Below are positions 1-64,000 of a stretch of DNA of 64,000 bases, piece by piece. The stretch comes from Paracoccus lichenicola. GTDB taxonomy: Bacteria; Pseudomonadota; Alphaproteobacteria; Rhodobacterales; Rhodobacteraceae. The DNA lies in assembly GCF_009708075.1 (NCBI RefSeq), contig NZ_WMBT01000001.1:558001-622000 (forward strand). The letters are read 5' to 3'. Both the position numbers and the translations under genes were made by a program. Each line of letters begins with the position of its first letter. Within the stretch, counting starts at the first letter, position 1. The notes beneath the pieces were generated by a model. That model was given only the letters and a program-made list of their open reading frames with translations. It ran no database searches and was not told the origin of the DNA.

Positions 1-836
1 CGCCCTTCTCCATGCCCCTGCCGCCCCGGATCCCCTTTGCCGAGGCCCTGCCCCACGCCTTCGCCCAGGCGGCCGCGCTGAAGGCCCTGGAACGGACCGG
101 CACGCTGGACATCGTGACCTCGGCCCGCGGCATCCGCGAAACCATCGCTGCGGGCCGCATCGCCGCGGTCATGCACATGGAGGGGGCCGAGGCGATCCCC
201 GACATGGATGCGCTGCACCTGTGGCACGCGGCGGGGCTGCGGTCGCTGGGTCCGGTCTGGTCGCGGCCGACCATTTATGCCGAGGGCGTGCCCTTCGCCT
301 TCCCCTCGTCCCCCGATACGGGGGCGGGCCTGACGGATGCGGGCAAGACCCTGGTCCGCGAATGCAACGGGTTGCGGATCATGCTGGATCTGTCCCATCT
401 GAACGAGGCCGGGTTCAACGACGTGGCCCGCCTGTCCGACGCCCCCCTGGTCGCCAGCCACAGCTGCGTCCATGTCATCAGCGAAAGCAGCCGCAACCTG
501 ACCGACCGGCAGTTGCAGGTCATCGCCGACAGCGGTGGCCTGGTCGGCCTGAACTTCGCCTCCAGCTTCCTGCGCCCGGATGGCCGCCGCCTGCCCTTGG
601 AGGGCTTCGACACCATGCTGCGCCACCTGGATCACCTGCTGGCGATCCTGGGCGAGGATGGCGTGGCGCTCGGCTCCGATTTCGACGGCGCCCTGATGCC
701 GCGCGACCTGCCGGATGCCGCCGCCCTGCCCGCGCTGATCGGCGCCATGCAGGACCACGGCTATGGCGACACCCTGATCCGCAAGATCGCCAGCGAAAAC
801 TGGATCACCCTGCTGGAACGAACCTGGGGCGACTAG
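1..836 (+). CDS. Membrane dipeptidase (peptidase M19), 5' end outside the window
   Basis: The reading frame is open to the left edge, so the N-terminal part, including the usual HxD metal motif of renal-dipeptidase-like enzymes, is missing. The visible part has the bridging Glu (MHMEGAEAI), the metal-ligand region ASHSCVHVI, the SRNLTD motif and GSDFDG near the C terminus, all typical of the M19 zinc dipeptidases that hydrolyse dipeptides. About 275 residues are seen of a usual 320-370. It converges with the RodZ-like gene, with a GC-rich hairpin between them. The family assignment is secure; the substrate is unknown. Confidence 0.9.
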   Translation, partial: PFSMPLPPRIPFAEALPHAFAQAAALKALERTGTLDIVTSARGIRETIAAGRIAAVMHMEGAEAIPDMDALHLWHAAGLRSLGPVWSRPTIYAEGVPFAFPSSPDTGAGLTDAGKTLVRECNGLRIMLDLSHLNEAGFNDVARLSDAPLVASHSCVHVISESSRNLTDRQLQVIADSGGLVGLNFASSFLRPDGRRLPLEGFDTMLRHLDHLLAILGEDGVALGSDFDGALMPRDLPDAAALPALIGAMQDHGYGDTLIRKIASENWITLLERTWGD

Positions 837-852
837 GCCCGTTCACCTTTGC

Positions 853-905
853 CCAAATATCCCGGGGGTCCGGGGGCTGGCCCCCGGCTTTCGCGGGACG
901 CAAAC
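853..905. repeat. Dispersed ATATCCCGGGG repeat with hairpin, probable bidirectional terminator
   Basis: The copy begins AAATATCCCGGGGG, continues with a 7-bp stem (CCGGGGG/CCCCCGG, 870-887, loop CTGG) and ends CGCGGGACGCA. Related copies lie near 5108, at 31782-31818 (inverted) and near 44988-45105. It separates the convergent dipeptidase and RodZ-like genes. Confidence 0.6.
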
Positions 906-907
906 GG

Positions 908-2179
908 CTACTCGGTCGCCGTGGTCTGCGCGTCCGTCACCGGCGTCGCCTGCGCCACCGCGACCATCTGCGCCAGTTCGGGATCCGCGTTCAGATCCGC
1001 CAAGGCGTATTTGCCCGTCACGTCCTCGGGCGACAGCTTGATGTTCTTGACCACCTGCGGACCGGGTGCCGCGGGACCATAGGTCTGCCCGTTCACCGCG
1101 AAATAGACCGCGCCCGAATTGCCCGTGCGCAGCACCGGCGGTTCCTCCAGGCTGGGCAGCGTGAAGCGTTCGCCCGCGTCCATGATCTTTTCCAGCAGCA
1201 CCGTCCCGTCGGCCGAGGTGACGCGCACCCAGGCCGGGCGCGCCGCCAAGAGTTCCAGCGCGGGCGCATCGGGCGCCACGGTGATCGCGGCGGTGGTCTG
1301 TTCGGGCATGGGCGGGCCAAAGGGCGCCTGCGCGGCCTCGGCCAGGGCTTGCTGGATGGCACTCGCCGCCCCGGGCGCAGCCTGCGCGACCGCCGTGTCA
1401 CCGGCGACGGGAACCTGGGTCAGTCCGGGGTCGATGGCGGCGATCGGGCCGTCGCGCGCGGTCATGACCGGCGCCTCGAGGATCTGCGGGCGATACAGCC
1501 GGTCAAGCCCTTCGGGCTGCGGCAGGCTTTCGGCCAGTTCCGTGGTGCCGGACATGTCCAGCGGGGGCTCGGCCATGCCCGCGCCCTCGGCCGGATCCAG
1601 GGCCGTCACGACGCCCGGCGCATTCTCGCCCGGCGTCAGGGTGACGCGCTGCACCTCTTGCAGGACCGACCAGCCGCCATAGGCCAGCCCGCAGACCAGC
1701 GCGATCAGCACTAGCACCGCACCGATGGCGCGCGGCTCGATGTCGGACCAGAAGCTTTCCTGCTGCGGGATGAACAGCGCCTTGGGATTGGCCAAAGCCT
1801 CGACCGGGTCGGACGGGCGCCGCGCGGGCTTGGGTCCGGCTGCCGTGGGGGCCATGCCATGCGTCGGCTGGAACCCCGACTCCAGGCAAAAGCGGCGGAA
1901 GGTCCAGTCGGGATCCATCCCCAGATAGCGCGCATAGGACCGCACATAGCCCGACACGAAGCTGGGCGCGTCAAAGGCGGTGATGTCGCAATTCTCGATC
2001 GCGGCGACATAGGACGCGCGGATGCGAAGCTCTCGCTGCACGTCCAGCAGCGACTTGCCCAGGGTTGCCCTTTCGCCCCGCATGATGTCGCCAAGGCGCG
2101 TGTCGTCGCCGAGGAAATGGTCCATTCCCTCCACCCGCGAATCCTCTTCTGCCGGGTTCTCAGCCCGCAGCCTGCTCAT
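908..2179 (-). CDS. RodZ-like membrane protein (N-terminal HTH, C-terminal DUF4115)
   Basis: The cytoplasmic N terminus holds a helix-turn-helix (around GKSLLDVQRELRIRASYVAAIE), followed by a linker, one transmembrane segment (about AVLVLIALVCGLAYGG), a Pro/Ala-rich periplasmic stretch and a C-terminal beta domain (LLAARPAWVRVTSADG to YFAVNGQTYGP) of the RodZ DUF4115 type. RodZ links MreB to the cell-wall elongation machinery, so a role in cell shape is inferred. The frame runs upstream to 2284; I chose the Met at 2179, but a Met at 2125, preceded by a GGAGG-like sequence, is also possible. Confidence 0.8.
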   Translation of the reverse strand: MSRLRAENPAEEDSRVEGMDHFLGDDTRLGDIMRGERATLGKSLLDVQRELRIRASYVAAIENCDITAFDAPSFVSGYVRSYARYLGMDPDWTFRRFCLESGFQPTHGMAPTAAGPKPARRPSDPVEALANPKALFIPQQESFWSDIEPRAIGAVLVLIALVCGLAYGGWSVLQEVQRVTLTPGENAPGVVTALDPAEGAGMAEPPLDMSGTTELAESLPQPEGLDRLYRPQILEAPVMTARDGPIAAIDPGLTQVPVAGDTAVAQAAPGAASAIQQALAEAAQAPFGPPMPEQTTAAITVAPDAPALELLAARPAWVRVTSADGTVLLEKIMDAGERFTLPSLEEPPVLRTGNSGAVYFAVNGQTYGPAAPGPQVVKNIKLSPEDVTGKYALADLNADPELAQMVAVAQATPVTDAQTTATE

Positions 2180-2293
2180 TTTCTTGTCTGCCTCATAGCC
2201 CGGTGCAGGAACCCCGCCCGAATCGAACGGTTCCGTGCTTTTCTTTAGCCCGAGCTTATCACGCAGGCGAGAGCAGTTCACCAAGCGATTTGA

Positions 2294-3523
2294 TTATGCG
2301 CTCATTTCCTGACGGTTGAGCGCACAATGTGACCACAACCTGTCCATCGCCTTGACCAGATGGTCGATCTGGCGGGGCGCATGAACCGGCGACGGGGTGA
2401 AGCGCAGCCGTTCCGTGCCGCGCGGCACGGTGGGAAAGTTGATCGGCTGGACATAGATGCCATAGTCACGCAGCAGCATGTCCGACAGCATCTTGCAATG
2501 GACCGGATGGCCGACATGCACGGGCACGATATGGCTGCCATGGTCGATGATCGGCATCCCCAGCGATTTCAGCCGCATCTTCAGGATCCGGGCGTGCAAC
2601 TGCTGGGCATCGCGCAGGTGCTGGCCTTCGGGGCCTTTCAAAAGGGCGATCGAGGCCGCGGCCCCTGCCGCGACGGCAGGCGGCAGCGACGTGGTGAAGA
2701 TGAAGCCCGGCGCATAGGACCGGATCGCGTCCATCATCTTGGCCGTGCCCGCGATATAGCCGCCGAAGACGCCGAAGGCCTTGCCCAGGGTGCCGTTGAA
2801 GATGTCGATGCGGCCCGACAGCCCGTCGCGTTCGGCCACGCCGCCGCCGCGCGGGCCGTACATGCCGACCGCGTGAACCTCGTCCAGATAGGTCAGGGCG
2901 TTGAATTCGTCGGCCAGGTCGCAGATCGCCTTGATCGGCCCGAAATCGCCGTCCATCGAATAGATCGACTCGAACGCGATCAGCTTGGGCAGGCTGGGAT
3001 CGTCAGCGGCCAGCAGTTGCCGCAGATGGGCCAGGTCGTTGTGGCGGAAGATGCGCTTGGCGCCGTCGAACCGCTTGATCCCCTCGATCATGGACGCGTG
3101 GTTCAGCTCGTCCGAATAGATGATGAGGCCCGGGAACAGCTTGCGCAGCGTGGACAGCGTGGCGTCGTTGGCGATGTAGGCGCTGGAAAAGACAAGCGCG
3201 GCTTCCTTGCCGTGCAGGTCGGCCAGTTCGGCCTCCAGCCGCTTGTGATAGACCGTCGTGCCGGAAATGTTGCGCGTCCCGCCGGACCCCGCGCCCACCG
3301 CGTCCAGGGCCTCGTGCATCGCCGCCAGCACCACCGGGTGCTGGCCCATCCCCAGGTAATCGTTGCCGCACCAGACGGTGATGTCCTGCTTTTCGCCATC
3401 GGGGCGCGTCCAGACGGCTTGGGGGAACTGGCCCTTCACCCGCTCGATATCGATGAAGGTCCGATAGCGGCCTTCCTCATGCAGCCGACCGATAGCCTGG
3501 TCCAAGGCGGCATCGTAATTCAT
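2294..3523 (-). CDS. hemA: 5-aminolevulinate synthase
   Basis: It condenses glycine with succinyl-CoA to 5-aminolevulinate, the first step of haem, bacteriochlorophyll and B12 synthesis by the C4 (Shemin) route. The 409-residue protein matches Rhodobacter HemA almost throughout: [36 protein letters not shown] Asp site, and the PLP lysine in [13 protein letters not shown] (about residue 248). The start at 3523 gives the familiar N terminus [15 protein letters not shown] and has GGGA upstream; the open frame continues to 3697 without family support. An FnrL-type box lies 64 bp upstream. The divergent neighbour is an M20 peptidase. Confidence 0.97.
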
Positions 3524-3586
3524 TGCGGGCGTTCCCTTGCATAGCTGGCTGGGGGCAATCATTGTCAGATCGCGCGCGGTCCTGCG

Positions 3587-3600
3587 TTGATACATGTCAA
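3587..3600 (-). promoter_or_regulatory. FnrL/FNR-type box upstream of hemA
   Basis: On the hemA strand the sequence reads TTGACATGTATCAA, a TTGAC-N4-ATCAA dyad matching the FNR/FnrL consensus, centred about 70 bp upstream of the hemA start codon. In Rhodobacter, hemA is a known FnrL target, so oxygen-dependent control here is likely. The site lies between divergent genes and could also affect the M20 peptidase gene. Confidence 0.75.
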
Positions 3601-3688
3601 ATGCCGCAAATGACAGGTCAAAAATGTCGCAGATCGACCAAGGGACCATTCGCAAGGCGTGGAAAACGACTCGGAAAGCAGGGTGAGG

Positions 3689-5074
3689 ATGGCGCAAGAC
3701 GCAAGATTAGATGAGGTTCTGGCCCGGCTGGATCAAGGGCTGGACACCGCTTTGGACAGGTTGATCGCCTTTCTGCGCATCCCCTCGATTTCGACCGATC
3801 CGGCCCATGCGGGCGATGTGCGCGCCGCCGCCGAATGGCTGCGGGACGAACTGGCCGGGATCGGCTTTGACGCGGCGGTCCGCGACACGCCGGGGCACCC
3901 GATGGTGGTCGCGCGGTCGCAGCCCGGGGGCGCGCGGCCCCTGCTGTTCTATGGCCACTATGACGTGCAGCCGGTCGATCCCTTGTCCTTGTGGGACCGC
4001 TCGCCCTTCGATCCGCGGATCGAGGACACGCCGGCAGGCCGCATCATCCGCGCGCGCGGCGCCTCCGACGACAAGGGCCAGTTGATGACCTTCGTCGAGG
4101 CCTTCCGGGCTTGGCGCGATGTCCACGGCGAAGTCCCCCCCGACCTGATCCTGCTGTTCGAGGGCGAGGAGGAGTCAGGCTCCCCTTCCCTGCGCCCCTT
4201 CCTGCGCGACAATGCCGACGCGTTGCGCGCATCCCTGGCGATGATCTGCGACACCGAGTTGTTCGGCGGCACGCGGCCCGCCATCGTCACGCAACTGCGC
4301 GGCCTGGTGGGCGAGGAGGTCGTGATCCGCGGTGCCGACCGCGACCTGCATTCCGGCCTGTTCGGCGGGTTGGCGGCCAATCCGATCATGATTCTGGCGC
4401 AGGCGCTTGCCGCGCTGAGGGACGCGGATGGCCGCGTCACGCTGCCCGGCTTCTATGACGGCGTGCAGGATCTGTCGCCCGGCCTGCGCCGCGATTGGGA
4501 ATCGCTGGGGTTTGACGCGGGCACGATGCTGGGCCGCGTGGGCCTGTCCCATCCGGTCGGCGAACAGGGCCGGATGCCGGTGGAAATGGCCTGGAACCGC
4601 CCCACGGCGGAAATCAACGGCATCACCGGCGGCTATACCGGCGACGGCTTCAAGACCGTCCTTCCCGCCGAGGCGCGCGCCAAGGTCAGCTTCCGCCTGA
4701 CCGGCACCCAGGATCCCGCCCAAATTCGCGCGGCCTTCCGCGACCATGTGCGAGGCTTCCTGCCGCCCGACTGCACAGCGGAATTCCACGAACACGGCGG
4801 CAGCCCGGCCAGCGTGATGGACACCTCGGACCCGGCCTTTGCGGCAGCGCGCCAGGCCTTGGGCGACGAATGGGGGCAGGACGCGGCCTTCATCGGCAGC
4901 GGCGGGTCCATCCCGATCGCGGGCGACTTCAAGACGATCCTGGGCATGGATTCGATGCTGATCGGATTCGCCCGCGACGACGACCGCATCCATTCCCCGA
5001 ACGAGAAATACGACGTGCAAAGCTTCGCCAAGGGCGCACGATCCTGGGCGCGGGTCATCGCGGCGCTGCGATAA
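3689..5074 (+). CDS. M20/M25/M40 family metallopeptidase (dipeptidase-like)
   Basis: This is a cytosolic zinc-dependent hydrolase of the ArgE/DapE/CNDP-type M20 family. The di-zinc site motifs are visible: GHYDVQP (His and Asp), GASDDKGQ (bridging Asp), EGEEESGS (catalytic Glu-Glu) and HSPNEKYD near the C terminus. The dimerisation lid (HSGLFGG to [12 protein letters not shown]) sits between the catalytic halves. I chose the ATG at 3689 because AGGGTGAGG lies just before it; the frame is open from 3659. The length of 461 residues is normal for M20 dipeptidases. The substrate cannot be read from sequence. Confidence 0.88.
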
Positions 5075-5077
5075 GGA

Positions 5078-5106
5078 AAGGCGGGGAACCCCGCCCTTCT
5101 TCTTCA
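5078..5106 (+). terminator. Rho-independent-type terminator after the M20 peptidase gene
   Basis: A stem of GGCGGG/CCCGCC with a GAAC loop (5080-5095) begins five bases after the stop codon and is followed by TTCTTCTTC. Confidence 0.6.
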
Positions 5107-5107
5107 T

Positions 5108-5157
5108 ACAAATATCCTGGGGTGAGGCTCGGAACGAGCCGAGGGGCGAAGCCCCTT
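5108..5157. repeat. Copy of the dispersed ATATCC repeat with hairpins
   Basis: ACAAATATCCTGGGG is followed by two short stems, GGCTCG/CGAGCC and GGGGC/GCCCC. It resembles the copy at 853-905 and abuts the stop codon of the convergent transglycosylase gene. Confidence 0.5.
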
Positions 5158-5776
5158 ACGCCTGCGGCTTGCAATAGCTCTGGCTGCTGGTCCAAGCGGC
5201 GATGTCGGCGCGCTTGGACGCGTTGCGCAGCGGCGCCCAATCCCGCGCGATGCCGCGCCAGCCGCTGCCGTCCTGGGCCACCGCGTTGTCGCGCGCCACC
5301 TGCCGCGACATGATCTTGACCGCGCAGGACATGTTGTCGCCGCCGTTCTTGATGTTGCCGTTGCAGCCATAGGTGCGCCAAGTCGCGGGCGCGATCTGCA
5401 TCAGGCCCAGCCACTTGCCGCCGCCGCCGCTGGCCTGCGGGTTGTAGGTGCTTTCGTGCTTGGCCACCGCCGACAGCAGGCCGGCCCAGAAGGCCTTGCG
5501 CCCCGTCGGGTTCAGCTGCGCATAGTTCGGGCAGAAGGTGTCGATGTCGCCCGGCACACGCGACAGGATCGTGACCCCTTCGCGGTCCAGCGCCGACAGC
5601 GTGGCCTTGGTCCACTGGTCCGACCCTGCGGCCTGTCCCCACCGCATGGGCGGCTGGCTTGCCAGTTCCATCTGCCGTGCCTCGGCCGCGGCCTTGCTTT
5701 CCGACTGGGGGGTCATGGTGGACTGGCACGCAGCCAGGAAAGCCAGGGCGGCAAGGGGCACAAGCGCAAAGCGCAT
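5156..5776 (-). CDS. Lipoprotein with lytic transglycosylase-like (SLT) domain
   Basis: The 206-residue protein starts MRFALVPLAALAFLAACQS, a lipoprotein signal with lipobox LAAC (Cys19). The rest has the goose-lysozyme/SLT layout: catalytic Glu in KHESTYNPQASG and the GLMQIAPATW motif, then NPxxN-like features (GGDNMSCAVKIM). A role in cutting peptidoglycan glycan strands is inferred. The frame is open to 5917, but the signal peptide fixes the start at 5776. It converges with the M20 peptidase gene. Confidence 0.8.
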   Translation of the reverse strand: MRFALVPLAALAFLAACQSTMTPQSESKAAAEARQMELASQPPMRWGQAAGSDQWTKATLSALDREGVTILSRVPGDIDTFCPNYAQLNPTGRKAFWAGLLSAVAKHESTYNPQASGGGGKWLGLMQIAPATWRTYGCNGNIKNGGDNMSCAVKIMSRQVARDNAVAQDGSGWRGIARDWAPLRNASKRADIAAWTSSQSYCKPQA

Positions 5777-6077
5777 CCGGTCCTCGTGGGATTGTTTCGT
5801 CAAACAAACCCATAGCCCCATTGGAAAATCTGGCAAGACGGCGGCCAAACCGTCGGCGGCATCACGCCAACCGCCGGAATTCCGATGGTCGGAAATCCGC
5901 CGACAGGGCCGTTGCACGCCCCTGCGTTAACACTTTGCATCGGCTTTTCTGCCAGCCGGTTGATTCGCTCGCCACGATCTCGGGACGATTTGCCTCCGCC
6001 GCCCCCGTGACATCACCCGCGCGCTGACCTAAAAGACCTGCACCCTTTATACTCGTTCGACCCATCCGAGGTTCCCG
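5777..6077. other. Divergent intergenic region (lipoprotein / gatB)
   Basis: I see no gene in these 301 bp. The part nearest gatB holds a sigma70-like promoter; the remainder presumably carries the lipoprotein promoter, which I could not place. Confidence 0.5.
6024..6053 (+). promoter_or_regulatory. Putative sigma70 promoter of gatB
   Basis: CTGACC (6024-6029) and TATACT (6048-6053) are separated by 18 bp, and TATACT ends 24 bp before the gatB ATG. The -10 match is strong for such GC-rich DNA; no experimental support. Confidence 0.5.
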
Positions 6078-7592
6078 ATGCTTGACCACCTTTCCTTCAC
6101 GGCCCCGCAGCCCAGGACCATCGCCGGGGCGAAGGGAGATTGGGAACTGGTGATCGGGCTTGAGGTTCACGCCCAGGTCGCCTCCAAGGCCAAGCTGTTC
6201 TCGGGCGCCTCGACCGCCTTCGGGGCCGAACCCAACAGCAACGTGGCCTTCGTCGATGCGGCGATGCCGGGGATGCTGCCGGTCATCAACGAATTCTGCG
6301 TGGCCCAGGCCGTGCGCACGGGCCTTGGTCTGAACGCCGCGATCAACCTGCGCTCGGCCTTCGACCGCAAGAACTATTTCTACCCGGATCTGCCGCAAGG
6401 CTATCAGATCAGCCAGCTTTACCACCCCATCGTGGGCGAGGGCGCCGTGATCGTGGACATGGCCCCCGGCGTGGCCCGCCGCGTGCGCATCGAACGCATC
6501 CACCTGGAACAGGACGCGGGCAAGTCCATCCACGACATGGATCCGACCATGTCCTTCGTGGACCTGAACCGCACGGGCGTGGCCCTGATGGAGATCGTCA
6601 GCCGCCCCGACATCCGCGGGCCGGAGGAAGCGGCGGCCTATGTCGCGAAACTCCGCCAGATCATGCGCTATCTGGGCACCTGCGACGGCAACATGCAGAA
6701 CGGCAACCTGCGCGCCGACGTGAACGTGTCGGTCTGCCCCCCCGGCGCCTATGAACGCTACCAGGAAACCCAGGACTTCAGCCACCTGGGCACGCGCTGC
6801 GAGATCAAGAACATGAACTCGCTGCGGTTCATCCAGGCCGCCATCGAATACGAGGCCCGCCGCCAGATCGCCATCATCGAGGATGGCGGCAGCGTGGTGC
6901 AGGAAACCCGCCTTTACGACCCCGACAAGGGCGAAACCCGGTCGATGCGATCCAAGGAGGAGGCGCATGACTATCGCTATTTCCCCGACCCCGACCTGCT
7001 GCCCCTGGACATCGAGCAGGCCTGGGTGGATGACATTGCCGCCGCGATGCCCGAACTGCCGGATGAAAAGAAGGCCCGCTTCGTGCGCGACATGGGGCTT
7101 TCGGAATACGACGCGGGCGTCCTGACGGCCGAGGTCGAGAACGCCGATTACTTCGAGGCCGTGGCGAAGGGCCGCGACGGCAAGCAGGCCGCGAACTGGG
7201 TCATCAACGAACTGTTCGGGCGGTTGAACAAGGAAGGGCTTTCGGTCGAGACCTCGCCCGTGTCGGCCGCGCAGCTTGGCGGCGTGATCGACCTGATCGC
7301 CAGCGGCGACATTTCCGGCAAGATCGCCAAGGACCTGTTCGAGATCCTGTGGACCGAAGGCGGCGACCCCGCGCAGATCGTCGAATCGCGCGGGATGCGC
7401 CAGGTGACGGATCTTGGCGCCATCGAAAAGGCCGTGGACGAGATCATCGCCGCCAACCCCGCCCAGGTCGAAAAGGCCCGCGCGAACCCGAAACTGGCCG
7501 GCTGGTTCGTGGGCCAGGTGCTGAAGGCCACCGGCGGCAAGGCCAACCCGGCGGCGGTCAACGATCTGGTCGCCCGGAAACTCGGGATGTGA
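6078..7592 (+). CDS. gatB: Asp/Glu-tRNA amidotransferase subunit B
   Basis: GatB is the kinase/tRNA-binding subunit of GatCAB, which turns Glu-tRNA(Gln) and/or Asp-tRNA(Asn) into the amidated forms. The 504-residue length is normal. Signature stretches include [55 protein letters not shown] and [17 protein letters not shown], with the C-terminal YqeY-like tail domain ([14 protein letters not shown]). The other subunit genes are not adjacent. Confidence 0.97.
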
Positions 7593-7674
7593 CCGGGGCG
7601 GTTCCGGCGTCTGGAACCTCGCCCCCCACATCAGGTTATCGCGGGACGCAGCCGCGCATCAAAGGAGCATCGCC

Positions 7675-8112
7675 TTGGGCCAGTTCGAATACAGCGTCAT
7701 TCCCGCCCCGTCCCGCGGCGAAAAGGCCAAGGATGCGAAAACGCCCACGGACCGCTATTCGGCGGCGCTGACGGCTGAACTGAACCGGATGGCGCGCGAC
7801 GGCTGGGAATATGTCCGCGCCGATGTCCTGCCGTCCGAGGAACGCAGCGGCCTGACCGGGCGCAGCACGGTTTACCACAACCTGCTGGTCTTCCGCCGCA
7901 CGGTCGCGGCCACGGCCCTGTCGCAGACCCGCCCGCCGCAGCCGGAATATCCCGCCGCAGCCTCGCCCGCGCGGGCGCCGGAACCCGTGCCGGTGCTGCC
8001 TCAGGCGGCCGCGCCGAAGCCCAGCGATCATGCTGCCGCAGGCGGCACGGTCGCCGTGACCATGGATGAAGCCACGCCCCCTGCCCCGCGCAGCGCCCCG
8101 TCGCAGGGATAA
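7675..8112 (+). CDS. DUF4177 domain protein
   Basis: A 145-residue protein with a TTG start chosen because AAAGGAG (7661-7667) lies seven bases upstream. The N-terminal 75 residues (FEYSVIPAP to YHNLLVFRR) match the DUF4177 pattern with LNRMARDGWEYVRAD. The C-terminal 65 residues are Pro/Ala-rich and probably disordered. No signal peptide is seen. Function is unknown. Confidence 0.75.
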   Translation: MGQFEYSVIPAPSRGEKAKDAKTPTDRYSAALTAELNRMARDGWEYVRADVLPSEERSGLTGRSTVYHNLLVFRRTVAATALSQTRPPQPEYPAAASPARAPEPVPVLPQAAAPKPSDHAAAGGTVAVTMDEATPPAPRSAPSQG

Positions 8113-8115
8113 GGA

Positions 8116-8910
8116 TCAGGCCGCGCGCGCCTGCGCCTGCGGCAGGAAGGGTTCGACCGTGACGCTGCCCCCGTCGAAGATGCAGAAGCTGCCGGGCGGC
8201 ACCTCGGTCCAGTCGTCTTCCTCGGTTTCCAGCGGCTCGGACACCACGGCGCGCCCGTTCCGGGTCCGGGACCAGCGGTGGAACAGGCTGGGCGCCTGGT
8301 CATCGCTGGCATGGCGGATCGCATAAAGCCGCCGCCCGTCCGAAAACGCGCAGGCCGCCCGCACGAAAGGCGCGCTGCCGCGCCGCATCGCCAGATCGGT
8401 CAACCGCGCCACCGCCCGTTCCATTGCCCCCTTGGGATCACGGTCCAACCCCTCGCCCAAGGCGATCAGGAACAGCGCCTCGCTGTCGGTGGCGCCCTTG
8501 CGGTGGGGATAAAGGTCGTCCGGGATCATCACGTCGGCGTCCCGGCGGAACGCGTCATAGCCGCCGAACTGCCCATTGTGCATGAAGGACCAGCGGCCCG
8601 ACACGAAGGGATGGCAGTTGTTGCGGCTGGTCGCCGTCCCGGTGGATGCGCGGACATGCGCCATGAACAGGCCCGACCGGACCTGCGCCACCAGGCTGTG
8701 CAGGTTCGGATCCGACCAGGCGGGCATCACGTCGCGGTAAAGCCCGGGTTCCGGGCGTTCGCCATACCAGGCAAGGCCAAAGCCATCGGCGTTGACCGGC
8801 GTATGACAGCGCCGCGCCCCCTGGCTTTGCCGGATCAGCGAATGATCGGGACGGCTGACGATGTCTTCAAGAAAGATCGGTTGGCCCACATAGGCGGCCC
8901 AACGGCACAT
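8116..8910 (-). CDS. Class II glutamine amidotransferase
   Basis: An Ntn-hydrolase of the YafJ/EgtC-like group. After removal of Met the catalytic Cys2 (MCRWAAYVG) is N-terminal; HVRASTGTATSRNNCHPF and the glutamine-binding MHNGQFGG and ATDSEALF motifs are all present. At 264 residues it is a stand-alone glutaminase-type domain with no synthase partner nearby. The acceptor substrate is unknown. Confidence 0.88.
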   Translation of the reverse strand: MCRWAAYVGQPIFLEDIVSRPDHSLIRQSQGARRCHTPVNADGFGLAWYGERPEPGLYRDVMPAWSDPNLHSLVAQVRSGLFMAHVRASTGTATSRNNCHPFVSGRWSFMHNGQFGGYDAFRRDADVMIPDDLYPHRKGATDSEALFLIALGEGLDRDPKGAMERAVARLTDLAMRRGSAPFVRAACAFSDGRRLYAIRHASDDQAPSLFHRWSRTRNGRAVVSEPLETEEDDWTEVPPGSFCIFDGGSVTVEPFLPQAQARAA

Positions 8911-8974
8911 GACCCTGTCCCTTCGTGTTTCTGTCTATGCGTCAGAAATACCACGAAAGGATGACAAAGACAGC

Positions 8975-9274
8975 CTATTCCGCAGGCGCGGGCGTTTCCT
9001 CGACGATCACGAGGTCGCGTTCGGACGCGCCCTTGGCAGGGGCCAGCGCCGCCTGATAGTCGCTGCTGTCATAGCAGGCAACGGCGGCGTCAAAGCTAGG
9101 AAAGCGCGCGACCACGTTGCGGGAACGGTCGTTGCCCTCCATCTGCCGGTAACGTCCGCCCCGCACCAGGAAAACCCCGCCATGCGCGGCAATCGCCGGA
9201 CCGGCGGCCTGCGCGTATTTCGCGTAAGCCTCGGGGTCGGTGACGGTCACGTGGGCAATCCACAGCGCGGTCAT
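8975..9274 (-). CDS. DUF1330 domain protein
   Basis: A 99-residue dimeric ferredoxin-like fold protein ([42 protein letters not shown]) of the DUF1330 family. Its ATG overlaps the stop of alaS by four bases (ATGA), so it is probably translated as the second gene of the alaS operon. Function unknown. Confidence 0.85.
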
Positions 9275-11928
9275 GCCGTTTCCTCGATCAGTTTCTCGAC
9301 TTCGGCAATGGCACTGTCGGCAGCCGCCAGGCTGGGCGCGCCGCCCTGCGCGCGGTCGGGCCTGCCGCCGCCGCCCTTGCCGCCCAGTGCTGCGGTCGCG
9401 GTCTGCACCAGCGTCACCGCGCTGATCCGGTCCACCAGATCCGCCGTCACGCCCGCGGCGACCGTGGCCTTGCCCTCGGCCTCGGCCAGGACCAGCACTG
9501 CCCCGCTGCCCAGTTGCGACTTCATCTCATCGACCAGGGCGCCCAGGTCCTTGCCGCCCACGCCCTCGACCCGGCGGCCGATGAACTTGACGCCGCCGAT
9601 GTCCTTGGCCGCCTGCGCCTGTCCGCCGCCCATGGCAAGCTGGCGCTTGAGCTGCGCGACCTCGTTGGCCAACGCCTTACGTTCCTCGGCCAGCGTCTTG
9701 ACGCGGTTCACGACATCGCCTGCCTGCGCCTTGAGGATACCGGCGATTTCCGACAACTGGTTGTCGGAATGGCGCAGATAGGCCAGGGCCTCCTGCCCGG
9801 TCAACGCCTCGATTCGCCGGACACCCGCACTGGAGGCGCTGTCGCCCAGCAGGGCGAAGGCCCCGATGTCGCCCGTGCGCGCGACATGGGTGCCGCCGCA
9901 AAGCTCCAGCGAATAGGTCTGGCCGTCCGCGCCCTTGCCGCTGTCGGGCAACTGGCCCATGGAAACCACCCGCACCTCGTCGCCGTACTTCTCGCCGAAC
10001 AGCGCCTGCGCCCCCAGACCGCGCGCGTCGTCCGGCGTCATGATGCGCGTTTCCACCGGGCTGTTCTGGCGGATGAACTCGTTCACCTCGGCCTCGACCC
10101 GGGCCAGTTCGTCGGGGGACACCGCGCTGTTGTGGCTGAAGTCGAAGCGCAGGCGATCCGGCGCGTTCAGGCTGCCGCGTTGGGCCACATGATCGCCCAA
10201 CGCGCGGCGCAGCGCCTCGTGCAGCAGGTGCGTGGCGGAATGGTTGGCGCGGATGGCGCTGCGGCGGGCGTGATCGACCGACAGCGTCGCCCCCTGCCCA
10301 CGGCTGATGGTGCCCAGCGTCACCTCGGCCACGTGCAGGAACACGCCCGCGACCTTGCGGGTGTCGGTCACGCGGGCCGCGCCGGTTTCGGTCTTGATGA
10401 GGCCGGTGTCGCCCACCTGCCCGCCGGATTCGGCGTAGAAGGGCGACTGGTTCACGACCAGGGAGACGGTCTGCCCCTCGGTCGCCTGCCCCACGTCGGC
10501 GCCGTCCGCGACCACGGCGAGGATCTGGCCTTCGGCCTCCTCGGTGTCATAGCCCAGGAACTCGGTCGCGCCGTGCCTTTCGGCCAGCTCGAACCAGATG
10601 GCGGCGTCCTTCGATTCGCCCGAACCCGACCAGGCCGCGCGGGCCTTGGCCTTCTGCTCGGCCATGGCGGCGTCGAAACCGGCAGTGTCGACCGACCGGC
10701 CCTGCTCGCGCAGCGCATCCTGGGTCAGGTCCAGCGGGAAGCCATAGGTGTCATAAAGCTTGAACGCGGCCTCACCGGGCAGGTTCGCCCCTTCGGGCAG
10801 GCGCGCCAGTTCGTCGTCCAGCAGCCGCAGCCCGCGGTCGAGCGTCTGGCGGAAACGGCTTTCCTCGCTGCGCAGGGTTTCCTCGATCAGGGCCTGGGCG
10901 CGGGTCAGTTCAGGGTATGCCGCGCCCATCTGGCGGACCAGGGCGGGCACCAGCTTGTGCATGACCGGATCCTGCGCCCCCAGCATGTGCGCGTGCCGCA
11001 TCGCCCGGCGCATGATCCGGCGCAGGACATAGCCGCGCCCTTCGTTCGAGGGCATCACCCCGTCCGCGATCAGGAAGCTGGTCGATCGCAGGTGGTCGGC
11101 GATCACCCGGTGATGGACCTTGCCCGGCCCGTCGGGATCGGCGCTGGTCGCGTGGGCGCTGGCCTCGATCAGGCTGCGCATCAGGTCGGTGTCGTAATTG
11201 TCGTGCTTGCCCTGCAAAAGCGCGCCGATCCGTTCCAGGCCCATGCCGGTGTCGATCGACTGCATGTCCAGCGCGCGCATGGACCCGTCCTCGAACTGCT
11301 CGTTCTGCATGAAGACGAGGTTCCAGATCTCGATGAAGCGGTCGCCGTCCTCGTCCGCAGACCCCGGAGGGCCGCCCCAGATATGGTCGCCGTGGTCATA
11401 GAAGATCTCGGTGCAGGGGCCGCAGGGGCCGGTCGGGCCCATCTGCCAGAAGTTGTCGCTGGTCGGGATGCGGATGATCCGGTCGTCGGTCAGGCCCGCG
11501 ACCTTCTTCCAGATGTTCGCCGCCTCGTCGTCGGTGTGATAGACCGTGACCAGCAGCTGGTCCTTGGGGATGCCGAAATCCTTGGTCAGCAATTCCCAGG
11601 CATAGGGGATCGCCTGTTCCTTGAAGTAGTCGCCGAAGCTGAAATTGCCCAGCATCTCGAAAAAGGTGTGGTGGCGCGCGGTGTAACCCACGTTGTCCAG
11701 GTCGTTGTGCTTGCCGCCCGCGCGCACGCATTTCTGCGCGGTCGTGGCGCGCTTGTAGTCGCGGGTTTCCACCCCGGTGAACAGGTTCTTGAACTGCACC
11801 ATGCCCGAGTTGGTGAACATCAGCGTCGGGTCGTTGCGCGGCACCAGGGGCGAGCTGTCCACGACGCGATGGCCGTTGCGTTCAAAGAAGCTCAGGAACG
11901 TCGAGCGGATGTCGTTCAGTGTGGGCAT
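9271..11928 (-). CDS. alaS: Alanyl-tRNA synthetase
   Basis: It charges tRNA(Ala) with alanine and edits mischarged Ser/Gly. The 885-residue protein has the class II core ([40 protein letters not shown]), the editing-domain metal motifs [11 protein letters not shown] and CGGTH, and the C-terminal glycine-rich C-Ala region ([15 protein letters not shown]). Length and start are standard. DUF1330 follows by an ATGA overlap. Confidence 0.98.
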
Positions 11929-12055
11929 GGTGGGCCTTCGCGTTCTGGTGGCGCGGCCGGGGATACGCGCGCGGGGTTTGCGAATGATCTATAACCCGCG
12001 GCCTGCCCTGTCCAGCAATCGCCGCAAGGGCCGACGCGCGGGCGGCCCCGAGCAA

Positions 12056-12089
12056 AGGAAAACGCGCGGACAAGCCTGCCCGCGCGTTT
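12056..12089 (-). terminator. recA terminator
   Basis: A perfect 10-bp inverted repeat AAACGCGCGG/CCGCGCGTTT with a 10-base loop lies about 20 bp past the recA stop and is followed on the recA strand by TTTTCC. Confidence 0.75.
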
Positions 12090-12109
12090 GAAAGGTCATG
12101 CCTGGCCGA

Positions 12110-13186
12110 TCATTCCTCGGTCAGGCTGTCGTCTTCGCTTTCGCCGCCCGCCACCGCGAATTCTAGGCCGTGGCTTGCGCGGATCTTGTCCTCGATCGCC
12201 GCGGCCTTTTCGGGGTTGTCGCGCAGGAACTGCTTGGCATTCTCGCGGCCCTGGCCGATGCGCTCGTCGCCATAGGAATACCAGGCGCCCGACTTCTCGA
12301 CCACGCCGGCCTTCACGCCCAGGTCGATCAGCTCGCCCACCTTGCTGATGCCTTCGCCATACATGATGTCGAATTCCACCTGCCGGAAGGGAGGTGCCAC
12401 CTTGTTCTTGACGACCTTCACGCGGGTGGCGTTGCCGATCACCTCGTCGCGGTCCTTGACGGCGCCGGTGCGGCGGATGTCCAGGCGGACCGAGGCATAG
12501 AATTTCAGCGCGTTGCCGCCCGTCGTGGTTTCCGGGTTTCCGAACATCACGCCGATCTTCATGCGGATCTGGTTGATGAAGATCACCATGCAGTTCGACC
12601 GCCCGATGGAGGCCGTCAGCTTGCGCATCGCCTGGCTCATCAGACGGGCCTGAGAACCCATCTGCATGTCGCCCATGTCGCCTTCGATTTCCGACTTGGG
12701 CGTCAGCGCCGCGACCGAATCGACCACGACCAGGCTGACCGCGCCGGACCGCACCAGCGTATCGACGATTTCCAGCGCCTGTTCGCCCGTGTCGGGCTGC
12801 GAGATCAGCAGCTCGTCCAGGTTCACGCCCAGCTTGCGGGCATACAGCGGATCCAGCGCGTGTTCCGCGTCCACGAAGGCGCAAACGCCGCCCTTCTTCT
12901 GTTCCTCGGCCACGACATGCAGCGTCAGCGTGGTTTTCCCCGAGCTTTCCGGGCCGAAGATTTCGATGATCCGGCCCTTGGGCAGGCCGCCGATGCCAAG
13001 CGCGATGTCCAGGCCCAGCGACCCGGTCGAGGTTGACTCGATCTCGGCCACGGGGTTGTCCTTGCCCAGCTTCATGATCGAACCCTTGCCGAACTGGCGT
13101 TCGATCTGGGCCAGGGCGCTGTCGAGCGCCTTCTGCTTGTCCGCGCTGCGCTTGTCGTTCATGTCGAAGATGCTCGCCTGTGCCAT
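12110..13186 (-). CDS. recA: Recombinase RecA
   Basis: The DNA strand-exchange protein and LexA co-protease. The 358-residue protein carries the Walker A motif GPESSGKTT (about residues 70-78), VVVDSVAAL Walker B, and the L1/L2 DNA loops ([39 protein letters not shown]). AAGGA precedes the ATG by about 5 bp. An alphaproteobacterial SOS box lies upstream and a strong terminator downstream, so it is monocistronic. Confidence 0.98.
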
Positions 13187-13250
13187 ATCGTCCTTACCGT
13201 TATTTCACAGCCCGGCCGATACAGCAATCTGCCGGCCACGGGAGGTTGAT

Positions 13251-13265
13251 GTTCACTTCTTGTTC
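13251..13265 (-). promoter_or_regulatory. LexA (SOS) box of recA
   Basis: GTTCACTTCTTGTTC is a perfect GTTC-N7-GTTC direct repeat, the SOS box of Alphaproteobacteria, 65 bp upstream of the recA start. Confidence 0.88.
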
Positions 13266-13349
13266 CTGTCCCTAGATGCGTGTTCACCGCCGGTTTTTCA
13301 AGCGCAATCCCCTGGGAAGAATCACGTTTTCTTAACCAGTTTGCCCCCC

Positions 13350-13369
13350 GAACGGTTAACAAACCGTTC
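13350..13369 (-). terminator. Hairpin at the 3' end of cckA
   Basis: GAACGGTT-AACA-AACCGTTC is a perfect 8-bp inverted repeat overlapping the cckA stop codon. No T-tract follows on the cckA strand, so it may be a processing or weak termination structure rather than a classic terminator. Confidence 0.35.
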
Positions 13370-15452
13370 ACGCATCCAGGCGGCGCGGCGGACCCTGCAA
13401 CTGGCGGGCGACGCATTGCGCCAGTTCGTTCAGCGTGAAGGGCTTGGCCAGGAAGGTGGCATTGGGGATGGGGTCGTGGCCTTCGCCGAAGATGTCCTCG
13501 GTATAGCCCGACATGAAGATCACCTTGGTGCCGGGCCGCTCCTGCAAGGCCGCGCGGACCCAGCTTGGCCCGTCCATGCCGGGCATGACCACGTCGGTGA
13601 CGAAGATGTCCACGGCCAGCGTTCCGTCCAGCAGCGACAGCGCCTCCTCGGCGCTTGCGGCCTCGTGGACCTCGTAGCCCTTGAGCCGCAGGGCGCGGGC
13701 GGCGAAGGCGCGGACCGGGGCCTCGTCCTCGACCAGCAGGACGGTGGCGCGGCGTTCGGGCTGCGGGACGGGGGCCACCGCGGGCGCCGGGCGCGGCGCG
13801 GGCTGCATCCCGGCCTGCGCGGGGAAGTAGAGCGAGAAGCAGGTGCCGCGGCCCAGTTCGCTGTCGCAGAAGATATAGCCGCCCGTCTGCTTCACGATGC
13901 CGTAGGCGGTGGATAGGCCCAGGCCGGTCCCCTCGCCCACGCGCTTGGTGGTGAAGAACGGCTCGAAAATCTTGTCGCGCAGCGCGGGGTCGATGCCGCA
14001 GCCCTCGTCGGTGACGCGGATGCGCAGGTAGTCCCCCTGGGGCAGCGAGACCTTGCCGCGCGCGCCGTCGCCGCCGATGGTCGTCACGTCGGTGCGGATC
14101 TCGATGTTGCCGCCCGCGGGCATGGCGTCTCGGGCGTTGACGACAAGGTTCATGATGACCTGCTCCAGCTGGCGTTTGTCGGCGCGGATGGCGCGCAAGG
14201 CGGAATCGTGGGCGATGGTCAGCGTGACCTTTTCGCCCACCAGGCGGTTCAGAAGATGGGTCAGATCCGCCAGCACGTCGCGCGGATCCAGGGTTTCCAG
14301 CTTCAGCTGCTGGCGGCGCGAGAAGGCCAGAAGCTGGCCCACCAGCGCGGCGGCGCGGTTGGCGTTCTGGCCGATCTGGTCCAGGTCGGCATAATCCGGG
14401 TCGCCCTTGTCATGGCGCAGCATCAGAAGGTCGCAATGGCCCCGGATGGCCGTCAGCAGGTTGTTGAAGTCATGCGCGACGCCCCCCGCCAGCTGGCCGA
14501 TGGCCTGCATCTTCTGGCTTTGCACGAACTGCGCTTCCAAGGTCTTCAGCGCGCTAGCGTCGTTCAGCACCGCGATCACGCCCGGCTGTTCCACCGGGTC
14601 GATGGCCAGCGTGACCTGGAAATGCTGTTCCCGGGCCGCGTCGTCGGGGACGCGCAGGCGCAGCACCTCGGCCCGGCCATCGGTGCGCCGCGCCGCATGG
14701 GTTTCGGCGATCCATTCCCCCGCAGGCCGGCCGGGACCGTCCAGCAGGCTGCCGACATGCACCGGGTCGGGTCCCTCGGGCAGGCTGTCGCCCAGAAGGC
14801 GCCGGGCCGCGGCATTGGCGCGGCGGATATAGCCGTTCGGCGCGATGCGCAGCAAGGCGACCGGGATCGCCTCGAAATCGTCGGGGGCTTCTTCCTCGTC
14901 CTCGACGACGGGGGTGGGCGCGGGACTGCCCCGGCGGTGATAGGACCAGATCTGGAGGGGCGCATCCTCGGCCCGGCTCAGCGTCAGCGTATCGCCCGAG
15001 GCCAGCGACAGGTCCGCGCAGCCCGCATAGCCCGCGCGGCGCACCAAACCCTCCATGTCCGGGACCGCATCGGCCCGCAGGCCGGACACCAGCCGCAGGA
15101 TGTTCTGCCCGGCGATGTCGCCGAAGCCCGTGCGCGAGGCATCGTTCTGCAGCATCACCAGCCCGTCGGAATCGCAGATCCAGACCGGATCGGGCGCGGC
15201 CGTGACCTCGTGCCGGATTGACGCCAGCGCCCGCCGCACGGCCAGCCGGTCCAGCACGTAGCCCAGCGAGATCACGCCCCCCAGGATATACCAGGCCACC
15301 GCGATGGTCCCGATCACCAGGGCCAGCGCGCCATAGCCGCTTTGCGGCGCGACCAGGGCGATGACGGCCGCGATGACGACCGGAAACATCAGCAAGGGCA
15401 AGGCCATCGCGGCATTTCGCGACAAGGTTGACTGCGTATCCCCCAAGACCAT
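13368..15452 (-). CDS. cckA: Hybrid histidine kinase CckA
   Basis: CckA heads the CckA-ChpT-CtrA phosphorelay of Alphaproteobacteria. The 694-residue protein has two N-terminal transmembrane segments ([36 protein letters not shown]), two PAS-like regions, a HisKA box with phospho-acceptor His in [17 protein letters not shown], an ATPase domain ([26 protein letters not shown]) and a C-terminal receiver with Asp in [13 protein letters not shown]. The start at 15452 is set by AAGGGA upstream and the first membrane helix; the open frame to 15809 overlaps the rsmB-like gene. A TTAA-N7-TTAA CtrA site lies upstream. Confidence 0.95.
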
Positions 15453-15502
15453 GCGCCGAGTCCCTTTTCTGTTCCTCCAGAGGCTCGATACCGCCAAAGC
15501 CC

Positions 15503-15517
15503 TTAAGATAGCGTTAA
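15503..15517 (-). promoter_or_regulatory. CtrA-type box upstream of cckA
   Basis: TTAAGATAGCGTTAA is a perfect TTAA-N7-TTAA site 51 bp upstream of the cckA ATG, just beyond the end of the upstream methyltransferase gene. It suggests feedback of CtrA on its own kinase. Confidence 0.6.
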
Positions 15518-15532
15518 TGACGGCGCGCGGCC

Positions 15533-16675
15533 TCATTGGCGGGTCAGCACGGACAGGAAGAAACCGTCCCCGGCATCGAGGGGGGTCCAGAGATGGCGCG
15601 AAACCTGCCGGAAGTCCGGGTGATCGCGCAGGAAGGCCGTCACCTGCCCGTCGTTTTCGGGATCGAGGACGGAACAGGTCATGTAGGCCAGGTGCCTGCC
15701 CGGCGGGACATGCCGCGCGGCCTTGCGCAGGATTTCCGCCTGCAACGCGACCAGATCGCGCAGCGCGGCCTCGGTCAGGCGCCATTTCGCATCGGGGGTC
15801 CGCCGCCATGTGCCCGACCCCGAACAGGGCGCATCGACGATCACCAGGTCGAAGCGGCCCGCCGGATCGGCCTCCAGCCGCACCTTGACCCCCGCCCGTT
15901 CGGCCCGCTGCGGCAGATCGCGCATCCGGGCGGGATCGGCGTCGTGCGCCACCAGCACCAGGCCCTTGGCCCGCGCGGCCACGGCCAGCGTCTTGCCGCC
16001 CCCGCCCGCGCAGTAATCCAGGACGCGCATCCCCGGCGCCACCGGCAGGGCGGCGCAGGCCAGTTGCGGCGACAGGTCCTGCAACTCGACCAGTCCGTCG
16101 CGATAGGCGCGGCCTTGCGACAGGCGGCGCTCGTTTTCCGTCACCCGCAGGGCGGTGGCCAGGCGCGGGTCCGGCGTGGCGGCGATGCCGTTCTCGGCCA
16201 GGGCGCGGAGGGCCTCGGCAGGCGTGGCCTTGAGCGTGTTGACGCGCAGCCAGACCGGCGCCCGTTGCCGCAGCGCCGCCGCGACGGCATCGGCATCAGC
16301 GCCCAGCGAGTTGTTCCACAAGGGGGCAAGCCAGTCCGGGATGTCGGAAACCTCACCGGCCGAACCGGTCCCCTCGCCTGCAGCCAAGGGCACGGGGGCA
16401 TGACCCTCGCCCGTGAACAGCCCGGCCGGATCGCCCCCGGCAGCGCGCAACCCGCCGATCATCAGCCCGCGCCCGGTCAGCGCGCCACCAAGTGCTGCAT
16501 GGCTGTTGCGGCAGCGCAGCGCGTCGAAGACCAGGTCGCGCACCGCCGCCCGGTCGCCCGACCCCGCGAAGCGGCTGGCGCGCGACCAGCGCAGCAGCGC
16601 CTGTTCGGCGGGCTGGCCCGCAAGGATCAGGTCCAGGACCTCGACCGCGGCGGATATGCGGGCACCCGGCGTCAT
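15533..16675 (-). CDS. RsmB/NOP-family rRNA cytosine-C5 methyltransferase
   Basis: A 380-residue SAM-dependent RNA m5C methyltransferase. The N terminus has a NusB/RsmB-like helical segment (AVEVLDLILAGQPAEQALLRW), followed by the PUA-like linker and the Rossmann domain: SAM loop DYCAGGGGKTLA, VDAPCSGSGTWRR (motif IV Cys) and TCSVLDPENDGQ (motif VI catalytic Cys). It most resembles RsmB, which modifies 16S rRNA C967, but at 380 residues is shorter than E. coli RsmB, so the exact target is inferred. It lies upstream of cckA in the same orientation. Confidence 0.85.
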   Translation of the reverse strand: MTPGARISAAVEVLDLILAGQPAEQALLRWSRASRFAGSGDRAAVRDLVFDALRCRNSHAALGGALTGRGLMIGGLRAAGGDPAGLFTGEGHAPVPLAAGEGTGSAGEVSDIPDWLAPLWNNSLGADADAVAAALRQRAPVWLRVNTLKATPAEALRALAENGIAATPDPRLATALRVTENERRLSQGRAYRDGLVELQDLSPQLACAALPVAPGMRVLDYCAGGGGKTLAVAARAKGLVLVAHDADPARMRDLPQRAERAGVKVRLEADPAGRFDLVIVDAPCSGSGTWRRTPDAKWRLTEAALRDLVALQAEILRKAARHVPPGRHLAYMTCSVLDPENDGQVTAFLRDHPDFRQVSRHLWTPLDAGDGFFLSVLTRQ

Positions 16676-16681
16676 CCGCGC

Positions 16682-17851
16682 CTAGATGTCGCGCTGCAGC
16701 AGGTCGCGGGTGAACAGCTTGTCCGCGACATCGGCCAGGTCGTCGTGGCGGCGGTTGGCGATGATCAGGTCCGATTTGGCCTTGAACGCCCCCAGGTCGC
16801 GTTCGACCGGCGAGTGGAAGAAGTGATCCGTTTGCAAGGCAGGCTCGTAGACGATGCAGGAAATGCCCTTGGCCTTGATCCGCTTCATGATCCCCTGGAT
16901 GGCGCTGTCGCGGAAATTGTCCGAGCCTTCCTTCATCACCAGCCGATAGACCCCGACCGTCCGCGGGTTCCGCGCGATGATCTGTTCGGCGATGAAGTCC
17001 TTGCGCGTGCGGTTCGAATCGACGATGGCCGCGATCAGGTTCTGCGGGACCAGGGAATAGTTCGCCAGCAGCTGCTTGGTGTCCTTGGGCAGGCAATAGC
17101 CGCCATAACCGAAGGAAGGGTTGTTGTAGTAGTCGCCCACCCGCGGATCCAGCGAGACGCCCCGGATGATCGCGTGCGGATCCAGGCCATGCGTCAGGGC
17201 ATAGCTGTCCAACTCGTTGAAATAGGCGACGCGCATGGCCAGGAAGGTATTGGCGAACAGCTTGATCGCCTCGGCCTCGGTCGAATCGGTAAACAGGACC
17301 GGCACGTCCGGGGACAGGGCGCCCTGGACCAGCAGGCCGGCAAAGCGGCGCGCGGCCTCTCCCTTGTCGCCCACCACGATCCGGCTGGGATGAAGGTTGT
17401 CGTGCAAGGCCAGCCCTTCGCGCAGGAACTCGGGCGAGAAGATGATGCCGTCAAAGCCGGTGCTGGCCCGCATCCGGCTGGTGAAGCCGACCGGCACCGT
17501 GGACTTGACGATGATCGGCGTCGCGGGGGCGTGCTGGCGGGCAAGGGCGATCACCGCCTCGACCGAGGTGGTGTCAAAGCCGTTGGTGCGCGGGTCATAG
17601 TTCGTGGGCGTGGCGACGATCACGAAGTCCGCGCCTTCCAGCGCCTGCGCGGGATCGGTCGTGGCGGTCAGGTCAAGATCGCGCTCGGCCAGGAAGCGGG
17701 TGATGTCGGCATCCTCGATGGGGCTTTGGCGGGCCTTGACGGCAGCGACCCTGCCCTTGTCGATGTCCAGCGCGACGACCGTGGACTGCTGCGCCAGCAG
17801 CACCGCATTCGAAAGGCCGACATAGCCCAGGCCGACAACGGCAATCTTCAT
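16682..17851 (-). CDS. UDP-glucose 6-dehydrogenase-like nucleotide sugar dehydrogenase
   Basis: It oxidises a UDP-hexose (probably UDP-glucose to UDP-glucuronate) with two NAD+. The 389-residue protein has the Rossmann motif [16 protein letters not shown], the central [20 protein letters not shown] helix and the catalytic Cys in [11 protein letters not shown]. The start at 17851 coincides with this Rossmann motif; upstream codons back to 17944 have no family support. It probably feeds capsule or exopolysaccharide synthesis. It ends 6 bp before the rsmB-like gene. Confidence 0.9.
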
Positions 17852-17914
17852 AACACCCTCATTCGCAACGGGCCTTGTGCCCGGTTTTGCCGCAATGACA
17901 GTGTCAGGAAAAGA

Positions 17915-18001
17915 TGGTGCGGTCGAGAAGACTCGAACTTCCACTCCGGTTAAGGAACAGCGACCTCAACGCTGCGCGTCTACCAATTCCGCCACGACCG
18001 C
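17915..18001 (-). tRNA. tRNA-Leu (GAG)
   Basis: Acceptor stem GCGGTCG/CGACCGC, discriminator A and encoded CCA. The anticodon loop is TTGAGGT, flanked by CAGCG/CGCTG, so the anticodon is GAG (Leu, codon CUC). A long variable arm (TTCCTTAACCGGA region) fits a class II tRNA-Leu. Length 87 nt. Confidence 0.95.
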
Positions 18002-18041
18002 ATCCGGGCAGTGCGGCGGGTCATAGCCGAGGCGCCATGGA

Positions 18042-18749
18042 TTGAAAAGGGGGATTCTGAAACCCCCGCTTGACGGCGCGCCGCGGGCGGGCCAGACCGC
18101 GCGCATGGTGGACTGGATCACGGCAGACGGGCTGACCGATTACGACGCGGCCGTGGCCTTCATGGAGGCGCGGGTGGCCGCGATCCATGCGGGGACTGCG
18201 GACGAGGCCGTGTGGCTGGTCGAACACCCGCCGCTTTACACCGCGGGCACCAGCGCCCGGGACGGCGACCTGCTGGACGCGCGCTTTCCGGTGCATGTGG
18301 CCGGGCGGGGCGGGCAATACACCTATCACGGGCCGGGCCAGCGAATCGTCTATGTCATGCTGGACCTGAACCGGCGCGGGCGCGACGTGCGCGCCTTTGT
18401 CGCCCGGCTGGAAGCCTGGATCATCGCCGTGCTGGCCGAATTCGGCGTGACGGGCGTGATCCGCGAAGGGCGCGTCGGTGTCTGGGTGCCGCGCCCCGAC
18501 AAGGCGCCCCTGCCCGACGGCAGCATCCGCGACGACAAGATCGCGGCCATCGGTGTCAAGCTGCGCCGCTGGGTCAGCTTTCACGGCATCGCGGTCAATG
18601 TCGAACCCGACCTGTCCCATTACAACGGCATCGTGCCCTGCGGAATCAGCGGCCACGGCATCACCAGCCTGGTCGATCTGGGCCTGCCCGTGGGCATGGC
18701 CGACCTGGACGTGGCGCTGCGCCGGCAGTTCGATGCAACCTTCGGCTGA
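18042..18749 (+). CDS. lipB: Lipoyl(octanoyl) transferase
   Basis: LipB moves octanoate from acyl-carrier protein to lipoyl domains of 2-oxoacid dehydrogenases. The motifs are [34 protein letters not shown], the conserved Lys in [20 protein letters not shown] and the acyl-accepting Cys in [15 protein letters not shown]. The frame gives 235 residues from 18042; the Met at 18105 (MVDWITADG) is an equally plausible start that trims a basic extension. Confidence 0.95.
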
Positions 18750-18852
18750 CTTCCTTGTTCTGGCTGCGACCTTCTGACGGCTGGCAAATGCCCGCCGCGG
18801 GCTTATGTAGATCTGTTGGGAACTCCAGTTTCTTGGACGAGCGAGGAAAAGA

Positions 18853-19278
18853 ATGAAGATTGCGATCATTGGCGCCCTGATGGGTGCAGCCCTGGCCATG
18901 CCCGCATTGGCACAGGACGGCGACGCCGCCACCGGCGAAAAGGAATTCCGCAAGTGCAAGGCCTGCCACATGATCCAGTCGCCCGAGGGCGAGGACATCG
19001 TGAAGGGCGGCGCCACCGGGCCGAACCTGTACGGCGTCGTGGGCCGCCCGGCGGGCAGCCAGGAGGGATACAAGTATTCCGAGGCGCTGATCGCGCTGAA
19101 GGATTCGGGCGAGGTCTGGACGGTCGAGGATCTGGCCGCCTATGTCACCGATCCCAACAAGTTCGTGCAGGAAAAGACCGGCGACACCTCGGCGCGCACG
19201 AAGATGACCTTCAAGCTGAACAAGAACCAGGCCGACATCGCGGCCTATCTGGCCAGCGCCTCGCCCGCGGCCCAGTGA
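18853..19278 (+). CDS. cycA: Periplasmic cytochrome c (c550/c2 type)
   Basis: A class I cytochrome c that carries electrons from the bc1 complex to terminal oxidases and reductases. It has a 20-residue Sec signal (MKIAIIGALMGAALAMPALAQ), the haem-binding CKACH (Cys35-His39) and the axial Met118 in TKMTFKLNKNQAD. It aligns closely with Paracoccus denitrificans c550, including GEKEFxKCKACHM, DIVKGGxTGPNLYGVVGR and YVTDP; this is the best taxonomic clue in the window. GAGGAAAAG precedes the start. The usp and ctaD genes follow after a strong terminator. Confidence 0.95.
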   Translation: MKIAIIGALMGAALAMPALAQDGDAATGEKEFRKCKACHMIQSPEGEDIVKGGATGPNLYGVVGRPAGSQEGYKYSEALIALKDSGEVWTVEDLAAYVTDPNKFVQEKTGDTSARTKMTFKLNKNQADIAAYLASASPAAQ

Positions 19279-19297
19279 CGGCCTGACGCTTCCTGCA

Positions 19298-19330
19298 ACG
19301 GGCCGGTCCTTCGGATCGGCCCGTTTGATT
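19298..19330 (+). terminator. cycA terminator
   Basis: A 12-bp stem with one G-T pair (ACGGGCCGGTCC / GGATCGGCCCGT), loop TTC, followed by TTGATTT. Confidence 0.8.
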
Positions 19331-19338
19331 TGGATCAT
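19325..19338 (+). promoter_or_regulatory. FnrL/FNR-type box upstream of usp
   Basis: TTGATTTGGATCAT differs from TTGAT-N4-ATCAA at one position. It lies 77 bp upstream of the usp start, directly after the cycA terminator. Universal stress genes are frequent FNR/FnrL targets in this family. Confidence 0.6.
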
Positions 19339-19414
19339 TCTGCCCGGGTGCCAGCCATGGCAGGCTTCCGTCGCAACCGGACCGCAGGGGCGGATCCACA
19401 GCGATGGAGGGGCA

Positions 19415-19852
19415 ATGTTCAAGCATATCCTGATCCCGACCGACGGGTCGGAACTGGCAACCCAGGCGGTGGACAAGGGCATCGACCTTGCCGCCGGGAC
19501 GGGCGCGGCCGTCACGGTCATGACCGTGACCGAACCGTTCCGCATTCTCAGCACGGGTTCGATGCAGGTCGAAAGCACGCGCGCCAGCTATGACGCGGAC
19601 GCCACTGCGCACGCGGAGCGGATCCTGCAGGCCGCCCGCGCCAAGGCCGAGGCGGCGGGGGTGTCCGTCCAGACCCACCACAAATGGCACGACAGCCCTT
19701 ACGAGGCGATCATCGACACCGCTCTGGCCGAGGGCTGCGACCTGATCGCCATGGCGTCCCATGGGCGGCGCGGGATGGCGGCGGTGGTGATGGGCAGCCA
19801 GGCCACCAAGATCCTGACCCATTCCAAGATCCCGGTGCTGGTGTATCGCTAA
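19415..19852 (+). CDS. Universal stress protein (UspA family)
   Basis: A 145-residue single Usp domain: MFKHILIPTDGSELATQAVDKG at the N terminus, and the ATP-binding pattern G-2x-G-9x-G-(S/T) near the C terminus in MASHGRRGMAAVVMGSQATKIL. GGAGGGG lies just before the ATG. It sits between cycA and ctaD and has an FNR-type box upstream, so induction at low oxygen is likely. Binding of ATP is inferred. Confidence 0.9.
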   Translation: MFKHILIPTDGSELATQAVDKGIDLAAGTGAAVTVMTVTEPFRILSTGSMQVESTRASYDADATAHAERILQAARAKAEAAGVSVQTHHKWHDSPYEAIIDTALAEGCDLIAMASHGRRGMAAVVMGSQATKILTHSKIPVLVYR

Positions 19853-19982
19853 GCCCATGGCGGCTGCGCCTGCCACCAAAAGCTGCCGTCCCGGTGCCCT
19901 TAGGGCATTGCCGGGTCGGCATCGCTGGTCTAGAACAACCTCAGGGAATTGCCGGTCTGCCGGACCGGATCACTATATCTGA

Positions 19983-21670
<1,688 letters not shown>

Positions 21671-21671
<1 letters not shown>

Positions 21672-22165
21672 TGCCCTATGAATGGACCCAAACGGCCCCG
21701 GATCACACCGGGGCCTTATCATATCGGCTGCGGCTCTGGCCCTATCAGTCGCTGCCCCGCCGCGGCTTTGTCTGGTTCATCGGGGTGACGGCGGGCTTCA
21801 TGGCGCTGCCGGTCGTGGCGATGCTGGGCACGGCGGTGCTGTGGGGACTGTTGCCCTTCGTGCTGCTGGTGATCGGCGGGGTCTGGTATGCGATCCAGCG
21901 CAGCTATGCCCAGGGCGAGAGGGCCGAGGAACTGGTGATGGACCGCAAGACCGCCCGGGTATCGCGCCGCGATCCGGGCGGGCGGCTGCGCGAATGGACC
22001 ACGAACAGTTACTGGTTGCGGGCGACCTTGCGGCGCGGGCCGGTCGAATCCTATCTGACGCTTACCGACGGGCAACGAGAGATCGAGCTGGGCGCCTTCC
22101 TGACGCCCGAGGAACGCCGCAGCCTGCACGACGACCTGCAACGGCGGCTGGCCAGCCTGCGCTGA
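21671..22165 (+). CDS. DUF2244 membrane protein
   Basis: A 164-residue protein with two central transmembrane helices (FVWFIGVTAGFMALPVVAMLG; LPFVLLVIGGVWYAI) and a basic C-terminal domain, matching DUF2244. It starts in a TGATG overlap with ctaD, implying translational coupling and a possible role around the oxidase, although this is unproven. A terminator-like hairpin lies within its first codons. Confidence 0.8.
21694..21715 (+). terminator. Terminator-like hairpin inside the 5' end of the DUF2244 gene
   Basis: GGCCCCGG-ATCACA-CCGGGGCC is a perfect 8-bp stem followed by TTAT, 23 bp after the ctaD stop. It may cut expression of DUF2244 relative to ctaD or protect the ctaD 3' end. Confidence 0.45.
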
Positions 22166-22183
22166 CCGGACCGCCAAGCCCCT

Positions 22184-22645
22184 TCAGTTCAGCAGCCGCG
22201 CCTTGACCATCGGCCCCACGGCGCCGAAATCCATCTGCCCCGCGTGCCGGTCGCGCAGTTCCGCCATGACCCGCCCCATGTCGCGGATGCCGGTCGCGCC
22301 AAGGGCGGCAATGGCCGCGTCGATGGCCGCCGTGGTTTCGCCCTCCGTCAGCTGCCGGGGCAGGAATTCCTGGATCACGCCGATCTCGGCTTCTTCCTTC
22401 TGGGCCAGCTCCAGCCGGCCGCCTTCCTCATAGGCCTTGGCCGATTCCTGGCGCTGCTTGACCATCTTCGACAGGATCGCGATCAGGTCGGCGTCGCCCA
22501 GCGTCCCGTCCCCGTCGCCCACCCGCGCCGCGATTTCCCGGTCCTTGATGGCGGCAGAGATCAGGCGCAGCGTGGACAGGCGCGCGCTGTCCTTGGCCTT
22601 CATGGCCTCCTTGGTGGCGGCTTGCAGCGTGGCGCGAAGGTCCAT
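22184..22645 (-). CDS. GatB/YqeY domain protein
   Basis: A 153-residue stand-alone YqeY protein (MDLRATLQAATKEAMKAKDSARLSTLRLISAAIKDREI at the N terminus; EFLPRQLTEGETTAAIDAAI; GIRDMGRVMAEL). The fold is shared with the GatB tail; its role is unknown, perhaps linked to tRNA amidation. It is divergent to carA and convergent with DUF2244. Confidence 0.9.
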   Translation of the reverse strand: MDLRATLQAATKEAMKAKDSARLSTLRLISAAIKDREIAARVGDGDGTLGDADLIAILSKMVKQRQESAKAYEEGGRLELAQKEEAEIGVIQEFLPRQLTEGETTAAIDAAIAALGATGIRDMGRVMAELRDRHAGQMDFGAVGPMVKARLLN

Positions 22646-22775
22646 GGTCGTCTCCCGGTCGCGAAAGCCTGCGGTCTAGGCCAGTCCCCCCGGCAAATCA
22701 AGATGGGGCGATGTCCTTGACCTTGCCCGCCCTGCCCCTTATTCACCGGCAGATTTCAGACAAGGGGTGCCTGCC

Positions 22776-23927
22776 ATGGCCATGAAACCGACCGCCTGCC
22801 TTGCGCTTGCCGACGGGACCGTCTTCTACGGCCAGGGCTTCGGCGCCGCCGGAGAGGTCGTGGCCGAGCTGGTCTTCAACACCGCCATGACCGGCTATCA
22901 GGAAATCATGACCGATCCCTCCTATGCCAGCCAGATCGTCACCTTCACATTCCCCCATATCGGCAACACCGGCATCACGCCGGAAGACGACGAGGCCCCC
23001 GATCCCGTCGCCAGCGGCATCGTCGTCCGCTGGGATCCGACCGATCCGTCGAACTGGCGCGCGGCGGGCGACCTGCCCGGCTGGATGGCCCGGCGCGGCC
23101 GCATCGGCATGGGCGGCGTCGATACCCGCCGCCTGACCCGAGCGATCCGCCAGCAGGGTGCGCCCCATGTGGTGCTGGCCCACGACCCCGAGGGCAATTT
23201 CGACATCGCCGCCATGGTCGCCCGGGCGCGCGCCTGGACCGGCCTGGTTGGTCTGGATCTGGCCCGCGACGTGACCTGCCGCCAAAGCTATCGCTGGGAC
23301 CAGGGCGCATGGGAGTGGGGCAAGGGTTTCGGCACCTCGCCTGAACAGAAGCCCTTCAAGGTGGTCGCGCTGGATTACGGCGCGAAACGCAACATCCTGC
23401 GGTCCCTGGTGGCCTACGGCGCTGACGTGACCGTGCTGCCCGCCACGGCGACGGCCGAGGAGGTCATGGCCCATGAGCCAGAGGGCGTGTTCCTGTCGAA
23501 CGGCCCCGGCGATCCGGCGGCGACCGGCGCCTATGCCGTGCCGATGATCCAGGGGCTTCTGGACCGCGACATGCCGATCTTCGGCATCTGCCTGGGCCAC
23601 CAGATGCTGGCGCTGGCGCTTGGCGCGAAGACGGTGAAGATGGGCCACGGCCATCACGGCGCGAACCATCCCGTGCGCGACACGGAAACCGGCAAGGTCG
23701 AGATCACGTCCATGAACCACGGCTTCGCGGTGGACAGCCAGACCCTGCCCGCCGGCGTGATCGAGACCCATGTCAGCCTGTTCGACGGCAGCAATTGCGG
23801 CATCCGGGTGCAGGACAAGCCGGTCTTTTCCGTGCAATACCACCCCGAGGCCGCACCGGGACCGCAGGACAGCCTGTATCTGTTCCAGCGGTTCACGGAC
23901 GCGATGCGCGCGCGCCGGGGGGCTTAA
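22776..23927 (+). CDS. carA: Carbamoyl-phosphate synthase small subunit
   Basis: The glutaminase subunit that passes ammonia to CarB for carbamoyl phosphate synthesis (arginine and pyrimidines). The N-terminal CPS domain (GTVFYGQGFGA, NTAMTGYQEIMTDPSYASQIVTFT) is followed by a class I glutamine amidotransferase with catalytic Cys in FGICLGHQMLALALG and His/Glu in QYHPEAAPGP. The ATG at 22776 has AAGGGG nine bases upstream. carB is not adjacent. A CtrA-like site overlaps the stop codon. Confidence 0.97.
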   Translation: MAMKPTACLALADGTVFYGQGFGAAGEVVAELVFNTAMTGYQEIMTDPSYASQIVTFTFPHIGNTGITPEDDEAPDPVASGIVVRWDPTDPSNWRAAGDLPGWMARRGRIGMGGVDTRRLTRAIRQQGAPHVVLAHDPEGNFDIAAMVARARAWTGLVGLDLARDVTCRQSYRWDQGAWEWGKGFGTSPEQKPFKVVALDYGAKRNILRSLVAYGADVTVLPATATAEEVMAHEPEGVFLSNGPGDPAATGAYAVPMIQGLLDRDMPIFGICLGHQMLALALGAKTVKMGHGHHGANHPVRDTETGKVEITSMNHGFAVDSQTLPAGVIETHVSLFDGSNCGIRVQDKPVFSVQYHPEAAPGPQDSLYLFQRFTDAMRARRGA

Positions 23928-23938
23928 CCCCTTCTTAA
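23924..23938 (+). promoter_or_regulatory. CtrA-type box upstream of the GT2 gene
   Basis: TTAACCCCTTCTTAA is a perfect TTAA-N7-TTAA site 43 bp upstream of the glycosyltransferase start, overlapping the carA stop codon. A closely similar element lies at 36224-36238. Confidence 0.55.
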
Positions 23939-23981
23939 CGGCTTTCGTGCCACCCATGGGCGATCCAAAAGGGAATCGCCC

Positions 23982-26042
23982 ATGGCCAGTCCGCACACTT
24001 CAGCCGTTCTGCCCGCTGACGCAGCCGCGCCGACCATGGCGCCCCGCAACCAGGCCCCCCTGGGACAACTGCTGCTGGAAGATGGCGCCGTCGATCCCGG
24101 CAACCTGCTGAAGGCCAGCGTGATGCGCGGGCGGCAGGACAGCCGCCTGGGCCAGATCCTGCTGTCCCAAGGCTGGGTCACGCCCGAGGCGCTGTTGCGG
24201 GCGCTGACCCGTCAATGGCGCACCACGGCGCTGGACCCCGTGAAAACGCCGGGCGATCCGCGCCTGATCGACGCCCTAGGGGCCGAGTTCTGCCTGGCCA
24301 ACGCCATCCTGCCCTGGCGGCGCATCGGCGGCGTCACCTGGATCGCCACCGCCCGCCCCGAGGCTTTCGCCGCCCTGATCCCCTCGTTCCCCGCCAGCTT
24401 CGGCCAGGTGCGGATGCTTCTGTGCAGCGAGGATCAGGTCCAGGCCGCCGTCCTCGCCGTCCGCCGCATCGCCATGATCCGCCAGGCCGAGATGCGCGTT
24501 CCCGCCGCCGAGAGCTGCCGGTCCCGCAACGAGGGGCGCACCGGCCGCATCGCCCTGGGCGCGATGGCGGTTCTTGCACTTGGCCTGTGGCTGGCGCCCG
24601 TGGTGATCCTGTCGGTTCTGACGCTGTGGGCGACCGCCTCGTTGCTGGCGCAGAGCGGGCTGAAGCTGCTGGCCTTCCTGTCCAGCCGCCGGATCCTGGC
24701 CGAGCAAGGCGAATGGGCCGAGGATCTGGCCCGTGGCAGGGCCAAGCAGCCGGAAATGACGGGACCGCTGCCGGTGATCTCGGTCATGGTGCCGCTGTTC
24801 CGCGAAAGCGATGTCGCGGGCAAGCTGGTGGGCCGCCTGTCGCGGCTGGATTACCCGCGCGAACTGACCGACATCCTTCTGGTGATCGAGGCCAGCGACC
24901 AGGTCACCCAGAAGGCCTTGCAGGGCGCGCGCCTGCCCGGCTGGATCCGCGTGGTCGAGGTTCCGAACGGCCCGGTCCAGACGAAACCCCGCGCGCTCAA
25001 CTATGCGCTGAACTTCTGCCGGGGGGCGATCATCGGGGTTTGGGACGCCGAGGACCGGCCCGATCCCGACCAGTTGCACACCGTCGCCCGCCGTTTCCAT
25101 TTCGCGCCCGCCGACGTGGCCTGCCTGCAAGGCGCGCTGGATTTCTATAATCCGCGCACCAACTGGCTGGCGCGCTGCTTCACCATCGAATACGCGGCCT
25201 GGTTCCGGGTGATCCTGCCCGGCGTCGCCCGGCTTGGCCTGGTCGTGCCCTTGGGCGGCACCACGCTGTTCTTCCGCCGCGACGCGCTGGAACAGGTCGG
25301 TGCCTGGGACGCCTGGAACGTGACCGAGGACGCCGACCTGGGCGTGCGCCTGGCCCGGCGCGGCTGGCGGACCGAGATCATCGACACCACCACCGACGAG
25401 GAGGCGAACTGCCGCGCCCTGCCCTGGATCAAGCAGCGGTCCCGCTGGCTCAAGGGCTATGCGATGACCTGGGGCGTCCACATGCGCGACCCGCGCGCCC
25501 TGTGGCGCGAACTGGGGCCGCGCCGCTTCATCGGCTTCCAGATCCAGTTCCTGGGCAGCCTGTCGCAATACCTGCTGGCCCCGATCCTGTGGAGCTTCTG
25601 GCTGCTGAGCCTGGGCCTGCCGCACCCGCTGCGCGAGCCGCTGGCCGGGGTCTGGGGCGGTTACGCGATCCCCGCGCTGTTCGGCACCTTCATCGCGTCC
25701 GAACTGCTGTCCATCGGCGTCGGCATGTGGGCCGTGCGGGCCGACAAGCACCGCCACCTGATGTATTGGGTGCCCAGCCTGCACCTGTATTTCCCCCTGG
25801 GTTGCCTTGCCGGGTGGAAGGCCATCTACGAGGTGGTCGTGAAACCCTTCTATTGGGACAAGACGGCCCATGGCATCTATGACGCTGCCGATGCCGCGGC
25901 TCCGGGGCATGATGGCACGGTCGCGGTGCCGCTGCTGGGTCCCATCGGCGAACGCAGGCCGGATGCGGCGCCCGCTGGCGACATCGTGATCGCCGGCGAG
26001 GCCGCGACGGCGGCGGTCCCTGCCGTCCGCAAGATTGCCTAG
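23982..26042 (+). CDS. Fusion of a GspE-N-like domain with a family 2 glycosyltransferase
   Basis: 686 residues. Residues about 25-150 resemble the N-terminal domain of type II secretion ATPases (LGQLLLEDGAVDPGNLLKASVMR, RLGQILLSQGWVTPEALLRALTRQW). Two membrane helices follow, then a GT2 domain (about 255-480) with DAEDRP, TEDADLG and the processive-synthase motif KQRSRWLKG, then three or four more helices. This is the layout of membrane beta-glucan or cellulose-like synthases, so export of a polysaccharide is likely; the product is unknown. No partner polysaccharide genes are adjacent. AAGGGA precedes the ATG. Its stop overlaps that of glnE in the tetranucleotide CTAG. Confidence 0.85.
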   Translation: MASPHTSAVLPADAAAPTMAPRNQAPLGQLLLEDGAVDPGNLLKASVMRGRQDSRLGQILLSQGWVTPEALLRALTRQWRTTALDPVKTPGDPRLIDALGAEFCLANAILPWRRIGGVTWIATARPEAFAALIPSFPASFGQVRMLLCSEDQVQAAVLAVRRIAMIRQAEMRVPAAESCRSRNEGRTGRIALGAMAVLALGLWLAPVVILSVLTLWATASLLAQSGLKLLAFLSSRRILAEQGEWAEDLARGRAKQPEMTGPLPVISVMVPLFRESDVAGKLVGRLSRLDYPRELTDILLVIEASDQVTQKALQGARLPGWIRVVEVPNGPVQTKPRALNYALNFCRGAIIGVWDAEDRPDPDQLHTVARRFHFAPADVACLQGALDFYNPRTNWLARCFTIEYAAWFRVILPGVARLGLVVPLGGTTLFFRRDALEQVGAWDAWNVTEDADLGVRLARRGWRTEIIDTTTDEEANCRALPWIKQRSRWLKGYAMTWGVHMRDPRALWRELGPRRFIGFQIQFLGSLSQYLLAPILWSFWLLSLGLPHPLREPLAGVWGGYAIPALFGTFIASELLSIGVGMWAVRADKHRHLMYWVPSLHLYFPLGCLAGWKAIYEVVVKPFYWDKTAHGIYDAADAAAPGHDGTVAVPLLGPIGERRPDAAPAGDIVIAGEAATAAVPAVRKIA

Positions 26043-28837
26043 GCGGTGTCCGCCCCGACCGGCAGGGCCGCGTCGATCAGCGCGGCGGCCTCGGTGCAGA
26101 AGTCGCGCAGGCGGTCGGCCAGGTCCGCGATCGACTTCGCGCCGCTTTCGCGCAGCAGGAATTCCTGCCCGCCCAGGCCGATCTCGTCCATGTCCAGGGG
26201 CTTGGCCGTCAGAAGCCTCCCCGAGGCATGAAGCCGCCACAGGAACCGCCAGATCGAGGCCAGCCGGTCGGCGTCACCGGCGGCGATCAGCCCGGCCCGC
26301 CGTCCGGCGCGCAGTTGCGCCAGCGTCCCGCGCGCCGGGTCGCCCGCCCGCAGCGCCAGCGATTGCGCCAGCAGGTCGATGTCCTGCAACCGGCCGGGGC
26401 CGACCTTCGCCTCCCACGCGCCGTCCATGGGCTTGGCCGCGAAGATCCGCTCGCGCATGTCGGCCAGGTCGGGCATCACCCGCGGATCAGAGCCGCGCCC
26501 GCGCAGCACGGCCAGGCGCAGCGTTTCGATGTCATGCGCCAGAGCCTCGGCCCCCCCGCCCGCCTGGGCCACCACGCGCGCGCGGGTCAGGGCCAGATGC
26601 TCCCACGTCCAGGCCTCGGTCATCTGGTAGCTTTCAAAGCTCTGAATCGCGGTCGCCACCGGTCCCTGCCGCCCCGAGGGACGCAGCCGCATGTCCACCT
26701 CGTAAAGCCGCCCCTCGGCCGTGGGGGCGGATGCGGCGGTGATCATCGCCTGCGTCAGCCGCGCGTAATAAGGCCGCGCGGCCAGCGGACGCAGCCCGTC
26801 CGAGCCGTCGATCCCGTCCGCGTCATAGATCACGATCAGGTCCAGGTCGGATCCGGCGTTCAGCGTGCGCGCGCCCAGCGAACCCATGCCCAGCACCACC
26901 GCCCCCCGTCCCGGCGGCGGGCCATGCCTGCGCGCGAATTCGGCGGCGGTGACGGGAAACAGCGCGGCGATGCAGGCGTCGGCGATGTCGGCATACTGGC
27001 CCGCGGCCTCGTCCGCGTCGATCAGCCCGCGCAGGTGATGGACGCCCACGCGGAAATGCCATTCATGCGCCCAGCGGCGGGCGGCGTCCAGCGCGGCCTC
27101 GTACCCGCCGCCCGGTCCGGCCAGTGCCCCTTGCAGCAATCGGTCGGCATCCGTGCGCAGCCCCTGCACGCCGGGCCAGGGCGAGAAGAAGCTGCCCCCC
27201 AGAACCCCGTCCAGCACCGCCGGATGATGCGTCAGATAGGCGGCAAGACCCGGCGCGCTGCCGCAGATATCGACCAGCAGGTCGATCAGTTGCGGATTGG
27301 CCTCGAACAGGGAAAAGATCTGCACGCCGGCGGGCAGGCCCGACAGGAAGCCGTCAAAGCGGCTCAGCGCCTCGGTCGGGTGGCCAGTGCGGGCCATGCG
27401 CGACAGCAGTTCCGGCTCGACCCGCTTGAAGATCTGCTGGGCGCGGGTGGATCGCAGGGCCGGATAGCCGTTCCAGCGGTCGATGATCGCCTGCGATTGT
27501 GGCGATATGCGCGGAGGCGCGGCGGCCCCGCCGGGCGCGAAGAAGCTTTCGGTCAACTCGTGGACATGCTCCAGCCGCGTCCGCAGGCGGGCGGACCAGG
27601 CGGTCGCATCCCCCTCGCCCATCATCGCGGCGATCAGCGCCAGCCCGGCCGCCTCCCTGGGCAGGGTGTGGGTCTGGGCGTCGTTCACCATCTGGATGCG
27701 GTGTTCGATGTCGCGGTGTTCGCGGTAATGGCCGATCAGCGCGCGGGCCACGTCCGGGGGGATCCAGCCCTTGTCGGCCAGCGCGGCAAGCCCGCCCACC
27801 GTGTCGCGCTGGCGCAGGCCGGGGTCGCGCCCGCCCGCGATCAGCTGGCGGGTCTGGGTGAAGAACTCGATCTCGCGGATGCCGCCCCGGCCAAGCTTCA
27901 TGTTGTGGCCCGGAACCTCCAGCCGCCCGCCCAGGCCCTTGTGGTCGCGGATGCGCAGGCGCATGTCGTGGGCGTCCTGGATCGCGGCGAAATCCAGGTG
28001 CTTGCGCCAGACGAAGGGCCGCAGTTCGGCCAGGAAGCGTTCGCCCGCCGCGATGTCGCCTGCCGCCGCGCGGGCCTTGATGAAGGCCGCGCGTTCCCAG
28101 GTCCGTCCCTCGGCCTCGTAGTAAGCCAGCGCCGCCGCGGTCGAGATGCAGACCGGCGTGACCGCCGCATCGGGGCGCAGGCGCAGGTCGGTGCGGAAGA
28201 CATAGCCATGCGCCGTCACCTCGGACAGCATCGCGGCCATCTTGCGGGTCGCCCGGATCAGCACGGCCCGCGCATCCTGCTGGTCGGATCCTGCATAGGC
28301 AGTTTCATCGAACAGCACGATCAGGTCGATGTCGGAACTGTAGTTCAACTCGCGCGCGCCGCCCTTGCCCATGGCCAGCGCGACGATCCCGCCCGCATCG
28401 GCCTCCGTTTCAGGCAGCTTGCCCCGGCGGCGTTCCTGCGCGACATGGACCCGCAGGGCCAGATCGACGGCCCGGTCGGCAAGGTCGGACAGCGCGCCCG
28501 TCACCCGCTCCAGCGGCCAGACGCCGCCCAGGTCGGCCAAGGCGGTGAAAAGGGCGACCCGGCGCTTGGCCCGGCGCAGGGCAATGGCCAGATCGTCCGG
28601 CCCGAGGTCCTGGAACCCCGCCGTTTCGCGGGCGACCACGTCGTCATGGTCAAGCGCGCCGGGCAGCCAGTCCGCCTCTTTTTCCAGCAGCCCTGCCAGA
28701 TAGGGGCTGCACCCCGCCGTCCCGCCGATCAGGGCGGACAGCGCGGGATCCAGGGCCGGGAACAGCGACAGGACATGCCGCGCCCGGTCGGGATCGGCGG
28801 CAAGGGGATGGCGGGTGATGCGGGCGGCGAAATCCAT
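26039..28837 (-). CDS. glnE: Bifunctional glutamine synthetase adenylyltransferase/deadenylase
   Basis: GlnE switches glutamine synthetase off and on by adding or removing AMP in response to PII. Two nucleotidyltransferase domains are visible: the deadenylase half with YSSDIDLIVLFD (about residues 170-180) and the adenylylating half with NAGSDLDLIVIYD (about residue 670), each with G-x-D-x-D; the linking R domain and the GGIREIEFFTQ and MRLRPSGRQGP motifs are present. About 932 residues. The start at 28837 gives MDFAARITRHPL; the frame is open to 28882. Confidence 0.95.
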   Translation of the reverse strand: MDFAARITRHPLAADPDRARHVLSLFPALDPALSALIGGTAGCSPYLAGLLEKEADWLPGALDHDDVVARETAGFQDLGPDDLAIALRRAKRRVALFTALADLGGVWPLERVTGALSDLADRAVDLALRVHVAQERRRGKLPETEADAGGIVALAMGKGGARELNYSSDIDLIVLFDETAYAGSDQQDARAVLIRATRKMAAMLSEVTAHGYVFRTDLRLRPDAAVTPVCISTAAALAYYEAEGRTWERAAFIKARAAAGDIAAGERFLAELRPFVWRKHLDFAAIQDAHDMRLRIRDHKGLGGRLEVPGHNMKLGRGGIREIEFFTQTRQLIAGGRDPGLRQRDTVGGLAALADKGWIPPDVARALIGHYREHRDIEHRIQMVNDAQTHTLPREAAGLALIAAMMGEGDATAWSARLRTRLEHVHELTESFFAPGGAAAPPRISPQSQAIIDRWNGYPALRSTRAQQIFKRVEPELLSRMARTGHPTEALSRFDGFLSGLPAGVQIFSLFEANPQLIDLLVDICGSAPGLAAYLTHHPAVLDGVLGGSFFSPWPGVQGLRTDADRLLQGALAGPGGGYEAALDAARRWAHEWHFRVGVHHLRGLIDADEAAGQYADIADACIAALFPVTAAEFARRHGPPPGRGAVVLGMGSLGARTLNAGSDLDLIVIYDADGIDGSDGLRPLAARPYYARLTQAMITAASAPTAEGRLYEVDMRLRPSGRQGPVATAIQSFESYQMTEAWTWEHLALTRARVVAQAGGGAEALAHDIETLRLAVLRGRGSDPRVMPDLADMRERIFAAKPMDGAWEAKVGPGRLQDIDLLAQSLALRAGDPARGTLAQLRAGRRAGLIAAGDADRLASIWRFLWRLHASGRLLTAKPLDMDEIGLGGQEFLLRESGAKSIADLADRLRDFCTEAAALIDAALPVGADTA

Positions 28838-29033
28838 GCGCGGCAGGTTAGACAAAGGCCCGGTCCCGTCAACGTGCGGCATCGCCGCGGCGGTTCAAGC
28901 TTTAACGCTTTCCCTGCTTGGCGTGCCGGACAATCGTTGCTAGGCTTTCGCGAAAATCCCCAGTTGGGCAGACGGATCCTTTTCGGCGCATGATCAGTTC
29001 TGGAACGACACCCCGCCACAAGGGCCGCCCCTG

Positions 29034-29873
29034 ATGCGCCATACGCTTCCCCATGCGCCGCAATTCTATGTCACGGCCCCGCAGCCCTGCCCTTACCTGC
29101 ATGGGCGGGCGGAACGCAAGCTGTTCACGGCGCTGCATGGCGACAATGCGGCCGAGTTGAACAACGCGCTGTCCCGCCAGGGCTTCCGGCGGTCGCAGAA
29201 CGTGCTCTATCGTCCCAGCTGCGAAAGCTGCGTGGCCTGCATGTCGGCGCGGATCCGGGTGGCCGACTTCCAGCCCTCGCGCACGCAGCGCCGGTTGATG
29301 CGGCGCAACGCGGGCCTCAAGCGCCTGGCCACCAGTGCCTGGGCGACCGAGGAGCAGTTCGAGCTGTTCCGCCGTTACCTGGACAGCCGCCACGCCGACG
29401 GCGGGATGGCCGACATGGACATCTTCGAATTCGCCGCGATGATCGAGGAAACGCCGGTCAAGACCCGCGTGATCGAATACCGCTGCAGCGGGGACCGGCC
29501 CGAACGCCTGGCGCCCGGCGACGATTTCCTGGCCGCCGTCTGCCTGACCGACGTGCTGGATGACGGGTTGAGCCTGGTCTACAGCTTCTACCACCCCGTC
29601 CTGCAACCGGCGAGCCTGGGGACATACCTGATCCTGGATCACATCGAGATCGCGCGGGCCGCCAAGCTGCCCTATATCTATCTGGGCTATTGGGTGCCGG
29701 GCAGCCGCAAGATGGACTACAAGGCGCGCTTTTCGGCGCTGGAGATCTACAAGGGCGGGGTCTGGCAGCCGATCGGCGATCCGCAGGACCATTCCAACGA
29801 GGCGCATCCCCTGTCGGTCGATCCCATCGTCGAACAGGTGGCCCGGATCGCCTTGCCGCAATTCGATCGCTGA
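29034..29873 (+). CDS. bpt: Aminoacyl-tRNA-protein transferase (Bpt/arginyltransferase family)
   Basis: It transfers an amino acid (leucine in characterised bacterial Bpt) from aminoacyl-tRNA to N-terminal Asp/Glu of proteins, marking them for ClpAP degradation by the N-end rule. The 279-residue protein has the N-terminal [17 protein letters not shown] and [12 protein letters not shown] cysteine motifs and the C-terminal GNAT-like core ([41 protein letters not shown]). The family is clear; amino-acid specificity is inferred. Confidence 0.92.
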
Positions 29874-29932
29874 TCCGCGAAAGAAAATTACAAATTTCGC
29901 GTGAACTGCGTCATTTTATCCGCGCCACCCCA

Positions 29933-29961
29933 TTGACCCTGCCGGACCACATCCATAGTTT
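29933..29961 (+). promoter_or_regulatory. Putative promoter of ilvB
   Basis: TTGACC (29933-29938) and TAGTTT (29956-29961) are 17 bp apart and lie about 60 bp upstream of the ilvB start, leaving room for a short leader. No leader peptide or attenuator was recognised. Confidence 0.4.
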
Positions 29962-30018
29962 GCGCCGACGCGCTGGCGGGATTCCCCGGCGACGGCTTGG
30001 CTGTGATGGAGAAAAGCG

Positions 30019-31773
30019 ATGTCCCGAATGATGACGGGTGCAAGAATGGTTGTCGAAGCCCTGCGCGATCAGGGCGTCGATACGGTATTCGGCTATCCGG
30101 GCGGGGCGGTGCTACCCATCTATGACGAGCTGTTCCAGCAAAACGACATCACCCATGTCCTGGTCCGCCACGAACAGGGCGCGGTGCACATGGCCGAAGG
30201 CTATGCCCGGTCCACGGGCAAGCCGGGGGTCGTGCTGGTCACGTCGGGTCCGGGGGCGACGAACGCGGTCACCGGGCTGACGGACGCGCTGCTCGATTCG
30301 ATTCCGCTGGTCGTGCTGTCGGGCCAGGTTCCGACCTTCATGATCGGCACCGACGGTTTCCAGGAGGCCGATACCGTCGGCATCACCCGCCCCTGCACCA
30401 AGCACAACTGGCTGGTCAAGGACACCGACAAGCTGGCCGGGACGATCCACAAGGCCTTCCAGGTCGCGACCTCGGGGCGTCCGGGACCGGTGCTGGTCGA
30501 TATTCCGAAGGACGTGCAGTTCGCGACCGGCACCTATGTCGGCCCCAAGCAGATCGAGCCTGCGCGGTATCAGCCGGTCCGCAAGGGGGACATCACCGCC
30601 ATCACCCGCCTGGTCGAGCTGATCGAGGCGGCGGAGCGGCCGATCCTGTATACCGGCGGCGGCGTCATCAACTCGGGTCCCGGCGCGAGCCAGCTTTTGC
30701 GCGAACTGGCGGATGCGACGGGCTTTCCCGTCACCTCGACCCTGATGGGGCTTGGCGCCTATCCGGCATCCGGCAAGAACTGGCTGGGAATGCTGGGGAT
30801 GCACGGGCTGTACGAGGCAAACCTCGCGATGCATGGCTGCGACCTGATGATCAACGTCGGCGCGCGCTTTGACGACCGGATCACCGGACGGATCGCGGAT
30901 TTCAGCCCGCAGTCGATCAAGGCCCATATCGACATCGACCCGTCCAGCATCAACAAGGTCGTGCATGTGGACATTCCCATCGTCGGCGATGTCGGTCACG
31001 TGCTGGAGGATCTGCTGAAGGTCTGGAAGTCGCGCGGCCGCAAGGTCAACAGCGCCGCGCTGAACCAGTGGTGGCAACAGATCGAAGGCTGGAAGGCCAA
31101 GAACTGCCTGGGCTATCGGAACAGCGACACGATCATCAAGCCGCAATACGCCCTGGAACGGCTGGAGGCGCTGACCAAGGGCCGTGACCGATACATCACG
31201 ACCGAGGTGGGCCAGCACCAGATGTGGGCCGCGCAATACCTGCATTTCGACGCGCCGAATCGCTGGATGACCTCGGGCGGGTTGGGGACGATGGGTTACG
31301 GTCTGCCGGCCAGCATCGGCGTGCAGATGGCCCACCCGGACGCCCTGGTCATCAACGTCGCGGGCGATGCAAGCTGGCTGATGAACATGCAGGAAATGGG
31401 CACCGCGGTTCAGTTCCGCCTGCCGGTCAAGCAGTTCATCATGAACAACGAACGCCTTGGCATGGTGCGCCAGTGGCAGCAATTGCTGCATGGCGAACGC
31501 TACAGCCAGAGCTGGTCGGACAGCCTGCCCGATTTCGTCAAGCTGGCCGAGGCCTTCGGCTGCAAGGGCGCGCTGGTCAAGGATCCCAAGGATCTGGACG
31601 GTGCGATCCAGCAGATGCTGGATTACGACGGTCCCTTCATCCTGGATGTCCTGGTCGAGAAGCACGAGAACTGCTTCCCGATGATCCCGTCCGGCAAGCC
31701 GCATAACGAGATGCTGCTGGGCGAGGCCGCGACCTTCGGCGTGATCGAATCGGAAGGCGCGGTGCTGGTCTGA
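30019..31773 (+). CDS. ilvB: Acetolactate synthase large subunit
   Basis: The ThDP-dependent catalytic subunit that makes acetolactate or acetohydroxybutyrate for Val, Leu and Ile. The 584-residue protein has the activating Glu in VRHEQGAVHMAEGYAR, the FAD/central domain, and the ThDP-binding motif GDASWLMNMQEMGTAVQ...NNERLGMVRQWQ. A second Met lies at 30028. ilvN follows after a 66-bp gap that holds a copy of the dispersed repeat. Confidence 0.97.
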   Translation: MSRMMTGARMVVEALRDQGVDTVFGYPGGAVLPIYDELFQQNDITHVLVRHEQGAVHMAEGYARSTGKPGVVLVTSGPGATNAVTGLTDALLDSIPLVVLSGQVPTFMIGTDGFQEADTVGITRPCTKHNWLVKDTDKLAGTIHKAFQVATSGRPGPVLVDIPKDVQFATGTYVGPKQIEPARYQPVRKGDITAITRLVELIEAAERPILYTGGGVINSGPGASQLLRELADATGFPVTSTLMGLGAYPASGKNWLGMLGMHGLYEANLAMHGCDLMINVGARFDDRITGRIADFSPQSIKAHIDIDPSSINKVVHVDIPIVGDVGHVLEDLLKVWKSRGRKVNSAALNQWWQQIEGWKAKNCLGYRNSDTIIKPQYALERLEALTKGRDRYITTEVGQHQMWAAQYLHFDAPNRWMTSGGLGTMGYGLPASIGVQMAHPDALVINVAGDASWLMNMQEMGTAVQFRLPVKQFIMNNERLGMVRQWQQLLHGERYSQSWSDSLPDFVKLAEAFGCKGALVKDPKDLDGAIQQMLDYDGPFILDVLVEKHENCFPMIPSGKPHNEMLLGEAATFGVIESEGAVLV

Positions 31774-31781
31774 GCCGTTGG

Positions 31782-31818
31782 GCGGGGGGCCAGCCCCCCG
31801 CACCCCCCGGGATATTTA
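31782..31818. repeat. Inverted copy of the ATATCCCGGGG repeat between ilvB and ilvN
   Basis: An 8-bp stem GCGGGGGG/CCCCCCGC (31782-31801, loop CCAG) is followed by CCCCCCGGGATATTTA. It is the reverse complement of the type of copy at 853-905. It could reduce ilvN relative to ilvB or stabilise the upstream mRNA. Confidence 0.6.
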
Positions 31819-31839
31819 TGCCAATGCAAAGGCAAGACA

Positions 31840-32400
31840 ATGAACGCTTTGAACATCCAGAAGGGCGCGTCCAGCCATTCGGCCTATGACCTGCGCGACC
31901 CGAATTCGCAGGTCGAGGAAAGCCACACCCTGGCCGTGCTGGTCGAGAACGAACCGGGCGTGCTGGCCCGCGTGATCGGGCTGTTTTCAGGCCGCGGCTA
32001 CAACATCGACAGCCTGACCGTGGCCGAGGTCGATCACACTGGCCACCGCTCGCGCATCACGCTGGTCACGCGCGGCACGCCCGCGGTGATCGCGCAGGTC
32101 AAGGCGCAGCTGGGGCGGATCGTGCCGGTGCACGAGGTCCACGACCTGACGGTCGAGGGTCCGGCGGTCGAACGCGAACTGGGCCTGTTCAAGGTGCGCG
32201 GCCAAGGCGAAAAGCGGGTCGAGGCGCTGCGGATCGCCGAAATCTTTCGCGCCAACGTGGTCGATTCGACGCTGGAAAGCTTTGTCTTCGAACTGGTCGG
32301 CACGCCCACCAAGCTGGACGCCTTTGCCGACCTGATGCGCCCCCTGGGGCTGGCCGATCTGGCCCGCACCGGCGTCGCCGCCCTGTCGCGCGGGATCTGA
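31840..32400 (+). CDS. ilvN: Acetolactate synthase regulatory subunit
   Basis: The 186-residue small subunit activates IlvB and confers valine feedback inhibition. It has the N-terminal ACT domain (HTLAVLVENEPGVLARVIGLFSGRGYNIDSLTV) and the C-terminal ALS_ss domain (ALRIAEIFRANVVDSTLESFVFELVGTPTKLDAF). It is in operon with ilvB. Confidence 0.96.
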   Translation: MNALNIQKGASSHSAYDLRDPNSQVEESHTLAVLVENEPGVLARVIGLFSGRGYNIDSLTVAEVDHTGHRSRITLVTRGTPAVIAQVKAQLGRIVPVHEVHDLTVEGPAVERELGLFKVRGQGEKRVEALRIAEIFRANVVDSTLESFVFELVGTPTKLDAFADLMRPLGLADLARTGVAALSRGI

Positions 32401-32405
32401 CCGCG

Positions 32406-32756
32406 TCAGCTTGCGGCGGCCGCCCTCAGCCCCGGCGGCGCTGCAAGCTGGTCCTTCGCCTCGGGCTGGACGTTCGAGCAGACGATGCGCAGGTGCGATT
32501 CGGCCGCGGGCACAATGGCGCGCAGCATTCCGGGAAGGTCGGCGTATTCCTGTTCCGAAAGCAGGCTGACGCGGCGGGCATTGCGCAGCGCGCCGATGAT
32601 CTCGCTTTCCAGTTCGACCAGATCCCCTGGCTGGGGCCAGCATGACGGGCTGGCCAGATTCTCGCGACCCTGCAGATAGGCCAGGGCTGCGTGATCCTCG
32701 CACCAGATCACCGCCTTTTCCTTGTCCACGCTACTCCACACAACGACGCCGATCAT
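32406..32756 (-). CDS. Conserved hypothetical protein, 116 aa
   Basis: A small soluble protein starting MIGVVVWSSVDKEKAVIWCED; GGAG lies upstream of the chosen start at 32756 (the frame is open to 32798). It has LVELESEIIGALRNARRVSLLSEQEYADLPGML and a short Ala-rich tail. No catalytic motif, signal peptide or membrane helix is seen. It converges with ilvN with 5 bp between stops. Function unknown. Confidence 0.6.
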   Translation of the reverse strand: MIGVVVWSSVDKEKAVIWCEDHAALAYLQGRENLASPSCWPQPGDLVELESEIIGALRNARRVSLLSEQEYADLPGMLRAIVPAAESHLRIVCSNVQPEAKDQLAAPPGLRAAAAS

Positions 32757-33051
32757 TCCGCAACTCCAAACGGACGCCCTCCGGCATCGCGCTACCACGT
32801 CAAGTCACATGCATTTTATGTGCAAGGTAATGACGACAAAAGCAGATTTCCGCCAATAGGTCAGCCTTTTTTATCTTCCGGACGCAAATTGTTAGCGTCC
32901 CCATTGGTAGCAGGCACGACCAAGTCCAACGCGTTGTTTATGACCCAGGTTTTTGATCGAAAATGAATTCCGTCGGGGATGGCCTTGCCCGGATGCCGAT
33001 TTTCCGGCAGAAAACGTGGCATATTTGCCGCAGGCCACGCCCCTGCCTGTC
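32757..33051. other. AT-richer intergenic region, no gene seen
   Basis: These 295 bp are visibly AT-richer than the flanks, with several T and A tracts around 32862-32900 and 32950-32965. I find no convincing ORF. The region would hold the promoter of the 116-aa gene and the end of the M48 gene transcript. Confidence 0.4.
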
Positions 33052-33798
33052 CTATCGGACCCGCCCGCTGACCACGTCATCGACAGCCCGCCTGACCTGG
33101 GCAAGCCGCGCGGCACGCGACGGATGGGTGCCCAGGACATGATCGCCGGGATCGGGGATTCGCTCGAAGAATCGCGATCCGTTGATCGGATCGAAGCCCG
33201 CGTTCAGCGTCATGATCGCGCCCAGATAGTCGGCCTGAAGCTCCCAGTCACGGGAATAATAGCGCGACCCGACCGAGGCGCCGATGCGCTGCGCGGTCTC
33301 GATCGCGTCGGGGTTGTTGCCGTAAACGGATGCGATGCTGCCCAGGATCACCGCCCCTGCCGCCGCCGCGCCCGCCTTGCGGTCCAGGTGGTTCAGGACA
33401 TGGTGGCTGGCCTCGTGGCCCACGACAAAGGCGATCTCGTCGCCGTTGCGGGTCTGGGCGATCAGCGACAGGGTAAAGCCGATGATCGGGCGGCCGGTGG
33501 CGTCGATGGTCTGGAAGGCATTGGCCTCTTGCCCCGGGCGGTCGTCCACGACGAACTGGAAGTCGCAGTTGATGGGCTGCGTGCGCCGTTGCAGGCATTC
33601 GCGTTCGACCGCAGGCTCCATCCGGCGCATCACGGCCACGAACATGCGGGCGGTCGATTGCGGGCTGCCGTCATTGGTCAGGACGGGCGCGGGGATGGGA
33701 TAGGGACCGGTCGGCACCGTCGCCTGGTCCATCGGCAGGGGCGCGCAGGCCGCCACGCCCAGAAGCCCCGCACCCAGGATCGCCGCGACTTGCCTCAT
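33052..33798 (-). CDS. M48 family metalloprotease lipoprotein
   Basis: A 248-residue envelope protease. The N terminus MRQVAAILGAGLLGVAACAP is a lipoprotein signal with Cys18 in GVAAC. The zinc site is HEASHH (HExxH) with a downstream third ligand in ELQADYLGAIM; GTHPSRAARLAQV near the C terminus is also typical of the Loip/BepA-like M48 group. A role in outer-membrane protein quality control is inferred. The start at 33798 lies just after AAGGGACAGGGTG. Confidence 0.88.
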   Translation of the reverse strand: MRQVAAILGAGLLGVAACAPLPMDQATVPTGPYPIPAPVLTNDGSPQSTARMFVAVMRRMEPAVERECLQRRTQPINCDFQFVVDDRPGQEANAFQTIDATGRPIIGFTLSLIAQTRNGDEIAFVVGHEASHHVLNHLDRKAGAAAAGAVILGSIASVYGNNPDAIETAQRIGASVGSRYYSRDWELQADYLGAIMTLNAGFDPINGSRFFERIPDPGDHVLGTHPSRAARLAQVRRAVDDVVSGRVR

Positions 33799-33953
33799 CA
33801 CCCTGTCCCTTGCCCTTCGCCGCATTTCGCCGTGATGCGGTCTTACCCTTTGATCGCGGCGATCTTATCGTGTCGCCAGAAGCCGCGCAAACCCTGCCCG
33901 CCTGCCGAAGCACGCTCATCACGCGAATGTCGGCCCGAACCGAGGAGCTTTGG

Positions 33954-34193
33954 ATGTTCACCATCGAGCATGATTTCGACGCCACCGTCATCACCCTGAT
34001 CGACGAGGTCGAACCCGACACCGGTCCCTTGAACGAGGACGTGGTGATCCTGTCCTTCGACGACCGCGTGGTGGTGGAGCAGGTGGGTCCCGACGACGAG
34101 GTGGTGCGCGTCACCCTGTCGATGCACCAGCTGGCCGAGCTGCGGCTGGCGCTGAACCTGCCCGAGGGCAATTACCGGATCGAGCGCGGCTAG
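33954..34193 (+). CDS. Small acidic conserved hypothetical protein, 79 aa
   Basis: MFTIEHDFDATVITLIDEV begins at 33954 behind GAGG. The protein is acidic, without membrane segments, and ends LRLALNLPEGNYRIERG. No function is known. The frame is open upstream to 33810, but base composition and the ribosome-binding site favour the short form. Confidence 0.65.
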   Translation: MFTIEHDFDATVITLIDEVEPDTGPLNEDVVILSFDDRVVVEQVGPDDEVVRVTLSMHQLAELRLALNLPEGNYRIERG

Positions 34194-34242
34194 GTTGCGC
34201 CGCCTGCCGCTTTCGGAAAGAACGGGCGCGAAGGAGACTGCC

Positions 34243-34815
34243 ATGACCTATCGCAACGAGGCCGCGCTGGATTTCCTGGCGACCCGCCGGTCCCATCCGC
34301 CCAAGATGCTGCGCGAACCCGCCCCCGACCGGGCCGAGATCCTGCGCCTGCTGACGCTAGCCGCGCGCACGCCCGACCACGGCAAGCTGGAACCCTGGCG
34401 CTTCGTCGTGCTGGAACGCGCGGCACTGGACCGGATGGCACCGATCCTGCGCGACCGGGTGCTGGCATCGGGTCAGGATGGGGCGGCGGCGGACAAGGCG
34501 GCCTCGGCCTTTGCCTCGCCGGTGATCGTGGCGGTGGTCTCGGCCCCGGTTGCCAGCGACAAGGTGCCCCAGTGGGAACAGTTCCTGTCGGCGGGCGCGG
34601 TCTGCCTGGGGCTGGTCAACGCGGCGCTGGCCGCAGGCTGGGGGGCGGCCTGGCTGACCGGACCTGCGGTGCTGGATCAGGCCTTCGGACGCGAGCACCT
34701 GGGCCTGTCGGACAACGAGCGCATCGTGGGCCTGGTCCACCTGGGCAGCCGGGGGGAAACCCCGCCCGAACGCCCGCGCCCCGATGTCGCGGCCAAGACG
34801 ACCTGGCTGGAATGA
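34243..34815 (+). CDS. Nitroreductase family protein
   Basis: A 190-residue FMN-dependent NAD(P)H oxidoreductase of the YdjA-like group: FLATRRSHPPKMLREPAPDRAEI, AARTPDHGKLEPWRFVVLE (FMN-binding) and GAVCLGLVNAALAAGWGAAWLTG. AAGGAG precedes the start. The stop overlaps the next start by ATGA. The natural substrate is unknown. Confidence 0.88.
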   Translation: MTYRNEAALDFLATRRSHPPKMLREPAPDRAEILRLLTLAARTPDHGKLEPWRFVVLERAALDRMAPILRDRVLASGQDGAAADKAASAFASPVIVAVVSAPVASDKVPQWEQFLSAGAVCLGLVNAALAAGWGAAWLTGPAVLDQAFGREHLGLSDNERIVGLVHLGSRGETPPERPRPDVAAKTTWLE

Positions 34816-35528
34816 TGGTGTTCCGCGCCCTGGTCCTGGCTTGGCTGGACCTGCTGCGCCCGCGCATCCTGCGGCTGGCGCTGATCGGGGTCGGGCTGAC
34901 GATCCTGTTGTTCGTGGCCCTGCAATCGGCGGTCTTCTGGGCCGTCCGCAGCTTCGTTCCGGGGGGCTGGTCGCTGCCCTGGATCGGCACGCTGGATGTC
35001 GGATCGGCCCTGTCCTGGGGGTCGCTGGCGCTGTTCCCGCTGATGGGGTTCTTTCTGATGGCTCCGGTCGCGGCGGGCTTTGCCGGGCTGTTCGCCGAAC
35101 AGGTGGCCGACGCGGTCGAGGAGATCCATTATCCCGCCCGGCGCGGCAGCGGGCTGGATTTCCTGGACGGGCTGCTGGAATCGGTTGCCGTTGTTCTGGC
35201 CGTGCTGGCGGTGGCCGTGCTGTCGCTGGTCCTGACGCCCTTCCTGGGTCCGCTGGCGCCGGTGCTGCTGTTCGGCGCGAACGGCTGGCTGCTGGGGCGA
35301 GAGTTCTTCCAGATGGCCGCACGCCGTCACATGGACGAACCGCAGGCCACCGCCCTGCGCAAGGCCAACGGGGCGCGGGTCATGCTGGCGGGCGTGCTGG
35401 TCGCGGTGGCGCTGGTCATTCCGGTGGTGAACATCGCAGTGCCGCTGCTGGCGGCAGCGGCCTTCACGCATCTGTTCCATCTGGTCAGCGGAACATCCGG
35501 TCCAGGTTCGCGATATCCGCGCGGGTGA
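34812..35528 (+). CDS. EI24/CysZ-like membrane protein
   Basis: 238 residues with about four to five membrane segments (LALIGVGLTILLFVALQSAVFW; GSLALFPLMGFFLMAPVAAGF; AVVLAVLAVAVLSLVLTPFLG; VLVAVALVIPVVNIAVPLL). The motif ADAVEEIHYP and the ending FLGPLAPVLLFGANGWLLGREFF fit the EI24 domain family, which includes the CysZ sulfate transporter; transport function is inferred only. It overlaps the nitroreductase stop by 4 bp, and its 3' end overlaps the convergent DUF1467 gene by 44 bp. Confidence 0.8.
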   Translation: MMVFRALVLAWLDLLRPRILRLALIGVGLTILLFVALQSAVFWAVRSFVPGGWSLPWIGTLDVGSALSWGSLALFPLMGFFLMAPVAAGFAGLFAEQVADAVEEIHYPARRGSGLDFLDGLLESVAVVLAVLAVAVLSLVLTPFLGPLAPVLLFGANGWLLGREFFQMAARRHMDEPQATALRKANGARVMLAGVLVAVALVIPVVNIAVPLLAAAAFTHLFHLVSGTSGPGSRYPRG

Positions 35529-35754
35529 CGAAGCCGCCCAGGATGACGGTGGCGATGGCTGCCCAGATCACGGCGGTGATGGCCGTGGTCCAGATCAGCT
35601 TGGCGCGCAGCCGCAGGTCGGCGGGCGCGCCTGCGGGGGTGCCCGGCACGATTTCCCCCGCGTCCTGCTGGCTTTGCTGGCCGATCAGGATCACGATGAA
35701 CAGCGTCAGGAACCACAGGACGGCGAACAGGACGATGCCTCCGGTCAGGTTCAT
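35485..35754 (-). CDS. DUF1467 membrane protein
   Basis: An 89-residue protein with two transmembrane helices (GGIVLFAVLWFLTLFIVILI; IWTTAITAVIWAAIATVIL) of the DUF1467 family. It starts in a TGATG overlap with the methylmalonyl-CoA epimerase stop. Function unknown. Confidence 0.85.
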   Translation of the reverse strand: MNLTGGIVLFAVLWFLTLFIVILIGQQSQQDAGEIVPGTPAGAPADLRLRAKLIWTTAITAVIWAAIATVILGGFVTRADIANLDRMFR

Positions 35755-36158
35755 CAGACCTGCTCCAGTTCGATCAGGCAGCCGTTGAAATCCTTGGGAT
35801 GCAGGAACAGCACCGGCTTGCCATGCGCGCCGATCTTGGGTTCCCCGTTGCCCAGCACGCGCGCGCCCTCGGCCTTCAGCCGGTCGCGGGCGGCCAGGAT
35901 GTCCTCCACCTCGAAGCACATGTGATGGATCCCGCCCGAAGGGTTCTTGTCCAGAAAGCCCCGGATCGGGCTGTCCTCGCCCAGGGGATGAAGCAGTTCG
36001 ATCTTGGTGTTGGGCAGTTCGATGAAGACCACCGTGACCCCGTGGTCGGGTTCGTCCTGCGGCGCGCCCACCCGGGCGCCCAGGGTGTCCGCATATTGGG
36101 CCTGCGCCGCGCCCAGGTCGGGAACCGCGATGGCGACGTGATTGAGGCGTCCGATCAT
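35754..36158 (-). CDS. mce: Methylmalonyl-CoA epimerase
   Basis: It interconverts the (R) and (S) forms of methylmalonyl-CoA in propionyl-CoA assimilation and the ethylmalonyl-CoA pathway. The 134-residue VOC-fold protein has metal ligands in MIGRLNHVAIAVPD (His), IELLHPLG, GGIHHMCFEVED (His) and CLIELEQ (Glu). GGAGG precedes tandem ATGs; I chose the second (36158) for spacing. Confidence 0.93.
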   Translation of the reverse strand: MIGRLNHVAIAVPDLGAAQAQYADTLGARVGAPQDEPDHGVTVVFIELPNTKIELLHPLGEDSPIRGFLDKNPSGGIHHMCFEVEDILAARDRLKAEGARVLGNGEPKIGAHGKPVLFLHPKDFNGCLIELEQV

Positions 36159-36223
36159 CATTTCCTCCGTTTTCCCCGCTTCTAGGGCCTTCAGGCTGGC
36201 GGTGAAAGGAAAACCCGGCGGCA

Positions 36224-36238
36224 TTAACCGCTTCTTAG
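36224..36238 (+). promoter_or_regulatory. Imperfect CtrA-type box upstream of the response regulator
   Basis: TTAACCGCTTCTTAG matches TTAA-N7-TTAA except for the last base, 46 bp upstream of the start. It is nearly identical to the site at 23924-23938. Confidence 0.4.
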
Positions 36239-36284
36239 CGAATCAGCCGCTAACTGGAACGGCGACATTGGTAGGGACACTGAC

Positions 36285-37019
36285 ATGCAGAACGACATCG
36301 CGTCCGACGTGGTCGAGGCTTTGCCCCTGTGGCGGGCCGCATCGCCGAACCGCCCGCTGGCCGGGCTGACCGTCCTGGTGGTCGAGGATTCCCGCTTCGC
36401 CAGCGAGGCCGTGCGGCTGCTCTGCCTGCGCTCGGGCGCGCGGATCCGGCGGGCCGATTGCCTGCGGTCGGCCGCGCGGCACCTGCAGACCTATCGCCCG
36501 GCGGTGGTGATCGTGGACCTGGGCCTGCCCGACGGCGACGGCGCGGGGCTGATCCGGCAGATCGCCGCGACGGAACCGCGCGTGCCGGTGCTGCTGGGCA
36601 TCTCGGGCGATCCCGGGCTTGGGCATCTGGCGATGGCTGCGGGGGCGGATGGCTTTCTGGCCAAGCCCATCGAAAGCCTGGCGGTCTTCCAGCAGACAAT
36701 CCTTTCGGCCCTGCCGGTCGAGGCGCGGGGCCACGGCTTGCGCATCCTGCCGGATGAGGTGATCCAGCCCGACCCCTCGGGCCTGCGCGACGACCTGGCC
36801 CATGTAGCCGAGATCCTGGCCAGCGCGCAGGACACCACGGCGGTGGATTACATCGCGCATTTCCTGGCGGGCATCGCCCGGTCGGCCCATGACCCGGTGC
36901 TGGAAGCCGCCGCCACCGCGCTGCAACGCGACCGCGAGGCAGGCCACGCCCTGGCCAGCGACCTGGCGCGGATCAGCGGGCTGGTGCAGGAACGTCTGGC
37001 CAGGGTCGCAAGCCTTTAG
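36285..37019 (+). CDS. Response regulator with C-terminal helical domain
   Basis: 244 residues. The receiver domain (about 27-140) has acidic residues in LVVEDSRF, the phospho-acceptor Asp in VVIVDLGLPDGDG and the Lys in GFLAKPIES. The C-terminal 100 residues are helical with no DNA-binding motif and might be a histidine-phosphotransfer-like or dimerisation domain, but I see no clear phospho-acceptor His motif. No cognate kinase is adjacent. Its stop overlaps that of the convergent GNAT gene (TTAG). Confidence 0.8.
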   Translation: MQNDIASDVVEALPLWRAASPNRPLAGLTVLVVEDSRFASEAVRLLCLRSGARIRRADCLRSAARHLQTYRPAVVIVDLGLPDGDGAGLIRQIAATEPRVPVLLGISGDPGLGHLAMAAGADGFLAKPIESLAVFQQTILSALPVEARGHGLRILPDEVIQPDPSGLRDDLAHVAEILASAQDTTAVDYIAHFLAGIARSAHDPVLEAAATALQRDREAGHALASDLARISGLVQERLARVASL

Positions 37020-37729
37020 GCCGCACCATCGCGCCCCGGCAGCGCCCTGCCCGTCAGATCCGACAGGCTTTGCCGTTGCCGGCCCTCGGCGTCGAAATTC
37101 GCGTCGTCCAGCCAGGCCGCATGGGCCGGCGCCAAGGCCCGCCAGTCGGCATCGGTGATCGAGAACCAGGCCGAATCGCGGTTTGCGCCCTTGACGATCA
37201 TGTGGTTGCGGAACGTGCCTTCGTAGGTGAAGCCCAGCCGGAGGGCCGCCCGGCGCGAGGGTTCGTTCAGCGCGTTGCATTTCCATTCGACCCGGCGATA
37301 GCCGTGATCCATGGCCCAGGCGATCATTGCCATCAGGGCCGCGCTGGCGGTCCGTCCGCGCTGCAAGGACGGCGTCAGCAGAATATGCCCGATCTCGATC
37401 ACGCCATTGGCCGTGTCGATGCGCAGGAACGCGGCATGGCCCGCCGCCCGCCCGGTCCGGGGATCGAGGATCGCCAGGAAAAAGGGGTCCGTCGAGGCCT
37501 CGGCCCGCGTCATCCAGGCCTGGTGGTCGCTTCGGGACGGGAAGGGACCATAGGGCAGCCATGTCCACAGCGCATCGTGCCCGGCCTGCGCCTGAAACAG
37601 GTCGGCGGCGTGGCGGTCTGCCGACAAGGGTTGCAGGATGTCGCTGCGGATGGGCTGCGCCGCGGGGCCTGGCGGCGGCACGAATTCGGACAGGGAGGTT
37701 TCGGGCCTTGTGGAACTTGTACCCTGCAT
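37016..37729 (-). CDS. GNAT family N-acetyltransferase (RimJ/RimL-like)
   Basis: 237 residues. The GNAT core has AFLRIDTANGVIEIGHILLTPSLQRGRTASAALM (acetyl-CoA binding) and CNALNEPSRRAALRLGFTYEGTFRNHMIVKGANRDSAWFS, typical of the RimJ/RimL-type subfamily. GGAAGG lies before the chosen start at 37729; the frame is open to 37885. The substrate is unknown. Confidence 0.88.
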   Translation of the reverse strand: MQGTSSTRPETSLSEFVPPPGPAAQPIRSDILQPLSADRHAADLFQAQAGHDALWTWLPYGPFPSRSDHQAWMTRAEASTDPFFLAILDPRTGRAAGHAAFLRIDTANGVIEIGHILLTPSLQRGRTASAALMAMIAWAMDHGYRRVEWKCNALNEPSRRAALRLGFTYEGTFRNHMIVKGANRDSAWFSITDADWRALAPAHAAWLDDANFDAEGRQRQSLSDLTGRALPGRDGAA

Positions 37730-37922
37730 ACCGCACCTTCCTTTCGGTATCCCGCCAAGAATGCGCGGATTTTTCCCCCTGTCGAGCCTTGGAACCGGAC
37801 CAAACGCTTGCGCGCGGCCACCCTGATCCCCGGGGACGCGCAGCCCGATGCCGCGCACCGCCTGACCCCTCGCCTTGTCCGGCAATCCCCGTGCCCGGGT
37901 CAGGCGCGAGGCGAAGGGCGGA

Positions 37923-39809
37923 TCACTCTTTCGGCAGGACGCGCAGGCGCAATTCGCGCAACTGTTCGTTGGTGGGTTCGGACGGCGCGCCCATCATCAG
38001 ATCCTCGGCCCGCTGGTTCATGGGGAACATGATGACCTGGCGGATGTTCACCTCGTCCGCCAGCAGCATCACGATCCGGTCGATGCCGGCGGCGCAGCCC
38101 CCGTGCGGCGGCGCGCCATAGCGGAAGGCCTTGACCATGCCGCCGAACCGCTTTTCCACCTCGGACGCGGGATAGCCCGCCAGTTCGAAGGCCTTGAACA
38201 TGATCTCGGGCTTGTGGTTGCGGATCGCGCCCGAAATCAGCTCGTAGCCGTTGCAGGCGAGGTCGTATTGGTAGCCCTTGACCCGCAAGGGATCGCCGTT
38301 CAGCGCCTCCAGCCCGCCCTGCGGCATGGAGAACGGGTTGTGGCTGAAGTCGATCCTGCCGTCGTCGGTTTTTTCATACATCGGGAAATCGACGATCCAG
38401 GCGAACTTGAACTGGTTTTCCCGGGTCAGGCCAAGCGCGCGCCCGATCTCGTTGCGCGCACGGCCTGCCACGGTCTCGAACTGCTCGGGGCGGCCGCCGA
38501 GGAAGAAGGCGGCATCGCCTATCCCCAATCCTAGCTGTTTTCGAATTGCTTCTGTTTTTTCATGACCAAGTGCCTTGGCGATTGGTCCAGCCGCTTCATA
38601 CGTTTCACCATGCGCTGCCAGCCATGCCTCGCGCCGCTCTTGAGCCTGCATAAATGCATGCATTTCATAAGCATCACCCCTTTCGGAAAGTTGCTCATAG
38701 CCTAGTTCTTCGAGATTCGGCACCGTTGAGCGCCAGAAGATATACCCCATCCCCGGCAGCCCCTCGCGCTGCGCGAAGGCGTTCATCCGATCCGCGAACT
38801 TGCGCGACCCGCCGCCCGGCGCCGGGATGGCGCGGACCTCGGTCCCCTCCTGCTCCAGAAGCTTGGCGAAGATGCCGAAGCCCGAGCCGCGGAAATGGTC
38901 GCTGACGACCTGCATCTCGATCGGGTTGCGCAGGTCGGGCTTGTCGCTGCCGTATTTCAGCAGCGCCTCGGCATAGGGAATGCGCGGCCAGTCGGCATCG
39001 ACGGGACGGCCGCCTCCGAATTCCTCGAACAACCCCTGGATGACCGGCTGGATCGCGGCAAAGACATCCTCCTGCTCGACGAACGACATCTCCAGGTCAA
39101 GCTGATAGAAGTCGGTGGGGCTGCGGTCGGCGCGGGGATCCTCGTCGCGGAAGCAGGGGGCGATCTGGAAATAGCGGTCGAAGCCCGCGACCATGATCAG
39201 CTGCTTGAACTGCTGGGGGGCCTGCGGCAGGGCGTAGAACTTGCCCGGATGCAGGCGCGAGGGCACCAGGAAATCGCGCGCGCCTTCGGGGCTGGAGGCG
39301 GTGATGATCGGCGTCTGGAACTCGGTGAAGCCCCCGTCCCACATGCGGTTGCGGATGGATCGCACCACCTGCGACCGCAGCATGATGTTGTTGTGCAGCG
39401 ACTCGCGGCGCAGGTCCAGGAAGCGATAGGCCAGCCGCGTTTCCTCGGGGTATTCCTGGTCGCCGAAGACCGGCAGGGGCAGCTCGTCGGCCGGGCCAAG
39501 CACCTCGATCTCGGTCGCATAGACCTCGATCTCGCCGGTCGGCAGCTTCGCATTCACCAGCGAGGCATCGCGCAGCTTCACGCGGCCGTCGATGCGCACG
39601 ACGGTTTCCGCGCGCAACTTGTCCATCGCGGCGAATGCCGGGCTGTCGCTGTCGGCCAGCACCTGCGTCATGCCGTAATGGTCGCGCAGATCGACGAACA
39701 GCACGCCGCCATGATCGCGGACCCGGTGGACCCAGCCGGACAGGCGGACGGTTTCGCCGGCATGGGCGGCGGTCAGGTCGCCGCAGGTGTGGCTGCGATA
39801 GGCGTGCAT
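37923..39809 (-). CDS. aspS: Aspartyl-tRNA synthetase with an in-frame insertion
   Basis: A class IIb synthetase of 628 residues; the family norm is about 590. It has the OB-fold anticodon domain, motif 2 ([21 protein letters not shown]), the GAD insertion domain and motif 3 ([16 protein letters not shown]). Between FWR and AGPIAK (residues 361-406, 38592-38729) there are 46 residues where usual bacterial proteins have about five. That stretch and the following 24 codons (38520-38729) have AT-rich codons (AAT, CTA, CAA, AAA, ACA, ATA) and about 50% GC, unlike the rest. The catalytic motifs are intact, so the enzyme is probably functional. Confidence 0.96.
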
Positions 39810-39865
39810 GGTCGTTCCCCGAATAATCCGCCGTGCATCAAGCGCGGCAGGGCCGGGAAGTCAAC

Positions 39866-40522
39866 CTAGAACGGGCGCACCACGTTGCCGGTATAGAAAT
39901 AGGCCCCCATGCCGACGGTGAACAGCACGTTCCCGGCGACCGCGTGCAGCATCCAGGCCGCCGGAAAGCCGTGGCGCAGATAGGCGCGCGCGAAGATCCA
40001 GCCGCCCACGAAGGTCATGACAGCCACGACCGACGACCAGTACATCAGGTGGGCAAAGGAAAAGATCGCGGCGTTGACGGCGATGGCCCCCTGCCCTTGC
40101 GGCAGCAGCGATCCGTAGCGGTGGAAGAACAGCGGGCGGAAGATCAGCTCCTGCGGCAGCGCCGACAGCAGCGGATAGAACACCCAGATCAGCGGCAGCA
40201 TCCCCGACCGCAGCATGGCGAACAGCCGCTCGGGATGGGTGACATACAGGATCGCCGTGCCCGCCAGCAGGGTGGCGAGCGACAGGCCCAGGACCTCCAG
40301 CCAGGGCATCCTGCTCCACCCCCGGACAAGCGAGCGGAAGCCGAAGCCACCGGTGCGCCACAACAGCAGCAGGCCCGCGACGGAAAAGACTGCCAGCGCC
40401 TCGAACAGGTGGCGGCCCGGCATGAACAGCGCGATGGCCAGCGGCGCCCCGACATAAAGCGCCGCGAACTCGATCCCCAGCCAGAGGCGGGGTCTTACCG
40501 TGTCAGGCGTGTTTGCAACCAT
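39866..40522 (-). CDS. CPBP family intramembrane metalloprotease
   Basis: 218 residues, about six to seven membrane helices. CPBP/Abi motifs are visible: PQELIFRPLFF (motif 1, with Gln in place of the first Glu), FSFAHLMYW (motif 2 His) and HAVAGNVLF (motif 3). The start at 40522 lies within the end of the GH25 gene (28-bp overlap), suggesting coupling. The substrate is unknown. Confidence 0.82.
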   Translation of the reverse strand: MVANTPDTVRPRLWLGIEFAALYVGAPLAIALFMPGRHLFEALAVFSVAGLLLLWRTGGFGFRSLVRGWSRMPWLEVLGLSLATLLAGTAILYVTHPERLFAMLRSGMLPLIWVFYPLLSALPQELIFRPLFFHRYGSLLPQGQGAIAVNAAIFSFAHLMYWSSVVAVMTFVGGWIFARAYLRHGFPAAWMLHAVAGNVLFTVGMGAYFYTGNVVRPF

Positions 40523-41286
40523 CGCACCCAATCCTCGCGCGATCCGGCAAAGGCGTTGAGGTCGGTGTTGCCCCGAATCCCCGGAACGATGCCGGTCCCC
40601 GTATATTGCCAGAAGGCCCACCGCTGGCCCGGATAACGCTCGCTGGGATGGCCGGCGGTCGAGCGCAGCCAGAATTCCGCCCGCATGTCGCCCAGCCGGT
40701 TGTCGCGGTAGAAATCGACCGTCGTGTAGATGATCGGACGCTGGCCGTAATGCCGCCCCACGATGTCCATGAAGATGGACGCCTGCTGCTTGATCTCGGA
40801 CGGCGAGGGGCGATACGGGCAGGTCTGCGAACGGGTCCATTCCAGGTCGATGACCGGCGGCAGCGATCCGATTTCCCGCGGCACCTGGCGGATGAACCAG
40901 GCCGCCTGTTCCGCGCCCGAGCGGCAGAAGTAGTAGTAATGATAGGCCCCCCGCGGGATCCGGGCCGCCGCGGCCTCTCGCCAATAGCGGTGGAAGCTGG
41001 GGTCGTAATGGTCGCCGCCCTCGGTCGCCTTGATGAAGGCAAAGCTGATCCCGGCACTGCGGACGCGGTTCCAGTCGATGTCCCCTTGCCAGCGCGACAC
41101 GTCGATGCCGTGGACGGCATGGCCATAGGGATGGCGCCCGCCCCAGTCATGGGGCGCCGAATCGCCCAGTTGCGGATTGGCCCCCGGTCCCGGCGCCGCA
41201 CGATAGCCGCCCCGTTCGGGTGTCCGCGCGCAGGCCACCGCCAGCACAAGCATCAGCCCCATCAGTATCTTGCTGAAATACCGCAT
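40495..41286 (-). CDS. Glycoside hydrolase family 25 lysozyme-like protein, exported
   Basis: 263 residues. A signal sequence (MRYFSKILMGLMLVLAVACA) with a possible lipobox Cys precedes a GH25 barrel: HGIDVSRWQGDIDW (catalytic Asp), FAFIKATEGG, YHYYYFCRSG, PPVIDLEWT (catalytic acid) and FWQYTGTG. It would cut the MurNAc-GlcNAc bond of peptidoglycan. I chose the Met at 41286 over 41307 for the signal peptide. Confidence 0.88.
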   Translation of the reverse strand: MRYFSKILMGLMLVLAVACARTPERGGYRAAPGPGANPQLGDSAPHDWGGRHPYGHAVHGIDVSRWQGDIDWNRVRSAGISFAFIKATEGGDHYDPSFHRYWREAAAARIPRGAYHYYYFCRSGAEQAAWFIRQVPREIGSLPPVIDLEWTRSQTCPYRPSPSEIKQQASIFMDIVGRHYGQRPIIYTTVDFYRDNRLGDMRAEFWLRSTAGHPSERYPGQRWAFWQYTGTGIVPGIRGNTDLNAFAGSREDWVRWLQTRLTR

Positions 41287-41390
41287 CCTGCCCCTTCGAC
41301 CTTGCATCGGGCGCTTGCCGCGCCTTTTCGCCGCTTATCGCAAGGTCGTGAGGGAAAGTCACCGGGCGGTGACGGTCACGAGTGCGTCAG

Positions 41391-41720
41391 TCAGTTCGCA
41401 TCCCGGGGCGCGTCCTGGGTCGCGGGGGCGACGTTTTCCGTGGCAGGCGCGGCTTCGGTTCCGCGGACCTCGCTGTCCTCGGGTTCGGGCAGGCCTTCGG
41501 GCGAGACCACCGGCGGGGCCGTGCCGTCGGTGCCTTCCGCATTGCTGATCGGGGTGTCGGCGGGCGGGGGCGTGGTCGCCAGCCCTTCGTTCTGTTCGTC
41601 CATTCCGGGCCTGAACACCATGAAGGCCAGGAAGGCCGCCAGCAGGGCGATGGCCAGGGCGATCAACGCGGGCTTGTGGCGGCTGGCCGAACGCTGCGGA
41701 TTGTTGTCGTTGTGGGACAT
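41391..41720 (-). CDS. Small membrane-anchored hypothetical protein
   Basis: 109 residues starting MSHNDNNPQRSASRHKP, with one transmembrane helix (ALIALAIALLAAFLAFMVF) and a Pro/Ala/Glu-rich, probably disordered periplasmic tail. No domain recognised. GGAGGAAATCCC precedes the start at 41720. It lies between the GH25 and FAD-oxidase genes in the same orientation. Confidence 0.65.
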   Translation of the reverse strand: MSHNDNNPQRSASRHKPALIALAIALLAAFLAFMVFRPGMDEQNEGLATTPPPADTPISNAEGTDGTAPPVVSPEGLPEPEDSEVRGTEAAPATENVAPATQDAPRDAN

Positions 41721-41765
41721 GGGATTTCCTCCGGTGACTTGGCAAGGCAACTGCCGGACGACGGC

Positions 41766-43145
41766 CTAGTTCCTGTCGGGCACCAGCTTTCCGGGGTTGA
41801 GGATGCCCCGGGGATCCAGCGCCGCCTTGATCTGGCCCATCAGCTGCCAGCCTTCGCCGTGCTGGGCCGCCATCAGGCCGCGCTTGCCGATGCCGATTCC
41901 ATGTTCGCCGCTGATCGTGCCGCCCACGGCCAGCGCGCGTTCGGCCATGCGCGTGGCGATGCGCTTGGCCGCCGCGATTTCATCGGGGCTGGCGGGATCG
42001 ACCAGCAGCAGCGAATGGAAATTGCCGTCGCCCACATGGCCCAGGATGGGACCGATCAGCCCCTCGGCGGCAATGTCTTCGGCGGCGGCATGAACGGCGG
42101 CGGGCAGGTGCGACATCGGTACGCAGACATCGGTGATCAGCCCGGATGCCCCGGGCCGCAGCGCCAGGCAGGCGTGATAGGCGCCGTGCCGCATCCGCCA
42201 CAGCCGGGCGCGATCTTCCGCCGTCGTGGCCCAGTCGAAACCCCGGGCGCCGAACTCGGCCGCGATGTCCCCGAACCGGGCCGCATCCTCGCGCACCGCA
42301 TTGGGGCTGCCGTGGAACTCGATCATCAGGTGCGGCTGTTCCGGCAGGCTGCTGCCGGAATGGAGGTTGAAGGCCCGCGCGCTGGCCGCATCGACGAACT
42401 CGATCCGCGCCATGGGGATGCCCGACTGGATCGTCGCGCTGACGCATTCCACGGCGTGATCCAGGCTGTCGAAGGCGCAAACGGCGGCCGCGACCTCCTC
42501 GGGCTGGCCGTGCAGGCGCAGGGTCAGTTCGGTGATGACGCCCAGCGTGCCCTCGGACCCGACGAACAGGCCGGTCAGGTCGTAGCCCGCGCTGGATTTC
42601 GCGGCCCGCGTGCCGGTGCGGATGATGCGCCCGTCGGCCAGAACCACCTGCAAGGCCAGCACGTTGTCGCGCATCGTGCCGTATCGCACGGCGGTCGTGC
42701 CGCTGGCCCGCGTCGCGGCCATCCCGCCAAGGCTGGCATTGGCCCCGGGATCGACCGGAAAGAACAGCCCCGTCGCGCGCAGTTCCGTGTTCAGCGCCTC
42801 TCGCGTGACGCCGGGCTGGACGCTGGCCTGCATGTCCTCGGGGCGCACTTCCAGCACCTTGTCCATCCGCGACAGATCGAGCGAAAGACCGCCCTGCACC
42901 GGCAGCGCGTGCCCTTCCAGCGAGGTGCCGGTGCCCCAGGCGATCACCGGAACGCGCGCCTCGTTGCAGGCCCGCAGGATCACTGCCACCTCCTCGGCGC
43001 TCTCGGGCCAGGCCACGGCGTCGGGCGCGGGCGAACGGTGAAAGCTTTCCGATTGCGCATGGTGGCCGCGGTCGGCGGCGGTCTCGGACAGGCGTGTTCC
43101 CAAGATGCCACGCAGGCGGCCGGAAAGGTCGGGGGGCAGGCTCAT
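41766..43145 (-). CDS. FAD-linked 2-hydroxyacid dehydrogenase (GlcD/D-LDH-like)
   Basis: 459 residues of the FAD-binding type 4 oxidase family: the PCMH domain with VPVIAWGTGTSLEGHALPVQGG, LRATGLFFPVDPGANASLGGMAATRASGT and AKSSAGYDLTGLFVGSEGTLGVITE, then the C-terminal FAD oxidase domain ending in HGIGIGKRGLMAAQHG with the catalytic His. It probably oxidises D-lactate, glycolate or a similar D-2-hydroxyacid; the exact substrate is not set by sequence alone. Confidence 0.9.
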   Translation of the reverse strand: MSLPPDLSGRLRGILGTRLSETAADRGHHAQSESFHRSPAPDAVAWPESAEEVAVILRACNEARVPVIAWGTGTSLEGHALPVQGGLSLDLSRMDKVLEVRPEDMQASVQPGVTREALNTELRATGLFFPVDPGANASLGGMAATRASGTTAVRYGTMRDNVLALQVVLADGRIIRTGTRAAKSSAGYDLTGLFVGSEGTLGVITELTLRLHGQPEEVAAAVCAFDSLDHAVECVSATIQSGIPMARIEFVDAASARAFNLHSGSSLPEQPHLMIEFHGSPNAVREDAARFGDIAAEFGARGFDWATTAEDRARLWRMRHGAYHACLALRPGASGLITDVCVPMSHLPAAVHAAAEDIAAEGLIGPILGHVGDGNFHSLLLVDPASPDEIAAAKRIATRMAERALAVGGTISGEHGIGIGKRGLMAAQHGEGWQLMGQIKAALDPRGILNPGKLVPDRN

Positions 43146-43290
43146 GACGGTTTCCTTGCTTGTGGCGGGCAGGTTAGCCTTTCGATGAACCTTGGCAAAG
43201 CCCGGTGCGTTCTGTCATCAACGGTTCGTAAAAACGCCATAACGTCGCGCCAAGCCGCCGCCAGACTTCCTTGACTGCCCAGGATACCCG

Positions 43291-44184
43291 ATGGACACCA
43301 CCCGGATCTCGCCGCTGTACCCCGCCGCATCGCGTGGCAACGGCCACGCCCTGCCCGACGGCCTGCAGGCTGAAATCCCCGCCCGATCCGACCATGCCTA
43401 TGTCACGCTGGTCACTAATCCCGACTATCTGCCGGGGGCCGAGGCGCTGCTGCGGTCGCTAAAGCTGACGGGCACGCGCGCCGACCTGGTGGTGATGCAT
43501 CGCGGCCTTGGTCCCGCCCATTTGGCGCGGCTGCGCGCGCACGGCGCCCGGCTGATCGCCGCCGACCTGCTGCCCACCGGCGAGACCTTCGACCGCACCC
43601 ATGCCCGCGACGCCCTGCACGCCCGCGCGGCCTTCACTCGCGGCGGCAAGCCCGATTTCCACACGCCCCTGGACAACTTCGTCAAGCTGCGGCTGTGGCA
43701 ACTGGACTATGACCGCTGCGTCTTCATCGACGCCGACGCGGTGGTGCTGCGTTCCGTGGAAAAGCTGTTCGACCTGCCGGAATTCTGCGCCGCGCCCAAT
43801 GTCTATGACGGGCTGGACGGGTTCCACCGCATGAATTCGGGCGTCTTCACCGCGCGCCCCGACATCCGCACCTATCACGCGATGATGGCGCATCTGGACC
43901 GCCCCGGCGTCTTCTGGCGGCGCACCGACCAGACCTTCCTGCAGGACTACTTCCCCGACTGGCACGGGCTGTCGATCCACCACAACATGCTGCAATACGT
44001 GTGGATGAACATGCCCGAACTGTGGAGCTGGGAGGACATCCGCATCCTGCATTTCCAATACGAAAAGCCCTGGCAGGACCACGACAAGGCGCATCTGCTG
44101 CGCCCCTTGATCGAGCTGTGGCGCGCCATCGCCGAAGGCCACCCCGTCCCCGACCTGGCCGCGCAGGCCCGCCCCGCCGCCTGA
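43291..44184 (+). CDS. Glycosyltransferase family 8-like protein
   Basis: 297 residues with the glycogenin-like GT-A fold: YVTLVTNPDYLPGAEALLRSL at the nucleotide-binding strand, KLRLWQLDYDRCVFIDADAVVLR (DxD metal site, D-A-D) and MNSGVFTARPD, then the C-terminal HFQYEKPW His. It would transfer a hexose from a UDP-sugar; acceptor unknown. Its stop overlaps the next start (TGATG). Confidence 0.85.
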   Translation: MDTTRISPLYPAASRGNGHALPDGLQAEIPARSDHAYVTLVTNPDYLPGAEALLRSLKLTGTRADLVVMHRGLGPAHLARLRAHGARLIAADLLPTGETFDRTHARDALHARAAFTRGGKPDFHTPLDNFVKLRLWQLDYDRCVFIDADAVVLRSVEKLFDLPEFCAAPNVYDGLDGFHRMNSGVFTARPDIRTYHAMMAHLDRPGVFWRRTDQTFLQDYFPDWHGLSIHHNMLQYVWMNMPELWSWEDIRILHFQYEKPWQDHDKAHLLRPLIELWRAIAEGHPVPDLAAQARPAA

Positions 44185-44987
44185 TGCGCATCGCCCTGAC
44201 CGGCGCCTCGGGCATCGTCGGCGGCTTCGTGCTGCGCGCGGCCCGGGCGGCGGGGCACCAAGTCACGCCCCTGGACCGCGGCACCGGCTTCCGCCTGGGC
44301 GATGCGCCCGACCTGTCGGGCCATGACGCGCTGATCCATTGCGCCTTCGCCCATGCCCCCGGCCGCTATCGGGGGGGCGAGGGCGAGGATCCCGAAACCT
44401 TCGGGCGCCTGAACCGCGACGGCACATTCCGGCTGTTCGACGCCGCCGTGCGGGATGGGGTGGACCGCATCGTCTTCCTGTCATCCCGCGCCGTCCATGA
44501 CGGTTATCCGCCGGGCACGCCCCTGCCCGACGACCTGCCCGCCCGCCCCGCCAACCTTTACGGCCAGGTCAAGGCCGATGCCGAGGCCTTCCTCGCGCAG
44601 CTGCCGGTCAAGGGCACCGCGATCCGCGCCACCGGCGTCTATGGCCTGCCCGCCAAATGGCGCGGCCTGTTCGACGATTATCTGGCGGGCCGTCCCATCC
44701 CGCCCCGCATCGCGACCGAGGTTCACGGCGACGACCTGGCCGCCGCCATCCTGCTGCTGCTGGACCAGCCCGACCCGCCCGCGCAGGTCAATTGCAGCGA
44801 CCTGATCCTAGACCGCCACGACTTGCTGGCCGAGGTTCGGACGCTGACCAACTGCCCCCATCCCCTGCCCGACCGCGCCGATCCCGCCTTTCTGCGCATC
44901 CAGACCTGCGACCGCTTGCGCGCATTGGGCTGGCAACCCGGCGGCATGGCAAAGCTGCGCGCCACCCTGCCTCATCTTCTGTGCTGA
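44184..44987 (+). CDS. NAD-dependent epimerase/dehydratase family protein
   Basis: 267 residues of the extended SDR type: MRIALTGASGIVGGFVL (NAD-binding GxxGxxG), FLSSRAVHDG and the catalytic YGQVKAD (YxxxK). It is shorter than sugar epimerases, so the substrate is open. It is translationally coupled to the GT8-like gene, and the pair may act together on a glycan. Confidence 0.87.
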   Translation: MRIALTGASGIVGGFVLRAARAAGHQVTPLDRGTGFRLGDAPDLSGHDALIHCAFAHAPGRYRGGEGEDPETFGRLNRDGTFRLFDAAVRDGVDRIVFLSSRAVHDGYPPGTPLPDDLPARPANLYGQVKADAEAFLAQLPVKGTAIRATGVYGLPAKWRGLFDDYLAGRPIPPRIATEVHGDDLAAAILLLLDQPDPPAQVNCSDLILDRHDLLAEVRTLTNCPHPLPDRADPAFLRIQTCDRLRALGWQPGGMAKLRATLPHLLC

Positions 44988-45105
44988 AATATCCTCGGGC
45001 TTCGCAGCGCCCGGAAAAAGGTCCAGTGGACCTTTTTCAGCGGAGAAGGGGCCGGCAGGCCCTAGCGGGGGCAGACAGCCCCCGGCCACCGCGGGACGCA
45101 ATCAG
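44988..45105. repeat. Compound intergenic repeat region with palindrome
   Basis: AAATATCCTCGGG opens the region and CGCGGGACGCA closes it, as in the copy at 853-905. Between them (45014-45038) is a perfect 11-bp palindrome GAAAAAGGTCC-AGT-GGACCTTTTTC, and a further GGGGGC/GCCCCC stem lies at about 45068-45083. It separates the convergent epimerase and cobT genes and can act as a bidirectional terminator. Confidence 0.6.
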
Positions 45106-46964
45106 GCGCGGCGGGCCATCCCCAAGACCCGCGCCCGCTTGCGCGGATCGGCGTCGAACAGCGCGGCCAGTTGCTCGGTGATCGCGCCGGCCAACTGGTC
45201 CGCGTCGGTGATCGTCACCGCGCGTTCGTAATACCGCGTCACGTCATGGCCGATGCCGATCGCCAGCAGTTCCACCATGCGCCGCTTTTCCACCATGGCG
45301 ATCACGTCGCGCAGGTGCTTTTCCAGGTAATTCGCCGGGTTGACCGACAGGGTCGAATCATCGACGGGCGCGCCATCCGAGATCACCATCAGGATCTTGC
45401 GCGCCTCGCTCCGCCGCACCAGCCGCCGATGCGCCCATTCCAGCGCCTCGCCGTCGATGTTTTCCTTGAGCAACCCTTCCTTCATCATCAGCCCCAGGTT
45501 CGGCCGCACCCGCCGCCAGGGCGCGTCGGCGGGCTTGTAGATGATGTGGCGCAGGTCGTTCAGCCGCCCCGGTTGGGCGGGACGGCCCGCCTGCAGCCAA
45601 GCCTCGCGCGATTGCCCGCCCTTCCAGGCGCGGGTGGTGAAGCCCAGGATCTCCACCTTGACGCTGCACCGCTCCAGGGTGCGGGCCAGAACGTCGGCGC
45701 AGATCGCCGCGATGCTGATGGGGCGACCGCGCATCGACCCGGAATTGTCGATCAGCAGCGTCACCACCGTGTCGCGGAACTCGGTGTCCTTTTCGACCTT
45801 GAAGGACAGCGGAGTCGTCGGGTTCGCCACTACCCGCGCCAGGCGGCCCGCGTCCAGCACGCCCTCCTCCTTGTCGAATTCCCAGCTGCGGTTCTGCTGG
45901 GCCTGAAGGCGGCGCTGCAATTTGTTCGCCAGGCGGCTGACCGCGCCGCGCAGGGGTTCCAGCTGCTTGTCCAGATAGGCGCGCAGCCGTTCCAGTTCCG
46001 CCGGATCGGCCAGATCCTCGGCGCGGATCTCCTCGTCCCAGGTCTGGGCGAAGACCTTGTAATCCGCGCTCGCATCGCTGACCGGGGGCGGCAGGTCGGG
46101 CGGGGTTTCCGATTCGGGCATCTCGGCCTCGTCGGTCAGCTGCTCGTCGGACTGGTCATCCATGCTGACCTGGGCCTGCCGTTCGTCCTGGCTCTGTTCC
46201 TGGGACCGCTCGGGCGAGGCCTCGGCATCCTCGCTGTCGTCCTGGTCGCGGGACTGGTTGTCGCCCGCTTCCTCGTCCTGTTCGGCGCTGTCGTCCGAAT
46301 CGTCGTCTTCCTGCTGGTCGGGATCGTCGCCCAGCTGGTCGCCGTAGCCCAGGTCGCTGATGACCTGCCGCGACAGGCGAGAGAACGCCGCCTGATCGGC
46401 CAGAACCTCGTTCACATGCGACAGCGACCCGCCCGCCTGCTGTTCGACAAAGGGCCGCCACAGGTCGGCCACATGCTGCGCCCCCCCGGGCAGCGCGCGG
46501 CCCGTCGCGGCCTGGCGCACGATATAGCCCGCAGCCACGGCCAGCGGCGCGTCGGCGGGGGCCTTGATCTGGCCGTAGCCCTTCTTGTCCGCATCCGCGC
46601 CGATCCGGGCGTCGATGTTGGACAGGGCGCCCGGCATGTCGCGGGCGCCAAGCGCCTCGCAGCGGGCGGTTTCCATGGCCTCGTAAAGCTCCTTCGCCAT
46701 GGGTCCGGCGGGGGCGAAGCGGGCATGGGTCGCGGCATCGTGGTGGCGCATCCGCATCGCCAGGGCGTCGGCGGTGCCGCGGGCCTGCAGGATCTCGTCC
46801 CGGCCCATGCGGCGGCTGACCTGCGGCAGGCGCATCGTGTCGCCCGCCACGCCCGAGGGATCGGCGCTGAAGGTCACGTTCAGTTCGCGATCGTCGGCCA
46901 GGGCGCGCGTCGCCTCGGACAGGGCCTTCTTGAACGGATCGGCGGGGTTGTCGGACTTTTTCAT
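45102..46964 (-). CDS. cobT: Cobaltochelatase subunit CobT
   Basis: CobT works with CobS (AAA+) and CobN to insert cobalt into hydrogenobyrinate diamide in aerobic B12 synthesis. The 620-residue protein has the N-terminal CobT domain, a very acidic Asp/Glu/Gln-rich linker (about residues 205-290) and a C-terminal VWA domain with MIDAS motif DNSGSMRG (about residue 408). The start at 46964 ([15 protein letters not shown]) is the usual one although its ribosome-binding site is weak; the open frame upstream runs through the divergent reductase gene. cobS is not adjacent. Confidence 0.95.
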
Positions 46965-47117
46965 AAGGATCGGTAGACCACCGCCGCGCGCCCCGATCAA
47001 GACCGTTGTGCATGAATGCGGAACAGGCTGTGCGCCCCCGCCCTGCCGAAAGGGTGAACCGCGCCCGCGAAAAGACGTTAGGCTGACCGTGCCATTCCAA
47101 CGAAAGGACAAACGGAC

Positions 47118-47699
47118 ATGACCAAGCCCCGCATCGGCGTCATCATCAGCTCCACCCGCGACACGCGCTTTGCCGACAAGCCGACGGCCTGGCTGATGGA
47201 CAAGGTCAAGGATCATCCCGACCTGGACTTCGCGCTCATCGACCTGCGCGACCGGAACCTGCCCTTCTTCAACGAGCCCGCGTCGAACCTGTGGATGCCG
47301 TCGGGCGACCCGAACGCGGTGGCCTGGCAGGAAACGCTGGCGGGCTTCGACGGCTTCATCTTCGTCGTCGCGGAATACAACCATTCCATCACCGGCGCGC
47401 TGAAGAACGCGCTGGACCAGGCCTTCAAGGAATGGAACCGCAAGCCGTTTTCGGCGCTGGCCTATGGCAGCATGGGCGGGGCGCGCGCCCTGGAACACCT
47501 GCGCCTGATCGGGATCGAGCTTCAGATGGTGCCCCTGCGCAACGCCGTCCACATCGGCGGAGGCGATTTCTTCAAGGTCTCGCCCCTGGGCGCAAACGCC
47601 CCGATAGCCGAGATCGAGGATCACCTGGAAGGGTCGCTGAAGGCCATGCTGGACGAATTGACCTGGTGGGCCAAGACGCTGCAAACCGCGGCCGCCTGA
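47118..47699 (+). CDS. NADPH-dependent FMN reductase
   Basis: 193 residues of the flavodoxin-like FMN_red family: [19 protein letters not shown] (phosphate loop SSTR), [19 protein letters not shown] and [18 protein letters not shown]. It would reduce FMN or quinones with NAD(P)H. A signal-free cytosolic enzyme, divergent to cobT. Confidence 0.9.
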
Positions 47700-47709
47700 G
47701 CGGATGTCC

Positions 47710-47735
47710 GGGCAGCGCCGGGTCAGGCGCTGCCC
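47710..47735. terminator. Bidirectional terminator hairpin
   Basis: GGGCAGCGCC-GGGTCA-GGCGCTGCCC is a perfect 10-bp inverted repeat between the convergent reductase and PopZ-like genes. Confidence 0.6.
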
Positions 47736-47744
47736 CCCGCGGTG

Positions 47745-48596
47745 TCAGAACCGGTCCAGCTGCGCCTCGAGCGCGGCGGCGACCTCGCGGCGAATGACGG
47801 CGCGCAGATTGGCCGAGAACCGCTGGCCCAGTTCTCCGTTCAGTTCCTCTTGCACCATCTCGCGCAGCATGTCGCGGATGTCCTGCTCGGTGCTGTCCCC
47901 ATCGGCCTGCGCCTGCAGTTCGGCATCGAAGGCGGCGGCCGCGGCGGCCAGTTCGGCGACGGGATCGGACGCGGGTTCGGGCGGCAGGGTCCAGCCGGAG
48001 GGGCGCTGGTCCACCGGCTTGGCGGCCAGGACGGGGGCCGGTTCGTCCAGTTCGGGCCGCATCCGCGCCTTCCAGTCGAAGGCTTCGGCAAAATCGTCGG
48101 CATCCTCGCCAATGTCCTGGATCGCCGCTTCAAGGCTGGCCGGGGCGGGCGCGGGTTCGGGCAGCGGCGCGCTTTCGCGAGCCTCCGGCCGCAGCCAGGC
48201 CCGCCAGCCCGAGGGCTTGGCCTGCTCCGGCTCGGCAATCCGCCGCTCGGCCGCGAGCTTCAGGGGCGCCACGGGGGCGGCAGGCTTGGGTGCCGTGCGC
48301 AGGATGAAGGCCGGGACCTGCGGGGCATCCTCAACGTCGTGCGGCTCGCGAAGCGCAGGCCGGACCGCTTCGGCGGTTTCGACCATCTGCCGCGCCAGCG
48401 CGGCATTGCCGCCATAGCGGCGGGCCAGGAATTCGCCCGCGTCGTCCTGGACCAGGTCCGAGCGCCCTGCCCGGATCCGGTCCCGCGCGGTGCTGAGCGC
48501 GTCGTCATCGGCGATCATGCGGCGGATGGCGGACAGCACGTCCCCGATGTCCTCGGACAGACGGGCGGCGTTTTGTGAAAAGCGGGGGTCAGCCAT
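47745..48596 (-). CDS. PopZ-like (DUF2497-like) polar organising protein candidate
   Basis: 283 residues. The N terminus EDIGDVLSAIRRMIADDD resembles the short PopZ N-terminal helix (EILASIRRIIADD-like). A long Pro/Glu/Ala-rich, acidic, low-complexity middle follows, then a C-terminal helical block (EQDIRDMLREMVQEELNGE, ANLRAVIRREVAAALEAQL) laid out like the PopZ oligomerisation region. The order pcm-tolC-this gene is the one around popZ in other Alphaproteobacteria (for example Caulobacter rsaFb-popZ). Sequence similarity alone is weak; the synteny is the stronger argument. Confidence 0.6.
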   Translation of the reverse strand: MADPRFSQNAARLSEDIGDVLSAIRRMIADDDALSTARDRIRAGRSDLVQDDAGEFLARRYGGNAALARQMVETAEAVRPALREPHDVEDAPQVPAFILRTAPKPAAPVAPLKLAAERRIAEPEQAKPSGWRAWLRPEARESAPLPEPAPAPASLEAAIQDIGEDADDFAEAFDWKARMRPELDEPAPVLAAKPVDQRPSGWTLPPEPASDPVAELAAAAAAFDAELQAQADGDSTEQDIRDMLREMVQEELNGELGQRFSANLRAVIRREVAAALEAQLDRF

Positions 48597-48619
48597 GGAC
48601 GCCCCCGCGGATCAGACGT

Positions 48620-50017
48620 TCAGTTGCGGCCGATCGCGCGAAGCACGCGGTCAAGGCTTTCGCCCTGCTTGCTGGTATAAGGCGCGTCGCGCACGGCATT
48701 GTAGTACTGCGAAGGGTCATAGGTCGGAATCCCCAGGTTCAGGTGTTCTACCGTAAGACGACCCATAGCAGCCAGAAGTTGATAATGTGCTAATTGCAGG
48801 TTGGCTTCCGCCGTAATCTTGTTGGCCCGCGCCTCCAGCAGCGACTGTTCGGCGTCCAGCACGTCCAGCGTCGTGCGCGCGCCAAGCGCCGCTTCTTCCC
48901 GCACCCCGTTATAGGCCTGCTGCGCCGCCGAGATCTGTTCGTCGATGGCCCCGATCTGGGCACGGGCAACGTCGATGTTGGCCCATGATTCGCCGACCAG
49001 TTGGCTGATCTGGCGCGACACGTTCAGCAGGTTGGCCCGCGCCTGGTCGCGCAGCGCCATGGCCCGGCGATGCGCGGCAGGCAGGCGCCCGCCCGAATAG
49101 ATGGTCTGGTTCAGTTCCAGCCCGACCGAGGCGCTGTTGCGGGTGTCGTATTCCCCGGTCAACTGCTGCGGGCTGCGGGTGATGCCCGCCGCGACATTGG
49201 CCGACAGCGACGGATTGCGTTCGGCCGCGGCCTGGGCAACGCCCAGTTCCGAGGCCGCGGCCTGGCGCTGCGCCTGCGCGATCAGCGGGTGGTTGCGCTG
49301 TCCGATGGCCCGCGCCTCATCGACCGAGGCGGGCAGCCTGGGCAGCGGCGGGGGCGCGTCCAGCCCGGTGGGAAAGCGTCCGGTCGCGGCCAGATAGGCT
49401 TCGCGCGCGATCTCCAGATCCCCCTGGGCCGAGGCCAGCCCGGCCTGGGTTTCCGCCAGCTGCGCATCGGCCAGCGCCACGTCGGTCACGGTGATCTCGC
49501 CCACGTCGAAGCGGTCCTGCGCGGCCTGGCGTTCGCGGCTCAGCACCTCGACCGAGTTGCGCTGCAGGGCCACCTGCTCGGTCGCCTGCTTGATGTCGAA
49601 AAAGGCTACGGTTGCGGCCAGCAGGATGTCCTGCTCGACCGAGACAAGGCCTTGGCGGGTCGCCAGGACCTGTTCCTTGGCGGCGTCGATCGCCAGTTGC
49701 GACCGGCCCCAGTCGTAAAGCAGCATCTGCGCGCCGATCTGCAACGAGGTCGAGCGGGCCGTGAGATAGTCCGACGCATTCTCGTTGCGCGACACCTGAT
49801 GGCTGGCGGTCCATTGGACGATGGGCCGCAGTTCGGCCAGCGCGGCGGCCACGTCCTCGTCGGCGGCCCGCAGCACGGCGCGGTTCTGCTCGATCAGGGC
49901 GGAATGGCGATAGGCCGCGACCATCGTGTCGGCCAAGGATTCGGCCACGGCTGCGTGACTGGTGAAAGCCGTCAACGCGACGGCGGCGACCGCTGAAAAA
50001 CGACGCAGCTTGATCAT
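48620..50017 (-). CDS. tolC: TolC family outer membrane channel
   Basis: 465 residues. A signal peptide ([26 protein letters not shown]) is followed by two TolC repeats of coiled-coil helices and beta strands ([78 protein letters not shown]). It forms the outer-membrane duct for type I secretion or efflux. It starts in an ATGA overlap with the upstream pcm-like gene. The last stretch near 48710-48810 is somewhat AT-richer. Confidence 0.93.
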
Positions 50018-50667
50018 AGCGTGAACCCCCTCTCGCGCTCGAACCCCGGCAGCAAGGGGGCTTGGGCATTGAAGCCATAGCGCCAGTTGACGCGGCCGTT
50101 CAGCCTGTGGCCGATGCGGACGACCCCCAGGGCGCCTTCCAGGAACAGCGCGATGATGCGCCCGCCTTCCTTCAGCTGGTCCAGGACCGCCTCCGGCACC
50201 TCCTCGACCCCGCCGCCGATCATGATCGCGTCATAGGGACCGTGCTTCGGCGCGCCCTGCGCCAGGGGGGCATTCAGCACCGCGACGTTGAAGACGCCCG
50301 CCTCGCCCAGGCGGCGCTCGGCCTCGGCCGCCATCTCGGGCTGTTCCTCGATGGCGACGACGGCCTGGACCATCCGCGCCACGACCGCCGAGGAATAGCC
50401 ATAGCCGCAGCCCAGATCCAGGACCAGGTCGTCGGGCTGCAGGTCCAGCATGTCGATCATCTTGCCCAGCGTCCGCGGCTCCAGCAGGACGCGTCCCCCG
50501 CCCAGGTCCAGGTTTTCCCCCGCATAGGCCACCGCCCGGCGCGAGGGGGGCACGAAATCCTCCATCGGGACGGCCAGCATGGCCTCGATCACGGGAAAGC
50601 GGGTGACATCGTTGGGGCGGACCTGCGTGTCCACCATCATGGTGCGCCGGGTGGCGAAATCGCTCAT
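50014..50667 (-). CDS. pcm: Protein-L-isoaspartate O-methyltransferase family protein
   Basis: 217 residues with the PCMT pattern: [39 protein letters not shown] (SAM-binding motif I), [18 protein letters not shown] and a C-terminal GGRIIALF. It lacks an obvious canonical T-x-SQP region, so it may not repair isoaspartate; the group adjacent to tolC in Alphaproteobacteria is often annotated this way. It heads the pcm-tolC-popZ-like operon and is the last chromosomal gene before the mobile element. Confidence 0.85.
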
Positions 50668-50743
50668 CTTAGGGAGCCTCTGCAAGTGCTTTCAAGCTTA
50701 TTGCCACGATTTGGTGGACCTCGCAACGCCGCACATTCCCGTC

Positions 50744-50772
50744 TTGCAAGCGGCGGGCCGATCCTCTATTCC
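50744..50772 (+). promoter_or_regulatory. Probable original tRNA-Cys promoter, now upstream of attL
   Basis: TTGCAA (50744-50749) and TATTCC (50767-50772) are 17 bp apart, with the tRNA 5' end 18 bp further. After integration this promoter reads through only the 5' half of tRNA-Cys into the element. Confidence 0.45.
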
Positions 50773-50788
50773 ATGCCCACCTTGACGG

Positions 50789-50826
50789 CGGCGGGTTGGC
50801 GGAGAGGTTACGCAGCGGATTGCAAA
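50789..50826 (+). repeat. attL: 38-bp copy of the 5' half of tRNA-Cys
   Basis: Identical to 61545-61582. The identity runs from the base before the tRNA 5' end to the anticodon loop (TTGCAAA) and then stops (GCCCC here, TCCGT at the right end). Crossover therefore took place in or before the anticodon loop. Confidence 0.93.
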
Positions 50827-50869
50827 GCCCCGCTGGTTTCCCGCCAGATCAACCGCTTCCCCGAAAATC

Positions 50870-50910
50870 GTTATCAGGACATACCGCGAACGGGCGGTGA
50901 ACGTGATAAC
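50870..50910. repeat. Left-end TGATAAC motifs, candidate integrase arm sites
   Basis: TGATAAC occurs inverted at 50870-50876 (GTTATCA) and direct at 50904-50910, within 85 bp of attL. Two direct copies occur near attR. A role as arm-type Int or Xis sites is inferred from position only. Confidence 0.35.
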
Positions 50911-51042
50911 GGCCTTTCCAGCCCTGAAATAGACACAAACGAAAACCCCGGCGCGCTGACGGGCGCAACCGGGGCTGATCTGCATTCCTGGCTGGAATGG
51001 GTGGATCTTAACATTCAGCGTGAGTCGGCGGCAAGGGTCTTG

Positions 51043-51285
51043 ATGGAGGCCGTTCTGGCCTGCGACCCGCACGACCGCATCCCGCTGATGGAACGGTTCA
51101 TCGACGCGCTGCGCCCCGGCGATCCTCTGTCCCCCTTCATGGGCATCATGGCATCGGCCCGCGATTGGGCATCTTGGGCCAGCCGCGCCGAACTGAAAGC
51201 CTATGCCTTGGCCTGTTACGAGGCCATGAGCGGGCGCGACCAAGCGGCGTTCCTGGGGCATATCGACCGGAGGACTGCGGCATGA
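51043..51285 (+). CDS. Small hypothetical satellite protein, about 80 aa
   Basis: The ATG at 51043 has AAGGG five bases upstream and gives MEAVLACDPHDRIPLMERFIDAL. The frame is open further upstream with a possible GTG at 51001 and no in-frame stop as far as attL, so the N terminus is uncertain. The protein is helical and acidic/Ala-rich with no recognised domain. Its stop overlaps the next start (ATGA). Confidence 0.6.
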   Translation: MEAVLACDPHDRIPLMERFIDALRPGDPLSPFMGIMASARDWASWASRAELKAYALACYEAMSGRDQAAFLGHIDRRTAA

Positions 51286-51518
51286 ATACGCAATCCCTGC
51301 CCCCGGTCGATGAACTGCTCTGGTCCTGGCCGTCCGTCTGCAAGGCGGCAAAGGAGGAATGGGCCAAGGGCTTTGCCCTGTCCATCGCTAAGCAGTCCAA
51401 GCGGCGCAACTGGCGACCAAGCCCCAAGCAACACGCCCTAATGATGCGCATGGTGAACGAGGTCTATCGGCACCGTGGCGACTTTGACGGGCAGGACGAC
51501 TTTGAGGTGATCGAATGA
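51282..51518 (+). CDS. Small hypothetical satellite protein, 78 aa
   Basis: MNTQSLPPVDELLWSWPSVCKAAKEEWAKGF begins in an ATGA overlap with the preceding gene and ends in an ATGA overlap with the Spo11-like gene. A basic central part (KQSKRRNWRPSPKQHALMMRM) might bind nucleic acid. No family recognised; a small-terminase or replication-accessory role is only a guess. Confidence 0.65.
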   Translation: MNTQSLPPVDELLWSWPSVCKAAKEEWAKGFALSIAKQSKRRNWRPSPKQHALMMRMVNEVYRHRGDFDGQDDFEVIE

Positions 51519-52477
51519 GCGTTCATCACCTTTCTACAGCCAGCCGTAAAACTGAACCGGACGATATTACAGCCAGCCGTAAAACTGGCCGGGCGCGTGG
51601 CTACATCGAAAACTACCGCCCCCAAGCCAAGACGCTGGAACTTCTGGAACAGGTCAAAGACGTGCTGGACGAATATCGCCAGTATTGGCCGCTGACCTGT
51701 CGCCAGATCTTCTATCGGCTGGTCGGGGCGCATGGCTATGACAAGACGGAGGCGGCTTATGGTCGCCTTTGCCATCACCTTGCCAATGCGCGCCGGGGCC
51801 GGTTCATCCCCTTCGCAGCGATCCGTGACGATGGGGTGACGACCTATCGCCGCGATCACTTCGAGGATCGGGATGCTTTTCTGCGCCGCGTTCGTGAAAT
51901 GGGCAGGAACTACACCCGCGATAAGCTGGCCGGGCAAGACCTGCATATCGAGGTTTGGTGCGAAGCGGCGGGGATGCTGCCCCAGTTGGACGATGTGGCC
52001 GAACCCTATTCGGTGCGCGCCTATTCGTCCGGCGGCTTTGACAGCCTGACGGCCAAGAAGGATCTGGCAGCGCGTATCTGCCGGATCGGCAAGCCGACCG
52101 TGATCCTGCACCTGGGCGACTTCGACCCGAGCGGAGTTTCCATCTTCGACAGCGTGGCCGAGGACGTGGCCGCGTTTGTGGAAACCGACAGGCCATGGGG
52201 GACAATCCATGTCACCTTTGAGCGTGTCGCCCTGACTGCGGATCAGGTGCGCCAGTATGGGCTGCCGACTGCCCCACCAAAGGCGACAGACAGCCGGTCA
52301 AAGGGATGGGACGGCGGCACCTGCCAGCTGGAAGCCCTGCCGCCGAACGTCATTGCCGACATTCTGCGGGAAGCAATCGAACGGCACATAAGCATGGTGC
52401 AACTGGAAATCGACCGGATCGATGAAGAACGCGACCGGCGTGAAATCCAGACCCTGCTTCTGGCCCCGCCGAAATAG
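51515..52477 (+). CDS. Orphan Spo11/topoisomerase VI subunit A-like protein (Mini-A type)
   Basis: 320 residues. Residues 41-110 look like a winged-helix 5Y-CAP domain with TCRQIFYRLVG, where Tyr67 matches the DNA-cleaving tyrosine of the Spo11/TopoVI-A motif R-D-I-Y-Y. A Toprim domain follows: Glu150 in HIEVWCEAAGML and the metal motif DFDPSG (202-207). No topoisomerase VI B (GHKL ATPase) gene is present. Orphan A-like proteins (Mini-A) are known from mobile elements, with roles not settled. Start is supported by GAGGTGATCGA and an ATGA overlap. A replication or recombination role in the satellite is inferred. Confidence 0.75.
   Translation: MSVHHLSTASRKTEPDDITASRKTGRARGYIENYRPQAKTLELLEQVKDVLDEYRQYWPLTCRQIFYRLVGAHGYDKTEAAYGRLCHHLANARRGRFIPFAAIRDDGVTTYRRDHFEDRDAFLRRVREMGRNYTRDKLAGQDLHIEVWCEAAGMLPQLDDVAEPYSVRAYSSGGFDSLTAKKDLAARICRIGKPTVILHLGDFDPSGVSIFDSVAEDVAAFVETDRPWGTIHVTFERVALTADQVRQYGLPTAPPKATDSRSKGWDGGTCQLEALPPNVIADILREAIERHISMVQLEIDRIDEERDRREIQTLLLAPPK
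51535..51587 (+). repeat. 20-bp direct repeat inside the start of the Spo11-like gene
   Basis: TACAGCCAGCCGTAAAACTG occurs at 51535-51554 and 51568-51587, 33 bp apart, so the protein has TASRKT twice near its N terminus. It may be a tandem duplication or a binding site (origin or operator) embedded in the gene. Confidence 0.7.
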
Positions 52478-52973
52478 CGAACCCCTGCCCCCGCGTCACG
52501 GGCGCGGCGCGGGGGCATCCATCCATCGAAGCAGACCGGACCATGAGCCGGGCATATTCCACCAACCGCCCTAGCTTCTGACCGCCGAGCGAATTCAGCG
52601 GAAGGGGATGCCGCAACCCCGCACCAAATCGCGGCAATGACGATCCGGGGACTACCCCAACCCGGCGGGACACCGGCACATTCTAGGCCCCGCCAGAAAC
52701 GCGACACTTAACCCACCGGCTGGTGAACACGGGAATGACCTGTGGTGACAGACCGGGGACCGGACAGGGAGGCATCCCACCGGGGCAGGATCAAAGCCTG
52801 CGGGACAGCGGCTGGCCCCCGTCATCGGGCATCGCGTGGATACGGATCGAGGAAGCCGAATGTCTGTCTCCTGCATGTCGGGGGGACAGTAGCGGGGACC
52901 GGCTATTGCCTATCGCATAGTTGCGAACCATTCTCAACTAGACTACATTGGAACAAACCGAGGCCCCAAGCAA
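52478..52973. other. 496-bp non-coding stretch, candidate packaging/origin region
   Basis: I see no convincing gene. It opens with a perfect 10-bp hairpin TGCCCCCGCG/CGCGGGGGCA (52486-52517, 12-base loop), contains CGGGGACCGG twice (52754-52763 and 52893-52902), and ends with the head-operon promoter. Position just before the packaging genes makes it a candidate cos or pac site, without direct evidence. Confidence 0.4.
52903..52949 (+). promoter_or_regulatory. Head-operon promoter with upstream operator
   Basis: CTATTGCCTATCGCATAG (52903-52920) is an imperfect CTATTG-N6-CAATAG dyad like the one at 59728-59745. It abuts TTGCGA (52921-52926), which is followed after 17 bp by TACATT (52944-52949), 25 bp before the connector start. 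An activator bound directly upstream of a weak -35 is the expected layout for late-gene activation. Confidence 0.5.
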
Positions 52974-53489
52974 ATGATGTCCTACACCCGCACCCCGATC
53001 AGCCTTGCCGACCCGTTCGACCTGGACGCGGTGAAGCAACACGCGCGCGTTGACGGCGATCACGATGATGCAGCCATTGCGATGATGGCCCGTGCTGCTG
53101 CCCGCGAGATCGAGGCCCATGCGGAACTGGCCCTGCTGCATCAGTTGATCACGCTGACCGTGGATGCCACGGGGCAAGCCATCCCCCTGCCCTGCGGTCC
53201 TGCTGCATCTGATGCCGAGGTGCTGGTGGACGGGCTGGCCCTGGTGAACGGACTGACAGGCGGGCGCTATCCCGTGCTGCACCTGCCCGACTATACACGC
53301 GGGCCTGTGGTCGTGTCCTATGTCGCGGGCTTCGGCCCTGATGCAGGCAGCATCCCCGATGACCTGGCGCTTGCCATCGCTGACCAGACGGCGCGGTCCT
53401 ATGATCTGCGCGGGGCCGAGGATGGGCCGCAGGGACTATCGGTGGCAGCGTCTCGCATCGCAGCCCGCTATCGCAGGGTGGCGGTGTGA
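52974..53489 (+). CDS. Head-tail connector protein (gp6-like)
   Basis: 171 residues with the phage gp6/phiE125 gp8-like connector pattern: DLDAVKQHARVDGDHDDAAIAMMARAAAREIEAHAE at the N terminus, a beta-rich middle and DLALAIADQTARSYDLRG at the C terminus. Connectors close the filled head and present the tail attachment ring, so its presence suits particles that must accept a tail. It is the first gene of the head operon and ends in a GTGA overlap with terL. Confidence 0.8.
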   Translation: MMSYTRTPISLADPFDLDAVKQHARVDGDHDDAAIAMMARAAAREIEAHAELALLHQLITLTVDATGQAIPLPCGPAASDAEVLVDGLALVNGLTGGRYPVLHLPDYTRGPVVVSYVAGFGPDAGSIPDDLALAIADQTARSYDLRGAEDGPQGLSVAASRIAARYRRVAV

Positions 53490-55114
53490 CGGCGGCAGCG
53501 ACCAGGGCGAAGGGGCGCAAGGGGCAGGCCGCATCTGGTCCCAATGCCCCCAAAGTCGGCAAATCCAAGCACCGGGGGCTGACTAATCCTCGCGCGCGTT
53601 CTGACGATCCGGCGGCAAAAACCCTGGACTTCATCCGGTCCCTGCGGATCCCCGAGGGGCCGTTGCATGGGCAGAATTTCAGCCTGGCACCCTTTCAAGA
53701 GGACTTCATTCGGGGCGTTCTGGCACCCGAGACAATGACGGCGATGCTTTCCGTTGGCAGGGGACAAGGCAAGTCGATGCTGTCTGCGGCGCTGGCCCTG
53801 GCGCACCTCATGGGCGTGTCTGACGATCAGCCGAGGCGGCAAGTGATCATCGCGGCCCGCGTAAAGGAACAGGCGCGCATCGCTTGGGAATATGTGCAGG
53901 CCATCGTTCTGCAACTGCCCGAGGATGAACAGGCGCTGTTCACCTTCCGGCAGGCTCCACGTCTGGAAATCAGCTATGAAGGCAACGGCGGCGGCATGAT
54001 CCGGGCCGTGGCGGCAGATGCCAAGAACCTGCTTGGCCTAAGCCCGACGATGATTTGCGAGGATGAATTCGGCCATTGGCATCCTGACAAGGGGATGCAG
54101 CTTCATGCGGCCTTAGAGACTTCGGCGGGCAAGCGGCGGGCCAAGACCATCATCATATCGACTTCGGCAAGCGACGACACGCACCCGTTTTCGCAGATGC
54201 TGGACAACCCCCCGCCTCATTCCTTCATCATCGAATGCCGCGCGCCTTTGGGCCAGCCTGCCGACGACTTGGCAGGCATCAAGGCTGCAAACCCCGGCGC
54301 GGAACATGGCATCGGCCCGTCCCTGCAATGGCTGCAAGATCAGGCCCGCGTGGCGATCCAGCGGGGCGGACAGGCTCTCACGGGCTTCCGGCTCTACAGC
54401 CTCAATCAGCGCGTTTCGGACGTGGGCAAGGCGCAGCTGGTGACGGCTGACGAATGGCAGGCTTGCGAGGCAACAGAACTGCCCCCGCGTGAAGGCGAGT
54501 GCATTGTGGGCCTGGACCTTGGCGGCAGCCGCAGCATGTCCGCCGTGGCGCTGTATTGGCCGCTGACAGGCCGTCTTGAGGTGCAGGGCGCATTCCCCCA
54601 GAAACCCGGCCTCGCGGATCGTGGCGAAGCGGATGGCGTGAAGGACCGCTATGTGCAGATGCACGACCGGGGCGAATTGACCGTGACCGGCGAAAGCACC
54701 GTGCAGGTCGGGCCGTGGCTGCGGCAAGTCTGGGACGATCTGGTGCAGGACGCTGATGTGCGCGCCCTGATCTGCGACCGATACCGGCAGGCGGAATTGC
54801 TGGACGCCCTGACAGCGGCAGGCATCCGCGTTCCCGTGGTTTTCCGGGGGCAAGGCTTCCGCGACGGCGGGCAGGACGTTGAAGGCTTCCGCAAGGCTGT
54901 CTTTGACGGGGAAGTGCGCACGGCTCCGTCCCTGCTGCTGCGCTCTGCGGCGGCTGACGCGCTTGTCGTGGTCGATGATGCGATGAACGCCAAGCTGACC
55001 AAGGCGCGAAGCCTGGGCCGCATTGACGCTATCGCAGCCTCCATCCTGGCCGTTGCCGAGGGCCAGCGGCGCAAGGCCGCACCTCTGCGGAAAGCGAGGG
55101 TTGCATGGGCATGA
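53486..55114 (+). CDS. Terminase large subunit
   Basis: 542 residues; GTG start in a GTGA overlap. The packaging ATPase has Walker A GRGQGKS (91-97) and Walker B MICEDE (189-194) and the coupling region ISTSASDD; the C-terminal nuclease has VGLDLGGSRS (341-350, Asp344) and a late Asp in GRIDAIAASILAVAEG. It belongs to the HK97-like Terminase_1 type. No small terminase was recognised nearby. Confidence 0.9.
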   Translation: MTAAATRAKGRKGQAASGPNAPKVGKSKHRGLTNPRARSDDPAAKTLDFIRSLRIPEGPLHGQNFSLAPFQEDFIRGVLAPETMTAMLSVGRGQGKSMLSAALALAHLMGVSDDQPRRQVIIAARVKEQARIAWEYVQAIVLQLPEDEQALFTFRQAPRLEISYEGNGGGMIRAVAADAKNLLGLSPTMICEDEFGHWHPDKGMQLHAALETSAGKRRAKTIIISTSASDDTHPFSQMLDNPPPHSFIIECRAPLGQPADDLAGIKAANPGAEHGIGPSLQWLQDQARVAIQRGGQALTGFRLYSLNQRVSDVGKAQLVTADEWQACEATELPPREGECIVGLDLGGSRSMSAVALYWPLTGRLEVQGAFPQKPGLADRGEADGVKDRYVQMHDRGELTVTGESTVQVGPWLRQVWDDLVQDADVRALICDRYRQAELLDALTAAGIRVPVVFRGQGFRDGGQDVEGFRKAVFDGEVRTAPSLLLRSAAADALVVVDDAMNAKLTKARSLGRIDAIAASILAVAEGQRRKAAPLRKARVAWA

Positions 55115-55440
55115 TGCGCGATTGGCACCGGCATTCAAAGCGCGTGACCTCGACCAAACGCTGGCAGGTTCTGCGCCAGATCGTGCTGGAACGGGACAAC
55201 TGGGCTTGCGTGGATTGCGGCACCCGGCGCGGGCGGCTGGAAATCGACCATATCCAGTCCGTGCGGACCCGGCCCGACCTGGCCTTTGACCCGGCGAATT
55301 GTGCCGCCCGCTGTCCTTCCTGTCACACGAAAAAAACCCGGATCGAGTGCGGGCATCCCGCCCCGATCATCACCCCCGAGCGGCAAGCCTGGGGGCAACT
55401 CGTTGCCGAACTGGCGACAAACCCCAACCCGGCAACATGA
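55105..55440 (+). CDS. HNH endonuclease
   Basis: 111 residues (109 if the ATG at 55111, in an ATGA overlap with terL, is used). The HNH core has CVDCGTRRGRLEIDHIQSVRT, ANCAARCPSCHTKKT: two CxxC zinc pairs and the D-H catalytic dipeptide. In HK97-like phages an HNH protein next to terL is needed for cos cleavage and packaging; the same role is inferred here. Confidence 0.9.
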   Translation: MGMMRDWHRHSKRVTSTKRWQVLRQIVLERDNWACVDCGTRRGRLEIDHIQSVRTRPDLAFDPANCAARCPSCHTKKTRIECGHPAPIITPERQAWGQLVAELATNPNPAT

Positions 55441-55448
55441 GGTATCAA

Positions 55449-56684
55449 ATGCTGGACTCTGTGAAGATCGCCCGTCGCCAGTCGGAAATCCGGCAGGCAT
55501 TGGCGGGCCTGGTCGGCAAGGAAAGCCCGACCGAGGACGAAACCCGTTCCATGGAAAGCATGGATCAGGAATACCGGACCAACGAAACACGGTTCCGGGC
55601 TGCCCTGGTGGCCGAGGATCAGGAACGGCGCGAAGCCGGGGCCGATCTGGAAACGCGCTCCGACCGTGAATTCGCGGAACTGATCGGGCGCTTTGAACTG
55701 CGGCAGGTGGCCCTGTCCCTGGACGAAGGCCGGGCGCTTTCGGGCGCAACTGCCGAGGTGGTGCAGGAACTGCGCGCCAAGGGCGGCTATCAGGGCATCC
55801 CGGTCCCGCTGGCGGCTCTGGAAACCCGTGCGGGCGAAACCGTCGCGGCGGGCGTTCCGAACCCCAAGACCATCCGTCCCATCATCGACCGGATCTTCCC
55901 GAACAGCGTGGCCGAACGCCTGGGCGTCCAGCGCATCAACATCACGGCGGGCGAACTGGCCTTTCCCGTGGCGACCGCTGGCGCTGTCTTTGGCTGGCAG
56001 ACGACCGAACTTGGCAACGTGGGGGCGCAGCAAGCCTTTGCCACGACCGAACGCAGCCTGGCCCCCGATCACACCGGCGGCGCGCAGATGGTCATCAGCC
56101 GCAAGGCGCTGAAACAGGCGGGCGAAGGGTTGGAACAGGCGATCCGGCGCGACATGAACGCGGTGATCGGCGCGGAACTCGACCGCGTGGTGATCAGCGG
56201 CAGCGGCGCGGCGGGCCAGCCCCTGGGCATCATTCCGGGCGCTGCCACCTACGGCATCACCGCGACCGCCGTTGGCGCGACCGCGACCTGGGCGGCGTTC
56301 CGGGCGCAGCTGGTGGCCTTCATGGACGGCAACCAGATCACCGCGCCCGACCAGGTGAAGCTGGCCTTCGATCCGGCGATCTGGGCGGAACTGGACGCGG
56401 CGCTGATCACCGGCACGGCTGTTTCGGAATGGGACCGGCTGACCAAGCAGGTTGGCACCCCGGCAATCAGCAATGTCATCCCCGACAGGACCGCGATCCT
56501 GACCGCCACCGTGCAGGGCGTGGCCCCCGGCTATCTGGGCATCTGGGGCGGCGTTGACCTGATCCGGGATCCCTATACCAAGGCGGCATCGGGCCAGCTG
56601 GTGCTGACCGCGCTTGTGACGGCTGACTTCACCGTCCCGCGCGGCGCGCAAACCCGCATCCTGACCGGCATCGGGGCGCCCTGA
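55449..56684 (+). CDS. Major capsid protein, HK97 fold
   Basis: 411 residues. The N-terminal 100 residues are helical (KIARRQSEIRQALAGL to FELRQV) and match the scaffolding delta domain that the prohead protease removes. The shell domain follows, with the family pattern NPKTIRPIIDRIFPNSVAERLGV, SRKALKQAGEGLEQAIRRDMNAVIGAELDRVVISGSGAAGQPLGI and IWGGVDLIRDPYT. GAGG lies six bases before the ATG at 55449; an ATG at 55437 overlaps the HNH stop. The stop overlaps the protease start (TGATG). Confidence 0.92.
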   Translation: MLDSVKIARRQSEIRQALAGLVGKESPTEDETRSMESMDQEYRTNETRFRAALVAEDQERREAGADLETRSDREFAELIGRFELRQVALSLDEGRALSGATAEVVQELRAKGGYQGIPVPLAALETRAGETVAAGVPNPKTIRPIIDRIFPNSVAERLGVQRINITAGELAFPVATAGAVFGWQTTELGNVGAQQAFATTERSLAPDHTGGAQMVISRKALKQAGEGLEQAIRRDMNAVIGAELDRVVISGSGAAGQPLGIIPGAATYGITATAVGATATWAAFRAQLVAFMDGNQITAPDQVKLAFDPAIWAELDAALITGTAVSEWDRLTKQVGTPAISNVIPDRTAILTATVQGVAPGYLGIWGGVDLIRDPYTKAASGQLVLTALVTADFTVPRGAQTRILTGIGAP

Positions 56685-57238
56685 TGCTGTGGGGGGCGTC
56701 TCTCGGCGCACTGGAACTGCGCAGCGATGGCGGGGCAACCCGCCTGCGGGCGACGTTCCCCTATGGGGCGGAAACCGAACTGGCACCGGGGCGGCGTGAA
56801 GTCATCGCCCCGCGCGCCTTCGCTGACCGGATCGAGGCAGGCGGCGAAATCCACCTGCTGTCCGGTCACGACTACAACCGCCCGCTGGCATCCACCACGG
56901 CGGGCAACCTGTCCCTGCGCGATAGCGACGACGCGCTGATGATCGAGGCCGAGATTGACGGCGGCACGACCTGGGCGCGCGACTTCCTGGCAGCCCATGC
57001 AAGCGGGCTGATCCGCGGCCTGTCCCCTGGCTTCCGCGTCACCCCGGACGGTGAACGGATCGAGCGGCGCGGGGCTGGCGTCCTGCGCACCATCACCAAA
57101 GCGGCGCTGTTTGAAATATCGGCTGTCACCCGGCCCGCCTATCCTTCGGCGCAGATCGAGGCGCGGGCATGGGAAACCCATTGGGACCGGCTGCCCTATC
57201 GCGGCCCGGTCTATCACCTGAACCGTTGGAGGGTCTGA
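56684..57238 (+). CDS. Prohead protease (HK97 family, S78)
   Basis: 184 residues. His62 in LLSGHDYNRPLAS, Ser114 in RGLSPGFRV and Glu144 in ALFEISAVTRPAYPSA give the expected catalytic set. It cleaves the capsid delta domain during maturation. It lies after the capsid gene instead of before it, and joins both neighbours by TGATG overlaps. Confidence 0.92.
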   Translation: MLWGASLGALELRSDGGATRLRATFPYGAETELAPGRREVIAPRAFADRIEAGGEIHLLSGHDYNRPLASTTAGNLSLRDSDDALMIEAEIDGGTTWARDFLAAHASGLIRGLSPGFRVTPDGERIERRGAGVLRTITKAALFEISAVTRPAYPSAQIEARAWETHWDRLPYRGPVYHLNRWRV

Positions 57239-58311
57239 TGGGCCTGCTGAACCTGTTCCGGCGGTCTACGCGCGTAGACGTTCCCGAAACCCGTGCCATC
57301 CAGCCGGGCTATACCGCCAGCCTCATGGCAGCGCGCGAAGCGTGGATTTCCGGCGCATCCGGCCTGGCCGAGGTAACGGCGGCTGTGCAGACTTCCGTTT
57401 CTCTCTGGGAAAGCGGCCTGTCGCTGGCCGATGTGACCGGCACCGACCTGCTGGACCGGCGCAGCATGGCTATCACGGCCCGCGCTCTGGCCCTACGGGG
57501 CGAATGCCTGTTCCTGATCCGTGATAGGCTGATCCCGGCGACCGATTGGGACATCAGCACCCGCTACGGCCAACCCCGCGCCTATCGCGTGGGACTGCCT
57601 GAAATCGGCGGCGGGCGGAATGAAACCGTCCTGGCAGGCGAGGTGCTGCACTTCCGCATTGGCTGCGATGCTGTCACCCCCTGGGCAGGCTCTGCACCTC
57701 TGGCCCGTGCCAAGCTGTCGGCGCAGCTGCTGGAAGCCATCGAAACCGCGTTGCGCGACGTTTACCAGGACTCGCCTATTGGCAGCCTGATCGTGCCCGT
57801 GCCTGAAGGATCAGCCGAGGATATGGAGGCGCTGCGGCGGGGCTTCCGTGGCAGGCGCGGGCAGGCTCTGGTGATCGAGGGCGTGGCGCAGGCGACGGCG
57901 GCGGGCATGAACCCGAACATCGGCAAGTCACCGGATCAGCTTTCCCCGGATTTGTCCCGCACCTTGGCCGACCGGCTGCTGACTGATGCGAAAGGCGCAA
58001 TCTTTGGCACGTTCGGCGTCCTGCCCGGCCTGCACAACCCCGCCACGACCGGACCGATGGTCCGCGAGGCGCAGCGGCACCTTGCGCAGCTGGTGCTGCA
58101 ACCCGTCGCCAATCTCATGGCCGAGGAAGCCAGCGAGAAATTCGGGCTGGCCGTAAAAATCGACGTTGTGCGACCGATGCAAGCCTTTGACCACGGCGGC
58201 AAGGCGCGGGCGCTTGGCACGATGATGCAGGCGATGGCGCAGGCCAAGGAGGCCGGGCTTGACGATGCGACCGTGAAGGACGCGCTGACCTTCATCGACT
58301 GGGCGGATTGA
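57238..58311 (+). CDS. Phage portal protein
   Basis: 357 residues of the HK97-like portal family, starting MGLLNLFRR. Signature regions include RGECLFLIRDRLIPATDWDIS, GEVLHFRIGCDAVTPWAGSAPL, AEDMEALRRGFRGRRGQALVIEGV and EAQRHLAQLVLQPVANLMAEE. The portal forms the DNA entry vertex. It is the last head gene here, an unusual place. It is somewhat short for the family, and no truncation is evident. Confidence 0.88.
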   Translation: MGLLNLFRRSTRVDVPETRAIQPGYTASLMAAREAWISGASGLAEVTAAVQTSVSLWESGLSLADVTGTDLLDRRSMAITARALALRGECLFLIRDRLIPATDWDISTRYGQPRAYRVGLPEIGGGRNETVLAGEVLHFRIGCDAVTPWAGSAPLARAKLSAQLLEAIETALRDVYQDSPIGSLIVPVPEGSAEDMEALRRGFRGRRGQALVIEGVAQATAAGMNPNIGKSPDQLSPDLSRTLADRLLTDAKGAIFGTFGVLPGLHNPATTGPMVREAQRHLAQLVLQPVANLMAEEASEKFGLAVKIDVVRPMQAFDHGGKARALGTMMQAMAQAKEAGLDDATVKDALTFIDWAD

Positions 58312-58583
58312 CGAGATAGGGCCGGGATGCGCCCTGCGGGCTTTCGAGCGTCTTCACCGCAAAGCATCTGGGATCAGACGGCGAGTGCCCGGCGTCCGAC
58401 ATGCCGAAAACCCCGTCACGGCGCGGCCCCTTCTTCCATGGGGGCGCGGCGCAGGCTGCCACGATGCAGATCGGGGGCCGCCAACGCGGCACGAGCAAGT
58501 GCCATGGCCCGCGTCTGGGCAAGGGGCCGGGGGCGTCGGGATGGCGCACCGGCCCCGCTTCCTCAGAATATCCCGGTGCCTGC
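58312..58583. other. Intergenic stretch between the portal and the RHH regulator
   Basis: 272 bp. Several open frames cross it on both strands (for example 58327-58614), but none has a convincing start, known family or boundary; it presumably holds the head-operon terminator and the 3' end of the convergent regulator gene. Confidence 0.4.
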
Positions 58584-58928
58584 TTACTTGTCGTCTGGAG
58601 ATTTTCCGAAGTGAAGGCGCATATGACCTGGCCGCTTTTGTTCAAAACGCGGTTCAAGTTCAGGAAGCATGTCCGCAATCAGCCGGTTTACTTCGTCCAG
58701 CCTAGCAAGCCTCTCCGCGCGTGTTGGCGCTGCTTGAAGATACTGGAACATGTCATGGACAGTCATTTGAACGGGTGTGGGTGCGGGAAATTTATCTTCT
58801 AGCGCCGCGACGATTTCAGCGTTCATGCTGCGGTTGTTTGCATCTGCGGCGGCCTTGATCCGGTCGCGCAGATCATCAGGCATCCGAATGTTGACCTGGG
58901 CCTGCTCACGGGCTGGCGGCTTAGACAT
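58584..58928 (-). CDS. Arc-like ribbon-helix-helix repressor
   Basis: 114 residues. The N-terminal RHH domain is QVNIRMPDDLRDRIKAAADANNRSMNAEIVAALEDKF, where the strand VNIRM contacts DNA. The C-terminal 60 residues are charged and helical, possibly for oligomerisation. It is the only minus-strand gene of the element and is divergent from a second RHH gene across a repeat-rich operator, like a phage immunity switch. Confidence 0.85.
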   Translation of the reverse strand: MSKPPAREQAQVNIRMPDDLRDRIKAAADANNRSMNAEIVAALEDKFPAPTPVQMTVHDMFQYLQAAPTRAERLARLDEVNRLIADMLPELEPRFEQKRPGHMRLHFGKSPDDK

Positions 58929-58950
58929 GTAGTCCCCACGCTATCACATG

Positions 58951-59019
58951 CCAGCACAATGCTACTTTTTAGCATTGACGCAATACCAGCACTATGCTGT
59001 TATAGCATTGTGCTGGTAT
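58951..59019. promoter_or_regulatory. Operator cluster of the divergent RHH genes
   Basis: The half-site AGCATTGTGCTGG (or its complement) recurs. One dyad is AATGCTA-CTTTT-TAGCATT (58958-58976). A second is a 37-bp inverted repeat (58983-59019) with arms ATACCAGCACTATGCT / AGCATTGTGCTGGTAT, one mismatch, loop GTTAT. A further CCAGCACAATGCT starts at 58951. The sites fill the gap between the two regulator genes. Confidence 0.7.
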
Positions 59020-59030
59020 CGAGGACCGCC

Positions 59031-59183
59031 ATGTCAGAAATGAAGCAACTGCCGATCCGCTTCCCCGCCGATGTGAAAGCGTGGCTGTCGGAACAAGCCC
59101 GGCTCAATGGTTCGAGCCAGAACAGCGAAGTGATCCGCGCCGTCCGCGAACGGATGGAGCGTCAAGAGGCCGCGACGGCCTAA
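59031..59183 (+). CDS. Small RHH regulator, 50 aa
   Basis: MSEMKQLPIRFPADVKAWLSEQARLNGSSQNSEVIRAVRERM is an almost minimal Arc/MetJ-type ribbon-helix-helix protein. GAGG lies six bases before the ATG. It is divergent to the other RHH gene and begins a plus-strand series that leads to the integrase. It may antagonise the larger RHH protein at the shared operator. Confidence 0.8.
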   Translation: MSEMKQLPIRFPADVKAWLSEQARLNGSSQNSEVIRAVRERMERQEAATA

Positions 59184-59198
59184 CCCTTGGAGGAAATG

Positions 59199-59459
59199 AT
59201 GACGATCATCGAACGCGTTCGCGCGAACAATACCCCTTACCCTGCTGGCATGATGGACCGCATGGCGCTGTTTGCAGAGTGGACCGGCACAACCCCGCCC
59301 GAAACGATCCTGGAGGATCAGGGCGACGGCTGGACGTTCAGCACCGAGTTCCTGACGTTCTGCGCCCTGAACGGCATGTCGATTGATTGGGTTTGGCTTG
59401 GCGACGAGAAGTCGCTGGTCCTGGAAGCGCACAATGCGGCGTTGCGGGGGCGGGCATGA
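59199..59459 (+). CDS. Hypothetical phage-type protein, 86 aa
   Basis: Starts MTIIERVRANNTPYPAGM with GGAGG five bases upstream (another ATG lies at 59196). The stretch FCALNGMSIDWVWLGDEKSLV resembles short proteins common in proteobacterial prophages, of unknown function. Its stop overlaps the next start (ATGA). Confidence 0.65.
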   Translation: MTIIERVRANNTPYPAGMMDRMALFAEWTGTTPPETILEDQGDGWTFSTEFLTFCALNGMSIDWVWLGDEKSLVLEAHNAALRGRA

Positions 59460-59653
59460 CGCGGGAGGAGAAAGAAAAGCACTTCGAGGAGATCATGGAG
59501 TTGCTGGACGAAACCGAGAAGTCAGTCCTGCTCTATACCATCGTCACAGTAACGAACACCAAGTCGAAAGGGTGGCGAACGCGGCGAATCAACGATTTTA
59601 CCCGATGGCTTGATGAGCGGCGCAATACCCCGATTGCCGAGAAAGTCGCATGA
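59456..59653 (+). CDS. Small hypothetical protein, 65 aa
   Basis: MTREEKEKHFEEIMELLDETEKSVLLYTIVTV begins in an ATGA overlap. It is highly charged and helical; no family recognised. A 7-bp hairpin CGCCCGC/GCGGGCG (13-base loop) lies after its stop (about 59660-59690). Confidence 0.6.
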   Translation: MTREEKEKHFEEIMELLDETEKSVLLYTIVTVTNTKSKGWRTRRINDFTRWLDERRNTPIAEKVA

Positions 59654-59704
59654 TGTGCATCGCCCGCGATCCCGCCGGTTGCGGGCGAAACACATGGAAA
59701 ACCT

Positions 59705-59745
59705 ATTGCCACGGCAATCAATCCGATCTATTGTTAAGGCAATAG
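59705..59745 (+). promoter_or_regulatory. Tandem operators before the putative activator gene
   Basis: Two dyads, ATTGCC-AC-GGCAAT (59705-59718) and CTATTG-TTAAGG-CAATAG (59728-59745), are centred 25 bp apart, and the second ends 12 bp before the chosen start codon. A related dyad is found before the head operon (52903-52920), pointing to one regulator for both. Confidence 0.6.
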
Positions 59746-59757
59746 ATGGAGATAGCT

Positions 59758-60222
59758 ATGAATATCGAACCCACCATGTCCAGCACTTACGCCTGCGAGG
59801 TCGCTTTCGTGAACAAGCAGCGTTTCAACGAAGCCGTGGCCCGAGGGGATTATCCCTGCGCCCCAGTAGTCGATGGCCGCACTCGCATTTTCACCGCGCG
59901 CGATGTGTTCGGCCTGTGGCTGTATGGCCAACTGACCGATGAAGGGCTTCCCCCGGCCAAGGCGGGCGATCTGGCCTGCCAACTGGTCGAGGTGATGCGC
60001 CATAACCCCGATCTGCAAGAAGTGGCCCTGGTCCGTGACGCCTTTCGCCGCCGCTGGGTGGTAGCGCCTGACCAAGTAGGTTCACTGGTCAGCTTCACCT
60101 TGGGCGGGACGCAACCGATTGGCATCGAGACGCTGGATCTGCGTCCGGTCCATAGCAACATCGCCCACCAGTTTAACAAGCTGGCGGCGCGCTATGTCCA
60201 CCCCGACGACGCCGAGGACTGA
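59758..60222 (+). CDS. Putative DNA-binding regulator of the element, 154 aa
   Basis: The N-terminal half (YACEVAFVNKQRFNEAVARGDYPCAPVVDGRTRIFTARDVFGLWLYG) looks like a MerR/AlpA-type winged helix-turn-helix, followed by a helical segment (AKAGDLACQLVEVMRHNPD) and a beta-rich C terminus. GGAG lies upstream of the Met at 59758 (another at 59746). Operators in front of this gene and of the head operon suggest that it activates the head genes and regulates itself. The assignment is from pattern and context only. Confidence 0.55.
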   Translation: MNIEPTMSSTYACEVAFVNKQRFNEAVARGDYPCAPVVDGRTRIFTARDVFGLWLYGQLTDEGLPPAKAGDLACQLVEVMRHNPDLQEVALVRDAFRRRWVVAPDQVGSLVSFTLGGTQPIGIETLDLRPVHSNIAHQFNKLAARYVHPDDAED

Positions 60223-60227
60223 TCGAC

Positions 60228-60434
60228 ATGATCAAGGCATTGCCCCTCTGGGCCAACGAAAAGACTTCTGCATCGCTTCTGGATTTGAAGCCCTGCGAGT
60301 TTTGCGCGCTGGTTGCGGATGGGCATTTGCCGCGCGGTCGTGAGATCGCCCCTGGCGTGATCCGCTGGAATACAGACGAACTGCGCGCCATCGGGCGGGG
60401 CGAAGCTGTCGATGGAGGAATAGACTGGTCATGA
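60228..60434 (+). CDS. Excisionase/AlpA-like HTH protein
   Basis: 68 residues: SLLDLKPCEFCALVADGHLPRGREIAPGVIRWNTDELRAIGRGE has the short winged helix-turn-helix pattern of excisionases and AlpA-like activators placed directly before integrase genes. It overlaps the integrase start by ATGA, as expected for a Xis-Int pair. Confidence 0.75.
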   Translation: MIKALPLWANEKTSASLLDLKPCEFCALVADGHLPRGREIAPGVIRWNTDELRAIGRGEAVDGGIDWS

Positions 60435-61450
60435 GAAAAACAGGCCGCAAGCCCTACGTGTGCGAGGTCAAGCAGGGCTTCCTCTATTTCCGCAAGGGCG
60501 GCAAATACCTGCACCGCTTCACGGCACCGGAAGGCACCGAAGAATTCGACCGCCAGTATTGGGAAGTGATGACCGGCAAGAAAGCCGAGGCCAAGCGTTC
60601 CTGGGCTGCGGCGATCCAAATCCTGCGCGAGTCGGATCGTTGGGCTGGGAAGTCCGTCCGTTACCGGCAAGACCTTGAACCCGTGCTGACCTACCTGATC
60701 GACAAGATTGGCAAGCGCGACGTGTCCCGGCTCACGCAGGCCGATATTTACGAGGCGATGGACAAGAACAAGCATCGCGTCCGCTTTGCCAACTACCTGC
60801 CTGTCGCCATCAGCATGATCGCCAAAGAGGTGATTCGGCGGCGCTGGTTGAACGAGAACCCGGCGAAGGGCATCGAGCGCCTAGCCGTTCCGAAGAACCG
60901 GCAGCAACCGCATATCCCGTGGCCCGATGCAGCCGTCAACAAGTGGCGGGCCGAGGCTGGACCGCTTGAACGGCTGATCTTCGAGATCGGCGTGGGCAGC
61001 GTCCAGCGACCTAGCGATTGGGTAGGCTTCACCTGGGGCGACTATGATCCGGCAGGTGACGGAACGCTGCGCCTGCGCCAGAACAAGACCGACGTGGCCC
61101 TGGTCCTGCCCTGCACCATTGCATTGAAGGCCGCTCTGGACACGGCGAAATCAGCCCTGCCCTTCGCGCCCCTGCCCGGTCGCTACATCATCACCAAGCA
61201 GGACGGCAGCCGCATGGATTATCGGCGCATGGCCGAGGTGATGCTGGCCGAGCGGCGGCGGCTCAACCTGGAAACCTACGATCTTCACGCGCTGCGCTAT
61301 CGCGGCGTGATGGAACTGGCCTGGGCTGGCTGCGACGATGACGAAATCATGTCCTACAGCGGTCACAGCACCAAGACCATGGTGCGCAAGTATGCCGGGG
61401 AAGCCCGGCAGATCATGCGGGCGAAGCAAGCCCGTGCCAAGCGGTCCTGA
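60431..61450 (+). CDS. int: Tyrosine-type integrase
   Basis: 339 residues. The catalytic set is complete: Arg193 (SVQRPSDW), Lys219 (RQNKTDV), His286-x-x-Arg289 (HALRYRG), His312 (SGHSTKT) and Tyr321 (VRKYAGE). The core-binding domain spans about residues 75-150. It lies 95 bp from attR and directs integration into tRNA-Cys. Confidence 0.95.
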   Translation: MRKTGRKPYVCEVKQGFLYFRKGGKYLHRFTAPEGTEEFDRQYWEVMTGKKAEAKRSWAAAIQILRESDRWAGKSVRYRQDLEPVLTYLIDKIGKRDVSRLTQADIYEAMDKNKHRVRFANYLPVAISMIAKEVIRRRWLNENPAKGIERLAVPKNRQQPHIPWPDAAVNKWRAEAGPLERLIFEIGVGSVQRPSDWVGFTWGDYDPAGDGTLRLRQNKTDVALVLPCTIALKAALDTAKSALPFAPLPGRYIITKQDGSRMDYRRMAEVMLAERRRLNLETYDLHALRYRGVMELAWAGCDDDEIMSYSGHSTKTMVRKYAGEARQIMRAKQARAKRS

Positions 61451-61481
61451 CGCAGAACAGAACAGGGCCAGAACGTGAAAG

Positions 61482-61500
61482 TGATAACAGGAGTGATAAC
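61482..61500 (+). repeat. Right-end TGATAAC motifs, candidate integrase arm sites
   Basis: TGATAAC at 61482-61488 and 61494-61500, 12 bp apart, about 45 bp inside attR; matching motifs lie near attL. Confidence 0.35.
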
Positions 61501-61504
61501 CCCC

Positions 61505-61533
61505 TTGACCCCCTCAACCGAAAACCTTAGCAA
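61505..61533 (+). promoter_or_regulatory. Putative element-borne promoter for tRNA-Cys
   Basis: TTGACC (61505-61510) and TAGCAA (61528-61533), 17 bp apart, end 12 bp before the tRNA 5' end. The sequence lies inside the element, so the intact tRNA gene would be driven by element DNA. The -10 match is weak. Confidence 0.4.
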
Positions 61534-61544
61534 ACGCGAGGCTC

Positions 61545-61582
61545 CGGCGGGTTGGCGGAGAGGTTACGCAGCGGATTGCAAA
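61545..61582 (+). repeat. attR: 38-bp repeat forming the 5' half of tRNA-Cys
   Basis: Identical to 50789-50826. Here it continues into the true 3' half of the tRNA. Confidence 0.93.
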
Positions 61583-61619
61583 TCCGTGAAGACCGGTTCG
61601 ATTCCGGTACCCGCCTCCA
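61546..61619 (+). tRNA. tRNA-Cys (GCA), reconstituted at the element's right end
   Basis: 74 nt with encoded CCA. Acceptor stem GGCGGGT/ACCCGCC, discriminator T, anticodon loop TTGCAAA (anticodon GCA), T-loop GTTCGATTC. The 5' 37 nt come from the element side of the crossover and the 3' half is chromosomal. Confidence 0.96.
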
Positions 61620-61645
61620 CCTTTCCCCGAAATGTGCCGTTCCGC

Positions 61646-62779
61646 TCAGCCCTTGGCCTGGCGCCGCAGGGTGATCGACATCTGCCAGGGCGCGCCATGG
61701 CGCAGCCACAGCGCGGAAATCCACCACAGCGTCAGCATCGCCCAGACATCGACGGCCATGCGGCGAGCGATGCCCTGGCCCGGGGGGTTCATCTGGAAGG
61801 CGTCGCCTAGGACCGACAGCAGCACGCAGGCCAGAAAGGAAAACAGCCCGCCCCGGCCGATCTGCTGCAAGGCCACGCCCAGGCGGCTTGCGGCCATGCG
61901 CTCCATGATGCGGGCCAGGGGCACGGCGACCAGCCAGCTTGCGCCCATGATCGCCATGTAGCGGGTGCCGTCCAGGTCCCATTTCCCGACCTCTCCGCCA
62001 TAGATCAGGCGCAGGGCGTCGCGGACGGGCAGCGCGGGTTCGCCGAACTTGGCGGCGACGACGATGGCGGTGCCGAACAGGAACATGCCCGCCGACAGGA
62101 TCGTCAGAAGCCGCCGGTGCTGTGTCAGGACCGGCATGATCCGTTCGCGGTAAAGGCCCATGGCGATGCCGGAAAAGAACAGCATCTGCCAGCCGAAGGG
62201 GTTGAACAGCAACCCGCCGATGCGGTGGTTCGGCACGAAGGCGTTCAGCACGGGGGCAAAGCACCACACCGCGAACGACCCCGCCGCGAAGCTGAGCGGA
62301 TGGCGCATCAGCACCGGCACCAGGATGGGGACCGAGGCCAGCAGGATCACGTAGACCGCCAGCACGTCCAGCAGGTTCGGTTGCAGCCACATCGTCGCCA
62401 GCACGCCGAAAAAGCCGATCGGGTTTTCCAGCACCCAGATGGCGTATTGGTGCCAGATCGCCGTGTGGTCCATGTCCAGCGCCAGAAGGCCTGCGGACAC
62501 CAGCGCCATCAGCATTCCGCCAAAGACCAGGGCGCGCCAGACCTCGAAGGCGCGGCGGGTAAAGCGCCACTGGACGGCGCGCAGGCCCTGCTTGCGTTCG
62601 ACCGCCAGCCAGACCATGCCGACCAGGAAGCCCGACAGCAGCACGAACAGTTCCGCCGCGTCGAAGATGGCGAAGTTGGCCAGCGTGAACCAGCGCAGTT
62701 CCGAAATCGGCATGTGGTCCAGCATGATGCAGACCAGCGCGTAGCCGCGCAGCATGTCCAGCGCGATGAGACGCTTCAT
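61646..62779 (-). CDS. opgC: OpgC-like acyltransferase/membrane protein
   Basis: 377 residues, about ten membrane helices, matching the OpgC family: MKRLIALDMLRGYALVCIMLDHM, FDAAELFVLLSGFLVG and RRAFEVWRALVFGG. OpgC proteins decorate osmoregulated periplasmic glucans with succinyl groups. The start at 62779 overlaps the opgH stop by ATGA, confirming an opgH-opgC operon; a Met at 62797 is the alternative. Confidence 0.9.
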   Translation of the reverse strand: MKRLIALDMLRGYALVCIMLDHMPISELRWFTLANFAIFDAAELFVLLSGFLVGMVWLAVERKQGLRAVQWRFTRRAFEVWRALVFGGMLMALVSAGLLALDMDHTAIWHQYAIWVLENPIGFFGVLATMWLQPNLLDVLAVYVILLASVPILVPVLMRHPLSFAAGSFAVWCFAPVLNAFVPNHRIGGLLFNPFGWQMLFFSGIAMGLYRERIMPVLTQHRRLLTILSAGMFLFGTAIVVAAKFGEPALPVRDALRLIYGGEVGKWDLDGTRYMAIMGASWLVAVPLARIMERMAASRLGVALQQIGRGGLFSFLACVLLSVLGDAFQMNPPGQGIARRMAVDVWAMLTLWWISALWLRHGAPWQMSITLRRQAKG

Positions 62780-64000
62780 GAGGGAAGGACGCTCCATTGC
62801 CGCAACAGGGCGGGGTCGGACACCAGCGCGTCGGTCTCGTCGCGGGTCAGATAGTCCAGCGCCTCGGACCGGGTGGCCGCATGGGCGATCTTGGCGCCTG
62901 CGGTGATGCGGTGCAGGCGCTTGTCCACCGGCAGGTCGGGGTTTTCGGGCAGCAGCGCGACATGACGCTCGATCATGCCGGCGTCCCCGCCAAGCCGCAG
63001 CAGCCCCGCCGCGCCCTTCAGGGGGCGGGGCATGGACCGCACGACGGCGCTGGCATCGGACAGGATCGCGGGGGGATTGCGCTCCTCGGGCGTGACCAGA
63101 AGGCCGCGCATCCGCGCCCAGCGGCCAAAGATGGGGCTGGCGGAATAGCGCGAGGTCACGGGCGACAGGATCAGCCCGGCCAGGATCGGCGACAGCCAGA
63201 TCAGCTGCGCGGGCGAAAACTGCGCCAGCACGATCAGGGTGCCGACGCCCAGCAGCACATGCACCCAGTGCCGCGCGATCACCACGTTCCAGTCGGGCAT
63301 GGACCCGGCGCGGACCTGGGCGTTCCAGCCGCTGTCGCGGCCCCGCAGGATTTCATAAATCTGGCGCGTCTGGATCAGCATCTGCACCGGCGCGATCAGG
63401 GCCGACAGCAGGATCTCGAACAACGCGCTGGCGAAGATGCGCACCGGCCCGCCCGCGTTGCGCGCCAGGGGCCGCGACCAGGCGCGGATGGTCGCGATCA
63501 GCTTGGGCAGCAGCAACAGCGCCATGGCGGCGACGAACAGCCACAGCATCCGCCGGGCGTCGAAGACCGGCCAGTCGGGAAACAGCTGATAGGCGGTCGG
63601 GAAATATTCGGGGGTGGACAGCAGCACCGTCGCCGACAGGACAAGGCCCACCAGGATCAGGGCCAGCCACAGGGGACTCATCAGGAAGCCCAGGATGCCG
63701 ATGGTGAAATGGGCCAGCGTGATGGCGCGGGCGCCGCGCATCCCGAACAGGCGCGAATGCTGCAGGTTGCCCTGCGCCCAGCGGCGTTCGCGCACGGCCA
63801 TGTCCAGAAGGGTCGGCGGACAGCCCTCGAAACTGCCGCGCAGGTCGTGGTCCAGCCGGACCTTCCACCCCGCCCGGCACAGGGCGGCGGCTTCCACGAA
63901 ATCGTGGGACAGGATGGTGCCTCCGAAGGGTGGCTTGCCGGGCAGGCGCGGCAACCCGCAGGCCGAGGCAAAGGCCGGCAGGCGGATGATGGCGTTGTGG
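62776..64000 (-). CDS. opgH: Glucan biosynthesis glucosyltransferase H, partial
   Basis: The frame is open to the right edge and lacks its N-terminal part. The visible 407 residues hold the end of the GT2 catalytic domain (HNAIIRLPAFASACGLPRLPG, KPPFGGTILSHDFVEAAALCRAGW, DLRGSFEGCPPTLLDMAVRERRWAQGNLQH, with the processive (Q/R)RW motif) and several membrane helices. OpgH makes and exports the linear beta-1,2-glucan backbone of periplasmic glucans. Confidence 0.95.
   Translation of the reverse strand, partial: HNAIIRLPAFASACGLPRLPGKPPFGGTILSHDFVEAAALCRAGWKVRLDHDLRGSFEGCPPTLLDMAVRERRWAQGNLQHSRLFGMRGARAITLAHFTIGILGFLMSPLWLALILVGLVLSATVLLSTPEYFPTAYQLFPDWPVFDARRMLWLFVAAMALLLLPKLIATIRAWSRPLARNAGGPVRIFASALFEILLSALIAPVQMLIQTRQIYEILRGRDSGWNAQVRAGSMPDWNVVIARHWVHVLLGVGTLIVLAQFSPAQLIWLSPILAGLILSPVTSRYSASPIFGRWARMRGLLVTPEERNPPAILSDASAVVRSMPRPLKGAAGLLRLGGDAGMIERHVALLPENPDLPVDKRLHRITAGAKIAHAATRSEALDYLTRDETDALVSDPALLRQWSVLPS

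Follow-up and report, generated by a model that had tools for sequence, protein, structure and literature searches.

Organisation of the element

Within the window, that is, the whole 64,000-nucleotide stretch of Paracoccus lichenicola DNA analysed, perfect 38-bp direct repeats (50789-50826 and 61545-61582) bound an element of 10,756 bp, measured start to start. Its features are the following:

50789..50826, no strand: attL, the 38-bp repeat, tRNA-Cys 5′ half left on the chromosome side
50908..51285, plus: g1, small helical protein (start codon uncertain; five-helix model)
51283..51518, plus: g2, 77-aa protein (ATGA overlap with g1)
51515..52477, plus: Spo11/topoisomerase VI A-like protein, accessory (PHROG 6247, Foldseek)
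52478..52973, no strand: conserved non-coding block 5′ of the head operon, candidate packaging/regulatory site
52974..53489, plus: gp6-like head-tail connector (PF05135, PHROG 442; profile match to Rcc01688, PDB 6tba)
53486..55114, plus: terminase large subunit, TerL (PF03354 and PF20441, PHROG 9)
55105..55440, plus: HNH endonuclease (PF01844)
55437..56684, plus: major capsid protein, HK97 family (PF05065; profile match to PDB 8gta)
56684..57238, plus: prohead serine protease S78 (PF04586, E 7.2e-24)
57238..58311, plus: portal protein (frame open from 57169; PF04860 sub-threshold; alignment of 15)
58584..58928, minus: Arc-like ribbon-helix-helix regulator, divergent (PF03869, E 4.8e-13)
58948..59019, no strand: inverted repeats between both Arc-like genes, predicted operator
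59031..59183, plus: second Arc-like regulator (ORF open from 58959; PF03869, E 4.1e-6)
59187..59459, plus: small protein (ORF; relatives in L031, L041 and L053)
59456..59653, plus: small protein (ORF)
59746..60222, plus: 158-aa protein, regulator guessed by eye (relatives in 7 of 34 mapped loci)
60228..60434, plus: excisionase/AlpA-like HTH protein (HTH_17/AlpA matches of alignment members)
60431..61450, plus: tyrosine integrase (PF00589)
61545..61582, no strand: attR, the 38-bp repeat within tRNA-Cys
61546..61619, plus: tRNA-Cys(GCA), intact, 5′ half from the element

The insertion is real, because the joined flanks align without a gap over 1,045 bases, at 86% identity, to each of L068 and L069, which come from two genomes of the same genus and have an intact tRNA-Cys at the unoccupied site. 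Both copies of the perfect att repeats described in the earlier note were located, the right one inside the intact tRNA-Cys, and an Rfam search of 50700-61700 returned nothing except tRNA above the gathering score. The integrase, reported as intact, does carry no stop codons and matches PF00589 at E 5.7e-11. The excisionase-like gene proposed beside it stands in part: 5 of the 26 members of its alignment, itself included, match HTH_17 and one matches Phage_AlpA, but the 68-aa window protein (scanned as 67 aa) has no Pfam match of its own. The same genome carries a second satellite in tRNA-Tyr. A separate insertion at the same tRNA-Cys site (L283) showed no match to the family genes in the 3.2 kb compared.

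The full set of overlapping head and packaging genes that had been read from the sequence proved to be intact and backed by Pfam and PHROGs, all of it within the 10,756 bp. Connector, TerL, HNH, capsid and protease have Pfam matches above cut-off; the portal match to PF04860 (E 4.6e-6) falls below it, and an alignment of the protein to 14 relatives shows 53-89% identity. Comparison with P. sediminis gave dN/dS values of 0.09-0.20 for TerL, capsid, protease, portal, integrase and the AlpA-like gene and of 0.41 for HNH, and comparison of the head genes tested with L028 and L041 gave 0.15-0.37. Judged by these ratios, purifying selection is acting on the head genes. L026, the closest relative, has a head-closure gene (Phage_HCP) 3′ of its portal; this gene is missing from the window element, where the portal end adjoins sequence found beyond Phage_HCP in L026, so that the window copy may need the closure protein of a helper, or be impaired.

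The lack of tail, lysis and primase genes was borne out, in that none of the 17 window ORFs matched such a family in Pfam or PHROGs. Pri-Rep was not found in the element by these scans, nor was a convincing TerS among the 17 ORFs, where a highly diverged TerS is possible. The only TerS label, from phrog_4581 (E 3.4e-7), was set aside since it is the HNH domain of the HNH protein that matches. The protein g1 was rejected as TerS because the fold of its predicted five-helix model was unmatched in the PDB, and both g1 and g2 were rejected as a universal TerS because of their patchy distribution (15/34 and 9/34 mapped loci, respectively; relatives of g1 also occur in 39 of 148 viral loci).

The Spo11-like assignment made from the sequence holds: the protein matches PHROG 6247 ('DNA topoisomerase') at E 4.4e-41, its alignment keeps Tyr, Glu and DxD, the catalytic residues of such enzymes, invariant in 11 rows (two of which are one locus, duplicated), and Foldseek matches its model best to topoisomerase VI A subunits (E 2.5e-4; TM-scores low, ~0.3). 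The gene is accessory, present in 5 of 34 loci and absent from L026, and so does not define the new branch suggested in the earlier note. The conserved residues and the fold match are shared with Mini-A/topoisomerase VI A, as described in the part of PMC7614492 used here, and the accessory status within the window family is a difference from it. Spo11-like genes were found too in viral contigs of 19-33 kb. The non-coding block at 52478..52973, with 87% identity to L026 and further matches in L041, L036 and L028, is a candidate packaging or regulatory site; as a cos site it was kept as a candidate only, the core word occurring in 9 of 274 loci, and these nine, some of them duplicates, amount to about four distinct places. 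The 158-aa protein (59746..60222) matched no Pfam or PHROG family.

A family of elements of similar size and order

Relatives with a TerL at least 50% identical occupy 27 loci in 21 of 91 same-genus genomes, a count that excludes two partial TerL matches above 60% identity (G039:C68 and G037:C4), and five of the 21 genomes carry multiple satellites. The order TerL-HNH-capsid-protease-portal is kept in the window element and in 29 of 30 relatives at the same TerL threshold, the degraded L029 being the exception. In four of the 29, one head gene shows either a broken frame or a short match (capsid in L032, HNH in L036, portal in L047 and L048), which may be real or an assembly error. The earlier note had proposed a search for the same genes in the same order between tRNA-Cys repeats. 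In the loci mapped here, tRNA att repeats, in 11 tRNA species, bound 19 of 34 (17 of the 31 formed by the window element and 30 relatives, plus two remote loci), and were not found for the other 15. The 19 att-bounded elements measure 9,711-11,364 bp, with a mean of 10,573 and an SD of 513. A replication-protein cluster is present in 15 of the 34 mapped loci; its two members that were checked are a Prim-Pol plus AAA_25 and an AAA_25.

Across the family to which the host belongs, the portal profile finds the same satellite anatomy in 50 of 394 genomes, and it is also carried by one genome in another family of the same class. IMG/VR holds 433 capsid relatives. Two metagenomic members (9.97 and 10.11 kb) are closed by end repeats, and L116 and L118 are circular relatives without a recognised integrase; the sole indication of a plasmid in this circular pair is a weak, below-cut-off RepL-like match. 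The TerL tree gives the 30 core TerLs a long branch of their own (support 0.988), distinct from the remaining TerLs of the genus, and places L056-L058, which are remote loci resembling islands, with the prophages. L034, misaligned in alignment A6, was left out of alignment A7.

No recognised tail module

Related prophages in which the same genes run on into tail genes, a finding that would point to a deletion product, were looked for and none was found. No tail genes were recognised inside the 19 att-bounded elements. Their residual ORFs of at least 80 aa number 80, and the 64 scanned, after exclusion of 16 short minus-strand ones, matched eight Pfam families, none of them tail; among the 25 of 35 PHROG families listed there was likewise none, except connectors of the head-closure and neck/tail-completion types, each in one member of the family. 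In the 21 satellite-bearing genomes, the tape-measure family PF10145 occurs at eight places, all on another contig or more than 480 kb from the satellite. With matches in only 6 of these genomes, this family has low sensitivity as a marker; little weight attaches to its absence, and more to the evidence from size.

The best 80 matches per head-gene scan of IMG/VR correspond to 138 distinct loci; in the 50 of them chosen for a search for tails and integrase, neither of the two tail families searched, PF10145 and PF13550, was present (0/50 each), and an integrase was found in 42. Among viral loci with a portal, 61 of 130 have the integrase 525-3,294 bp after it, with intervening ORFs all of 383 aa or less, a space too short for a tail module. 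The long viral record L137 was discarded as a tailed relative since the 7 kb after its portal are host genes by eye (Lon, sensor kinase). The TerL is less than 60% identical in all 104 INPHARED matches (28.5% in the top-ranked, 23-31% among the 60 listed), and the capsid matched five records, at 27% identity over 57% of its length.

A probable satellite, predicted to build its own heads

The 10.76-kb tRNA-Cys element is likely a phage satellite, predicted to make its own small heads and to take tails and lysis functions from a helper. The original proposal of a head-building, tail-stealing satellite is supported by recurrence at similar size and by gene order, packaging and the theft of tails being predictions. 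In the proposed cycle, a helper signal would lift the repression exerted by the divergent Arc-like regulators, and excision at the 38-bp sites would fall to the integrase together with the AlpA-like HTH protein. Host or helper enzymes would amplify it, since no primase was found in the window copy. TerL with HNH would then cut and package the DNA into heads made of the element's own capsid, protease and portal, on which the gp6-like connector would dock a helper tail. The narrow range of 9.7-11.4 kb is as a fixed small head would impose. The phage HK97 has a genome of 39.7 kb and a T=7 head. Scaled by volume from T=7 to T=3, this length becomes 11.1 kb, and a T=3 head is therefore predicted; the narrow genome size allows the relation of genome length to head size to be tested directly. 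A candidate helper in the host genome is a prophage that encodes TerS, TerL and a tape measure of 864 aa, the only tape-measure prophage above the Pfam cut-off there.

An inert remnant of an ordinary HK97-type prophage, with the genes for tail, lysis and replication deleted, is improbable. Its gene types would be the ordinary phage ones that are seen, and the window copy has no recognised TerS, primase or L026-type head-closure gene; L029 is degraded and four relatives have one broken head gene. A remnant is, however, hard to reconcile with one layout repeated at near-constant size in the 19 att-bounded loci, with low dN/dS (0.09-0.20) in six of seven genes free of stop codons, and with the failure of the TerL search of INPHARED, and of the capsid search, to find a full-length phage with a close module.

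Slightly less probable still is a satellite of the same anatomy that takes its tails from the gene transfer agent (GTA) of the host instead of a prophage. GTAs have no integrase or att sites and package random host DNA. The window element, with integrase, att sites and packaging genes of its own, is not a GTA by these criteria, and the genome has a separate cluster resembling a GTA. The idea of a GTA relationship was prompted by the connector: the only PDB match of its profile at E<=0.01 is the Rhodobacter capsulatus GTA adaptor Rcc01688 (6tba), its closest solved relative by sequence, which the single sequence also matches. The profile matches in 58 of 61 same-genus genomes, some of these matches being satellites or prophages, and in the window genome at C22, within an apparent GTA cluster, judged by its ORF layout. 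The relationship was weakened by a tree of 33 adaptors, in which the satellites form their own clade and average 25.3% identity to GTA-type and 24.8% to prophage-type adaptors of the genus, types assigned by match strength and size with the context checked for few. With ~25% identity to both types, the connector shows no special tie to GTAs and names no helper, and nothing else in the element was recognised as GTA-like.

An autonomous minimal virus, with a short tail built from small proteins that escaped recognition, is very improbable: several small proteins do have no assigned function and two integrase-less relatives of ~10 kb are closed contigs, but g1, the commonest of three such proteins counted, occurs in fewer than half of the mapped loci while the head genes occur in nearly all, the residual-ORF matches listed include no tail family other than connectors, and no lysis gene was recognised.

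Relation to known satellites

The phage satellite favoured here was likened in the earlier note to the capsid-forming islands (cf-PICIs), reportedly described by Alqurainy et al. in 2023. On the best reading it is cf-PICI-like in its working and is set beside the cf-PICIs by description; it is not filed as one because TerS and Pri-Rep were not found. The definition used comes from the parts consulted of PMC10690885, PMC10448857 and PMC10803314. Likenesses to it are an integrated island with an integrase and att sites, its own capsid, protease, portal and connector, TerL with HNH, the lack of a recognised tail, a candidate AlpA-like HTH protein and, in some relatives, Prim-Pol/helicase genes. 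Differences, in a comparison by description and not by sequence, are the alphaproteobacterial host group, which is absent from the host list in the section of PMC10803314 used; the size (~10.6 kb against a cf-PICI average of 14 kb); and the lack of a detected Pri-Rep and of the TerS expected, according to the excerpt of PMC10690885, in packaging machines of this type. The TerL and capsid are 23-31% and 27% identical, respectively, to the phages listed. As for a complete temperate phage, its tail and lysis genes were not recognised in the window element.

The cf-PISP satellite-plasmids of Vibrio, as portrayed in the available part of PMC13230959, likewise encode a capsid and no tail, and recall the circular L116 and L118; in contrast, the window element lies in the chromosome and has an integrase and att sites. 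Mulch and Flayer of Streptomyces also carry encapsidation genes, Mulch being thought to use helper tails, and exist in an integrase-less form; they differ in their hosts, virulent helpers, scaffold gene and TerS (PMC10690885, same excerpt).

Taken further, and at rather less than even confidence, the elements may form a separate large Rhodobacteraceae lineage with a cf-PICI-independent origin that packages ~10.6 kb in T=3-size heads. The same tentative joint reading has TerL and HNH possibly acting without a classical TerS, replication modules being swappable (Prim-Pol/helicase or Spo11-like), and integrated and integrase-free circular forms coexisting, with prophage tails, or even those of GTAs, conceivably used for docking. 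Since the same bacteria carry GTA-like clusters too, tail sharing among satellites, prophages and GTAs that have related connectors is testable within one genus.

Head-building, tail-stealing satellites are placed chiefly in Enterobacteriaceae and their neighbours and in Gram-positive bacteria by the portion of PMC10803314 used. The open-access literature, searched by title and start of abstract, yielded no account of satellites in Paracoccus or Rhodobacterales, subscription papers lying outside the search. A 2019 table of the Paracoccus virome gives P. sediminis DSM 26170 a single 48.5-kb prophage and does not list the satellite on the same contig (L026), an example of how prophage catalogues can overlook such satellites.

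Gene content of the element and its insertion site

The island of the window had been read as a satellite bounded by perfect 38-bp att repeats, with an integrase and a full set of head and packaging genes and without tail, lysis or primase genes. The repeats are indeed perfect direct copies, every gene of the set is present with neighbours overlapping or nearly so, and none of the 17 window ORFs scanned matched a family of tail, lysis or primase proteins. The sole TerS-labelled match among these ORFs runs through the HNH domain. The features are arranged as follows:

50789–50826, left copy of the 38-bp repeat
Left part: g1 and g2 (no function assigned), then a Spo11/topoisomerase VI A-like gene
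52478–52973, conserved non-coding stretch of 0.5 kb with a GC-rich inverted repeat at 52486–52517; candidate terminator plus packaging site
Head operon: connector, TerL, HNH, major capsid, protease, portal
Right part: two divergent Arc-like regulators separated by inverted repeats, three proteins without assigned function, an AlpA-like HTH protein, a tyrosine integrase
61545–61582, right copy of the repeat
61546–61619, intact tRNA-Cys(GCA) gene

Insertions into tRNA genes usually replace the 3′ half of the gene. Here the right copy of the repeat corresponds to the 5′ half of tRNA-Cys, and it is therefore this half, not the 3′ half, that the element replaces. An integrase 60% identical to that of the window is found in a relative (L036) lying in tRNA-Cys in the opposite sense with the 3′ half repeated, so that related integrases act in opposite senses on this tRNA, the window element rebuilding its 5′ half and L036 its 3′ half. 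When the flanks of the window element were joined, 1,045 bases matched two loci (L068 and L069) without break at 86% identity, and tRNA-Cys directly adjoins the methyltransferase-like gene of the left flank in 14 of the 30 loci examined around that gene. In a third locus (L070) the alignment ends at the junction, which indicates that another insertion occupies the same site; no family gene was recognised in the roughly 3 kb of this insertion before the contig end (L283, G012:C68).

Recurrence of the family

Counting the window, TerL with at least 50% identity was found at full length in 27 loci, which belong to 21 of the 91 genomes of the genus; the other 57 genomes gave no match at all. Four named loci belong to Paracoccus sediminis, P. 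gahaiensis and Falsirhodobacter, and the flanks of the window element are syntenic with P. sediminis (L026), which points to Paracoccus as the genus of the host. The head-closure gene of L026 is absent from the window copy. The gene order TerL-HNH-capsid-protease-portal, which the earlier note proposed to look for in other genomes, is kept in the window and in 29 of 30 relatives, the exception being a degraded one (L029); in four of the 29 (L032, L036, L047, L048), one head gene has a broken frame or matches over a short length only. The connector was recognised in 21 of these 31 loci. A second type without it comprises nine loci, and in six of these an additional gene was called ahead of the portal.

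Of the 34 loci mapped, 19 have att repeats at a tRNA, including the remote L056 and L058, and the elements so delimited are 9,711–11,364 bp long (mean 10,573, SD 513). The tRNAs occupied are Cys, Tyr, Lys, Arg-acg, Arg-tct, Phe, Asn, Glu, Thr, Ala and His. The window genome carries two elements, in tRNA-Cys and tRNA-Tyr, and another genome (G045) carries three with TerL identity of at least 50% plus a remote one. Four IMG/VR records (L129, L142, L176, L194) each contain two same-strand integrase genes 10.0–11.1 kb apart, which suggests tandem satellites at one site.

Beyond the genus, the portal profile matched 50 of 394 genomes of the family, probably Rhodobacteraceae (393 genera), some matches being fragments, and the capsid profile matched 7 of 385 genomes across the class. 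The only strong capsid match outside the own genome lies in another family (G759), where TerL, HNH, capsid and portal follow in the same order together with an integrase; the protease was not detected at this locus, and a 17-bp repeat at tRNA-Met would delimit 10,232 bp. Scans of IMG/VR yielded 433 capsid and 300 portal relatives, the best 80 of each being taken further. One of the viral contigs in IMG/VR (L104, 10.4 kb) is the window element itself, whose sequence was thus already catalogued.

The head genes are under purifying selection. Against P. sediminis, dN/dS was 0.13 for TerL, 0.20 for capsid, 0.10 for protease, 0.19 for portal, 0.09 for integrase, 0.14 for the AlpA-like gene and 0.41 for HNH, with no internal stops in the genes compared. 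Comparison with two further relatives (L028 and L041) gave 0.15–0.37 for those head genes that were included and 0.19 for the Spo11-like gene.

Search for tail genes

Among 130 portal-bearing viral loci, 61 have an integrase 525–3,294 bp downstream of the portal, and no ORF longer than 383 aa lies in these gaps. Neither PF10145 (tape measure) nor PF13550 was found in 50 chosen IMG/VR records, 42 of which contain an integrase. In the 21 satellite-bearing genomes, PF10145 occurs at eight places, all on other contigs or more than 480 kb from a satellite; only 6 of the 21 have it, which shows that this marker is insensitive in the genus. For the 64 of 80 residual ORFs scanned from the 19 att-bounded elements, Pfam gave eight families and no tail family, and among 25 of 35 PHROGs families listed the only tail-side ones were head-closure and neck/tail-completion connectors.

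Origin of the modules

The 30 core TerLs split from other TerLs of the genus (L059–L065 and L255, with a tape-measure prophage confirmed for L062 only) with branch support of 0.988; the remote island-like loci L056–L058 group with the latter. The nearest phages of TerL among the matches listed are HK97-like, at identities below 32%, and include HK106 and HK446, which mobilise the cf-PICI EcCIEDL933 according to an excerpt of PMC11389934. The only phage matches of the capsid are RcCronus-type Rhodobacter phages (27%). In PDB, the match of the connector profile is the RcGTA adaptor, but in an adaptor tree the satellites are equally distant from GTA-type and prophage-type adaptors, as labelled in this analysis. 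One relative (L030) is a mosaic whose capsid is 85% identical to that of the window, against 49–56% for TerL, protease and portal; head genes thus seem to be swapped among satellites. Among the 34 loci mapped, 5 carry the Spo11-like gene, which L026 lacks, and 15 carry a replication-protein cluster (two members checked are Prim-Pol + AAA_25, and AAA_25). The Spo11-like gene is best seen as one among several interchangeable early modules.

Comparison with cf-PICIs and probable free forms

It is established that the window element is inserted, which genes it carries, that it recurs within a narrow range of sizes, that it is under selection and that it has no recognisable tail. It would be induced by a helper, excise, build its own head and steal a tail. 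The head of HK97 is T=7, and volume scaling from its record length (39,732 bp) gives 11.1 kb at T=3 and 17.2 kb at T=4; the predicted head is accordingly T=3. A prophage of the same host (L062, G000:C11, ~122–127 kb), in which TerS and TerL are directly followed by an 864-aa tape measure, an unusual gene order, is a candidate helper.

cf-PICIs average 14 kb. Their definition in a section of PMC10690885 lists capsid, protease, portal, connectors, TerL, TerS and HNH, a section of PMC10448857 includes alpA and Pri-Rep in the signature genes, and the hosts named in part of PMC10803314 are mainly Enterobacteriaceae, relatives and Gram-positive groups. The window element shares most of these features but not TerS and Pri-Rep; the earlier likening to cf-PICIs is thus retained for its predicted working, and it is not classed as one. 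Among the rows considered of PMC6536676 (Paracoccus virome), the smallest prophage is 32.8 kb.

Five relatives with maps of 9.5–10.2 kb are possible episomal satellites. Two metagenomic ones (L116 and L118) are closed by end repeats, at 10,110 and 9,970 bp, and contain a weak RepL-like gene, and three (L122, L123, L212) have a circularly permuted gene order. The family profile found no integrase in any of the five, nor did Pfam find a tyrosine integrase in L116, L118 and L122. Given these closed, integrase-less and permuted relatives, the family probably includes free forms that are circular or concatemeric.
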